DNA from: Falsiroseomonas oryziterrae
GTDB taxonomy: Bacteria > Pseudomonadota > Alphaproteobacteria > Acetobacterales > Acetobacteraceae
Length of the DNA stretch: 41,527 nucleotides
Reading direction: 5' to 3'
Assembly (NCBI RefSeq): GCF_021864505.1
Contig: NZ_JAKJIB010000009.1
Span: 1 to 41,527, forward strand
Shown one piece after another: positions 1 through 41,527 of this stretch. A program made the position numbers and the translations under genes. Positions within the stretch are counted from its first letter, which is position 1; every line of letters starts with the position of its first letter. The notes under the pieces were generated by a model. That model worked only from the letters and a program-made list of their open reading frames with translations. It did not search any database and was not told the origin of the DNA.

Positions 1-2
1 CG

Positions 3-1238
3 CCGAGCGGCCAGGCGCAGCCTGTCGCCACCCGCGCGCGCATCGTCATCGTGGGCGCCGGCGCGGCCGGCCTCACCGCCGCGTCGCGGCTCGCGCAGCG
101 GCTCTCGGGCGCCGAGATCACGCTGGTGGACCGGCGGCGCGAGCATCTCTACCAGCCCGGCTTCACCCTGGTTGCGGCGGGCCTGCGGGGACCGGACTAC
201 GTCCTGTCCACCACCGCCGAATACGTCGCGCGCGGCGTCCGGCTGGTCGAGGAACGCGCGGCGGAGATCGACCCCGTCGCCAAGGTCGTCACGACCGAAG
301 GCGGGCAGCGGCTGCCCTATGACTGGCTGATCGTCGCGACGGGGCTGCAGCTCGACTACGACGCGATCGAGGGGATGGACGTCGCCCGCATCGGCCAGGA
401 CGGGCTCGGTTCGATCTATGCCGGCCCGCAGCAGGCCGAGGCCACCTGGCGCGCGATGGCGGCCTTCGCCGAGCGCGGCGGCGTCGGCGTCTTCGGCCGC
501 CCTGAGACCGAGATGAAATGCGCGGGCGCGCCGCTGAAATACGCCTTCCTCACCGACGACCGGCTGCGCCGCGCGGGTACGCGGGGCAGGGCTGAGCTGA
601 TCTACCACGCGCAGAACCGCGTGCTGTTCAGCGTGCCCATCGTGTCGGAGAAGGTGCGCATGCTGTTCGGCGAGCGCGACATCAAGGTGAACTACGCGCA
701 TGTGCTGAAGGGCATCGACCTCGGCCGCAAGGTGGCGGTGTTCGAGACGCCCGAGGGCCGCAAGGAGCAGCGCTACGACTTCATCAACGTCGTGCCGCCG
801 ATGCGCGCGCCGGCGATCGTGCGCAACTCTCCGCTGCGCTGGCAGACCGGGCCCTGGGCCGGCGACGGCTGGGCGGAGGTGCACCGGCACAACCTTCGCC
901 ATGTCCGCTTCCCGGAGGTGTTCTGCGTCGGCGACGTCGCGGGCGTGCCGAAGGGCAAGACGGCGGCGAGCGTGAAGTGGCAGGTGCCCGTGGCGGTCGA
1001 TCACCTTGTCGCCGCGATCCAGGGGCGCGAGAGCGCGGAGCGCTACAACGGCTACACCTCATGCCCACTGATCACGCGCATCGGCCGGGCGATGCTGGTG
1101 GAGTTCGATTACAACGACAATCTCGTCCCCTCCTTCCCCGGCATCGTCGCACCGCTCGAGGAGCTGTGGATCTCCTGGATCATGAAGGAGGTCGGGCTGA
1201 AGCCGACCTATCTCGCGATGCTGCGCGGCCGCGCGTGA
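3..1238 (+). CDS. sqr: Sulfide:quinone oxidoreductase family flavoprotein (5' partial)
   Basis: FAD-dependent oxidoreductase of the disulfide-reductase superfamily, expected at the inner face of the cytoplasmic membrane, where SQR oxidises sulfide and reduces quinone. The frame is open to the window edge and the first beta strand (ARIVIVGAGAAG) begins before the GTG at 51, so the true start lies upstream; 411 residues are visible. The N-terminal GxGxxG dinucleotide-binding motif, a central ATG motif (LIVATG), a Cys in MKCAGAPLKYAF and a late Cys in TSCPL match the redox Cys pattern of SQRs. The FAD-binding segment CVGDVAGVPKGKTAAS lies near the C-terminus. The residues before the first strand could be the end of a leader. 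It is followed by a DUF5368-like gene after 31 bp, suggesting one operon. Other members of the family, such as NDH-2 or flavocytochrome c, are less likely because of the two Cys. Confidence 0.85.
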   Translation, partial: PSGQAQPVATRARIVIVGAGAAGLTAASRLAQRLSGAEITLVDRRREHLYQPGFTLVAAGLRGPDYVLSTTAEYVARGVRLVEERAAEIDPVAKVVTTEGGQRLPYDWLIVATGLQLDYDAIEGMDVARIGQDGLGSIYAGPQQAEATWRAMAAFAERGGVGVFGRPETEMKCAGAPLKYAFLTDDRLRRAGTRGRAELIYHAQNRVLFSVPIVSEKVRMLFGERDIKVNYAHVLKGIDLGRKVAVFETPEGRKEQRYDFINVVPPMRAPAIVRNSPLRWQTGPWAGDGWAEVHRHNLRHVRFPEVFCVGDVAGVPKGKTAASVKWQVPVAVDHLVAAIQGRESAERYNGYTSCPLITRIGRAMLVEFDYNDNLVPSFPGIVAPLEELWISWIMKEVGLKPTYLAMLRGRA

Positions 1239-1269
1239 CCGGGTCACTGGAGAGGAAGGAGAAAAGCCG

Positions 1270-1674
1270 ATGAAGGAACTCGAGCTCTGGGTCTTCGTGG
1301 CCGTGTTCGAGGAGATGCTCGGTCTCGGGCTCTGGGTGACGGTCGGCGCGGGCGCGCTGGCGCTGCTCGCCTTCGTCTACGTGCTGTTGCGCGATCGCGG
1401 CATCCATCCGCGTCGCCTGGTCTGGTCGGAGGTGGCCGCCGTCTTCGGCGGAGCGACGGCGGTGCTGGTGATGCAGCAGGTGACCCATTCGGGGTTTCGC
1501 GACATCGGCGGGCCGATCGACTGGGTGCTCGGCCTGGCGATCTTCGCCGGCGGTGCGGCTGCGACGCTGGTGGCGGTCTATGCGCTGCTCGGGCTGATCG
1601 GGCGCCGCTTCGCGCCGTCCCTGGTGGAGCCTTCCCGCGGGCCGCGCCGTGGATGGCAGCCTGCGGCGGAGTGA
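1270..1674 (+). CDS. DUF5368-like small membrane protein
   Basis: A 134-residue protein with three predicted transmembrane stretches: about residues 19-40, 55-72 (around FGGATAVLVMQQ) and 82-112 (around WVLGLAIFAGGAAATLVAVYALLG). A charged loop (RDRGIHPRRLVWSE) sits between the first two. From memory it resembles DUF5368 proteins that accompany sulfide-oxidation genes, and the position directly after the SQR gene fits. The start is supported by a strong AGGAAGGAGA Shine-Dalgarno tract 1253-1263. The function is unknown; a role in anchoring or assisting the sulfide oxidoreductase is only inference from position. Confidence 0.7.
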   Translation: MKELELWVFVAVFEEMLGLGLWVTVGAGALALLAFVYVLLRDRGIHPRRLVWSEVAAVFGGATAVLVMQQVTHSGFRDIGGPIDWVLGLAIFAGGAAATLVAVYALLGLIGRRFAPSLVEPSRGPRRGWQPAAE

Positions 1675-1681
1675 TGCCGGA

Positions 1682-2113
1682 ATGAGCGACGCCACGCTGG
1701 TTGTCTGCCCGCATTGCGACGCGGCGGTGCGGGTGGCGGCAGCACGGCTTGGCGACCGGCCGCGCTGCGGCGCCTGCCACCGTCCGCTCTTCGAGGCGAA
1801 GCCGGTGGGACTCGACGAGGTGCGGGCGCGCAGGCACCTGCGCCTGTCGGGGCTGCCGGTGCTGGTCGATTTCTGGGCGTCCTGGTGCGGCCCGTGCCGC
1901 GTGATGGCGCCGGCCTTCGACGCGGCGGCGAGGGAGCTCGAGCCGCGGATGCGGCTCGTCAAGGTCTCGACCGAGGAGGCGCCGGCGCTGGCCGCGGAGC
2001 TCGGCATCTCCTCCATCCCGACGCTGGCGCTGTTCCGCGACGGGCGGGAGGTCGCGCGGCGCGCCGGTGCGATGCCGCTGCGCGAGATCGTGCAGTGGGC
2101 GCGGGCCGCCTGA
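1682..2113 (+). CDS. trxC: Thioredoxin 2 (TrxC) with N-terminal zinc ribbon
   Basis: A 143-residue cytoplasmic thiol-disulfide oxidoreductase. Two CxxC pairs (C9/C12 and C29/C32) form the N-terminal zinc ribbon typical of thioredoxin 2. The thioredoxin fold follows, with the redox-active WCGPC at residues 68-72 and the cis-proline segment SIPTLALF. The ATG at 1682 was preferred over an in-frame start at 1649 because the zinc-ribbon protein normally begins a few residues before the first CxxC and a GGAG lies just upstream. It is 7 bp from the preceding membrane-protein gene, so all three genes are probably cotranscribed. It is convergent with rpoH, with a shared hairpin in between. TrxC normally reduces disulfides under oxidative stress; a link to sulfide metabolism is inference. 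Confidence 0.93.
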   Translation: MSDATLVVCPHCDAAVRVAAARLGDRPRCGACHRPLFEAKPVGLDEVRARRHLRLSGLPVLVDFWASWCGPCRVMAPAFDAAARELEPRMRLVKVSTEEAPALAAELGISSIPTLALFRDGREVARRAGAMPLREIVQWARAA

Positions 2114-2117
2114 CGCG

Positions 2118-2146
2118 AAAAGGGCCGGCAGCGCGGCCGCCGGCCC
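2118..2146. terminator. Hairpin terminator between trxC and rpoH
   Basis: Inverted repeat GGGCCGGC (2122-2129) and GCCGGCCC (2139-2146) with a 9-nt loop. On the minus strand the stem is followed by TTTT (complement of 2118-2121), so it fits an intrinsic terminator for rpoH. It could also stop trxC transcription, although no long T run follows on the plus strand. Confidence 0.65.
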
Positions 2147-2174
2147 CTATTCGAATATCACGTCAGCGGGAAAT

Positions 2175-2264
2175 CAGCCGACCGCGCGCCTGCGCCGTCA
2201 GCTGACCGCGAGCCTGCGCTCAGCTGACTGCGAGCCTCCGCTCAGCTGACCGCGAGCCTGCGCT
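2175..2264. repeat. 22-bp tandem repeat across the rpoH 3' end
   Basis: Three consecutive 22-bp units at 2199-2220, 2221-2242 and 2243-2264 share the core CAGCTGACCGCGAGCC; units 1 and 3 are identical and unit 2 differs at two positions. A degenerate fourth copy precedes them at 2175-2198. Read on the minus strand each unit encodes a tail of the form ERRLAVS followed by a stop, so the last codons of rpoH have been duplicated downstream of its own stop. Because 22 is not a multiple of three, the copies are in different frames. Confidence 0.85.
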
Positions 2265-3126
2265 CGACGATCTGCTGCTTCATGCTCTTCTGCAGCTTCT
2301 CGAAGGCGCGGACCTCGATCTGGCGCACGCGCTCGCGGCTGATGTTGTACTGCTGCGAAAGCTCCTCGAGCGTGGTCGGCTCGTCCTTCAGGCGCCGCTC
2401 GATCAGGATGTGGCGCTCGCGGTCGTTGAGGGTCTTCAGCGCCTCGCCGAGCAGTTGCCGGCGGTTCGACATGTCCTGCCGCTCCGCCAGCTCCTCCTCC
2501 TGGCTTTCGCTCTCGTCGACCAGCCAGTCCTGCCACTCGCCCTCGCTGTCGGCGCGGACGGGCGCGTTCAGGCTGTTGTCGGGCGAGGCGAGGCGGCGGT
2601 TCATGCTGACCACGTCGGCCTCGGGCACCTGCAGCGCCTTGGCGATCTTCTCGACCTGCTCGGGCTTGAGGTCGCCTTCCTCCAGCGCGCTCATCTGGCC
2701 CTTCAGCCGGCGCAGGTTGAAGAACAGCTTCTTCTGCGCGGCGGTCGTGCCCATCTTCACGAGCGACCAGCTGTGCAGGATGTATTCCTGGATGGCGGCG
2801 CGGATCCACCACATCGCGTAGGTGGCCAGGCGGAAGCCGCGGTCCGGGTCGAACCGCTTCACCGCCTGCATCATGCCGACATTGCCTTCGGAGATCAGCT
2901 CGCCCACCGGCAGGCCGTAGCCGCGGTAGCCCATGGCGATCTTGGCGACGAGGCGCAGATGCGAGGTGACGAGCTTGTGCGCGGCCTGCTCGTCGCCGGC
3001 TTCCTTCCACCGCTTGGCGAGGTTGTACTCCTCCTCCGCGGTGAGCATCGGAAACTTCCGGATCTCCTGGAGGTAGCGAGAGAGATTGCCCTCCGGGGCG
3101 ATCGGGATCGAAAGGCTGGACGCCAT
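2242..3126 (-). CDS. rpoH: Heat-shock sigma factor RpoH (sigma-32)
   Basis: A 294-residue alternative sigma factor that directs RNA polymerase to heat-shock promoters. Sigma region 1.2/2 starts near residue 15 (SRYLQEIRKFPMLT). Region 2 contains GELISEGNVGMMQAVKRFDP and the -10 recognition helix ATYAMWWIRAAIQEYI. The RpoH box QKKLFFNLRR is at residues 131-140, which distinguishes it from RpoD and RpoS. Region 4 near the C-terminus (ERHILIERRLKDEPTTLEEL followed by an HTH) recognises the -35 element. Length is normal for alphaproteobacterial RpoH. It lies downstream of rluD on the same strand, separated by about 300 bp, the usual order in this class. The odd feature is the 22-bp tandem repeat covering its last codons. 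Confidence 0.97.
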   Translation of the reverse strand: MASSLSIPIAPEGNLSRYLQEIRKFPMLTAEEEYNLAKRWKEAGDEQAAHKLVTSHLRLVAKIAMGYRGYGLPVGELISEGNVGMMQAVKRFDPDRGFRLATYAMWWIRAAIQEYILHSWSLVKMGTTAAQKKLFFNLRRLKGQMSALEEGDLKPEQVEKIAKALQVPEADVVSMNRRLASPDNSLNAPVRADSEGEWQDWLVDESESQEEELAERQDMSNRRQLLGEALKTLNDRERHILIERRLKDEPTTLEELSQQYNISRERVRQIEVRAFEKLQKSMKQQIVERRLAVS

Positions 3127-3426
3127 AGCGGGTTCTGCCTCCTGCGCTGCCCTTCACCCCCCGTGACGGCGGGGCCCTGAACAGCCTGCGGGCCTTTCGG
3201 CCCCATGATCCGCCAACGTCATCCGGGCCCTCCCGTACAACCCCTCATCCGGTCACGACGGGGAGAGGAAGTGCGGGGACACCTTGTCCGCAGGACCGTT
3301 CCGGTTCCGCGCGCGACAGGCGCAGCGGCACCCGTCTGTCGTTGACGAAACGCATATAGCTGATTCGGGGAGCGGGGTCCAGGAAAACCCGACCGTCACA
3401 CTCGGTTTAGGTCCTGTAACCTTCCG
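3127..3426 (-). promoter_or_regulatory. rluD-rpoH intergenic region (presumed rpoH promoter region)
   Basis: About 300 bp without a supportable gene, between the rluD stop and the rpoH start. It must contain the rpoH leader and probably its promoter. I could not fix a -35/-10 pair with confidence; a TATATG-like hexamer reads on the minus strand near 3353-3358. A small GGGCC/GGCCC hairpin lies around 3190-3204 in the presumed leader. Confidence 0.35.
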
Positions 3427-4473
3427 TCACAGACCCGCACCGAGCAGGTCGACCAGGGCCGCCATGTCGGACGGCATCGGCGTCTGGAAGGACAGCGCCT
3501 GGCCGGTCACCGGGTGGCGGAACCCGAGGGAGGCAGCATGCAGCGCCTGGCGCGGGAAAGCCAGCAGCGCGTCGCGCAGCGACTCCGGCAGCAGGCGGGC
3601 GGCGGCCGGCGTCCGGCGGAGATAGACCGGGTCGCCCACCAGAGGATGGCCGGCATGGGCCAGGTGGACGCGGATCTGATGCGTCCGGCCCGTCGCCAGC
3701 CGGCAGCGCAGCAGCGCCGCGGCGGTGCCGAAGGCGCGCTCCAGCCGCCATCGCGTCAGCGCCGGCTTGCCGCCGCGCGTCACCACCGCCATCCGCTTCC
3801 GATCGGTAGGGTGGCGGCCGATCGGCGCCTCGATCTCGCCCGCGGCGGCGGCCGGCAGGCCCCAGACCAGCGCGAGATACTCGCGGTCCAGGTCGCGACT
3901 GGCGAAGGCGGCGGAGAGCGCGGTGTGGGCGCGCTCCGACTTCGCCACGACCATGACGCCCGAGGTGTCCTTGTCGAGGCGATGGACGATGCCGGGCCGC
4001 GCCTCCCCGCCGATGCCGGAGAGGTCCTCGCCGGCATGGGCGAGCACGGCGTTGACCAGCGTGCCCGCCTGATTGCCGGGCGCCGGATGCACGACCAGGC
4101 CGGCCGGCTTGTCGAGCACGATGAGGTCGCGGTCCTCGAACAGTATGGCGAGCGGGATCGCTTCGGGCTTCGGCGCGGCCGGCGCGGCGGGCGGCACCGT
4201 GAGGGCGTAGCGGGCACCGGCCCGCACCGTCTCGGACGGGTCGGTGATCGGGCGGCCGTCGCATCGGGCATGGCCGGCCTCGATCAGCGCCTTGACCCGG
4301 GAGCGGGAAAGGCCCTCTACCGCGCCGGCGAGGAAACGGTCGGCGCGGGTGCCGGCGGCCTCGGGCGGCGCGACGGCCTCCAGCAGGCGCGGTGCAGCAG
4401 GATCGGCGGGGGGTGGCGTGGCGGCGCTCAAGTGGCTTGTCGGTGTGATGGGGGTGCTGATCGTAGCGGGCAC
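3427..4473 (-). CDS. rluD: RluA-family 23S rRNA pseudouridine synthase (RluD-like)
   Basis: A 348-residue enzyme that isomerises uridines to pseudouridine in 23S rRNA. An S4-like RNA-binding segment lies at about residues 42-95 (RADRFLAGAVEGLSRSRVKA, then DGRPI). The catalytic domain carries the RluA motif HRLDKDTSG with catalytic Asp at 167, and the later conserved motifs GRTHQIRVHLAHAGHPLVGDPVY. The ATG at 4473 overlaps the divergent gene at 4418 by 56 bp; an in-frame TTG at 4431 would reduce the overlap. The first roughly 40 residues are Pro/Ala-rich and poorly constrained, so the start is uncertain, but the family assignment is not. Confidence 0.93.
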   Translation of the reverse strand: MPATISTPITPTSHLSAATPPPADPAAPRLLEAVAPPEAAGTRADRFLAGAVEGLSRSRVKALIEAGHARCDGRPITDPSETVRAGARYALTVPPAAPAAPKPEAIPLAILFEDRDLIVLDKPAGLVVHPAPGNQAGTLVNAVLAHAGEDLSGIGGEARPGIVHRLDKDTSGVMVVAKSERAHTALSAAFASRDLDREYLALVWGLPAAAAGEIEAPIGRHPTDRKRMAVVTRGGKPALTRWRLERAFGTAAALLRCRLATGRTHQIRVHLAHAGHPLVGDPVYLRRTPAAARLLPESLRDALLAFPRQALHAASLGFRHPVTGQALSFQTPMPSDMAALVDLLGAGL

Positions 4474-4696
4474 CGTGACGCTCGTGGTGCTGATCGTCCA
4501 GCGGGCCGGCGGCGATCGCGGTGCGGCCGTGTCCGGCGCGCAGCATCTGGGTCAGCCGGCGGGGACGCGGATCCTGTCGGTCGCGGAGACGGAAGGCCGG
4601 CTGGTCGTGCTGGTCGCGCGGCCCGATGGCGAGCGCATCCTGTTCGTGGAGCCGCGGCGGGGTCGCGTGATCGCCGAGCTCCGCGCGGCGGAGTAG
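4418..4696 (+). CDS. Small single-pass membrane protein (DUF6476-like)
   Basis: A 92-residue protein with one N-terminal transmembrane helix at about residues 5-28 (WLVGVMGVLIVAGTVTLVVL), followed by a short soluble domain ending in a beta-rich segment (GRLVVLVARPDGERILFVEP). This resembles, from memory, the DUF6476 family found next to rluD in alphaproteobacteria. The GTG at 4418 keeps a basic residue before the helix; an ATG at 4448 lies inside the helix. It is divergent from rluD and overlaps its 5' end. A DUF2256 gene begins 4 bp after its stop. The function is not known. Confidence 0.65.
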   Translation: MAALKWLVGVMGVLIVAGTVTLVVLIVQRAGGDRGAAVSGAQHLGQPAGTRILSVAETEGRLVVLVARPDGERILFVEPRRGRVIAELRAAE

Positions 4697-4699
4697 GGC

Positions 4700-4903
4700 G
4701 TGGCTGGCCGCGGCGGCCACCGCAAGCCGCATCTGCCGGAGAAGCCGTGCCTGGCCTGCGGGCGTCCCTTCGCGTGGCGGCGCAAATGGGCGCGCGACTG
4801 GGATGCGGTGCGGTATTGCTCCGATGCATGTCGCAGCGGCCGGCGCGATCGCGCGCTGGCGGCAGGTGGACAGCCGCTTGATCCGGCCGGCAAGCGGGTC
4901 TAG
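4700..4903 (+). CDS. DUF2256 zinc-finger protein
   Basis: A 67-residue protein matching DUF2256: a [12 protein letters not shown] CxxC pair, the hallmark [19 protein letters not shown] block and a second Cys pair (CSDAC), probably binding zinc. It starts with GTG 4 bp after the preceding stop, so the two small genes are likely cotranscribed. The biochemical role of DUF2256 is unknown; it often occurs near photolyase/cryptochrome genes, which are not present here. Confidence 0.85.
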
Positions 4904-4922
4904 ACAGCCGGCCTCGCCGCGG

Positions 4923-4938
4923 TTCGCCGGCCGGCGAA
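4923..4938. repeat. 16-bp perfect palindrome before tRNA-Glu
   Basis: TTCGCCGGCCGGCGAA reads the same on both strands and lies between the DUF2256 stop and the tRNA. It may act as a weak transcription stop for the small-gene operon. It is unrelated in sequence to the GTGCAC palindromes of the island. Confidence 0.5.
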
Positions 4939-4946
4939 GGCCATGG

Positions 4947-5022
4947 GTCCCATTCGTCTAGAGGCCTAGGACACCGCCCTCTCACGGCGGCAACAGGGGT
5001 TCGAATCCCCTATGGGACGCCA
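4947..5022 (+). tRNA. tRNA-Glu (anticodon CTC)
   Basis: A complete cloverleaf can be drawn. The acceptor stem is GTCCCAT (4947-4953) with ATGGGAC (5012-5018). The anticodon stem is CCGCC/GGCGG around the loop CTCTCAC, with anticodon CTC at 4981-4983. The T arm contains GGTTCGAATCCCC, the discriminator is G5019 and CCA is encoded at 5020-5022. It decodes GAG. Its 3' half is the integration target of the adjacent element: the serine recombinase frame on the opposite strand ends inside it. Confidence 0.96.
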
Positions 5023-6633
5023 TCGCCTACGAAACTGAGTACTCAGATCCTTTGGGTCGGCGTTCTCCGCAGCCTGGGCGGCGCGAGCCAGAGCGGACGT
5101 AGGCCCGCTGATCTGCACCTCCTTGTCACCGACGACGACCTTTCCGACGAAGAGCCGGAGGTACGCCCGCCTGAATTCCGGTGGGCCAGACTGCAGCGCC
5201 TGGTGGATTGTCGCCCCCAGTTTTGCGACCTTCGCCGCAGTGATCGCCGTGGGAGCGACCGCGTTTGCCGCCGCCTCGAGGCGCGCGATCTCCTCCTCCG
5301 CCGCACAACGGCGAGCCTCTGCTGAGCGGAGTTGCTCTGCGAGGTCGCGATCGTCGGCCTGCAGTACTCCTGCCGCAACAAGGCCGAGGAGGTTGCTCTT
5401 CGCCCCCGCCGCGTCGGTGAGTGCCTTGCGAGCGCGCGCCAAGCGCTCCTTTCGCGCGCCGTCCGCCTCTGCTCCGCGGGAGATGTAGGCGGCCAGCAGT
5501 GCTTCCAGGCGTTCGGGCCGAAGTACCCGCTCGGCCAGGGCGTCGGTGACGAGGCCATCAAGCTGCTGCATCGGAACCGACCTGCCGGCGCAGACCGACT
5601 TGCCTCGGTGCGCCTGCCCGGCGCAGGTGTAGTAGCGGTACCTGCCGCCCTTGCCCGTTCGCAGCGTCATGCCGGCCCCGCAGGTTTCGCAGACTGCAAG
5701 ACTGGTGAGTAGGACCGGGCTCGACACGGCCCTGGGTGGCGTCCTGCTGGGGGCACGGGCCGCAAGACTTTCCTGCACCCGTTCGAAGTCTTCGGCCGAG
5801 ACGATCGCGGGTACGGCGACCTCGATCCACTCGTCGCGCGGCTTCGCCTTACCGGACCGAGCCTCCACGCGGTTGAAGACGTGCCGGCCCGCGTAGGTCG
5901 TAGCGGTGAGGATCCGGTGGACGTTGGAGATGCTGAAGGGCTTTCCGCGAAGCGTGACGCCCGCATCGTTGAGGCGGGCAGCGATGGCCTTCACGCCCGT
6001 CGGTGCGCCTTCGGCCCCCAGGTGCAAGGCGAAAACTCGACGGACGACCTCGGCCTCGTCCTCGTTGACGGCGAGCACCTTCTTCACCCGCGCGCCGCGC
6101 TGTCCCGCTTCGACCGCCTTGTAGCCGTAGGGCGGACGGCTGCCGTTCCAGTAACCCTGGCGAGCGTTCTCGCGCATCGCCCGGAGCGTGTGTTTCGCGT
6201 TCTCCTGCGAGTGGTGTTCGTCGATTGCGGCGATGATCCGACGCATCAACATGCCGTTCGCATCGTCACTCATCTCCTGCGTCATGGAGACGAGCCTGAC
6301 GCCGACTTTGTCAAGCCGCCTCGTGGCGAGTTCGACTGCCACGAGATCGCGTGCGAACCGACTCAGCGAATGGACGAGCACGACATCGAACGGTCGGGCG
6401 CTGCCTGTCGCCTCTTCTATGAGGCGTTGGAAAGCGGGGCGCTGGTCATCAGTGCCGGAGGCACCGGGCTCGATGAACTCCGCGGCCACGGTCCACCCGT
6501 GGCGCTCACAGTAGGCGCGGGCCGAGGCGAGCTGGTCGGGGATCGAGAGATCGGCCTCAGCCTGCTTGGCCGTCGAGACGCGGGCATACACGGCCACACG
6601 TTGTGAATGCGGAGCAGGGGGGGCTGCGGTCAT
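4966..6633 (-). CDS. Large serine recombinase (integrase of the island)
   Basis: A 555-residue site-specific recombinase. The N-terminal resolvase domain (residues 12-160) has the catalytic Ser20 in VYARVSTAKQ and the arginine-rich SLSRFARD segment. The recombinase domain (about 170-290) includes RPPYGYKA. A zinc ribbon follows (CETCGAG, then CAGQAHRGKSVCAG), and a coiled coil spans roughly residues 385-455. This architecture and length fit integrases of phages and integrative elements. The final residues WRPIGDSNPCCRRERAVS and the stop are the antisense of tRNA-Glu, so the frame crosses from the element into the chromosomal target. The start overlaps a small upstream ORF by ATGA. DNA cutting would proceed through a 5'-phosphoserine link, as known for the family. 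Confidence 0.93.
   Translation of the reverse strand: MTAAPPAPHSQRVAVYARVSTAKQAEADLSIPDQLASARAYCERHGWTVAAEFIEPGASGTDDQRPAFQRLIEEATGSARPFDVVLVHSLSRFARDLVAVELATRRLDKVGVRLVSMTQEMSDDANGMLMRRIIAAIDEHHSQENAKHTLRAMRENARQGYWNGSRPPYGYKAVEAGQRGARVKKVLAVNEDEAEVVRRVFALHLGAEGAPTGVKAIAARLNDAGVTLRGKPFSISNVHRILTATTYAGRHVFNRVEARSGKAKPRDEWIEVAVPAIVSAEDFERVQESLAARAPSRTPPRAVSSPVLLTSLAVCETCGAGMTLRTGKGGRYRYYTCAGQAHRGKSVCAGRSVPMQQLDGLVTDALAERVLRPERLEALLAAYISRGAEADGARKERLARARKALTDAAGAKSNLLGLVAAGVLQADDRDLAEQLRSAEARRCAAEEEIARLEAAANAVAPTAITAAKVAKLGATIHQALQSGPPEFRRAYLRLFVGKVVVGDKEVQISGPTSALARAAQAAENADPKDLSTQFRRRWRPIGDSNPCCRRERAVS
4991..5022. other. Probable attL: 3' end of tRNA-Glu
   Basis: The island starts directly after the encoded CCA and the integrase gene reads across this boundary, as expected for an attachment site in a tRNA 3' end. 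The crossover position cannot be set, because no matching attR copy was found in the window beyond chance 9-mers. Confidence 0.5.
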
Positions 6634-6833
6634 GTGTCGGTTTCGAGGATGCGGGCGAGTTCGGTGCCAAGATAGCGCATGAGGAGGCTGACCTCACCCG
6701 CCTCCGGATGCGTGGGAGTCTGAACGCTGGTGAGGATAGCAACCTGCGGCGTGCCAGCGCGAATACGCCGCGGCGCGCTCGGAGGCGCGTGCTCGGTTTC
6801 GGTCGGGTTCGGCAGAGGCCGCGCGTTGTCCAC
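6630..6833 (-). CDS. Small ORF translationally coupled to the recombinase
   Basis: A 67-residue frame from a GTG codon, ending in TGA that overlaps the recombinase ATG (ATGA). The C-terminal half looks helical (SLLMRYLGTELARILETD) while the N-terminus is Pro-rich. I recognise no family. The stop/start overlap is the main reason to keep it; there is no clear Shine-Dalgarno before the GTG, so the start is uncertain. It may be a leader controlling recombinase translation or a small accessory factor. Confidence 0.45.
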   Translation of the reverse strand: MDNARPLPNPTETEHAPPSAPRRIRAGTPQVAILTSVQTPTHPEAGEVSLLMRYLGTELARILETDT

Positions 6834-7299
6834 GGCCGAACCAGCTACATCGTCAGACCGGGACGCGCGCCACCTATTTCTTGCCCTGGTCTAGAACTGA
6901 GTCCGGCTGCGCGCGCCGCGACACCTCGACTACGCGGTCAACGGCGAGCGCGCCGTCACAGGGGAGGCAGACCAGTGTACGTTCGGCGCGCGACCACAGG
7001 GGCCCCTGCCGTGCACTCGAGTGCACGGTGTGCAGCTCCGGCTGATGTGCTGCTGTGCGCGAGCATCTTGGGACCTCGCACTCGGTCAGCGACTGGGGGC
7101 TTGCGCGTTAACGGTCAGCTCTCGACCCTTCTCAGACATTCAGCCGCGGCGGTTCGGGTCCTGACAGCGAACGCCACGAGCCGTATCGGGAACCGAAAAC
7201 ACTCGGGAAGAGACCGCCTCCTCAGATTCAGCCGCCAAAATGGGTTCGAGGTTCCCTCGCGCGTCGTTAGGCAGTAGCATCAATCCTGGGGGCGACACG
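6834..7299. other. Divergent intergenic region with palindrome copy 1
   Basis: 466 bp between the recombinase operon (minus) and gajA (plus). I see no supportable gene; a long plus-strand frame through it is repeat-poor, Arg/Pro-rich and typical of a chance ORF in GC-rich DNA. It holds the first GTGCAC palindrome at 7009-7028 and the ribosome-binding site of gajA (GGGGG at about 7288-7292). Confidence 0.6.
7009..7028. repeat. GTGCACTCGAGTGCAC palindrome, copy 1
   Basis: The 16-bp core at 7011-7026 is extended to a 20-bp perfect palindrome by CC/GG. It lies between the divergent recombinase and gajA genes, 272 bp before the gajA start. It is one of five such sites; see the copies at 11865, 14944, 18721 and 19391. 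Confidence 0.9.
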
Positions 7300-9597
7300 A
7301 TGCATCTGCATTCTTATCGACTGCGGAATTTTCGGCGGCTTCGAGACGTGCATGTCGAACTTGCATCCGACATCTCTATTTTTGTTGGCGCGAATAACAG
7401 CGGAAAAACATCTGCTACGCAGGCGATGCAGATGTTCCTCAACGGCGGCAAAAATGCCTTTAGCCTGTATGATTTCAGCTCCCATGTATGGCCGTTGTTG
7501 GATGAGATCGGCGAAAGAAACGGCGAGATCGCCGAGGCGGAGTTTCCAACCGTCGCGCTCGACCTTTGGTTCGAGGTAGGAGCGGAAGACCTCTATCTCG
7601 TTATCCCCATCCTGCCATCGACCGCTTGGGCCGGAACGCTAGTGGGCATCCGCGTAGAACTTGCGCCGAAGAACATCTCCGACCTAATTCAGCGATACCG
7701 CGCCGCTCGTGACGAGGGCCGGGCCAAGGCGGAAGCGCTGGTCGGTGGCGCAGGCGATTACGTGCCTTGGCCGAAGTCGCTGTCGGCTTACCTGCTCGAG
7801 GAGCTGAGACGCGAGTACGAGCTGCGGTACTTCGTCCTGGATCACACGCAGTTTGACTCGAAGTTTCGCGCGGTCGAAGGATATCTGCCGCTGCCGCTGG
7901 GCAACGACCCAGGTGGCGACGCCGTGCTGAAATCGCTCGTCAAGGTCGATTTCCTGAATGCCCAGCGGCACCTCGCTGATCCATCAGCGACGTCCGTCGG
8001 TGGTGGCCGGTCGGAGGATCTGTCGAAGCGCTTGAGCCGCTTCTATCAGCGCAATCTCGATCAGCGTCAGGACGACCATCAGGCGCTCAAGGCGCTGTTC
8101 GAGTCTGAGGTGGGCCTCGACAAGCATCTTGCGGAAGTTTTTAAAGATACTTTGGAGCGATTGGGGCGATTGGGCTACCCAGGCCTCAACAATCCAAGGC
8201 TCGAAATCAAGTCAGCCCTGAACCCGGCGTCTATCATGAGCCAGGATGCGCGCGTCCACTACATCGTGGGCGAAGGCACACAGGCGATAATGCTGCCTGA
8301 CACTTACAACGGGCTTGGCTTCAAAAACCTGATATATATGGTAGTGGAAGTGCTCGATCTACAGGAGCGCTGGAAGGCTGAACAGGAGGAGCGCGCGCCC
8401 CTCCATCTCATTTTCATCGAGGAGCCCGAGGCGCACCTTCACGCGCAACTTCAGCAGGTGTTCATTCGCAACATTCTTGACTTGCTGGTCATCCCGGGTG
8501 ACGCAGGCGGGTCGTTCGCCAGCCAGGTGGTGATTACGACCCACTCGCCACACATTCTATACGAGCGCGGCTTTCAACCAATCCGCTATTTCCGGCGCGA
8601 TCTGGTCGGAAGCGACCAGGTAACCGAAGTGCTCAACCTGTCCTCATTCTACGCGCAGGAGGCCGAGCATCGCGATTTTCTGCAACGGTATCTGAAACTC
8701 GCCCACTGCGATTTGTTTTTCTCGGATGCCGCCGTGCTCGTGGAGGGCAACGTCGAACGATTGCTGCTCCCGATCATGATATCGAAAGCGGCGACATCAC
8801 TGCGATCATCCTGCATATGTATTCTGGAGGTTGGCGGCGCCTTCGGTCACCAGTTTAAGTCGCTGATCGAGTTCCTCGGGATCGTCACGTTAGTTATCAC
8901 CGACTTGGACAGTGTTACGCTCTTGCCCGCCGACCATGACGGCGAAGATGACGACGATGTAGAGCTTGAGATCGAAGCCGAGGTCGCAGAAGCGGAAGGC
9001 GTTGATAACACCGAGTCGTTGGTGGGCAGCGACGGTCCATCGGTATCGGCTTGCGGGGCCGCCGACCGTGCGCCTGCCCGTCGCTACGGTAAGAAGTGCC
9101 TGCCGGGCGTAGCCGGCGCGGTCACTTCCAATCAGACTCTCGTCAAGTGGCTTCCGGGAAAGCTTTCGATCCACGATCTCTTCGCCGCGACGGAGCAGGA
9201 AAAGGAAACCCCAGCCGACGGCACGACACGCGTCCGGGTGGCCTATCAAACGCCCGCGCCGGTTGTGTGGAATGGCCATAGCGCCGAGTTGGCCGGGCGG
9301 ACCTTGGAAGAAGCTTTCGGACTCGAGAACGCTGAGTGGTGCCAGAGCGCACAACAGCGGAGATTGGGTCTGCGCTTACGCGGTGCATTGGCTGATCCTG
9401 CCGCCCTGGCAGCGGGCCTGCACAAGCGGGTCAGTGGCGACAAGTTCGACAAGACTAAGTTCGCCCTTGGGGTGCTTACAGCCCGACCGGAAGAGTGGCA
9501 AGTTCCGAGGTACATTCACGACGGTCTCATTTGGCTTAAGGCCCAGGTCGATCTCGAAGTAGAAGCCGAAGTCGGCGGGGCCGGGGTAGGTGAGTAG
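7300..9597 (+). CDS. gajA: Gabija protein GajA: OLD-family ATPase/TOPRIM nuclease
   Basis: 765 residues. The N-terminal ABC-type ATPase begins with the RecF/OLD-like RLRNFRRLRDV, Walker A GANNSGKT at residues 30-37, and Walker B near residue 370 (LHLIFIEEPEAHLHAQLQ). The C-terminal TOPRIM domain has Glu482 in VLVEGNVERLLL and the DxD at 535-537 (VITDLDS), the metal-binding residues of OLD nucleases. In Gabija, GajA is a sequence-specific nicking nuclease held in check by nucleotides and activated when phage replication depletes them. The UvrD-like partner overlaps its 3' end by 8 bp, which defines the system. It is longer than typical GajA (about 580 residues), partly through an Asp/Glu-rich insert after the DxD. 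The ATG at 7300 follows a GGGGG tract; earlier in-frame codons do not encode domain sequence. Base composition is more A+T-rich than neighbouring genes. Confidence 0.88.
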   Translation: MHLHSYRLRNFRRLRDVHVELASDISIFVGANNSGKTSATQAMQMFLNGGKNAFSLYDFSSHVWPLLDEIGERNGEIAEAEFPTVALDLWFEVGAEDLYLVIPILPSTAWAGTLVGIRVELAPKNISDLIQRYRAARDEGRAKAEALVGGAGDYVPWPKSLSAYLLEELRREYELRYFVLDHTQFDSKFRAVEGYLPLPLGNDPGGDAVLKSLVKVDFLNAQRHLADPSATSVGGGRSEDLSKRLSRFYQRNLDQRQDDHQALKALFESEVGLDKHLAEVFKDTLERLGRLGYPGLNNPRLEIKSALNPASIMSQDARVHYIVGEGTQAIMLPDTYNGLGFKNLIYMVVEVLDLQERWKAEQEERAPLHLIFIEEPEAHLHAQLQQVFIRNILDLLVIPGDAGGSFASQVVITTHSPHILYERGFQPIRYFRRDLVGSDQVTEVLNLSSFYAQEAEHRDFLQRYLKLAHCDLFFSDAAVLVEGNVERLLLPIMISKAATSLRSSCICILEVGGAFGHQFKSLIEFLGIVTLVITDLDSVTLLPADHDGEDDDDVELEIEAEVAEAEGVDNTESLVGSDGPSVSACGAADRAPARRYGKKCLPGVAGAVTSNQTLVKWLPGKLSIHDLFAATEQEKETPADGTTRVRVAYQTPAPVVWNGHSAELAGRTLEEAFGLENAEWCQSAQQRRLGLRLRGALADPAALAAGLHKRVSGDKFDKTKFALGVLTARPEEWQVPRYIHDGLIWLKAQVDLEVEAEVGGAGVGE

Positions 9598-11524
9598 CCG
9601 CGCGCAACAGCCCGATACGCAGGCCGACGTAGATCTTCGTCACTGTCTGGAAGCGCGGCCGCCGACCAGCTTTAACATGGTTGCTGGGGCGGGTTCTGGC
9701 AAAACCACGTCGCTGATTAAGGGGCTCGCCTCGACGCTCGCCATGCACGGCGAGCGTTTGCGGTTGCGCAGGCAGCGCGTGGCTTGCATCACCTACACCG
9801 AGATCGCCGCAAAGGAGATTTGGGCGGACGTAGGGAACAATCCGCTCGTTCATGTCTCTACGATTCATAGTTTCCTTTGGTTGATTGGGCGCGCCTTTCA
9901 GCAAGACATCGCCGCTTGGGTGGCGAACAGGATCAACGAGCGGATTGTAGAACTGCAGAGTGATGCGTCCAAGTTTAGCCCTCGCGTTCAGCAGAAAACG
10001 CGGGACAAGAACGCTCGTGATATCGTGCGCTACGAGCAGCAGCGTGAGGCTATCGCTAAGGTTCGAACCTTCGCTTATGGAACCGGGAGTGACTACGCCA
10101 CGGGTATTCTAGGACACGATGACATCATCAAGATGGCTACGCGGTTGATGATGGATCGCCCGCTTTTCCGATCTCTGGTAGCGCAGCAATTTCCGTTCAT
10201 TTTTGTGGACGAAAGCCAAGACACCTTTCCTGTCGTTGTCGAAGCGTTGATGGCGATTCAGCAGCAGGAGCAGGCCCGCTTTTGCCTCGGGTTCTTCGGA
10301 GACCCGATGCAGCGCATTTATCCTACCGGGATCGGCACGGTTCCCCAACTCGACGGTTGGCGGGCGATCTCCAAACCGCAGAACTTCCGTTCGTCAACCA
10401 CGGTATTGAACCTCGCGAACGCCATACGGCGTGACGGCGATGGTCTGGTTCAGGTCGGTGGCCGGAAGAAGGAGGAGGGCAACGCGAAGGTTCCGGTCGT
10501 AGGTACAGCGCGTTTGTTTGTCCTGCCAACCGATGCCCGTCGCGACGAACGCGTGGCCGAAGTTAGAGCATGGATCGCCAAAGCAAACAGTGACGAGACG
10601 TGGCTCCCCGCCGGCGAGAACGATCCGGTAAAAATGCTAGTGATCGTGCATCGCATGGCGGCAAAGCGATTGGGGTTTGGAGACCTCTACGCAGCGCTCA
10701 ACGACAAGGCACCGGACGCTTTCAAGAATGGATTTCTGGATGCGACGGCTTGGCCACTGCGACCGTTCGTTTCGTTTCTACTCCCCCTTGCGGATGCTGT
10801 TCGCGACGGACGAAACTTCGATAGGATGCGACTGCTTCGCCTTCATTCACCGTTGCTCGAGAAGGCCAATCTGAAAGGCGTAAATGTCGCCGAGCGCCTC
10901 AACCAACTTCAGGCTTTGAGCAATCAGATCAGTGAACTGATGGCGCCGGCATCGCATGCGTCCATTCGTGACGTGTTGATGCTTGCCAAGGAAAGTCGCT
11001 TGGTCGCGCTTGACCCTCGGTTGTCTGCTTACCTTGAAGATTTCGCGGCCAATGAACCCAAAGCTAACGAGAGCGAACATGACGGAGCGGAGGGCGACGA
11101 AAATCAGTCAAATGAGATCAATTCGATGGCGGCGTTCCTAAATTGTGCAGCACATCAGCTCCGGCCTTATCAAAAATACGTACACGAGGAGTCGCCTTTC
11201 TCTACGCAGCAAGGCGTGAAGGGGGCTGAATATGATCGCGTGCTTGTTGTGCTCGACGACGATGAGGGCACACATTTTCAATTTTCGTACGAAAAATACT
11301 TCGGTCTTAAAGAGCTTTCAACTCGGGACAAAAAGACACTGGTGGAAGGCGGTGAAACCGCCGTCGAGCGAACGAGGCGGCTCTTCTACGTTTGCTGCAC
11401 ACGCGCTCGGCAAGACCTAGCGGTGGTTCTTTTCGTTGCCGATCCGGCACAGGCGATAGCGCATATTCGCGGGCTCGGGCTCTTCCCGGAAGCGGATATT
11501 CTCTCGCGGGAAGCGCTCGCTTAG
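9590..11524 (+). CDS. gajB: Gabija protein GajB: UvrD-like helicase
   Basis: 644 residues, superfamily 1 helicase-like. Walker A (motif I) is AGAGSGKTT at about residues 32-40. Motif Ia lies around ACITYTEIAAKE, motif II is DESQD at residues 207-211, motif III is FFGDPMQRIYP, and late motifs include EYDRVLVVLDD and RLFYVCCTRARQDLAVV. In Gabija systems GajB senses DNA ends or single strands produced during phage infection and stimulates GajA. The GTG start overlaps the gajA stop by 8 bp, indicating translational coupling. It is longer than the usual GajB (about 490 residues). Composition matches gajA, so the two moved together. Confidence 0.87.
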   Translation: MSSRAQQPDTQADVDLRHCLEARPPTSFNMVAGAGSGKTTSLIKGLASTLAMHGERLRLRRQRVACITYTEIAAKEIWADVGNNPLVHVSTIHSFLWLIGRAFQQDIAAWVANRINERIVELQSDASKFSPRVQQKTRDKNARDIVRYEQQREAIAKVRTFAYGTGSDYATGILGHDDIIKMATRLMMDRPLFRSLVAQQFPFIFVDESQDTFPVVVEALMAIQQQEQARFCLGFFGDPMQRIYPTGIGTVPQLDGWRAISKPQNFRSSTTVLNLANAIRRDGDGLVQVGGRKKEEGNAKVPVVGTARLFVLPTDARRDERVAEVRAWIAKANSDETWLPAGENDPVKMLVIVHRMAAKRLGFGDLYAALNDKAPDAFKNGFLDATAWPLRPFVSFLLPLADAVRDGRNFDRMRLLRLHSPLLEKANLKGVNVAERLNQLQALSNQISELMAPASHASIRDVLMLAKESRLVALDPRLSAYLEDFAANEPKANESEHDGAEGDENQSNEINSMAAFLNCAAHQLRPYQKYVHEESPFSTQQGVKGAEYDRVLVVLDDDEGTHFQFSYEKYFGLKELSTRDKKTLVEGGETAVERTRRLFYVCCTRARQDLAVVLFVADPAQAIAHIRGLGLFPEADILSREALA

Positions 11525-11900
11525 CTGCCGTCGCGGCGCTATCGGCCGCTTTCCGATTCCGACCGTCCGAAAGCAGCCTTTCCGCTGTCGGCCAGACCAC
11601 GCCATGACATACAGACACACGCGTGCTGCATTGATGTCCGTTCACCGAGGCGGAGCCGGCGAGCCCGCGAAACAAGCGAACGTCTGCAATGCGCCCATTC
11701 CAGTCCTTTCACACCTGGCTCGTATCCGAGGAGGTCGCTCCAGACCGGCTCCGGCTCGTGACGAACCACGGAGCCTTCGTCGCTGGCTGAGCATGAGGCT
11801 GTGCCGATTCCGTCATTGAGCTCTCGGCCCCCCGCCGTTCCCTTCGGGGTGGACCGGCCCGCTTGTGCACTTGAGTGCACGGCTACGGCTCGGCCGATTC
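11525..11900. other. Convergent intergenic region with palindrome copy 2
   Basis: 376 bp between the ends of gajB and the first tyrosine recombinase. No reading frame here shows protein-like composition. It contains palindrome copy 2 at 11865-11880, 20 bp beyond the recombinase stop. Confidence 0.6.
11865..11880. repeat. GTGCAC palindrome, copy 2 (one substitution)
   Basis: GTGCACTTGAGTGCAC, identical to the consensus except for T in place of C in the central TCGA. Both GTGCAC arms are intact. It lies between convergent genes. Confidence 0.85.
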
Positions 11901-13016
11901 TTAGCGTGGCAAGTCGTCCGGATGCGGATCCGCCTCCTCTTGATCGCGCTGGCGACGGAAGCGCTCGAGAAAAGCCTGCATCTGCCGGATCGAGAGCTGA
12001 CGCGATGAGCGGACGTAGTGCCGCTCGGTCGTCCGGAAGCCTGCGTGCCCGAGCAGCGCCGCCGCTTCGCGCGGCCGCTCCGGGTGGTCCACCACGAAAG
12101 CAGTCGCAGCCGAGTGCCGAAAGCTGTGCGGCGAGATTGCTCGGCCGAGTTGGCGCTCGGTCACTTCCTTGATCCGCTGCCTGACGCCCTGGTGCTCGAG
12201 CGGCTGACCGACAGCCCCGACCCAGAGGCGCGCATGGCCGGCCGGCCGACGGGCGCGGGTGAGCATTACGGGGCGCCCCTCTTCGAGGAAGTACTCGAGA
12301 TCGCCTCGAAGGCCTTCTGGTACCGGCCAGATGTCCCGCCGGCGCGTCTTGGTCCGCTCCGCGTCCAGTCGGATGTGCCAGCCACCCTCGCTAAGTCGCA
12401 GGTCGCGGCCGAGTTCGAGCGAGGCGAAGTTCCCGATCCGCACCGGTGCCGCCGCAAGCAGGGCCACCATCAGGCCTGCCTGGTAGCGGTTCGCATCGGC
12501 GATGCGACCGTCAGGACCGAGGGCCGCGTCCATCTCGGCGAAGCCTGCCAGGTAGAGATCCTCCGGCCGAGCGATCTCGCGCGGGCTCCGGCGCTCGCGC
12601 GTGGCGCGCCCCTCGAGCCCCTCGACGACGGTCCAGAGCGCGCGGAGATGCTCCGGCGGTGGCTCCGGCCCGATTGCGCGCGCGACACCGATCGCATTCC
12701 CGATGGCTGTGGCGATGGAGCTTGCCTTCAGTCCCCGTGCGAGCTCGTGATTGGCAAAGTCGGCCAGTGTCTTGGGCGTCGTCGCGGCGATGAGCGACGG
12801 GTTCCCGACGGCGGCCGGTTCGTGTGCGGCGAGCCAGGCCACGTAGCGACCTGCATCGTAGGTCGCCTGGCGCTGCCGCCTGGGCGACCAGTTCGCCGCG
12901 CCGCCCCGTTCGTCGAGAAAGCCCGGCGGCTGGCAGGCCCGTTCCCAGCCGCGCCGCCACGGCTCCGGCCATTCGGACAGCGGCAGGCCCAGCCGCTTCG
13001 GATTAGGCTTGCCCAT
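11901..13016 (-). CDS. Tyrosine recombinase A
   Basis: 371 residues. The phage-integrase catalytic set is visible: Arg193 in APVRIGNFASLEL, Lys in ERTKTRRRD, His297/Arg300 in SPHSFRHSA, LGHAGF before the end, and the nucleophile Tyr334 in RHYVRS. An N-terminal SAM-like core-binding region lies at about residues 55-160. The ATG at 13016 overlaps the TGA of the upstream recombinase (TGATG); the 12 residues before it in the open frame belong to the other gene's region and were not included. It is the second gene of a two-recombinase operon. Such pairs usually act together on one attachment site, but no site was identified. Confidence 0.9.
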   Translation of the reverse strand: MGKPNPKRLGLPLSEWPEPWRRGWERACQPPGFLDERGGAANWSPRRQRQATYDAGRYVAWLAAHEPAAVGNPSLIAATTPKTLADFANHELARGLKASSIATAIGNAIGVARAIGPEPPPEHLRALWTVVEGLEGRATRERRSPREIARPEDLYLAGFAEMDAALGPDGRIADANRYQAGLMVALLAAAPVRIGNFASLELGRDLRLSEGGWHIRLDAERTKTRRRDIWPVPEGLRGDLEYFLEEGRPVMLTRARRPAGHARLWVGAVGQPLEHQGVRQRIKEVTERQLGRAISPHSFRHSAATAFVVDHPERPREAAALLGHAGFRTTERHYVRSSRQLSIRQMQAFLERFRRQRDQEEADPHPDDLPR

Positions 13017-14758
13017 CACCGCCCACCCCGCACGAAGGCGTCGAGCGTGCACTGGTGCCGCTGGCGTGCGCGGGCCGGCAGCCGGCGCGCGTAGTGGGCT
13101 TCGGTTGTGGCGATGCTCTTGTGGCCGAGGACGTCGCGCCCGAGGGCGAGCGCCCCCGGGTGCATCCTCTCCAAGATCTCGAGGATGAGCGACCTTACGA
13201 GGTGAGGGTTGACGGCGACCCCCAGGACCTTTCCCGTGACGTCCTGCAGCGTCGTGTTCGCCGCCATGGTCGTCCAGTTGCTTCCGTCCTCGCGCGGGAA
13301 GAGCCAGGACGTTACGGCCTTGCCGGCGTGCACGCAGCGATACCGGTCGACGTAGACCTGGAGCATGCGGACCGTCTCGGGCCGGAGATCGGCGACGACC
13401 TCCTGCCCGTTCTTGAGCTCGGCGCCGCTGATCATGACCGTGAGCCCGCCCGCCGTGGTCCGGACGACATGCCGCTCAAGGTCCAGGCCGACGACGTTGC
13501 CGGACCGCAGGCCGGTGTCGAGGAGGATCTGCAGGTACAGCGCACAGCGGACGAGGCGGGCCGAGCGGATGTCGACCTCCCCCCTGCGCTCCGCCTCCCG
13601 CATGAGGCGGGCGGGCAGGTTGATCAGAGCCCTGAGGGTGTGGTCATCGCTCATGGCGGTGAGCCGCTGATGCGTGCGCTCGCCCATCTGGCGCTTCGCA
13701 CGGACCTGCTTTTCGAGATGGGCGAGCCGCCGGAGGTCCTCGTCCGCGAGCTTGGCCGCACGCCCGGCACAGAGAAGCACGACGGCCATCTGGCCGATGC
13801 TCGATCCCTGCCGCTGGTTCAGGCGCTTGCCGACGCGCTCGAGCACCTCCCTGACGCGATCGGGGCGGCAGAGGTCGGCGAGACCCTTCAGCTGATCTGC
13901 GGGAACGCCCGCCGCGACGAATTCGCCGGCGGCCCGGCGCAATGTCCCGAGGTAGTTGGCGCGCGTCTTGGGGCTGAGCTCTTCCACTGGCCTCACGTCG
14001 TCGTCGTCGAGGGAGAGCCAGCTGTCCGTGCCGGTGCCGCGCTCGACGAAGGCCTGCGCCTCTGCCTCGAGCGAGGCAGGGTAGGCTGACCAAGCGGGCG
14101 AACTCACGGCGCGGCCTGGCGCCGGCATCGTGAGGGTCTGGCTCGGCCAGCCCGGGATCTTCGCCTGGGCCGACAGCCATCCAGCGACGAGCTTGCGCCG
14201 CGCCTTGTCCGCATGCTGCTTCAGCGACGTGTCCCGGACGAGCTGCAGGAAGCGCTCGACGTGCCCGTCCGTGACGTCGGTGGGCGCGTGTCCGTGCTCG
14301 GATGCCCAATGCGCGAAGCGGCTGACAGCGGGCCAGAGCGCACTCGGACCGGCCCGCTCGCGAAGCTCGGCCCAGGCCGGCGAGAGCGGCTTGCGCGACT
14401 TCCCCGGCATCACCTCGATGCCGGCCGTTCGCAGCGCACGGCGAAAGTTGCTCATCATCGAGGACAGGCTCTTCGGGGAGCTGAAGCCGAGCGTGGCCGG
14501 GGTCACTTTCCGGAACCGCTTCTCGATGCGCGCGATGTCGACCGCCCCGGCGAGGCCGGCCGCTCCCATCTGCCGCGCGACCAGGTCGACAGCGCGGAGG
14601 ATGTTGACCCGCGTGCCGCGCGGGAGATCGGGCGCGGCGGCGACGGCGTCCTTGAGGTCAGCGAAGGTCACCGGCTTCGTGCGCGATGATCCCTCACTTC
14701 CGATCTGCGCCGGATTCGGCTTCTCGGGCTTGCTGCTCTTGTACGACGTCATGGTCAT
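13016..14758 (-). CDS. Tyrosine recombinase B
   Basis: 580 residues, with a long N-terminal extension (about 380 residues) before the catalytic domain. Catalytic motifs are the Arg in LDTGLRSGNVVGLDL, ELKNG as the beta-hairpin Lys, NPHLVRSL as the His/Arg box, and LGHKSIATTEAHYARR with the nucleophile Tyr. The His/Arg box is HLVR rather than HxLRH, so the second box His is not obvious. The start is supported by AAGGAC about 7 nt upstream, lying within a 15-bp inverted repeat. It overlaps recombinase A by one base, so both are made from one message. The two are unlike in sequence outside the catalytic motifs and therefore not a recent duplication. Confidence 0.88.
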   Translation of the reverse strand: MTMTSYKSSKPEKPNPAQIGSEGSSRTKPVTFADLKDAVAAAPDLPRGTRVNILRAVDLVARQMGAAGLAGAVDIARIEKRFRKVTPATLGFSSPKSLSSMMSNFRRALRTAGIEVMPGKSRKPLSPAWAELRERAGPSALWPAVSRFAHWASEHGHAPTDVTDGHVERFLQLVRDTSLKQHADKARRKLVAGWLSAQAKIPGWPSQTLTMPAPGRAVSSPAWSAYPASLEAEAQAFVERGTGTDSWLSLDDDDVRPVEELSPKTRANYLGTLRRAAGEFVAAGVPADQLKGLADLCRPDRVREVLERVGKRLNQRQGSSIGQMAVVLLCAGRAAKLADEDLRRLAHLEKQVRAKRQMGERTHQRLTAMSDDHTLRALINLPARLMREAERRGEVDIRSARLVRCALYLQILLDTGLRSGNVVGLDLERHVVRTTAGGLTVMISGAELKNGQEVVADLRPETVRMLQVYVDRYRCVHAGKAVTSWLFPREDGSNWTTMAANTTLQDVTGKVLGVAVNPHLVRSLILEILERMHPGALALGRDVLGHKSIATTEAHYARRLPARARQRHQCTLDAFVRGGR

Positions 14759-14764
14759 TCACGT

Positions 14765-14779
14765 CCTTTCCTGGAAAGG
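14765..14779. promoter_or_regulatory. Inverted repeat over the ribosome-binding site of recombinase B
   Basis: CCTTTCC-T-GGAAAGG, immediately upstream of the recombinase B start; on the minus strand the Shine-Dalgarno-like AAGGA is part of one arm. It may be an operator or may occlude translation initiation. Confidence 0.35.
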
Positions 14780-14943
14780 GCCGGACAAAGGCGTCCGGCA
14801 ACGAATGGGGTGGGTTGGTTTTGACTTGTTGAAGGGAGGTGATGGGTTCGTGGCGGGGTGGACATGGACGGACAGACCACGCCAGGTGCTGCCAACGAGA
14901 GGTGCAAGTGCAGATCCGTTCTGCGACGAAGTGCTCGGCGACG

Positions 14944-14963
14944 CTGTGCACTCGAGTGCACAG
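14944..14963. repeat. GTGCACTCGAGTGCAC palindrome, copy 3
   Basis: Exact 16-bp core at 14946-14961, extended to a 20-bp palindrome by CT/AG. It sits between divergent genes, about 185 bp from recombinase B and 500 bp from the ATPase gene. Confidence 0.9.
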
Positions 14964-15290
14964 AAACATGATGGGACGCGCCCGACCCTCCGCGGGAGCG
15001 CAGAGGGGATTTCGCCTTGGGACGGGGGCGGGCCGGCGTCTGGTGCTTGAGGAAGAGCATTTCGATTGTGGCGTAGCAGGCGCCTTAGCCAACCGACCGG
15101 AGCAGCACGAAGCTGGGCACGCGCTCGCGCCAGGATTCGCCTGCTGCACAGCCGGACAGCGCTGGAGGACCCAGCCCCTTGAGTTCGGTTCGGTGCAGTA
15201 CCAAATCGCTGGAGCCCGTGAGGGTGGGGCCTTGGGCCTAGAGCCCTCCGAAGAGCGAACACGCCCCTGAGTCAGAAGTGCGTCGTGCCG

Positions 15291-15310
15291 CCGCACCCCC
15301 GTTGGTGCGG
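15291..15310. promoter_or_regulatory. Hairpin in the leader of the ATPase gene
   Basis: CCGCACC (15291-15297) and GGTGCGG (15304-15310) can pair around a 6-nt loop. No T run follows, so a classical terminator is unlikely; it could shape the leader. Confidence 0.3.
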
Positions 15311-15463
15311 TGAACGGCGCCCCTTGTCTCACCGCGTTCGCGAGGCTCGAATGGTCAGCAACGAATTCCGCCATCACCGGCGGCATCCCCGCGGCCCGCA
15401 TGCTGTACGGGTGCGTGGTTCTCTCCTCCCCGGCGCAGCTGCTGCGATCCACGGGAGGTCAGC

Positions 15464-17071
15464 ATGATGGACATGGATGGAGGCCTTGGCGGGCCCGCTC
15501 CCGACGCCTTCACTACGGGCTCTAAGGATGGCGGCCCTGGATCGGGGGAGTGCAGTCCTCCGCCGAAGATCGTCGTCAACGACGACGACCCGAGCGAGAC
15601 GCTCAGCGACATCTCGGCCGCACTCCGCTGGGGTCGCGAGGTCTTCGAGCGCATGGGTATCGTCAGGGTCGGCTGCACCTCGTCAGGCCAGCTGAAGGTC
15701 GGCCGCCTTGATGCGCATGGGATCATGACCGCTGTCTACGACCTGACGCAGGTCGTGCGTCGTAAGACGGTCCCGGGCGGCGAGGTGACCTACCAGCCCT
15801 GCAGCCTGCCGCTGCACATGGCGCGACTTTACCTGAGCGCCACCGATCGCGGGCTGCCGGAGCTCGCCGCCATCTCCCGCTCACCGCTGCTCTCAGCGGG
15901 CGGCGGTGTCCTTGCTGTGCATGGCTACGACGAAGCGAGCCGCGTACTTGTGGCCCCGATGCCCGCGCTCGATCTAAAGCTGGAGCCAAGCAAGGCCGAC
16001 GCGCGGAATGCCCTGATGTGCCTCCGCGCCGTGATCGAGACCTTTCCCTTCGCAGACGCGAAGACGGTGAAGGACACGACGACGGGCCTGCCCCTCGTGG
16101 ATCCCGCAGCGCCGATCGGCCTCGACGAGAGCTGCGCGCTGGCGGCCCTGCTCACGGCTATCTGTCGTTCGTCGCTGGACCTCGCTCCGGGGCTGCTCGT
16201 CCGTGCGCCCGCAATCTCGGGAGCCGGGACCGGGAAAGGCCGCCTTGTCCGCCTCATCACGACGGTCGCCTTCGGCGAGCCAGTGCCGGCCATGACGGCA
16301 GGCGACACCCGCGCTGAGCTCGACAAGCGCCTCGAGGCCGCGCTCCTGGGTGGGGCGGCAGGTGCCCTGCTCGACAACGTCAACGGGCGCACCCTCAAGT
16401 CAGACCGCCTCGCAAGCATGCTGACCGAGCCGGTGCTTCAGATTCGGCCGCTCCGGGCTAGCGAGGTCCATCAGGTCACCAATCGCATGTTCCTCGCCAT
16501 CACCGGCAATGGCCTCGCTATCTCTGAGGATCTGGCCCGCCGGTTCCTCTGCGTGAACCTCGACGCGGGCGTAGCGGATGCCGAAGCGCGGCCCTTCCCG
16601 GAGGGGTTCGACGAGCTCATCCGCACGCAGCGGGGGGCGTTGCTGAGCGCAGCGCTGACCATTTGGCGGTGGGGCCAGATCGAGAAGGATCTGCCTCGTG
16701 GCCGTCCGCTCGGGAGCTTCGAGCGGTGGGCACGCTGGGTGCGCGATCCGCTGCTCGCATTAGGATGCCGGGATGTGGTCGAGGTCGTCGAGAAGGCGAA
16801 GGCATCGGACGCCGAGCGGCAATGGATCGGCGATCTCTTCAACCTCTGGCATGACGTCCATGGGCTTGAGCCGGTGAAGGCAAACAGCCTGCATCCCACC
16901 GTCCTCAAGCGTCTCATGCCCGTCGGCGGCAGCCGGCAGAATGTCGTCGCGCGGCTGATGGCGCTGGATGGAGCTCGTGTCGGCGGTTTCGTGCTGACGA
17001 AGCAGGAGGCCGTCGGAAAGTGGGGCGCGGCGCTCTATCGGCTTCAGCTCGACGAGTCAGCTAAGCCGTAG
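15464..17071 (+). CDS. Helicase/primase-like P-loop ATPase of a mobile element
   Basis: 535 residues. The N-terminal region (about 1-240) is not recognised. A P-loop ATPase domain follows, with Walker A SGAGTGKG at residues 252-259, a Walker B-like GALLDNVNG around Asp304, and a sensor-like FLAITGNG segment. This resembles the replicative ATPase part of phage/plasmid primase-helicases, without an identifiable primase centre. The start has GGGAGG at an 5-nt spacing. It is followed by a strong hairpin and is convergent with the excisionase-like gene. The neighbouring Rep-like protein supports a replication role, which is inference. Confidence 0.7.
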   Translation: MMDMDGGLGGPAPDAFTTGSKDGGPGSGECSPPPKIVVNDDDPSETLSDISAALRWGREVFERMGIVRVGCTSSGQLKVGRLDAHGIMTAVYDLTQVVRRKTVPGGEVTYQPCSLPLHMARLYLSATDRGLPELAAISRSPLLSAGGGVLAVHGYDEASRVLVAPMPALDLKLEPSKADARNALMCLRAVIETFPFADAKTVKDTTTGLPLVDPAAPIGLDESCALAALLTAICRSSLDLAPGLLVRAPAISGAGTGKGRLVRLITTVAFGEPVPAMTAGDTRAELDKRLEAALLGGAAGALLDNVNGRTLKSDRLASMLTEPVLQIRPLRASEVHQVTNRMFLAITGNGLAISEDLARRFLCVNLDAGVADAEARPFPEGFDELIRTQRGALLSAALTIWRWGQIEKDLPRGRPLGSFERWARWVRDPLLALGCRDVVEVVEKAKASDAERQWIGDLFNLWHDVHGLEPVKANSLHPTVLKRLMPVGGSRQNVVARLMALDGARVGGFVLTKQEAVGKWGAALYRLQLDESAKP

Positions 17072-17107
17072 GCCACCGCTCCAGACGCGATCTTCACCAA
17101 TGACCAC

Positions 17108-17146
17108 AGGGGGCATAGGGGGCTACTGAGTCCCCCTATGCCCCCT
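17108..17146. terminator. Strong bidirectional hairpin between convergent genes
   Basis: A perfect 15-bp inverted repeat: AGGGGGCATAGGGGG (17108-17122) and CCCCCTATGCCCCCT (17132-17146) with a 9-nt loop. It lies between the ends of the ATPase (plus) and the excisionase-like gene (minus). No T tract follows on either strand. Each arm also contains an internal direct repeat of the G5/C5 block. Confidence 0.6.
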
Positions 17147-17190
17147 ATGCCTCGCGGCGCTGAGAACGGATCTGGGGGTCTGTCGCGGGC

Positions 17191-17463
17191 TTAGACGCTC
17201 AGCTTCGGAGCGGTGCCAAGTTGCGGGTTGACGCGGCCGCGCTCGATCAGCGCGGCGATGTCCTCGGGCTTCACCATCAGCTGCCCTCCGAGGCGATGTG
17301 CCGGAAGCGTGCCTGCCTCGATCCAGCGGCGAAGGGTCCGGGGCGACCGTCCGAGCATCAGCGCTGCCTCGGACAGTGCCAGCAGACGACGCTGCACGCC
17401 CGGGCGAGTTGGGCGCGGGCGAGAGACGCCGACGACCGGCTGCATGGCTGCTCGCTTGTCCAT
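17191..17463 (-). CDS. Excisionase-like HTH protein (MerR/Xis type)
   Basis: 90 residues. The winged-helix core is LLALSEAALMLGRSPRTLRR followed by WIEAGTLPAHRLGGQLMVKPEDIAALI, the DNA-binding pattern of excisionases and MerR-like adaptors. The ATG at 17463 has AGGAG about 10 nt upstream; the longer open frame above it overlaps the Rep gene and is a shadow. In tyrosine-recombinase elements such proteins set recombination direction or repress neighbouring promoters. It is divergent from the Rep-like gene, so it may regulate that 195-bp interval. Confidence 0.82.
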   Translation of the reverse strand: MDKRAAMQPVVGVSRPRPTRPGVQRRLLALSEAALMLGRSPRTLRRWIEAGTLPAHRLGGQLMVKPEDIAALIERGRVNPQLGTAPKLSV

Positions 17464-17658
17464 CAGGTGCTTCTCCTCGCGTCGTATCGGCCGATCGATC
17501 ATCGCATCGGAGCGAGGGGCGAAGCCGTGCGGCGGAACGCGTGGCGCATTCGCTGTACCGGCACGAAGAATCAAAGTTGCGCGGCCTTCCCCTATCACGC
17601 AGGTGAGTTGGCAGGCGCTGACCGCGATTGGCCTCGATTGGCACGAGCAGCGCCGGCC

Positions 17659-18717
17659 ATGACCGCTTTCGGTCACGGCGCATCTCAACGCGCCTATTGG
17701 GAACCCCCAGCGATGCTCGATGAGTCTTACAGCCCCGGCCACATTCATCCGCTCTTCGAGAGCAAGACCTCGAAGGAGGTGAAGGCCAACCTGAAGGTCG
17801 ATCGCCTGACTCTGCTCCTGCCTCTTCATCCCAACGATCACGAGATCGCCCTGAACCATCTCATCAGCCTCAAGCTTCATGCCGGGGCTGAGGGCATCCT
17901 TCCGGCGGGCTGGTCTGCGAAGAAGGGGAGCATGGTCGCGTTCAGCGTGATGATCCCGACGAGCACCTCTCCGCTCATCTGGTCGAAGACGCCGGGCGCC
18001 CTGGTGCAGCTGAAGCCCGCGCCCGGTGGAAAGCGCTTGCTGCGGATCGAGATCTTCCCGCTTGGCCTGACGCCTGAGGGGTTCACGTACCTTTACGACG
18101 AGCTGCTGTGCGGGCATCTGTCCATGCATCCCGGCGAGATCGCGAAGGCGCGTGTTTCGCGCCTTGATCTTGCTCTCGATCTGCATGGCGTCCGGCTCCA
18201 GGACTGGGCGTGGGCGATGCCGTCGCGGAGTGTTGTCCGGCATTATGTCAGCAAGGGCGTTGTGCGCACGCTGTATCTGGGGTCACCCAAGCACGGCGCG
18301 CCCTGCATTTACGACAAGGCTTCGCAGCAGAAGATGAGTGGCGGCGAGGCCTGGACCCGCGTCGAGCTGCGTCCGAAGCCGAACGTGCCTCTTGCGGCCT
18401 TGCCCCTGCTCAAGAATCCCTTCGCAGCGATGCGCGTCTACGACGTCCGCTCTGCCTTCGGAGTGGTGAACCCCGGGCAGGTCTGTCGCGAGCTGGCGCT
18501 GTCCCATGCGCAGCTCAAGGGCATCACGAACCTCCTGGGTCATGTGCCCGATACGAAGGGGCACAGCATGGCGAAGTCGGCACGGCAGCGCCTTCGCGAG
18601 GCGCTGGACGGGTCCGCACCGTCTTGGTGGACCCCGCAGACCTTTTGGCAGGGCTGGCCGGATGCTCTTGCGATGGCCATGCCGCCCCTCTTCGAGAAGA
18701 CGCCTCTGATTGGCTGA
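17659..18717 (+). CDS. Rep-like replication initiation protein
   Basis: 352 residues from the ATG at 17659; a second ATG at 17713 (334 residues) is also possible, and neither has a clear Shine-Dalgarno. Family signals are a RVSRLDLALDLHG block (the xDxxxD-like motif of rolling-circle-type Rep proteins) and a TRVELRPKP block, spaced as in plasmid/phage replication initiation factors (Rep_trans group). A candidate nucleophile Tyr is IYDKASQQK. The function would be to nick and start replication of an excised element. It is followed after 3 bp by palindrome copy 4, then convergent with the ParB-like gene. Confidence 0.7.
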   Translation: MTAFGHGASQRAYWEPPAMLDESYSPGHIHPLFESKTSKEVKANLKVDRLTLLLPLHPNDHEIALNHLISLKLHAGAEGILPAGWSAKKGSMVAFSVMIPTSTSPLIWSKTPGALVQLKPAPGGKRLLRIEIFPLGLTPEGFTYLYDELLCGHLSMHPGEIAKARVSRLDLALDLHGVRLQDWAWAMPSRSVVRHYVSKGVVRTLYLGSPKHGAPCIYDKASQQKMSGGEAWTRVELRPKPNVPLAALPLLKNPFAAMRVYDVRSAFGVVNPGQVCRELALSHAQLKGITNLLGHVPDTKGHSMAKSARQRLREALDGSAPSWWTPQTFWQGWPDALAMAMPPLFEKTPLIG

Positions 18718-18720
18718 GCA

Positions 18721-18736
18721 GTGCACTCGAGTGCAC
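18721..18736. repeat. GTGCACTCGAGTGCAC palindrome, copy 4
   Basis: Exact 16-bp palindrome, 3 bp after the Rep-like stop codon and 50 bp beyond the stop of the convergent gene at 18787. It is one of the two copies flanking that gene. Confidence 0.9.
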
Positions 18737-18786
18737 AACCCGAATGGCTAGCTCGGGAGTGTCCCGGTGCCCGAATAACGTTCGGG

Positions 18787-19323
18787 TTAAGGGGCACTCC
18801 CACGGCCGGTCACGGCGGCTTTGCAGATCGCGACCAGCGCCGCCGTTCGCGCGCGTGGCCCAGCACCGGCCGGCGCTCCGAACCGAGCCAGGGCGGCCCG
18901 GACAGTGGCCGCCTGCCGCTGGTCGAGTGCGAAGCTTAGGACCTCCGGTTTACCTGCATCGCCGTCTGCGCTGACGGCGCGGGAGGGCGCGCTCACGGCT
19001 CTGGACACCTCCGACGCGCTGACGCGCCGTCCCCGCTTCAGGGCATCGCGCGCGAGCGCCCGTGCGCGGACAACGCCAAGAGCTGCCACATTCGCTTCGG
19101 TCATGAGCCCGGCCTGGACCGCCTCGGCGATCGTGACCAGGTAATAGGCTTGGCGGCGGGACAGCCCGGCCTCGGTCGCCGCAGCGTCACGGTCGGCCCC
19201 GGAGAGTTTCGCCAACAGTCGACCCATGAGCACAGGCCTGGTCCGGCCCGCGCGGATCTGTTCTAGCAGATCGTCCAGGACGGCCTCGTAGAGCTTCACT
19301 CGACGCGGAGACTGCCGTGTCAT
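18787..19323 (-). CDS. Unknown DNA-binding protein with ParB-like HTH segment
   Basis: 178 residues. The central part, DAAATEAGLSRRQAYYLVTI followed by AEAVQAGLMTEANVAALGVVRARALA, follows the layout of the ParB/KorB HTH (helix-turn-helix, then a basic segment leading to a 'regions of low-level choice' helix). The similarity is by eye and the usual N-terminal CTP-binding ParB box (GxxRxxA) is not seen, so this is not a standard ParB. The C-terminal half looks helical. The ATG at 19323 was chosen; an earlier in-frame GTG lies inside palindrome copy 5. The gene is flanked by palindrome copies 4 and 5, and its upstream neighbours on the same strand are 19432-20025 and 20022-20315. Confidence 0.55.
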   Translation of the reverse strand: MTRQSPRRVKLYEAVLDDLLEQIRAGRTRPVLMGRLLAKLSGADRDAAATEAGLSRRQAYYLVTIAEAVQAGLMTEANVAALGVVRARALARDALKRGRRVSASEVSRAVSAPSRAVSADGDAGKPEVLSFALDQRQAATVRAALARFGAPAGAGPRARTAALVAICKAAVTGRGSAP

Positions 19324-19390
19324 GTTCCTCACTCGGCCAGATCGCACCAGAAGGAGGGTAGCGACCGACCGGACCAGGGGCCACCGGTCG

Positions 19391-19408
19391 CGTGCACTCG
19401 AGTGCACG
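19391..19408. repeat. GTGCACTCGAGTGCAC palindrome, copy 5
   Basis: Exact 16-bp core at 19392-19407, extended to 18 bp by C/G. It lies 68 bp upstream of the ParB-like gene start and just after the end of the preceding gene, in a position suitable for an operator. Confidence 0.9.
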
Positions 19409-19431
19409 AGACCGGGCCCTAGAAGGCAATG

Positions 19432-20025
19432 CTAAGGATCTGCGTGCGCAGGCGGTTCGGCCGCAGGTGGGGAGAGTGATCCTACGCGCTTGAGCACGTC
19501 GCGCGCCTCTGCGACCGCCGCGCGGAGCTCGACTGCCGACGCGTCGGGCTCCAGTACCCGCGCCGCCACGTGCCGCAGCCGCTCGATCGCGGTCCACAGC
19601 TCGCCCGCGCGCTTCAGCAGCTCCGGCTCGAGGTGGTCGATGGCGGCAACGACCGCCTCAGCCTCGTCCTGCAGCGCAGCCTCGGCCTCCGAGCGCGGCG
19701 CCCGCCGGGGCCACACGTCGCCTTCAGCCCGCCGTGCCTCCATCGCCCGCTCAAGCCGCTCCGTCGTGGCACTCCGCCGCCCCGAGCCCGTGAGCCGGAC
19801 CTCCCAGCTCCACAGACGCTCGGGATGCGGCGGCCAGGTCACGCCAGGGAACAGCAGGTCCTGGCGGTCCATGTGCCAGATCGCATCCGTCAGGCCCGTG
19901 ACGATGTGGGCGTCGGGGACGACGACCCGCTGGTCGATGTCGAGCACGACCTCGAGCCGGAGCCGCCGGCCACAGGCAGACGGGCGACGCAGGCCATGGC
20001 GGGCCTTGATGGCGTCCTCGCTCAT
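19432..20025 (-). CDS. Unknown protein, coupled to the upstream small gene
   Basis: 197 residues. The N-terminal part (about 20-85) has alternating hydrophobic strands (RLRLEVVLDIDQRVVVPDAH, later LWSWEVRLTG). The C-terminal half is helical and acidic, with a likely coiled-coil stretch (AEAVVAAIDHLEPELLKRAG). No family recognised. The ATG at 20025 overlaps the TGA of the upstream gene (ATGA), which sets this start against a longer frame. It lies between the small upstream gene and the ParB-like gene, so the three may form one operon. Confidence 0.6.
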   Translation of the reverse strand: MSEDAIKARHGLRRPSACGRRLRLEVVLDIDQRVVVPDAHIVTGLTDAIWHMDRQDLLFPGVTWPPHPERLWSWEVRLTGSGRRSATTERLERAMEARRAEGDVWPRRAPRSEAEAALQDEAEAVVAAIDHLEPELLKRAGELWTAIERLRHVAARVLEPDASAVELRAAVAEARDVLKRVGSLSPPAAEPPAHADP

Positions 20026-20315
20026 GCCGGCCTCCGTGCCGCTCCGGGGCGGTGCGAGCGCGGCGGATGCCGGTGCATCAGGGGCACGTAGCTCTCCATG
20101 GCGAGCCGTACCGTGCCGGCCGGCGCACCGGGCATCAGCCACATGCGGAAGCCCGGGCCGACACGGAACGCGATCTCGGGCTGCAGGGTGACGGTGCGGC
20201 CGTCGGGGGTGGTGAGGTCGGCGGAGCCGTCAGCGTGGATCTTGGCGACGAGCCAGATGTCGGTGCCGTCGACGCGTACCCCTTCGCCTTCAGGAATGAC
20301 CCAGAAGATGGCCAT
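20022..20315 (-). CDS. Unknown small beta-rich protein (weak CsrA resemblance)
   Basis: 97 residues with a beta-strand pattern (FWVIPEGEGVRVDGTDIWLV, then GRTVTLQPEIAFRVG) ending in TVRLAMESYVPLMHRH. That ending is laid out like the CsrA strand VRIGVNAPKEVSVHRE. The resemblance is short and the N-terminal CsrA sequence is absent, so the function is left open. The ATG at 20315 is used; 25 additional codons upstream are not protein-like. Its stop overlaps the next gene by ATGA. Confidence 0.5.
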   Translation of the reverse strand: MAIFWVIPEGEGVRVDGTDIWLVAKIHADGSADLTTPDGRTVTLQPEIAFRVGPGFRMWLMPGAPAGTVRLAMESYVPLMHRHPPRSHRPGAARRPA

Positions 20316-21239
20316 GTGTTGGTCCCTCGTTGTGAATACGAGAGATCTACCCAGGGCGGCAGCAGGGTCCATAAGTAAATTGCAATGCAATGCAGATAAT
20401 GAACTGGGCCGCGAAATAAGGGGAAATTACTATACTGGCACTCAAGCGAAAGGCAGTTGAGTGGGCGGCGCGGGAGTAGCCTTCGCGCGCTAGGCTGCCG
20501 CAGCCACACGCCGACCGAGTTAGCCCGGCGTTCGCGCCGGGGTCCGCACGATCGCGACGGGATCGGCACCGCGCGGTCTCGATGTGGGCGCCGCCCGCGT
20601 CGGCGCAGTCGCTCGGTGATGAGGGTCGGCGAGGTACTCTGCTCCGTCAGTGTCTGGGGCCGTCGCGGACGGCTGGCAGCGGACGCCGAGCGCGCTGGTG
20701 GAACCGCTATCCGGCCAGGCGGCCGAGGCGTGGAGCGGCATGTTGACGGCGCGAAAAGGTGAGCTGCGCGCAGCGGGCAGCCGGCAGCGGGGCGGGCCGG
20801 TGGAGGGACCCTACCGTTTCACACTCCGACTGAGGTAGCGCTGTTGGCGGTCCTGTCGCGAGGGGGGGTGGTCAGCGATGCCTCTCATCGAAGAATGGCG
20901 CATCCGTAACACTTCCAATTCGAAGCACCCCGCACTTCCGATCGCGGAACCGTGAGCGCGGCCGGTGTACCGTCGTGCCTGCTGCGAGTTCATAATGAAA
21001 CGGTGGTGGTTGCGCGTCGGTTGATATTGCTGCACTGTAGATTACAGGTCGGTAAGCATGCCGGGGACGGACGAAGTAATCAAAGCGAGCGTCCGATCGC
21101 ACGAAGCGGTATCGCGCGCGCGTCGGCGGATTTGGCTGGCGGTTCGCACGCCTCGCAAGCGTATGGTCGGTAGAGATCGAGGCTGCCGCGACAGGCAGGT
21201 CGATGGCCCACCTGCTCGGGTCATCTCGAGAAGTTCCGT
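20316..21239. other. Long intergenic region upstream of the ssp operon
   Basis: 924 bp without a convincing gene between the divergent small-gene operon (minus) and sspA (plus). Seen here: an A+T-rich patch at 20370-20450 with overlapping GCAAT repeats (ATTGCAATGCAATGC), a GC hairpin with a TTCG loop at 20524-20541, and a CATAAT hexamer at 20991-20996 that could be a -10 element. Frames such as 20457-20762 are Arg-rich chance ORFs. The promoter of the ssp operon should be in the last 250 bp, but I cannot fix it. Confidence 0.5.
20524..20541. terminator. GC hairpin with TTCG loop
   Basis: CCCGGCG (20524-20530), TTCG loop, CGCCGGG (20535-20541). It is a stable hairpin without a T tract; it could insulate the ssp promoter region from upstream transcription. 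Confidence 0.35.
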
Positions 21240-22445
21240 GTGCGGGATGGATCTGTGACGCTGGTTGCGCGCGTATCCGGCAGCCCGATCCCGGTGCCGA
21301 TCTACCTCGACCACAACGCGACCACCCGTCCGCTGCCCGAGGTGGTGGACCTGGTCGCCCGGACCATGGCGGAGACCTGGGCCAATGCCTCGAGCGCCCA
21401 CTGGCTCGGGGGCGAGGCGCGGGCTGTCCTTGAGGCTGCGCGCGACCGCATCTGCGAGCTGGTGCGGGGTGCCTACCCGGAGGCCGTCAGGTTCACCTCC
21501 GGCGGGACCGAGGCGAACAACACGGTGCTGCTCGGAGGGGACTCCGCCTCGGCATGGCGGTGCGTCATCACCTCCGCCGTGGAGCACGCGTCGGTGCTGC
21601 GCCCGGCCGAGGCGCTCGCGCGCCGGGGTGGTCGCCTCCGCGTTCTCCCCGTCGGCTCCGACGGCCTGATCGACCCAGACGCGCTTCGCCAAGCGGCGGC
21701 CGACGCGCCTCCGGGCCCGCTCCTCGTGAGCGTGCAGTGGGCGAACAGCGAGACTGGCGTCATCCAGCCGATCGCGGACCTCGTAGCTGCCCTCCGGTCC
21801 GTCCGGCCCGACGCCTTTGTGCACGGCGACGCGGCACAGGCGGTCGGGCGCCTGCCCGTGGACTTGGTCGCGAGCGGCGTCGATTCGGTCGCCTTCTCCG
21901 GCCACAAGGTCCACGGCCCGCATGGCACCGGGGCGCTCGTCCTGGGTGACCCCGATGAAGGGCGCGTCTCCCCGCTGCTCTTCGGGGGGGGACAGGAACA
22001 TGGGCTCCGCTCGGGCACGCACAATCTGCCTGCCATCGCCGGACTCGGGCTGGCCGCCGCCATGCGCGCGCGGTCGCTCGACGCAGCGGCCGCGCACATG
22101 CGGTCTGTCCGGGACGCCTTCGAGGCGGAACTCGCCGCCCTGGTGCCGGAGGCGGTGGTCAACGGCGCCAGCGCGCCTCGGCTGCCGAACACGTCGAACG
22201 TCCGGTTCCCCGGCCGCGACGGTATGGAGATCGTGGCGCGCCTCGACGCCCTTGGCGTCGCTTGCTCGCAGGGGTCGGCCTGCTCGAGCGGGAAGCCGGA
22301 GCCGTCGCACGTCCTTCGCGCGATGGGGCTGTCCGAGGCGGACGCGTATTCGAGCGTGAGGTTCTCCTTCTCGACGCTCAACAACACCGACGAGGCGCTG
22401 CGCGCGGCGCGCGCCGTCGTTCGTGCATTGGGGAAGCAAGCATGA
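21240..22445 (+). CDS. sspA: SspA: cysteine desulfurase of DNA phosphorothioation
   Basis: 401 residues, PLP-dependent class V aminotransferase fold (IscS/NifS/DndA). It begins with IYLDHNATTRPLP, has the PLP-binding SGHKVHGP with Lys223, and the mobile loop GSACSSGKPEPSH with active-site Cys348. It takes sulfur from L-cysteine as a persulfide and passes it to SspD. Being first in the eight-gene operon identifies it as SspA rather than a housekeeping IscS. A GTG at 21240 is the longest start; GTG at 21255 follows GGATGGA and may be the real one. It overlaps sspB by ATGA. Confidence 0.9.
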   Translation: MRDGSVTLVARVSGSPIPVPIYLDHNATTRPLPEVVDLVARTMAETWANASSAHWLGGEARAVLEAARDRICELVRGAYPEAVRFTSGGTEANNTVLLGGDSASAWRCVITSAVEHASVLRPAEALARRGGRLRVLPVGSDGLIDPDALRQAAADAPPGPLLVSVQWANSETGVIQPIADLVAALRSVRPDAFVHGDAAQAVGRLPVDLVASGVDSVAFSGHKVHGPHGTGALVLGDPDEGRVSPLLFGGGQEHGLRSGTHNLPAIAGLGLAAAMRARSLDAAAAHMRSVRDAFEAELAALVPEAVVNGASAPRLPNTSNVRFPGRDGMEIVARLDALGVACSQGSACSSGKPEPSHVLRAMGLSEADAYSSVRFSFSTLNNTDEALRAARAVVRALGKQA

Positions 22446-23371
22446 CGGCGTCGGCCGCCACCAGGGAGCGCCTGAAGTTCGAGTTCGGGCGGCACGAGAC
22501 CTTCGCTGTGCGGCATGGCTGGCTCGGCAAGGGCATCGGCCACATGTCGGGCGTGGACGAGGGCTTCCACGACGAGGAGAGCGCCGTCGTGAAGCTCGGC
22601 CTGGGCACCCGGATGGTGAAGTCCCTCCGCTACTGGATGGAGGCGACGGGCCTCGCAGAGACGGAGGAGGAAGACGAGACCGCGCGTCGATCGCGCGACC
22701 TTCGCCTGACAAAGCTGGCACGGGTGATCCAGGACCGCGACCCGCACCTCGAATACCCGGCGACATGGTGGTTCGTGCATCTGCACCTTGCCCGCCGCAC
22801 GAACAGCGTCTGGGGCTGGTTCTTCTCAGACTTCCGGGAGCGGAACTTCGACCGCGCGGTCTGCGTGGAGGCGTACGTCCGGCATCTCAGGCTCAATGCC
22901 GCCAAGGAGCCGTCACAGCAGGTCGCGCAGCGCGACGTCGCGTGCGCGCTGCTTGCCTACGCCAAGCCCGCCGCCGCCGAACCGCAGGACCCGGAGGACG
23001 GAACCTCGTCGCCGCTCCGCGACCTCGGTCTGGTGGTGAAGCACGCCGACACGGGCCGCTTCGAGAAGACGCGCCCGCTCGATGGAGTGCCGCTCGAGGC
23101 GTTCACCGCGTGCGTCGCGCTAGCGGCCGCCGACGTCGGCCAGGAGGCCATGTCGGTTGGAGAGATGCTCGGGCGGCGGGGCGGCCCCGGCACGGTCTTC
23201 AATCTCGACGCGGAGACCATCGAGGACATGGCGATGCGGTCCGCAGCGGAGTTCAAGGAGCGCGGGGTCGCTCTCGACCTGCTCGGCGCGGAGCGTCGTC
23301 TCCGGGTGCCGACCACGGACGCGGCCGACTGGCTCGACCGGCACTTCCAGCGGATCGGAGCCGCGGCGTGA
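22442..23371 (+). CDS. sspB: SspB: DUF4007 protein, putative nickase of phosphorothioation
   Basis: 309 residues matching DUF4007: an N-terminal FEFGRHETFAVRHGWLGKGI block, an internal WWFVHLHLARRTNSVWGWFF segment, and a C-terminal domain ending in LRVPTTDAADWLDRHFQ. DUF4007 proteins are the SspB component of single-strand phosphorothioation systems, reported to nick DNA at the modification site. I do not see a textbook nuclease motif here. It is coupled to sspA (ATGA overlap) and to sspC (GTGA overlap), which fixes both ends. Confidence 0.87.
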   Translation: MTASAATRERLKFEFGRHETFAVRHGWLGKGIGHMSGVDEGFHDEESAVVKLGLGTRMVKSLRYWMEATGLAETEEEDETARRSRDLRLTKLARVIQDRDPHLEYPATWWFVHLHLARRTNSVWGWFFSDFRERNFDRAVCVEAYVRHLRLNAAKEPSQQVAQRDVACALLAYAKPAAAEPQDPEDGTSSPLRDLGLVVKHADTGRFEKTRPLDGVPLEAFTACVALAAADVGQEAMSVGEMLGRRGGPGTVFNLDAETIEDMAMRSAAEFKERGVALDLLGAERRLRVPTTDAADWLDRHFQRIGAAA

Positions 23372-26300
23372 GCGGCGTGGTCCGGTTCCGTTCGGTCAAC
23401 CTCCGCGAGGACCTGCTCGACCCGCGCAGGCTGGGCCACTACCAGCCGACCCGGCGCTCGGCGCCGGTCGTCCGTGCCGTTCTCGAGAGCGGCGCGCGCA
23501 TGGTCATCGCCGCCTACGGCAGCGGGAAGTCGCTCGCCGCCGGGGTGGGATGCCTCCTCGTCTCGAACGGCGACACGGCGGTCCTGAGGGACGTCATCGC
23601 GAAGATGGGGCCGGTCGACCCCGACCTCGCCATCTTGGCCGAGCGCCGCATGAGGCAGCGCGAACGTGGCCGGGTCATCGTGCTCAGCGGTCACGTCCGC
23701 GACCTGCCGGGCGCGCTGTGCGAAGCGGTCGGCGCCAAGAAGGGCCGCGGCATCGAGGCCGCGCTGGACGCCTTGGAGGCCGCTGAGGGCGCCGACCGGA
23801 TCGCCATCGTGTGGGATGAGTTCGGCCGTCACCTCGAGGGCATCGTCAACGAGGGTCGGTCCCGCGAGCTCGATGCGGTGCAGCGGCTGGCGGAGTGGGC
23901 CGTCCGCGCGCGCGAGCCGTCGGCGAGCCTAACCCTCCTGCTGCACCAGAACCTGCTCGCCTACGCGACGGTCCTGAACCAGACCTCGCGGAACGAGTGG
24001 CGGAAGATCGAGGGCCGCTTCGAGCAACTGCGCTTCGTGGAGGACAGCCAGGAGCTGTACGGGCTGGCCGCGACCGTGATCTCGGAGCGCCGCCCCAACG
24101 GGGTCCGACCTCCGAAGGAGGCGGTCCTGCGCCGCATCGCTCGCGGCGCAATCGCCGCGGGCTGGTTCGACGGCATGTCCGACGAGGGCCATGTGGCCGC
24201 CCTGCTCGGGCGCGCCTACCCCGTGTCGGCGGCAGCGCTGCACGTGCTGCCGCGTCTGGTGGCCCGCATCGGCCAGAACGAGCGCAGCCTCTTCGGCTTC
24301 ATCGACAGCGCCGACCTGTCTCGGCCGATCGGGATGGAGGAGGTGTACCAGGGCTTCTCGGACGCCATGCGGTCGGACGTCGGCATCGGCGGCTCCCACC
24401 GTCGCTGGGTCGAGACCGAAACCGCTCGGAGCCGGGCGGCCGACGAGGCGGAGCGCGAGGCCCTCGCGGCAGCATGCCTCCTTCAGCTGGGCGTGGACGG
24501 GGAACGCCGCAGGCTGCCACGCGCCGCCCTGGAGACCGCCGTGTCCAGCCGCGACGGCGTCTCGGCCGACCGCGCCACCCAGGCCGTAGAGGCGCTCGTC
24601 TCGCGGAAGCTCCTTCTCCATCGGAAGCTAAACGACGACGTCTCCATCTGGCACGGCGCCGACGTGGACCTCGCGAGCCGCGTCCGGGACGAGCGCGCCA
24701 GGCGGATGGAGGGCTTCGACCTCCTGTCCTTCTTGGATGCGCAGCATCCCGCGCCTTTCGTGCGGCCCACGGGTCACAACCTGAAGTTTGGCACGGCGCG
24801 CTACCTGACGGGACGATACGTGCGCGCTAGCGACGTGGGAGCGGGTTCCACGCCGCCCGCGGCCGACCGGGACAGGTCGGAATGGGGACAGGTCTACTAC
24901 GTGCTGGCGGACTCGGCCGAGGAGCTCGACCGTGCCCGCAGGCGCGTCCAGTCGGGATGGCCGGACTCCGACCGTGCGCTCGTCGTCCTGCCCTCCGAGC
25001 CGATTTCCGTGTTTGAGGCGGCACTTGAGATCGACGCCCTCGTCGCGCTCCAGGCCGACAGCTCGCTCGAAGCGGAGGACCCGCTGGTCCGCCAGGAGCT
25101 CACCGAACTCCTCGCCGTCGCCCGTCGCCAGCTCGCGGTGCTGCTGCACCGGCTGACCACAGACCGGCCGACCACGGCCGAATGGTGGCGCGCGGGAGAG
25201 CGACTGAGGGTTAACCGCGACCACCCGGCGGGCGTGGCCGCCAGCGCGCTCCTGGACGGGCTGTATCCGCAGACCCCGCGCATCGTGAACGATCAGCTGA
25301 TGCGGAACCGGCTGTCCCGCCAGATGGAGACGGCCCGCATCCGCGTGCTGACCCGCGTCCTCGAGCGCGGAGGTGATCCGCGGCTAGGCTACCGCGAGGA
25401 GGAGCTGACTTCGGCCGAAGGCTCGGTGCTGCGGACCGTGCTGGAGGAAAGCGGCCTCTACTCGTCGGAGGGTGACGCGGGCCGCTTCGCGGCTCCGGAA
25501 GACCTGCCCGATCCGGGCCTTCGCGCCGCCTGGGCTATAATCGCGGACTTCTTCCGCACGCCGGGCCGGAAGTCGCTCGCCAATATCGTGTCCACGCTCT
25601 CGGCTCCGCCGATCGGGCTCCCGGCGGGCGTCCTGCCGCTGCTCGTCGTTTCGGGCTTCAAGGCGTTCGGCCGCGCCGTCAGCCTGCGCGTCGACGGCGC
25701 CTACCCGAGCGACGTGCTGGGTTTCGACGCGAGCCGCATGTTCCTCGAGCCGCAGCGTGTCGAGGTCGAGGTCCATCCATCCGACGAGGAGACTCGCCGC
25801 TACCTGTCGGAGCTGGCCTACATATTCAGCCACCGGACGCCCGGTCCCATGGACGAGGCCGTCCGCTTCGCGGCGGACGCCCTGTCCGCCTGGCGGCGCT
25901 CCCTGTCGGATGGCGTCCGGCGGTCCAGGCGGCACACGGACGACGGCCGGAAGCTTCTAAGCCTGCTGGCCGACATCGACGACCCGCCAAGGCTGATCCT
26001 GTCGGCGCTCCCGGAGGCGTTCGGCAACCTTCATAAGGACGGACGCCTCGCCTCGACGCTCAGGGTGGCCGAAAAGGCCCGCGCGGACGTGGACCGCCTC
26101 GTCGAGGGCTACACGCGCGAGGCCGTGGAGGTCGTCGCCGACGTACTGAGCCTGCGGCGCAGCGACGACCCCGTCGCCGGGGTCCAGACCTGGGTCCGGT
26201 GCTTCGACGTGCCGTCTCTCCTTCGCCGCGACGACCTGACGATGGTGGACAAGGCGGTGCTACGGACGGCCCTCGACACCACGGGCGGCCGCTACACGGC

Positions 26301-26559
26301 GGAGAGCCTGGCGCGTGCGGTGAGCTCTGTTCTCCTGCAGCGGGGCATCGACCGCTGGGAGGACGGCACGGCGTCTCAGATGCGGAAGGCGCTGCGGGAG
26401 TGCCGGGCACGCATCGAGGACGCGGCGCTGGCCGACCCCGAGCCGGGCGGCGACCTCGAGGAGGTCATAAACGCGCGGATCGAGGCTCTGCAGGCGCAGC
26501 TCAGGAAGATCAGGGAGAACGCGGCGCCAGTCCGGCTGGCCGCAGGGGGGGCGAGATGA
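23368..26559 (+). CDS. sspC: SspC: large ATPase of the phosphorothioation complex
   Basis: 1063 residues. A P-loop is visible at the N-terminus (IAAYGSGKS, Lys54), with a Walker B-like AIVWDEFG (Asp150/Glu151). The remainder is large and mostly helical, with no further motif I can name; a possible winged-helix region lies near residues 370-420. In SspABCD systems SspC is the ATPase that works with SspB and SspD. The GTG at 23368 overlaps the sspB stop (GTGA); another GTG 9 bp later is possible. The longer frame upstream of this point is a shadow of sspB. The 3' end overlaps sspD by ATGA. Confidence 0.87.
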   Translation: MSGVVRFRSVNLREDLLDPRRLGHYQPTRRSAPVVRAVLESGARMVIAAYGSGKSLAAGVGCLLVSNGDTAVLRDVIAKMGPVDPDLAILAERRMRQRERGRVIVLSGHVRDLPGALCEAVGAKKGRGIEAALDALEAAEGADRIAIVWDEFGRHLEGIVNEGRSRELDAVQRLAEWAVRAREPSASLTLLLHQNLLAYATVLNQTSRNEWRKIEGRFEQLRFVEDSQELYGLAATVISERRPNGVRPPKEAVLRRIARGAIAAGWFDGMSDEGHVAALLGRAYPVSAAALHVLPRLVARIGQNERSLFGFIDSADLSRPIGMEEVYQGFSDAMRSDVGIGGSHRRWVETETARSRAADEAEREALAAACLLQLGVDGERRRLPRAALETAVSSRDGVSADRATQAVEALVSRKLLLHRKLNDDVSIWHGADVDLASRVRDERARRMEGFDLLSFLDAQHPAPFVRPTGHNLKFGTARYLTGRYVRASDVGAGSTPPAADRDRSEWGQVYYVLADSAEELDRARRRVQSGWPDSDRALVVLPSEPISVFEAALEIDALVALQADSSLEAEDPLVRQELTELLAVARRQLAVLLHRLTTDRPTTAEWWRAGERLRVNRDHPAGVAASALLDGLYPQTPRIVNDQLMRNRLSRQMETARIRVLTRVLERGGDPRLGYREEELTSAEGSVLRTVLEESGLYSSEGDAGRFAAPEDLPDPGLRAAWAIIADFFRTPGRKSLANIVSTLSAPPIGLPAGVLPLLVVSGFKAFGRAVSLRVDGAYPSDVLGFDASRMFLEPQRVEVEVHPSDEETRRYLSELAYIFSHRTPGPMDEAVRFAADALSAWRRSLSDGVRRSRRHTDDGRKLLSLLADIDDPPRLILSALPEAFGNLHKDGRLASTLRVAEKARADVDRLVEGYTREAVEVVADVLSLRRSDDPVAGVQTWVRCFDVPSLLRRDDLTMVDKAVLRTALDTTGGRYTAESLARAVSSVLLQRGIDRWEDGTASQMRKALRECRARIEDAALADPEPGGDLEEVINARIEALQAQLRKIRENAAPVRLAAGGAR

Positions 26560-27368
26560 CCACGGTTGCGAAGACGGAGGATGCCGTCCGCGACGCCACT
26601 GCGCGCCACATCGTGCCGCTGTCGGGCGGCAAGGACAGCACGGCGCTGTCCATCTATCTCGCGCAGAATTACCCGCACGTACCGTTCGAGTACGTCTTCT
26701 CCGACACGGGCGCCGAACTGCCTGAGACCTACGACTACTTCGAGCGGCTCGAGCACGTCCTCGGGAAGAAAGTCACCCGGATCACCGCGCTCGAGATGCT
26801 CGGGGTCGGGGAGAAGCCGGGCCGGAGCCCGTTCGACGTGGTGCTCTACGACCACTTCTCGGGGTTCCTGCCCAGCCCGCGCTCCCGCTGGTGCACGCGG
26901 ATGCTGAAGATTCACCCGTTCGAGCGTCACATCGGCTCGGACAAGGCTTACTCGTACATCGCGATCCGCGCCGACGAGAACCGCTCGGGCTACCTCGGCA
27001 ACGGCAAGCCGGTGCTGCTCTCCGAAGAGCCGAACATCACGCCAGTCTACCCGTTCAAGGACGGGGGCATCACCCTCGCCGACGTGCAGCGCATCCTCGA
27101 GGAGAGCGGCCTCGGGGCGCCGGGCTACTACGAGTGGCGCTCGCGGTCCGGCTGCTACTTCTGCTTCTACCAGCAGATCGGGGAGTGGCAGGGCCTGCGC
27201 GAGCGGCACCCTGAGCTATTTGAGAAGGCGAAGACGTACGAGGGCGGCCGGAACGGGCGCCGCTACACCTGGGTGGACGGGCGCTCCTTGTCCGACGTGG
27301 AACGCATGCCGAGGCGCGAGATGAAGCCGAAGTCGGACGACGACGGCTGCGCGATCTGCCACCTGTGA
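26556..27368 (+). CDS. sspD: SspD: PP-loop ATP pyrophosphatase (DndC-like)
   Basis: 270 residues of the PAPS-reductase/ATP-pyrophosphatase family. The PP-loop SGGKDST is at residues 23-29 and the acceptor segment FSDTGAELPETYDY follows. Cysteines in RWCTRM, GCYFCF and the C-terminal CAICHL could hold an iron-sulfur cluster or carry persulfide sulfur, as in DndC. It would activate the DNA phosphate by adenylation so that sulfur from SspA can replace the oxygen. The start is fixed by the ATGA overlap with sspC. The long frame beginning at 26199 is not real upstream of this ATG. Confidence 0.92.
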   Translation: MTTVAKTEDAVRDATARHIVPLSGGKDSTALSIYLAQNYPHVPFEYVFSDTGAELPETYDYFERLEHVLGKKVTRITALEMLGVGEKPGRSPFDVVLYDHFSGFLPSPRSRWCTRMLKIHPFERHIGSDKAYSYIAIRADENRSGYLGNGKPVLLSEEPNITPVYPFKDGGITLADVQRILEESGLGAPGYYEWRSRSGCYFCFYQQIGEWQGLRERHPELFEKAKTYEGGRNGRRYTWVDGRSLSDVERMPRREMKPKSDDDGCAICHL

Positions 27369-29251
27369 GCGGGGCTGCGGTGATGAAGGACAACCCCCTC
27401 GTCGCGTTCCTGGCGAGCTACGGCCCCTCCGCCGCGTCGGACTCGCTTGCCGACGAGCACGTCCAGACGGCTGTCGCGCGCCACGGCGTGCGGGCCATCG
27501 AGGCCCCCGCGCCCAAGCTCGACGCCATGAAGGAGGCGCTGCTCGGGGACGATCCATGCAGCGTCATCCTCACCGGCACGGCGGGCGACGGAAAGACCTA
27601 TCACATCCGCCGCTTCTTCATCGACGCAGCGTCCGGCGACCCGAAGCAGTGGCCGGGCAAGGAGGGCGTCCTCCTAACCTCGCTCCGCGGGCGGCCGCTC
27701 CGGATCATCCGTGACCTCAGCCAGCTGACTGACACCGCTAAAGCCGAGGAGATCGAGGGTGTCACCCGGAGTCTGCTCGGCGAGGACCGCGAGACGCTCT
27801 ATCTTGTGGCCGCGAACGACGGCCAGCTGCTCAAGTTCTGGCGCGACGCCTGCGAGAGGGAGGAACAGGGTGCGCCTCGGAGGGCGCGCTACGAGGCGGT
27901 GCTCCGGACGCTCACCGACATGCTGCACCGGGACCACGAGGCGCCCGAGGACGGCAAACTGCGCGTCCGTCTGCTGAACCTCAGCCGGACCGTCACGGGA
28001 CAGACCCTCGATGCAGTGCTCGACAGCATCCTCAAGCACGAGGCGTGGGAAAGCGGCTGCACGCAGTGTCCCCAGGCGCAGTCGACCACCAATCCATGCC
28101 CGATCCGCCTGAACCGCGGGCTTCTGATGGGTTCCGGGCCGGATGGGTCGGACGCGTTCCGGCGCCGCCTCACGCAGGCGATCCGCATCGCAGCGTTGAA
28201 CGATCAGCACGTGCCGATCCGCCAGATCCTGATCCTCGCCGTGAATATCCTGCTCGGGGATTCGAAAAAGCGCGACCGCCCTATGCTGACCTGCGGAGAG
28301 GCGCGGAAGCGGGCGAAGGACGCGGAGTACGCGCGCACGAACCCGTTCGGTAACGCCGTCGGCCTCAACGTCAGGCCCGAGAGAAGGCGCGCGCTGACGG
28401 TGTTCTCCGCCCTGGAGACGTTCGGCGTCGGGAGCGAGACCAACACGGCACTCGACAATCTGCTGATGGATGGGATGCCTGCCGAGACGGCGGCGAAGCT
28501 GGAAGCGAGAGACCCGGTCTACGGGGACGCCCTGTTCCGTCAGCGGCTCCGGCAGTACCGCGACGGCACCGAGGCCGCCACGGGCGTCAACGGGTTCGCG
28601 GCGGCGCTCGAGGCGCAGAGGCGCAGGCTCTTCTTCCTCATGGACGAGCCGGAAGGTGCGGGGCAACTCTCGCCCTGGCGGCTCACCATCTACCACCACG
28701 CAGGGGAATACTTGGCGTTCGCGCAGGCGCTGGCGGCAAGCCCTCCGGCGGACCCGGCGCTCGTGGACACGATCACGGGCAAGCTCGTGAAGGGCATCAA
28801 TCGCACCCTCACGGGCATGATGGTCGAGGAGACGCAGCGCGTCTGGCTCGCCCGGTCGATCGGCAGGTCCGACGGTGCGAGCGGAAGGTTCACCTCGCTC
28901 GAGGCGATCCCTCGGAAATCCGCCACCCCGCAGCGGCTGACCGCAGCCCTCGACCCGGCGACTGGCCGTCCACGCCTGCAGGTCGTGCTGCGGACGCCAG
29001 GGCGCCCGGACCTGGCGTCGGCGCCGCTGGAACTGCGGCCGCTCCTGTTCGAGTACCTCATGCGGGTCGCCGACGGGAGCCTTCCGTCGAGCTTCTCCCG
29101 CCAGTGCCAGCAGGAGGTCCGGCATTTCGCGCTGGCGGCTTCCTCGTTCATCGAGAACCAGTTCACGCGGGACGAGACGGAGTACCTGCCGATCCTGATC
29201 CTGTCGGTCGGCCGGGACGGCCAGATCCAGAGCCGCGACATCGGAGTCTGA
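27365..29251 (+). CDS. sspF: SspF: P-loop component of the phosphorothioate-dependent restriction module
   Basis: 628 residues. The P-loop is GTAGDGKT at residues 71-78, preceded by a DDPCSVILT strand, as in DptF/SspF-type proteins. The middle part has a Cys cluster (CTQCPQ, then NPCPIRLNRG) that may bind metal. No nuclease motif was seen. In SspFGH the three proteins together damage DNA lacking the phosphorothioate mark. The GTG at 27365 continues the overlap pattern of the operon (GTGA with the sspD stop); an ATG at 27383 is the alternative. The next gene starts 2 bp after its stop. Confidence 0.78.
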   Translation: MSGAAVMKDNPLVAFLASYGPSAASDSLADEHVQTAVARHGVRAIEAPAPKLDAMKEALLGDDPCSVILTGTAGDGKTYHIRRFFIDAASGDPKQWPGKEGVLLTSLRGRPLRIIRDLSQLTDTAKAEEIEGVTRSLLGEDRETLYLVAANDGQLLKFWRDACEREEQGAPRRARYEAVLRTLTDMLHRDHEAPEDGKLRVRLLNLSRTVTGQTLDAVLDSILKHEAWESGCTQCPQAQSTTNPCPIRLNRGLLMGSGPDGSDAFRRRLTQAIRIAALNDQHVPIRQILILAVNILLGDSKKRDRPMLTCGEARKRAKDAEYARTNPFGNAVGLNVRPERRRALTVFSALETFGVGSETNTALDNLLMDGMPAETAAKLEARDPVYGDALFRQRLRQYRDGTEAATGVNGFAAALEAQRRRLFFLMDEPEGAGQLSPWRLTIYHHAGEYLAFAQALAASPPADPALVDTITGKLVKGINRTLTGMMVEETQRVWLARSIGRSDGASGRFTSLEAIPRKSATPQRLTAALDPATGRPRLQVVLRTPGRPDLASAPLELRPLLFEYLMRVADGSLPSSFSRQCQQEVRHFALAASSFIENQFTRDETEYLPILILSVGRDGQIQSRDIGV

Positions 29252-29253
29252 CC

Positions 29254-30909
29254 ATGCCGTCCAGCAACGCCAACTCCGAGCTGTGGCTGTCCAAGGGGGC
29301 GATGGCGGTCCCTGACCACCAGAAGATCCATGCGCTGACCGTCTGGTGCGACCCCGCCATCTGGGGCCTCGCCCTCTACGACGACCAAGCGCCCTGGTTC
29401 ACCCTCATCGAGTGCCTCCAGTTGCTCACCTTCAGGCACCGGGAGGGGAAGGCGTTGTTCCCCGGGCTCGACGGCAAGCCCGACGCGCCCTCGCACGAGC
29501 GCCAGTCCTACCGCATCAAGCTCAACACCAACCTGCGCCACCTGCTCTTCCGGGACCAGGAGGTCGGCCGCGTCGCCGCCCGCGGCGGGGCGAACGACGA
29601 GGTGCGCTGGCACCAGTGGCTCAAGCGAACCGCCGAGGATTTCCCGGGCCTCGACCTCTCGTATCTGAAGGCGGCGTTCTCGGACGATTTCACCAACTTC
29701 GCCGAGGCGCTCGAACTCATGCGGTCGGCCGAGGTCGAGCAGTTCGGCCAGAAGCGCTGGACGTCGCGGCACCTCCAGCCGGTCGGCGAGGCGATGCTGT
29801 TCCCCGACGTGAAGATGAAGGACGACGGCTTCGCCCTGGACCGCCGCTTCTTTCAGCGTACGGGCGAGATCCTCTACCTGATGCTGAACCGCTCCGCGGA
29901 ACGCGACCGCCTTGGGGAGCTCGTCGCCCGCCGGATCCTCAAGTCCGACGGACCATGGAACCGCATCGCCAGGAGGCTCCAGGGTCCGGAGGCGGACGCG
30001 ACGACCGACCAGCCCAAGTGGGTCGAGGCCCCCACGATCGGCTACCTGCCGCTCGCCCGCCTCGCCCGGTACGACGAGCTGGCCCGCGACTGGGTCGCGA
30101 TCCTGTCGCAATCTGCGATCCCCCTCGAGGACGCCCTGGAGTTCCTTGCACGTCTCAGCGGCCTGCATCAGGTGATCTACATCGCTGAGCGAGCGGTGGA
30201 CGTCGCGGGACGTCCGAGCCTGACGCCCTTCGTCCTCGAGATGACCGGATCGGCCCGGAACAACCCGGTCCAGGTCCTCTCGGCCGAACGCTACAAGGCG
30301 CACAAGATGCTGCCGTCGCAGGCCGTCGAGGCATTCGTCCAGTCCTACGCCGACACGTCGGAGTGGCGCGAGATCGGGACGGGTCCGATGGACTGCTCGC
30401 ACGCCAAGACGCTCCTGGCGAAGCGGTTCGCGTGGGCTCCGAAGAAGACCGCCAGCGCCGCCGGGCTGCCGCCTCCCGCGGAGCAGCTCCAGGCCATGCT
30501 CGACGCGGCGAAGACCCGAAATCACGACAGCGGCTCGACGTTCACGGCGCATGCCAAGAAGGTGGGCCTGGTCACGGCGCGACGGGGCACCGGGACATGG
30601 TACTCGCCGTCGGATGGCCTCCTGGAGGCACTCGTGCTGGCCAACGTCGACTGCGCCATGGAGCTGGGCCAGTTCCTCTCCGTCCTGCGCCGCCGCTATC
30701 ACGTCGTGATCGGATCCGAGGAGGCGCGGACGCGCAGCGGCGAGCTTCCGGTGCCACTGGAAGATCTGCGCGAGAACGAGCGCAGGCTCGAGGAGCGCCT
30801 TCGGGTCCTGGGCTTCATCAACAGGAAGTCGGACGACTGCGCCTTCGTCGTGAACCCGTTCTCCAGTGGACGCGCCGTGGCAGGGAGGCCCGCCCATGCA
30901 GCCGCATGA
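29254..30909 (+). CDS. sspG: SspG: component of the phosphorothioate-dependent restriction module
   Basis: 551 residues, mostly helical, identified by position between the P-loop protein SspF and the giant ATPase SspH, as in the known sspFGH order. No catalytic motif is evident. The C-terminal part (about 430-540) looks like a winged-helix repeat: a SGSTFTAHAKKVGLVTARRG segment, then LEERLRVLGFINRKSD. It begins 2 bp after sspF and overlaps sspH by 14 bp. The assignment rests on gene order more than on motifs. Confidence 0.72.
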   Translation: MPSSNANSELWLSKGAMAVPDHQKIHALTVWCDPAIWGLALYDDQAPWFTLIECLQLLTFRHREGKALFPGLDGKPDAPSHERQSYRIKLNTNLRHLLFRDQEVGRVAARGGANDEVRWHQWLKRTAEDFPGLDLSYLKAAFSDDFTNFAEALELMRSAEVEQFGQKRWTSRHLQPVGEAMLFPDVKMKDDGFALDRRFFQRTGEILYLMLNRSAERDRLGELVARRILKSDGPWNRIARRLQGPEADATTDQPKWVEAPTIGYLPLARLARYDELARDWVAILSQSAIPLEDALEFLARLSGLHQVIYIAERAVDVAGRPSLTPFVLEMTGSARNNPVQVLSAERYKAHKMLPSQAVEAFVQSYADTSEWREIGTGPMDCSHAKTLLAKRFAWAPKKTASAAGLPPPAEQLQAMLDAAKTRNHDSGSTFTAHAKKVGLVTARRGTGTWYSPSDGLLEALVLANVDCAMELGQFLSVLRRRYHVVIGSEEARTRSGELPVPLEDLRENERRLEERLRVLGFINRKSDDCAFVVNPFSSGRAVAGRPAHAAA

Positions 30910-33900
30910 TCTCATCGGCAAGGTCGCGGCCCATAGGCTGCACGGCCTGCTCATGGCCGAGCCCGCAGGGCGCCTGCTGTACGGCATCCTGGGGCTGCCG
31001 CCCGACGTCACCTGTTCCATCGCTCGGGAGGTCGCCGCGCTCCCGGTCACCGGAGGGCGGATCGACGCCTGCGTGCATCCCGAGCTAGCCGCGGGGGGTA
31101 ACATCGGCGGGGCGCGGGTGTCCGACGAGACCGCGACGCATCACCGGAATCACGCAGACCCGGACGTCCTGCTGACCCTGTTCTCGGTTCCCGCTCGCGA
31201 CGTGAAGTCCGTCGAGCAGAGCCTGTCCCACGTCGAGCACCTCGACGACCAGTGGCTGCTGGAGGACACCCAGACCTGGGCCACCAAGGCGCTGCCGCCG
31301 GACGCCGACGAAGACACGCGTAGGCAACTCGCCGCGATCCTGTCCGGCCTGGTGCGCTCGGGGGTAGGCTTCGACGCCCGACGCGTTGCGGACTTCGCGG
31401 TCAGGCTCGTGCGCCACCACGTCGTTGACGGACTGAAGTTGGCCAACGCAGCCCGTCGCGCGCTCCCCGCCATCCGGCTGTCCGCGGACGCCGGGGACAC
31501 GCGGGCGAAGCTCGCCGATGCGGCAGAGGCTGAACAGTTCTTCAGGCGCCTCCAGGACGAGGTGAAGCCCGCGCTCCACCTCCAGGCGCGCGATGGCGAG
31601 CCGCTTTCCCGTTCGGAGCTACGCAAGCGGCTGGCCGACCTGAGAGCGGCGGGAGAGGTTTCGGACTCGGCCGCGGAGGCCCTCGAAGCCTTGCTGGTCG
31701 ACGCGAACGTCGGCGACGGGGGCTGGACCAAGGCGCAGGCCGATGCCGCAGAGGTGCCTTGGGGCGAGACGGAGAAGCTGTTCGCGGACGACCGCAAGAA
31801 GACGAAGGAGACCTTTGGGGACGAGACGCGGAAGTTCTTCGAGCGGAAATTCCCCTCGGCCCTGACGCAGGTCGATAACGACCTGCTCGAAGACCTCAGG
31901 TCCGACACGTCGCGGCCGAAGGAGGCGTACGACCGCTTCTTCGGCGAGCATCGCGAGCGCCTCCGCGCCGATCCGAAGCTGTACAGGCGCTGGGAGAAGC
32001 TGGTTTTCCGCAAGCCCATCGAGACTGACGACCTGGCGGCGGGCTTGCTCATGCTCGCGGAACGCGCTCGCCCCGACCCGGACGAGGAGGGCGACGACGT
32101 CGTCCTCTACATCAGGCTCGATGGCGCCGAGTCACTAGACTTCTGGACCGAGGACAAGAACACCAAGCTCTGCCGCGTGCTCCGCGACCGCTGGCGCGGC
32201 CTGGACCGCCTGCTGCAGCCCAATGTGATCCTCGACTTCGGCCGGTGCTGGAAGGACCCGTGGGAGGCCCAGATCCCCACCGATCCGGGCGAGGTGTCGT
32301 CCACCGGGAAGGACGCCATCACCTTCAACCTGAAGGCTTGGGCGCTGAAGAAGGCGGACCTGAAGGCGGGCGTGCCGTCCGGCGAGGCTCTGCGGAAGGC
32401 TCCCCGCGCCCAGATGGTCTGGACGCCCAAAGCCGACACCATGATCACCGCGTTCCCGCTGGATCTCGAGGTCCTGGCGCACGACGCCAAGCGCACGCCG
32501 TTGCTCACCGCGCGCGTCGCGGCCAACCGCTACGACCGACACGGAGCGGTCCAGGCGGTCAACCTCGCGAGCGCGGCCACGATCACCGACGTAGGTGGCA
32601 ACAGCGACGGCAGACTCGCGGACCCTAGGAAGCCTGCCCACCGCGTGGACGAGAACTGGCGCTCAAGCCTTACGCGGTCGGTCCAGGATGGCATCGTGAC
32701 CGCCGACGACGCGGCCACGCTCTCGGCCGCGCTCGAAGCCTTCCAGGCCGAGTACACCAAGGCGATCAAGGCGATGCGCTCCGGCTCTGGCCTCGCCGAC
32801 GACGCCCTCATCCGGCAGGCCGAGCTTTACGGCGACCTGCTGCGCGCTCTGGCGGCCAGGGCGCGCGCGGAGGTCTGCGTCCGGGAGCTCTGGGCGCCAT
32901 TGCTCGGGATCGGTGCCGCGGTGGTCGAGGGCACCCGGGAAGCCCTCATCGTGACTCCGTGGCATCCCCTCAGGCTGGCCGAGATTGGCGCCAAGGCGCG
33001 GCAACTCGCGGAGGGTATGCGGCGGATCGTGCTTAGTCCCGCCCGACTGGCGGCAGAGGTCGGCGAGTACGTGGAAGACCTCTCCCGGGCGCTCTCGCGC
33101 ACCTACTACGCGGACGTCGGGGCGCTGCCCGGCACCCCGTACACCCTCCTCGCCGAGACCCGGCACCTCGCCGACGTCAGCCTTCTCGAAAGCCCGGTCG
33201 CGGCGCCGGACGCGGTCCTGGCCGACGAACCCGCCGAGGGCACCGTCGAGGCGTACGAGCGCGTGGCGAAGGAGTACCTGGACCTGCGTCCGCACGAGAA
33301 GGCCAGCTTCTCCACGGTGCTGCTCGACGCCGAGTCCGAGGACCTGCCGGTGCAGATGGCGGAGAGCATGGCGAGGCGGATCGACGGCGATTCCGGCCTC
33401 CGCTGCGACCTCGTCCTGACGCACGAGAACGTCGGGAGCCTGCGGCGCATCTACGAGCGGCAGAACCGCCGCATCGGTCACGAAGTCGATGCCTCGCTCA
33501 CCAGCGAGGCGGCCCGGAACTTCCTGTCCCGTCTGCGCGTCGCGATCGTGGACCGCCAGTTCCTGGACCTCGGCGGAGCGAAGGCGCACGACGTCGTGCT
33601 CCTGCAGGACGTCATCGCGCGGCGCGCCGAGGTGAAGTGGACGCGCGCGGCCGGGCTAGGCGCCCCGCAGCTCGCAAGAGCCGTCCCCACGGCGCAGTCG
33701 CGACGGAAGCCGTTCCGGAAGGGGGATACCACGTCGGGCAGCTATCTGACGGCGCCCGGAGGCCCGGAGGCGGTCCAGGCGTACGTGGACGCGTTGCACG
33801 ACGTCGTCCAGGGACGCGCCTCCGAGAGCGGCGATCCATGGCTGCCGATGCAGGAGGTGGAGTTCCAGTCCGGACGGGTGCGTGAGGTGCTCGACAAGGC

Positions 33901-36247
33901 CCACCATCTGGCCAACTGGGTCATGACCTACGACCGCCTCGCGGACCGGCGACTGGTCGGCTCGTCGGATCGAAGGATCATCCGCTACTTCAGTGATCCC
34001 CGGTCCGACCATAACGTCATCGTGTCGGCCGAGATCGGCGAGGAGGTCATCGGGGAGCGGCTGATCGACGACTTGCGTGCCGCCCTCCCTTCCGAGGGCG
34101 GCGACCGGCTCGCACGCATCCAGCGGGCGATTCACCGTGCGTCGGCCTCGCTGTCCGGCGCCATCGTCATGCGCGCCGCGCAGAACCTGAACTACGCGCA
34201 GGAGCTCCTCGGGCTCGTGCTGACGCAGCACGAGCTGAACCTCCTGCTCGGCTCGGAGGCGCAGGAGTTCCGGGCCGCATGGTTCTTCCTCGATGACGTC
34301 GCGCCGTGGCTGTCGCTCGACGGCTCGCGCGCTGACCTTCTGGGTGTCTGCTTCGCCATGACGGAGGCTGGCCCGGTGATACGCCTCGTAGTCGCGGAGG
34401 CGAAGTTCGTGGGGCAGGCGGGCCTCTCCGAACAGCGGCACCGCTCGCTTGAACAGCTCGTCGCGACCTTCGGCACCCTTCACCAGCGGCTTGTCGCTCG
34501 CGACGGCACGGTGGATCCGTCGACCTGGCGGAACCGGCTCGCCGACCTCGTCCTCGAACACATTGATCCCTTCGACCAGATCGGTGGACGGCCCTCGGCG
34601 CAGTGGCTCGCCGATCTCCGTTCGCCGGAGACGCCACTGGAGATGTCGGGTCACTCGCTCGTTTTCGTTCACGACACGAGCGCTGTCCCGGGCGACATGC
34701 CTCTCCTTCCCGACGCGGAGGAGCCGAAGCCGCGCCGTCGTCGCCTCGCGCAATGGGTCCTGGGCCGCGGCGCCATCGCCAATTCGCTGAAGGGCCTGAT
34801 CGACACCGGATCCAAGCCGCAGGTCTGGACTCCCCCCGAGTGGCCGGATGCGACGGAGGCTGCGGAGTCTGTCGCCGGGAACGGCGTGGATGAGCGGGAC
34901 GGCACCACAGACCCCGCCACGGGGACCCCTCCCGGAGAAAGCGCCGACACGACGGAGGAGCAGAACGAGCACGTGCCCCCCGAGCCGGTCGCTGGAACGG
35001 TGAGCGGAACCGAAGACCCGGGCGTGATCGTCACGGGATGGCTGCCGGAGGTTCAGGCGGCGCTGGTTGGCATGGGTCGGGCCGCCGCGAGTGGCGAAGG
35101 CGATGCCTGGCTTCAGGAGCAGGTGAAGCGCCTGCAGTCGGCCCTGCAGAAGGAGGGCATGGACGCGCCTGTCCTCGCGTCGCGCCTTACGCCGAATTCC
35201 GGCCTTGTGGACCTCGACGGTCGTTCGGTGACCGTGGCGTGGCTGGAGCGGAAGCAGACCGAGCTGCTGACGAAGTACAGCCTCGACATCATACGCATCA
35301 GCCCGAAGGCAGGGCGCGTGGTCGTCGGCCTCAGGCGTCCGAAGCGGGTCGTGCTGCACCTGGCTGAAGCTTGGCGGAGGCGCCGTCTCGAGGAAGCGGC
35401 ACCCCGGTCGAACATGGCTTTCGTGCTCGGCGAGAAGGAGGACGACGGCGAGCTGTTCTACCTTCCCCTAGGCGGTGCGTTCGGGGACCAGGAGAGGGCA
35501 GCACCCCACTCGATCGTGTCGGGCACCACCGGCAGCGGGAAGGGCATCCTGGCTACCAGTCTCATGCTGGACGCATGCGCCTTCAACGACCCGGCGCTGG
35601 TCGAGGTCCGCCTCATCGACCCCAAGAAGGGTGTCGACTACGCATGGGCTCGCAAGTTGCCGCACCTGAAGGACGACATCGTCGACGAGAAGCCCGACGC
35701 CGTCGAACTCTTCAAGAAGCTCGTCCTGGAGATGGAGGACCGCTACGCGATCCTGCGACAGGCGGGTGTCGCCAACATCGACCAGTTCAACCGCCGTGTC
35801 GGGCCGTCCGGAGCGGGCCTGATGCCCCGCATCCTCGTGTTCTTCGACGAGGTCGCGAACTGGATGCAGGACGAGGACTTCAAGGAGGCGGTCGAGCCGC
35901 TCATCAACGAGGTCGCCACCAAGTCGCGCGCGGCGGGCATCCACCTGTTCATGATCTACCAACGCGCCGACAACCAGGTGATGACCATGCAGCTCCGGAC
36001 GAACCTGGGGAACAAGCTCGTCCTCCGGCTCGGTGACGAGGGCTCCTCTCGCATCGCTCTCGGCGAGAAGGGTGCCGAGCGACTGCTGGGCAAGGGCCAT
36101 CTCATCGCTAAGCTCGATAGCGACGAGAAGGTCTACTGCCAGGTGCCATTCATCGGCGAGGAGGAGGTCTTCCGGCTGGCGGAGGCCATCGCGGCCGGGT
36201 GGGGCAACGTCGCTGCCGCGGCGCACGCCGCGTCCAAGGCGGCCTGA
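30896..36247 (+). CDS. sspH: SspH: giant ATPase with candidate nuclease centre
   Basis: 1783 residues. The N-terminal about 1100 residues are helical and unrecognised. Near the middle the segment SRADLLGVCFAMTEAGPVIR, then LVVAEAKF, gives Asp1147 followed by Glu1168-x-Lys1170, the core of a PD-(D/E)xK nuclease. A Pro/Thr-rich acidic linker lies at about 1330-1370. The C-terminal FtsK/HerA-like motor has Walker A GTTGSGKG (Lys1549) and Walker B ILVFFDE (Asp1651/Glu1652), plus LRLGDEGSSRIALGEKGAER typical of the FtsK motor end. This fits the restriction motor of SspFGH. The ATG at 30896 follows GGGAGG and is preferred over a GTG 30 bp earlier. Long antisense frames (for example 33656-35359) are shadows. 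Confidence 0.83.
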   Translation: MQPHDLIGKVAAHRLHGLLMAEPAGRLLYGILGLPPDVTCSIAREVAALPVTGGRIDACVHPELAAGGNIGGARVSDETATHHRNHADPDVLLTLFSVPARDVKSVEQSLSHVEHLDDQWLLEDTQTWATKALPPDADEDTRRQLAAILSGLVRSGVGFDARRVADFAVRLVRHHVVDGLKLANAARRALPAIRLSADAGDTRAKLADAAEAEQFFRRLQDEVKPALHLQARDGEPLSRSELRKRLADLRAAGEVSDSAAEALEALLVDANVGDGGWTKAQADAAEVPWGETEKLFADDRKKTKETFGDETRKFFERKFPSALTQVDNDLLEDLRSDTSRPKEAYDRFFGEHRERLRADPKLYRRWEKLVFRKPIETDDLAAGLLMLAERARPDPDEEGDDVVLYIRLDGAESLDFWTEDKNTKLCRVLRDRWRGLDRLLQPNVILDFGRCWKDPWEAQIPTDPGEVSSTGKDAITFNLKAWALKKADLKAGVPSGEALRKAPRAQMVWTPKADTMITAFPLDLEVLAHDAKRTPLLTARVAANRYDRHGAVQAVNLASAATITDVGGNSDGRLADPRKPAHRVDENWRSSLTRSVQDGIVTADDAATLSAALEAFQAEYTKAIKAMRSGSGLADDALIRQAELYGDLLRALAARARAEVCVRELWAPLLGIGAAVVEGTREALIVTPWHPLRLAEIGAKARQLAEGMRRIVLSPARLAAEVGEYVEDLSRALSRTYYADVGALPGTPYTLLAETRHLADVSLLESPVAAPDAVLADEPAEGTVEAYERVAKEYLDLRPHEKASFSTVLLDAESEDLPVQMAESMARRIDGDSGLRCDLVLTHENVGSLRRIYERQNRRIGHEVDASLTSEAARNFLSRLRVAIVDRQFLDLGGAKAHDVVLLQDVIARRAEVKWTRAAGLGAPQLARAVPTAQSRRKPFRKGDTTSGSYLTAPGGPEAVQAYVDALHDVVQGRASESGDPWLPMQEVEFQSGRVREVLDKAHHLANWVMTYDRLADRRLVGSSDRRIIRYFSDPRSDHNVIVSAEIGEEVIGERLIDDLRAALPSEGGDRLARIQRAIHRASASLSGAIVMRAAQNLNYAQELLGLVLTQHELNLLLGSEAQEFRAAWFFLDDVAPWLSLDGSRADLLGVCFAMTEAGPVIRLVVAEAKFVGQAGLSEQRHRSLEQLVATFGTLHQRLVARDGTVDPSTWRNRLADLVLEHIDPFDQIGGRPSAQWLADLRSPETPLEMSGHSLVFVHDTSAVPGDMPLLPDAEEPKPRRRRLAQWVLGRGAIANSLKGLIDTGSKPQVWTPPEWPDATEAAESVAGNGVDERDGTTDPATGTPPGESADTTEEQNEHVPPEPVAGTVSGTEDPGVIVTGWLPEVQAALVGMGRAAASGEGDAWLQEQVKRLQSALQKEGMDAPVLASRLTPNSGLVDLDGRSVTVAWLERKQTELLTKYSLDIIRISPKAGRVVVGLRRPKRVVLHLAEAWRRRRLEEAAPRSNMAFVLGEKEDDGELFYLPLGGAFGDQERAAPHSIVSGTTGSGKGILATSLMLDACAFNDPALVEVRLIDPKKGVDYAWARKLPHLKDDIVDEKPDAVELFKKLVLEMEDRYAILRQAGVANIDQFNRRVGPSGAGLMPRILVFFDEVANWMQDEDFKEAVEPLINEVATKSRAAGIHLFMIYQRADNQVMTMQLRTNLGNKLVLRLGDEGSSRIALGEKGAERLLGKGHLIAKLDSDEKVYCQVPFIGEEEVFRLAEAIAAGWGNVAAAAHAASKAA

Positions 36248-36249
36248 GG

Positions 36250-38271
36250 ATGCCGACGCCACGCCCTGCCCGCCCGGTCGGCGGGAAGCGCGTGGGCGGC
36301 GCCGTGTACCTGCATGCGAGCGCGCTCGACGACGAGACGCGCCATGTCGTGGAGCGAGCCGTCGCGCTGGCCGACGGCTTCGAGTGGAACGTGGTGAAGG
36401 TCGCGCCGAATTCGGTGTCCCTGCTGCTGTACGAGGACTTCGACGCTGCCGCATTCCCGGTCTTGTTGGCATCGCTGAAGGTGGACCTGGAGGCAGGCAA
36501 GTCGGCAGCGACGGACTACCGGAAGCGTGAGAACCCTCCGATCCTACACCGGAAGGAGACCCTGCTCCCCGCGGATGACCCGCGGCGGCCCAGGTTCGCC
36601 GCCCTGACCCGGGCCGCCGAGGAGCACGGCCTGTTCGCGGAGCCGACGAAGATTGGCACGCGACGCCAGTGGACCGACCTGCTCGCGTCGAAGGGCCTGC
36701 GCGTCAAGGGACACTCCATCGTCCCGGTCGGCGCCGAGGCCATCGAAGTGGCCCGTCACAAGACGGCCATCCCCCGGCGCGACCTGTCGCAGCCGATGCA
36801 GCTCGCCGTCGCCCACGGCGTGCTGCCGCCGGGGACCACCGTCTTCGACTACGGGTGCGGCCTGGGTGACGACGTGGCGGCGCTGACGGCTGCGGGCTTC
36901 GAGGCGTTCGGTTGGGATCCCCACCACGCGCCGGACGGCCCCCGCCGCGCGGCAGACCTCGTGAACCTTGGCTTCGTGCTGAACGTGGTCGAGGACCGGC
37001 ACGAGCGCGCGGAGACGCTGCGCGTGGCCTGGTCCTTCGCCCGGCGCGCCATGGTCGTGGCCGCCATGGTTATGGGAAAGGCCGACCTCACGGCGCTTCG
37101 CCCGTACCGGGACGGGCACCTGACCTCGCGCGGCACCTTCCAGAAGTACTTCGGGCAGCAGGAGTTGCGGGACTTTATTGAGGAGGCGCTGGGCGAGGCG
37201 CCGCTCGCCATCGGCCAGGGCGTCTTCGCCGTGTTCAGGGACAAGGACCTGGAGCAGGAGGTCCTGTTCCGGCGCCAGGCCCGGGCCATCGTCCGTCCGG
37301 TCGGGATGCGCCCGCCGGAGCGGGACCGGTCCAGGGCGGCTGCCCCTCGGCCGGGCCTTGCCGAACGCATCAGGCCGGAGCTGGAGACCCTTTGGGTGGC
37401 GATGGTCCAGCGGGGACGCGCCCTCGACGCGGACGAGTTCCCGGCCGACCTCATCGAGCGCCTCCAGGCGGCCAGGGTGTCCCCCGCGCGCGCCACTTCC
37501 CTCTGCCTGTCGGACCTGTTCGACCAGCAGGAACTGGCCGCCGCGGCGGCCGGGCGGCGCGAGGACCTGCTGATCCGCTTCGCCATGCTTATGTTCCCCG
37601 GTGCGCCGCGCTACGCGACGCTCGCCCGGTCACTGCAGCGGGACGTCCGGACGTTCTTCGGCAGTCACGCCGCCGCCCTCGAGGAGGCCCGCCGGCTAAT
37701 GTTCTCGGCCGGGAAGCCCGACGCGATCGCCGAGGGCGTCGAGGCCGCCGTCGCGGCTGGCCTAGGCGCGATGCGCGACGAGAATACCTTCCGGTTCGCG
37801 GTGCCGACCCTTGACCGGCTGCCGCCCGCGGTTCGGCTACGAGCCCTGTGCGGTGGCCTGCTCCGGGGCGGCGTCGAGGGCGCGGACTTTATCGACCTAA
37901 AGGTCGGTGTTCCGCGGCTGACCTTCATCCAGTGTCTCGACGCCTCGGCCCGTCTGCCGGTGGTCGTCGAGAAGACGCGCGTTGATCTAGGGCGTGCCAG
38001 GGTGACGGTGGACCGGCCCGACGGCATGGTGCTGTACTTGAAAGGTCGCTTCCTCCCTGCCGACAGTCCGGCGCGGGAAGACCAACTGGAATTCGACCGA
38101 CGGCTCCTTGCCTCGAGCATTGTAACGCCAGACGGAAAGGGGCCGCGCCTGACCGAGCTCCAAGAACTCATGCGGAAGCGGCGCGCCGGGATGCCTGGCA
38201 CCTCGGCACAGACAGAGGCTGCTGCTGACCGACCGGTAGCCAGGACATCCGACACGAAGGCTGCGTCATGA
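36250..38271 (+). CDS. Phosphorothioation-associated putative methyltransferase
   Basis: 673 residues matching the group named 'DNA phosphorothioation-associated putative methyltransferase' (TIGR04096). After an N-terminal domain (about 1-190, with KTAIPRRDLSQPMQLAVAHG before the fold) comes an AdoMet-binding motif, TVFDYGCGLGDDVAALTAAG (residues 197-216), and a later NLGFVLNVVEDRHERAETL strand-helix. The C-terminal half is family-specific with no motif I can name. Its target is unknown; it could act on DNA, on a small molecule or on a partner protein. It begins 2 bp after sspH and is the last full-length gene of the operon. Its TGA overlaps the ATG of a short ORF. Confidence 0.85.
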   Translation: MPTPRPARPVGGKRVGGAVYLHASALDDETRHVVERAVALADGFEWNVVKVAPNSVSLLLYEDFDAAAFPVLLASLKVDLEAGKSAATDYRKRENPPILHRKETLLPADDPRRPRFAALTRAAEEHGLFAEPTKIGTRRQWTDLLASKGLRVKGHSIVPVGAEAIEVARHKTAIPRRDLSQPMQLAVAHGVLPPGTTVFDYGCGLGDDVAALTAAGFEAFGWDPHHAPDGPRRAADLVNLGFVLNVVEDRHERAETLRVAWSFARRAMVVAAMVMGKADLTALRPYRDGHLTSRGTFQKYFGQQELRDFIEEALGEAPLAIGQGVFAVFRDKDLEQEVLFRRQARAIVRPVGMRPPERDRSRAAAPRPGLAERIRPELETLWVAMVQRGRALDADEFPADLIERLQAARVSPARATSLCLSDLFDQQELAAAAAGRREDLLIRFAMLMFPGAPRYATLARSLQRDVRTFFGSHAAALEEARRLMFSAGKPDAIAEGVEAAVAAGLGAMRDENTFRFAVPTLDRLPPAVRLRALCGGLLRGGVEGADFIDLKVGVPRLTFIQCLDASARLPVVVEKTRVDLGRARVTVDRPDGMVLYLKGRFLPADSPAREDQLEFDRRLLASSIVTPDGKGPRLTELQELMRKRRAGMPGTSAQTEAAADRPVARTSDTKAAS

Positions 38272-38333
38272 AAAAACGCAAAGCTGATAATGATGACAGG
38301 ATCAGAGGCCGTTGCACTGATCAAGTTGAGTAG
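38268..38333 (+). pseudogene. 21-codon ORF coupled to the operon end; possible truncated gene
   Basis: MKKRKADNDDRIRGRCTDQV and one more residue, then TAG. The ATG overlaps the methyltransferase stop (ATGA), exactly the junction style used by the ssp operon, so it may be the beginning of a further operon gene cut off at the island's right edge. The sequence is also much less GC-rich than the operon. It could equally be chance. Confidence 0.35.
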
Positions 38334-38486
38334 CAGGGCGGCATGGCATGGAGCCCGTTCACTTGCCTGATCCGCGGTTAACGAGCGCGCCTAGCATAAC
38401 GGCGCGTCCATGGCCTGTGAATTTGGCTTTGTGGCTGTTTTCTGCTCTCGCCTGCGGCCTGCTAGAACCGTCCAGATTTCGATAGG

Positions 38487-38630
38487 TTAAGCGACCATCC
38501 GGTCGACCGCCTTCGGGTTCGGTGCCCGGACGCACCAGTTCTCATTTTCGTCGCAGACGGGACGCCAGCGCACACTGATTTTCTTGGGGAAAATGGTCCG
38601 AGCGGCCTCCGCCCCCACAAAGAACCCCAC
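38487..38630 (-). other. Short Trp/Cys-rich frame, possible mobile-element remnant
   Basis: A 47-residue frame from GTG with unusual residue use (FPKKISVRWRPVCDENENWC, then APNPKAVDRMVA and stop). Such Trp/Cys-containing sequence is uncommon in chance frames of this GC content, and the frame is closed by a stop just upstream, as in a 3' fragment. I do not recognise a family. It lies in the 390-bp gap between the ssp operon tail and the next likely gene, where the island edge should be. The rest of that gap (38334-38486 and 38631-38720) shows nothing I can name. Confidence 0.3.
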
Positions 38631-38720
38631 TTGCGCCCCGTGCTAGGGGGGGCTGAGCGGCGCACCGTTCGTAACGCGCTTGAGTGTGGTCTGTATTTGT
38701 TCTCAATGCGGCGCTAACCT

Positions 38721-38948
38721 GTGGCGAATGGCCCGCCGCCGCATCCTCGACAGAAGCACCAGCGACGCGCGATGGCTGCCGCGGCAGAGAGGCGGCGCGC
38801 CGCGGTTGCTGTCTGCACTCGCGCGCCAATTGGCTCGCCGGCCTACGTCGCCGCCTCCGCGGTGCTCGACGCTCTGGACGGAATGGTAGAGGCGCTAACG
38901 GGGCGCCGCGACGAACTGCGCCGGCCAATGCACACGGCCGGCGGCTGA
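38721..38948 (+). CDS. Small hypothetical protein
   Basis: 75 residues from GTG: a basic N-terminus, then an amphipathic helical part (SPAYVAASAVLDALDGMVEA) and LTGRRDELRRPMHTAGG at the end. From memory, similar short proteins with an ALTGRRD segment and a C-terminal SAG/TAGG occur in Acetobacteraceae-like genomes. No function is known. The ribosome-binding site is weak, so the start may be the internal ATG (MAAAAERRR). Confidence 0.5.
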   Translation: MANGPPPHPRQKHQRRAMAAAAERRRAAVAVCTRAPIGSPAYVAASAVLDALDGMVEALTGRRDELRRPMHTAGG

Positions 38949-39070
38949 TCCCGCACCGGGCGTCACGCGTGCCGACTGGCGCGCAATGCGGGGAGGATCT
39001 GCGGCGATTAGCCATTCGGACGGGCAATTTGCCCGACTGCTACTAGGCAAGGTCGGCGAGAGGCATCCCC

Positions 39071-39382
39071 TTAATGCAGCCCGCTTGGCCGAGGCTCCGG
39101 CGGCAGCCGGTCGCCCGCCAAGTGCACGACTGTTGTTCCGGGATCGAGCGGGCGCCCGTGCACGCCGGAAGGCGGCTTGCTAAGTAGATGGATTTTCCGC
39201 GGCCGCTCCCCACAGCCTGTGCAGCGTAGCTTCGCCACCACTTCCCGAAGCGTGCGGTCCGGCTTCAGTTCGGCGGCCACGAGCCGGCAGGGCAGCATGA
39301 GGGAGCGCCCGCAGTCACATCGCATCGCCAACCACCAGTCGCGCACGTCGGCGAGGGGGGAGGCGGAGGAAGGGCGGTCCAT
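39071..39382 (-). CDS. Small zinc-binding-type hypothetical protein
   Basis: 103 residues. Two Cys pairs, RCDCGRS and RCTGCGERP about 40 residues apart, suggest a zinc site. The block LADVRDWWLAMRCDCGRSLM and a following LREVVAKLRC are protein-like with low-frequency Trp residues. The ATG at 39382 removes a Gly/Arg-rich extension that looks non-coding. Similar proteins occur in Rhodospirillales/Acetobacterales genomes from memory, function unknown. Confidence 0.65.
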   Translation of the reverse strand: MDRPSSASPLADVRDWWLAMRCDCGRSLMLPCRLVAAELKPDRTLREVVAKLRCTGCGERPRKIHLLSKPPSGVHGRPLDPGTTVVHLAGDRLPPEPRPSGLH

Positions 39383-39520
39383 CGCCGCAACTAGACGGCG
39401 AGGTCGGGCGGCAATGCAACCGCCACCGCGCCCGACAGTGAGGCTCGCCCGCTTGCAGATCACGCCGAGACGACGCCCGCCGCCGCCCAGAGGGAACGAC
39501 AAGCGGGCTTCGCCTTGCGC

Positions 39521-39691
39521 TCAGTTCGCCTTGCGCAACGCGGCGTCGAGTAGTTCGGAGGTGCGCCGCAGCAACGCCGAGGCGTAGGTCTGGCCGTTGG
39601 CGGCTGCCTGCTCGGCCAGCCGCGCGATCTGGTCCGCATAGGACAGCTGCGGCTCGGCCGGATTGATGGAGGCGCTGGAGTGTTCGGACAC
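39521..39691 (-). CDS. Small hypothetical protein (56 residues)
   Basis: A short frame starting with GTG and preceded by AGGAG at a 9-nt spacing on the minus strand. The protein is helical: YADQIARLAEQAAANGQTYA then SALLRRTSELLDAALRKAN. The good ribosome-binding site, amphipathic pattern and GC3-rich codons support it. No function known. It is too short for most ORF cut-offs. Confidence 0.6.
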   Translation of the reverse strand: MSEHSSASINPAEPQLSYADQIARLAEQAAANGQTYASALLRRTSELLDAALRKAN

Positions 39692-39846
39692 GTCTCTTGC
39701 TCCTGAAGGCGACCGTAGCGCCTAACTCCCCAGCTCGGCACCAAATCAACCTAGGGTTTCTTTGCCAGATTCGTTTCAAAAGAAGTGTTAACGCGGTCGC
39801 TTTTCACGTCCGCTTCACGCCCACGCCGTAACGTTGCGGCAGGGTG

Positions 39847-39996
39847 TCAGTCGGTGGTGCGGGACAGCGCGCAGGCCCGCCGGTGCGGGTGCCCGAACGG
39901 CCGCCAAATGGCATGACAGCGCGCGAGCAGTTCGACCACCGCCCCATTGACCGTCGAGTGTGCGAGCTGAAGTTGCCAAAACTCTGCGTCGGCCAT
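39847..39996 (-). CDS. Small hypothetical protein (49 residues)
   Basis: ATG start; MADAEFWQLQLAHSTVNGAV, then VELLARCHAIWRPFGHPHRR and a short tail. It has two Trp and a helix-like hydrophobic pattern, unlike the Arg/Pro-rich chance frames around it. The nearest purine-rich tract is rather far upstream, so expression is uncertain. Confidence 0.4.
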   Translation of the reverse strand: MADAEFWQLQLAHSTVNGAVVELLARCHAIWRPFGHPHRRACALSRTTD

Positions 39997-40188
39997 GGCC
40001 GGGTCGGGATGCCCTCCGCGTCGGCCGGCAAATCAACCGCAAGCCCGGGCAGTCCGGATTAATGCGGCGCGGGGGCGGGGGGTCGCGGCTCGGCAAATAG
40101 CGAACGGCAAGGCCGCGACCAGCGCGGGCAGGACACCGACTACCGACGAACGCGCGTGAGAACGCCACGGCTGCCGCCCTGATGCGGA

Positions 40189-40440
40189 CTAGCGCCGATC
40201 GGCCGGCGAACAGAATTCTTCCAGGGCGGCATGGAGGTCGGCGGCGAGCGTCGCGCGCACGTTCATCTCTTCGACGGGATCCAACGTGCCTAGCGGCGTC
40301 TCTTGCAGGACGGCGACCAACTCGGCTTCCAGCGCCTTTAGCGCATGGGCCGGGTTGGGCTCTCCGTCCACCGTCTCCTGCGTGGCCTGTAGAACGGCAC
40401 GCCGGAAATAGCGCCGCACTGCGTCATCGATCTCTGCCAT
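40189..40440 (-). CDS. Small hypothetical helical protein
   Basis: 83 residues, predicted all-helical and acidic: AEIDDAVRRYFRRAVLQATQ, ALKALEAELVAVLQETPLG and VRATLAADLHAALEEFCSPA. The ATG at 40440 has an AAGGGGG tract about 6 nt upstream. The long frame above it (to 40848) is not protein-like. No family recognised. Confidence 0.6.
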   Translation of the reverse strand: MAEIDDAVRRYFRRAVLQATQETVDGEPNPAHALKALEAELVAVLQETPLGTLDPVEEMNVRATLAADLHAALEEFCSPADRR

Positions 40441-40768
40441 GCCTGCCCCCTTGCCCTGCCGAAGCGGCGGGGAACCTACGCTGAGTTCTCCCCGGCCTGT
40501 CCGCAAATTCGCTCCAGACGATGCCCTGACATGCGACCAGAGCAACCCAAGGTTGCATGCCGGGATCGGGTGCCGCAAGCGAAATGGCGGTGGCGGCAGC
40601 CTCTCAGGTCGATGCCGCGCAGGAGGGGCCGTCCACCCCATCAACTCCAACTCCACACTATGCGATGGGACGCGACCTAACGTCCGGGTAAGGCGTTCTT
40701 TTAACGTACAACTTGATTTACCATTGCCATTGGGGTCACGCACGAAAAAGACACGGGGCCAGGAACCG
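40441..40768. other. Intergenic region, no gene seen
   Basis: 328 bp between divergent small genes. An A+T-rich patch at 40690-40730 (TTCTTTTAACGTACAACTTG) could hold a promoter for the plus-strand gene at 40769; no exact -35/-10 pair is claimed. Confidence 0.45.
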
Positions 40769-41017
40769 ATGAAGGTGTATCGTCGCTGCAAAGAGGAACT
40801 CATGCTCGTTGGGAGGGCAGACATATCTTCAGACTGCGGATCTGCCATAGAGGTGCGGCTCTTTGGATCAGCGTCATCGATTGTCGAGCGTTATGCAGTA
40901 GGCCCAGTCACGCTTCAGTCGGCTGAGGATGGACTACCCATGGTCGAGCGGGCTGTCTTGCTAGAACCGGGACAGGTCGCTGAACTCCTGCCCGGATGGA
41001 AACCGCTCATGTCGTGA
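40769..41017 (+). CDS. Small hypothetical protein
   Basis: 82 residues from ATG with AGGA 5 nt upstream. The sequence is beta-rich (SAIEVRLFGSASSIVERYAV, then LPMVERAVLLEPGQVAELLP) and contains two Cys near the N-terminus (RRCKEE, SSDCGS). Base composition is lower in GC than the surrounding genes. No family recognised. Confidence 0.5.
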   Translation: MKVYRRCKEELMLVGRADISSDCGSAIEVRLFGSASSIVERYAVGPVTLQSAEDGLPMVERAVLLEPGQVAELLPGWKPLMS

Positions 41018-41111
41018 GCGTCACCGCCATCCTGGCGAAGCCTTGATCATGCGGCGGCCCTCAATCTTTAGCGCTGAGCGCAACTTCGCGAAACCTGCAT
41101 CCCGCGCAGTT

Positions 41112-41527
41112 CTATATGAAGTCCGTTGTGGAAAGCGCCGGAAGAAGGCTGTCGTTGAGCGCGACGAGCAAGCCTGCGTTGCCGAAGCCAACGACATCGG
41201 CCCGGCTGTCGCCGTTCACGTCCGCCATCATCCGCGGATGGCGGTCCTGCGCCTCCCAGCCGCCAGCGCCGGGAAGAAAGCCAAACTCGTAACTCGCGTA
41301 ATTCGCCGGGCCGAAGCCGCCCGCGCCGTTGTTGAGCGCCACCAGCACCCCGGCATTGCCGAAGCCGACGATGTCGTCGCGCCCGTCGCCGTTCACATCC
41401 GCCATCATGCGCGGGAAGACGGTGTTGCTCGACCAGCCGCCGGCCGAGGCGCCGAAGCCGAACTCGCGCGAGGCGAAGTAGGCCGACCCGAAGCCGCCCG
41501 CGCCGGTGTTGAGCGCGACGAGGACGC
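41112..41527 (-). CDS. FG-GAP/VCBS-type repeat protein (5' partial)
   Basis: The C-terminal 138 residues of a protein whose start lies beyond the window. It consists of about 59-residue repeats carrying the calcium-binding loop DVNGDGRDDIVGFGNAG followed by LVALNNGAGGFGPA and an aromatic segment. This is the FG-GAP/VCBS beta-propeller repeat typical of secreted or surface proteins. Two loops and the remains of a third repeat are visible; the last repeat ends abruptly in LNDSLLPALSTTDFI. The repeat copies are also similar at DNA level. Confidence 0.8.
   Translation of the reverse strand, partial: VLVALNTGAGGFGSAYFASREFGFGASAGGWSSNTVFPRMMADVNGDGRDDIVGFGNAGVLVALNNGAGGFGPANYASYEFGFLPGAGGWEAQDRHPRMMADVNGDSRADVVGFGNAGLLVALNDSLLPALSTTDFI

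Follow-up and report, generated by a model that had tools for sequence, protein, structure and literature searches.

Five copies of a 16-bp palindrome, GTGCACTCGAGTGCAC, lie within one integrative element of Falsiroseomonas oryziterrae, in the 41,527-nucleotide stretch of contig NZ_JAKJIB010000009.1 analyzed here (the window). Judged from sequence comparison, this palindrome is probably (we estimate roughly three chances in four) the DNA recognition site of a KorB/ParB-like HTH protein encoded at positions 18787 to 19323 of the window. A dimer of the protein would read two GTGCAC half-sites around a CG or TG center. Because one site lies just upstream of the protein's own gene, autoregulation is most likely; the remaining four sites would position the protein in the gaps between backbone and cargo genes. 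We consider a KorB-like mode of action most likely, in which a small protein on dispersed operators would restrain the element's genes, and the protein may also help to organize or retain a free form of the element. Given binding, regulation is the first candidate for its use at somewhat below even odds, partition is less probable, and DNA organization or another role is less probable again.

Five palindromic sites in an integrative element

Four of the copies are exact (starts at 7011, 14946, 18721, and 19392), and the fifth, at 11865, reads GTGCACTTGAGTGCAC, with one mismatch and a TTGA center. Scanning both strands of the window at up to 3 mismatches returns exactly these five matches, spanning 12.4 kb, against a mean of 0.30 in 100 dinucleotide shuffles of the window, none of which reaches five. 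This bears out the first-pass annotation, which had described five copies, one with a substitution at 11865, and none elsewhere in the window. Among the palindromes of 14 or 16 bases listed, only GTGCACTCGAGTGCAC has at least two copies in the window. Written as TGCACT-NN-AGTGCA, it is also the window's top gapped palindrome, with five copies, and fits the build TGCAMY-NN-RKTGCA.

A genome-wide count had been suggested as a check; in the whole assembly (4,632,875 bases, 735 contigs) there are four exact copies of GTGCACTCGAGTGCAC, all on the window's own contig, so this is not a common chromosomal sequence. With the own genome counted in each case, the exact 16-mer occurs in 3 of 99 relatives, and a family sample of 397 genomes, from which G005 (a related genome described below) was not drawn, has 5 with a copy at up to one mismatch. 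GTGCACTYRAGTGCAC occurs in 1 of 378 genomes of a phylum sample, namely the own genome.

All five sites fall outside the window genes that have support, in keeping with the intergenic placement first described. Site 1 (7011 to 7026, exact) lies between a large serine recombinase gene (4966 to 6633, minus strand), which overlaps a tRNA-Glu gene (4947 to 5022, plus strand), and the Gabija genes gajA (7240 to 9597) and gajB (9590 to 11524), identified with PADLOC. The Gabija region (7240 to 11524, plus strand; G+C content ~56–61% per kb) forms the cargo between sites 1 and 2. Site 2 (11865 to 11880, one mismatch) lies 20 bp past the stop codon of tyrosine recombinase 2 (11901 to 13052, minus strand), which is followed by tyrosine recombinase 1 (13016 to 14758, minus strand); both match Pfam PF00589. 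Site 3 (14946 to 14961, exact) separates tyrosine recombinase 1 from a divergent gene with a P-loop-like motif recognized by eye and no assigned function (15464 to 17071, plus strand; phrog_29234, E 4.5e-47). Beyond it are genes for an excisionase-like protein (17191 to 17469, minus strand; phrog_66, E 5.9e-11) and a Rep_trans-like replication initiation protein (17713 to 18717, plus strand; Pfam PF02486, E 3.4e-6 and 27.2 bits, below the cut-off of 29.6). Site 4 (18721 to 18736, exact) follows the Rep stop codon by 3 bp.

The gene for the proposed site reader, a KorB/ParB-like HTH protein of 178 amino acids, comes next (18787 to 19323, minus strand). Site 5 (19392 to 19407, exact) lies 68 bp upstream of its likely ATG and 24 bp past the stop codon of gene X (19432 to 20055, minus strand, start approximate), which has no assigned function and no supported Pfam family. 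By eye, the ATG at 19323 is the likelier start of the HTH gene, whose longest frame would begin within the site at 19392. No sigma-70-like promoter was found between 18700 and 19480. Given its Rep, Xis, and recombinase genes, the element can probably replicate outside the chromosome. It also carries Ssp defence genes. A search for the element's far end through a repeat of the tRNA-Glu region returned none of at least 14 bases in the window.

The HTH protein belongs by profile to a phage family

A profile built from phage relatives only, with the window left out, matches the 18787 gene at E 1.9e-6, its sole match among 565 window ORFs, which places the protein in a phage HTH family that goes with dispersed TGCA-type palindromes. 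A separate iteration that started from the protein of locus L014, again without the window, reaches it at E 0.016 in round 1 and at 6e-4 to 9e-4 in rounds 2–5 (18,235 ORFs). The homology is distant, at 14–22% identity to the other rows of the alignment. BLASTP gives no match between the 18787 and L014 proteins, and neither tblastn of the 18787 protein in plasmids nor a viral scan with it returned a match. When the HTH alignment was searched against 385 genomes of the class, only the own genome matched.

Foldseek places the predicted model of the protein weakly nearest to the DNA-binding domains of KorB, ParB, and SopB. These fill ranks 1–10 with probabilities of 0.47–0.94, E values of only 0.27–1.0, and low TM-scores (0.24–0.33 by query among the top ten). 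The match to phrog_4715, 'ParB-like', is weak (E 0.03–0.04), and Pfam recognizes no ParB domain (N-terminal, CTP-binding) in the 178 residues at E ≤ 10. The label DUF3102 was tried and dropped: one member of the L014 branch, from phage Pd_22F, is so annotated, but PF11300 matches neither the own genome at E ≤ 10 nor the L014 protein, and the label was not used as a sign of membership.

Many phages with relatives of the protein carry dispersed palindromes

Ten phages were chosen from tblastn lists of relatives, with query proteins from contigs that had first been found through the motif. TGCAAY-NN-RTTGCA occurs at least five times in six of the ten (27, 25, 15, 13, 10, and 5 copies), and no gapped palindrome of that spacing is more frequent in these six. 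The four others do not show the strict repeat in the stretches covered: no palindrome recurs in VHS1 or SIO-2, BHU-17 has three copies, and RHph_TM16 has two, alongside five copies of GTGCAA-N4-TTGCAC. The count is at most 3 in any of 13 control blocks, which comprised blocks of unrelated viral contigs from a scrambled-palindrome scan and six plasmid stretches. DLP5 and V-YDF132 also encode proteins annotated as ParB-type, which are alternative possible readers. A LacI-type operator has a central CG, and a reading of the sites as LacI-type operators was dropped because the center varies among the phages.

Family genes were found at E ≤ 0.05 in 11 of 116 motif loci versus 1 of 47 loci from the scrambled-palindrome scan, a difference that is only suggestive. 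The 11 include L014, which served as the query, and L122, a contig that went into the model. The position of the palindrome is the stronger point: it lies inside or within 100 bp of the family open frame in 8 of the 11 motif loci and in 0 of 1 control.

Recognition-helix residues go with half-site bases

Palindromes of 18 bp or more recur at one place within the gene in the L014 branch, in 38 of 56 nonredundant loci against 0.18 expected; the 18787 gene has no palindrome at that place. Across 40 nonredundant loci, residues of the helix were compared with bases of the half-site. All 14 loci that have Arg at helix column 11 carry G at −6, compared with 2 of 26 that have another residue there (Fisher 5e-9). 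G at −8 accompanies Arg at column 10 (31/31; other residues 4/9), and T at −7 accompanies Tyr at column 14 (23/23). The rule pairs score z 9.2, 7.5, and 5.8, and values up to z 5.3 also occur at columns outside the helix, so relatedness can account for part of the signal.

The helix of the 18787 protein, S-R-R-Q-A-Y-Y by alignment, predicts GTG at −8 to −6, and the site sequence leading to the dyad is GTGCACTC; these three fitting positions were compared once the site was already known. Base −5 (C) contradicts the rule: column 9 is Ser in the 18787 protein, and 10 of 13 loci with that residue have A at −5. The half-site GTGCA accompanies the helix pattern RR[QN][AV]Y[NTQY] in 6 of 7 loci with that pattern and in 0 of 33 without it, the pattern having been picked after the data were seen.

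The misfit at −5 bears on whether the sites are instead operators of an unrelated regulator, of the element or of the host, that resemble the phage family sites by convergence. Palindromes of 16 bp are a common operator form, and the AT-rich phages L015–L017 carry several copies of the same 16-mer next to small genes that look HTH-like by eye and are missed by the family profiles. However, the gene that has a site 68 bp upstream is the one that belongs by profile to a family tied to such sites, and the rest of the own genome lacks the exact 16-mer, which makes a host regulon unlikely. We consider an unrelated regulator improbable.

The L014 correspondence argues against a role of the repeats as hairpins in RNA (GUGCAC-UCGA-GUGCAC), such as termination, since its bases follow the residues of a recognition helix. 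Three of the five copies do lie at gene 3′ ends, and by eye a G–U pair on the plus strand is retained in 8 of 9 variant copies in L015–L017. Against this, no terminator-like site was found at 18700 to 19480, and DNA symmetry is complete, including the center, in four of the five copies. Such a role is highly improbable.

A related island shares the backbone and the sites

In an island of G005 (probably Roseomonas ponticola; locus L011), three sites adjoin the same backbone genes, and the cargo between them differs. The 16-mer is therefore retained in a related island that shares the backbone, another check that had been proposed. Its Rep is 61% identical to that of the window, tyrosine recombinase 1 is 57% identical, and gene X, kept beside a site, is 43% identical to L011 1762 to 2361. 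Sites 2, 4, and 5 have their counterparts at L011 19577, 14984, and 2480, the last adjoining the gene X homolog. Site 3 has none, and the P-loop gene is not seen in the G005 module. When the Rep alignment was searched against 299 genomes of the family, from which G005 was not drawn, only the own genome matched.

This arrangement might suggest that the tandem tyrosine recombinases use the palindromes for crossover or docking, with cargo cassettes (Gabija, the HTH gene, or others) swapped between identical sites. Both modules retain two recombinases, and G005, which gave no match to the HTH gene, has its sites on either side of the Rep–xis–recombinase module and next to gene X, with other cargo between. 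The distances from backbone gene to site vary, however, between window and G005: 3 versus 11 bp for Rep, 20 bp past the stop versus overlapping the gene end for recombinase 2, and 24 versus 118 bp for gene X. The junctions are thus not exact, and the earlier description of one site at each module boundary is fair for the window only in this looser sense. Moreover, plasmid relatives of recombinase 1 (26–30% identical) lack the palindrome at up to 2 mismatches in 6 of 6 stretches, and the related sites of phage DLP5 are spaced fairly evenly, with several lying in genes. We judge a recombination role quite improbable.

Recognition by the 18787 protein had been foreshadowed by the first reading of the sites as parS-like, as operators of one regulator, or as insulators, which pointed to this gene. 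The profile grouping with phage proteins tied to similarly built palindromes and the weak structural likeness to KorB, ParB, and SopB favor recognition by this protein, but gene and sites do not always occur together: no homolog was returned for G005 or for G014, which has one site, in searches at E ≤ 1e-3 and E ≤ 10.

Elements without the gene would be expected if the sites were parS-type centromeres, for the element or a co-resident plasmid, and gene-less elements borrowed the protein of another replicon, as SGI1 does with IncC ParB. We regard this as the less likely course, and it overlaps the preferred reading, which does not tie the bound protein to one use. One published report describes sites without the gene, and a KorB that serves partition and also regulates globally (PMC10954446). 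Moreover, a relative of the protein occurs in DLP5, a phage reportedly isolated from a lysogen as a phagemid (PMC7326821). Against a centromere, the 18787 protein has no ParB domain at E ≤ 10, and no relative of it was found in G005 or G014. No ParA family appeared among the scanned window proteins, which covered part of the ORFs and included several frames antisense to Ssp genes; the ParA ATPase gene that accompanies parB in ParABS systems likewise was not seen in this set, which covered part of the small ORFs.

Comparison with known systems

Protein family, site family, and a testable recognition rule are brought together here. We tentatively suggest, at less than even odds, that small KorB-like HTH proteins form an unrecognized, widespread family whose members mark mobile genomes with a site type of their own, set by a readable amino-acid-to-base rule. 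These sites would be neither ordinary promoter operators nor ParABS centromeres; they would represent a third way to organize a mobile genome, without ParA or a CTPase domain. If so, the family's sites would include the often evenly spaced TGCAMY-NN-RKTGCA palindromes of large phages and at least one phage-plasmid, the operator within the gene itself in the L014 branch, and the five sites around cargo in a defence-carrying integrative element. The protein–site pair is also present in an element with Gabija and Ssp genes, where it might account for the control or stable inheritance of such elements, and the rule may allow sites to be predicted from protein sequence.

Among known systems, KorB of IncP plasmids is comparable in that a ParB-type HTH is the best, though weak, Foldseek match to the window protein, and in its dispersed palindromic operators in a replicon, reported as 12 operators of 13 bp each (PMC10954446). 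The window protein differs in its 178-residue length, the lack of a recognized ParB N-terminal domain, its site sequence, and the lack of a known partner protein. According to the same source, 14 parS copies are scattered through the IncC backbone, mostly in intergenic regions, and SGI1 is an integrative element that has parS-like sites without the gene, two features resembling those seen here; the IncC core is TTTCACATGTGAAA, however, and a ParA–ParB pair is encoded there (PMC10954446). Cluster O mycobacteriophages carry 34 genome-wide copies of a 17-bp dyad-symmetric repeat, many but not all intergenic; the sequence differs (TGTTCGGNNNCCGAACA), and that report is not known to assign it a function or to name a reader protein for these earlier-noted palindromes (PMC4351075). 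In prophage SP-beta, the intergenic element SPBRE is likewise repeated within one mobile element and read by a master repressor, MrpR, which is reported to have a tyrosine-recombinase fold in place of a ParB-type HTH (PMC10516654).

In its own genome the exact palindrome is confined to one contig

The contig carries a tRNA-Glu gene and a large serine recombinase that overlap on opposite strands (4947-6633), a Gabija system in AT-richer DNA (56-61% G+C per kb), two tandem tyrosine recombinases, a protein of family phrog_29234, an excisionase-like protein, a Rep_trans-like protein just below the Pfam cut-off, a 178-aa KorB/ParB-like HTH protein (18787-19323, minus strand) and gene X (19432-20055, minus strand). 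To the right of gene X, on the contig shared with Gabija, PADLOC identifies SspC, SspD, SspF, SspG and SspH (22423-36247, plus strand), which we take to be a phosphorothioation-linked defence set. From this gene content we infer an integrative element with replication genes. A search of the window for repeats of at least 14 bases found neither a second copy of the tRNA-Glu/serine recombinase region nor, by this means, the far end of the element.

Scanning recovers the five palindromes reported in the first-pass annotation: GTGCACTCGAGTGCAC is exact at 7011, 14946, 18721 and 19392 (sites 1, 3, 4 and 5) and has one substitution, giving a TTGA centre, at 11865 (site 2). The claim that none lies elsewhere in the window is borne out with up to three mismatches allowed, and five matches were reached in 0 of 100 shuffles of the window. 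The 16-mer is not common on the chromosome, the alternative that a whole-genome count was to address; exact copies occur on the window's contig alone in the assembly (735 contigs, 4.63 Mb). Among 99 relatives, exact copies are found in the own genome (four), G005 (one) and G014 (one). In a family sample of 397 genomes, five hold the palindrome at up to one mismatch; in a phylum sample of 378, the YR-centred form is present in one, the own genome. GTGCACTCGAGTGCAC was not found in open-licence papers, in keeping with the earlier statement that no described element with this sequence was known; of five 14-mer cores, TGCACTCGAGTGCA alone occurs there, in three papers whose titles concern other topics. 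A second contig of this genome, C668, holds an apparent decayed C-terminal part of the HTH gene with broken frames (locus L013, ~13200-13450), and no palindrome at up to four mismatches.

Phage relatives of the HTH protein and repeated palindromes

The AlphaFold2 model of the 18787 protein (14 rows) is helical, with a pLDDT of 77.8 and a pTM of 0.56. Its ten best PDB matches are all operator-bound KorB, an RK2 repressor co-complex (presumably also KorB), centromere-bound ParB or DNA-bound SopB. As none passes E 0.001 (E 0.27-1.0, probability 0.47-0.94, low TM-scores), these matches are support, not proof, of a KorB/ParB/SopB-type likeness in the predicted fold.

Two viral relatives, initially encountered on contigs bearing the motif, served as tblastn queries and gave 45 and 44 phage records; the hosts in the best 25 of each were Vibrio, Rhizobium, Stenotrophomonas, Rhodobacter, Aeromonas and, once, Tunturiibacter. 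Pseudomonas phages came in through a further search, which used the RHph_I4 protein. A profile built from phages without the window matches the 18787 gene (E 1.9e-6) as its sole hit among 565 ORFs, spanning the HTH and a C-terminal segment. By title, no paper on this phage family appears among the open-licence matches listed (one list being the best 10 of 32). DUF3102 is mentioned in three open-licence papers, and judging from their titles none deals with what it does.

The most repeated gapped palindrome was sought in each phage without supplying the motif, in the whole DLP5 record and in stretches of 41.5-50 kb from nine of the ten phages. TGCAAT-NN-ATTGCA occurs 27 times in DLP5 and five times in RcZahn, TGCAAC-NN-GTTGCA 25 times in RHph_I4, and GTGCAA-N4-TTGCAC five times in RHph_TM16; no repeated form was found in the stretches (41.5-50 kb) of VHS1 and SIO-2. 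In these six phages the random model (one per phage and spacing) gave at most two copies. A later set gave 15 copies in RcKickapoo, 13 in V-YDF132, 10 in HJ05 and at most three in BHU-17. The strict form is thus present at least five times in six of ten phages picked as family carriers, and a looser form in a seventh, compared with at most three copies in 13 control blocks. Not counted are two IMG/VR contigs (17 and 13 copies), since the motif itself had found them. Sites at up to one mismatch are spaced so evenly in DLP5, RHph_I4 and V-YDF132 that 0, 2 and 0 of 5000 random placements match them; evenness is less clear in RcKickapoo (0.018) and HJ05 (0.011), and does not exceed random in RcZahn (0.71) or the window (0.19). 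Open-licence searches on palindromes dispersed in phages or on phage proteins resembling KorB led to the Cluster O paper (PMC4351075); "palindrom" is absent from the main text of the DLP3 paper, and "inverted repeat" from the Rhodobacter phage paper.

Recognition-helix residues covary with half-site bases

The exact 16-mer also occurs in four IMG/VR viral stretches. In one, L014, it adjoins a gene for an HTH-like protein. Scanning with this protein and relatives (nine query rows, two of them from motif loci) yielded 65 viral loci which, with three phage records, make 68 loci (56 nonredundant). In 38 of the 56, nucleotides 230-250 (counted from the profile start), which lie within the coding sequence downstream of the HTH, hold a palindrome of 18 bp or more with no more than one mismatch, against 0.18 expected from the remainder of the loci. 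The palindromes vary in sequence, with many half-sites reading TGTNNNNYC towards the dyad and some TGTGCA. Most HTH genes of this L014 branch (viral loci L199-L263) have this fixed in-gene palindrome, and their linker peptide is therefore partly written by it.

When palindromes of 16 bp or more are counted at this place, 48 of the 68 loci have one (19 have none and one is too close to an end), and 40 are left after removal of near-duplicates. Arg at helix column 11 accompanies G at -6 from the dyad in 14/14 loci, compared with 2/26 for other residues (Fisher 5e-9); Arg at column 10 accompanies G at -8 in 31/31 (others 4/9), and Tyr at column 14 accompanies T at -7 in 23/23. These pairs reach z values of 9.2, 5.8 and 7.5, respectively, where non-helix columns reach 5.3, the level that relatedness alone can give. 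Over the first 55 residues, likeness among the six loci with GTGCA half-sites is 0.50, against 0.52 for all. Applied to the aligned window helix, S-R-R-Q-A-Y-Y, the rule gives GTG at -8 to -6, as in the window site, in a comparison made with that site already known. The C at -5 misfits, as Ser at column 9 pairs with A there in 10 of 13 loci.

Most simply, the palindrome would be read by the 18787 protein, a prediction to which we give a probability of about 0.75, lowered from 0.78 because the strict form occurs in six rather than seven of the ten phages and the -5 misfit is counted.

With up to two mismatches allowed, the other three stretches, L015-L017, hold seven, five and four copies, respectively; all three are AT-rich, and the TTGA variant is also present in L015 and L016. 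The small HTH-like genes that lie near their sites, by eye, were not recovered by the family profiles. The 16-mer and its variants (L015 7194-11570, L016 9151-10514, L017 7192-9620) have A/T-rich flanks in phages that, by eye, carry GroEL. Two further loci (L116 809-886, L125 747-824) have three GTGCA-type near-palindromes in ~80 bases, seemingly one array in opposite orientations.

Gene placement of the sites and related islands

Site 5 sits 68 bp upstream of the ATG of the 18787 gene, which suggests that the protein would regulate its own gene through this site. Recombinase 2, Rep and gene X each have a site beyond their 3′ end (2, 4 and 5, respectively). A promoter-only operator leaves this placement unexplained, and the role of the sites therefore likely extends past promoter control, as the authors of the Cluster O paper likewise argued for the repeats of those phages (PMC4351075). 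The predicted binding may serve Kor-like control, partition or DNA organisation.

In G005, Rep is 61%, recombinase 1 57% and gene X 43% identical to the window proteins, and by eye an excisionase-like gene and recombinase 2 adjoin Rep and recombinase 1. This related island keeps three sites beside these genes: at 2480 after gene X (TTGA centre), at 14984 after Rep (exact) and at 19577 at the end of recombinase 2 (one mismatch). Presence of the sites does not strictly track the 18787 gene, since no homolog of its protein was found in G005 (three sites) or G014 (one). By eye on translations, the interval between the gene X and Rep sites holds the HTH gene alone in the window, whereas in G005 it holds kinase-type genes and insertion sequences. 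As cargo fills this slot, G005 could have lost the HTH gene; alternatively, it could borrow a protein, by analogy with SGI1 (PMC10954446).

Recombinase 1 has distant relatives (26-30% identical) on six plasmids; the plasmid stretches examined hold no such palindrome at up to two mismatches. The single exact copy in G014 (contig C9, 29391; 15392 in locus L009) directly precedes a frame that, by eye, resembles a truncated serine recombinase C-terminus.
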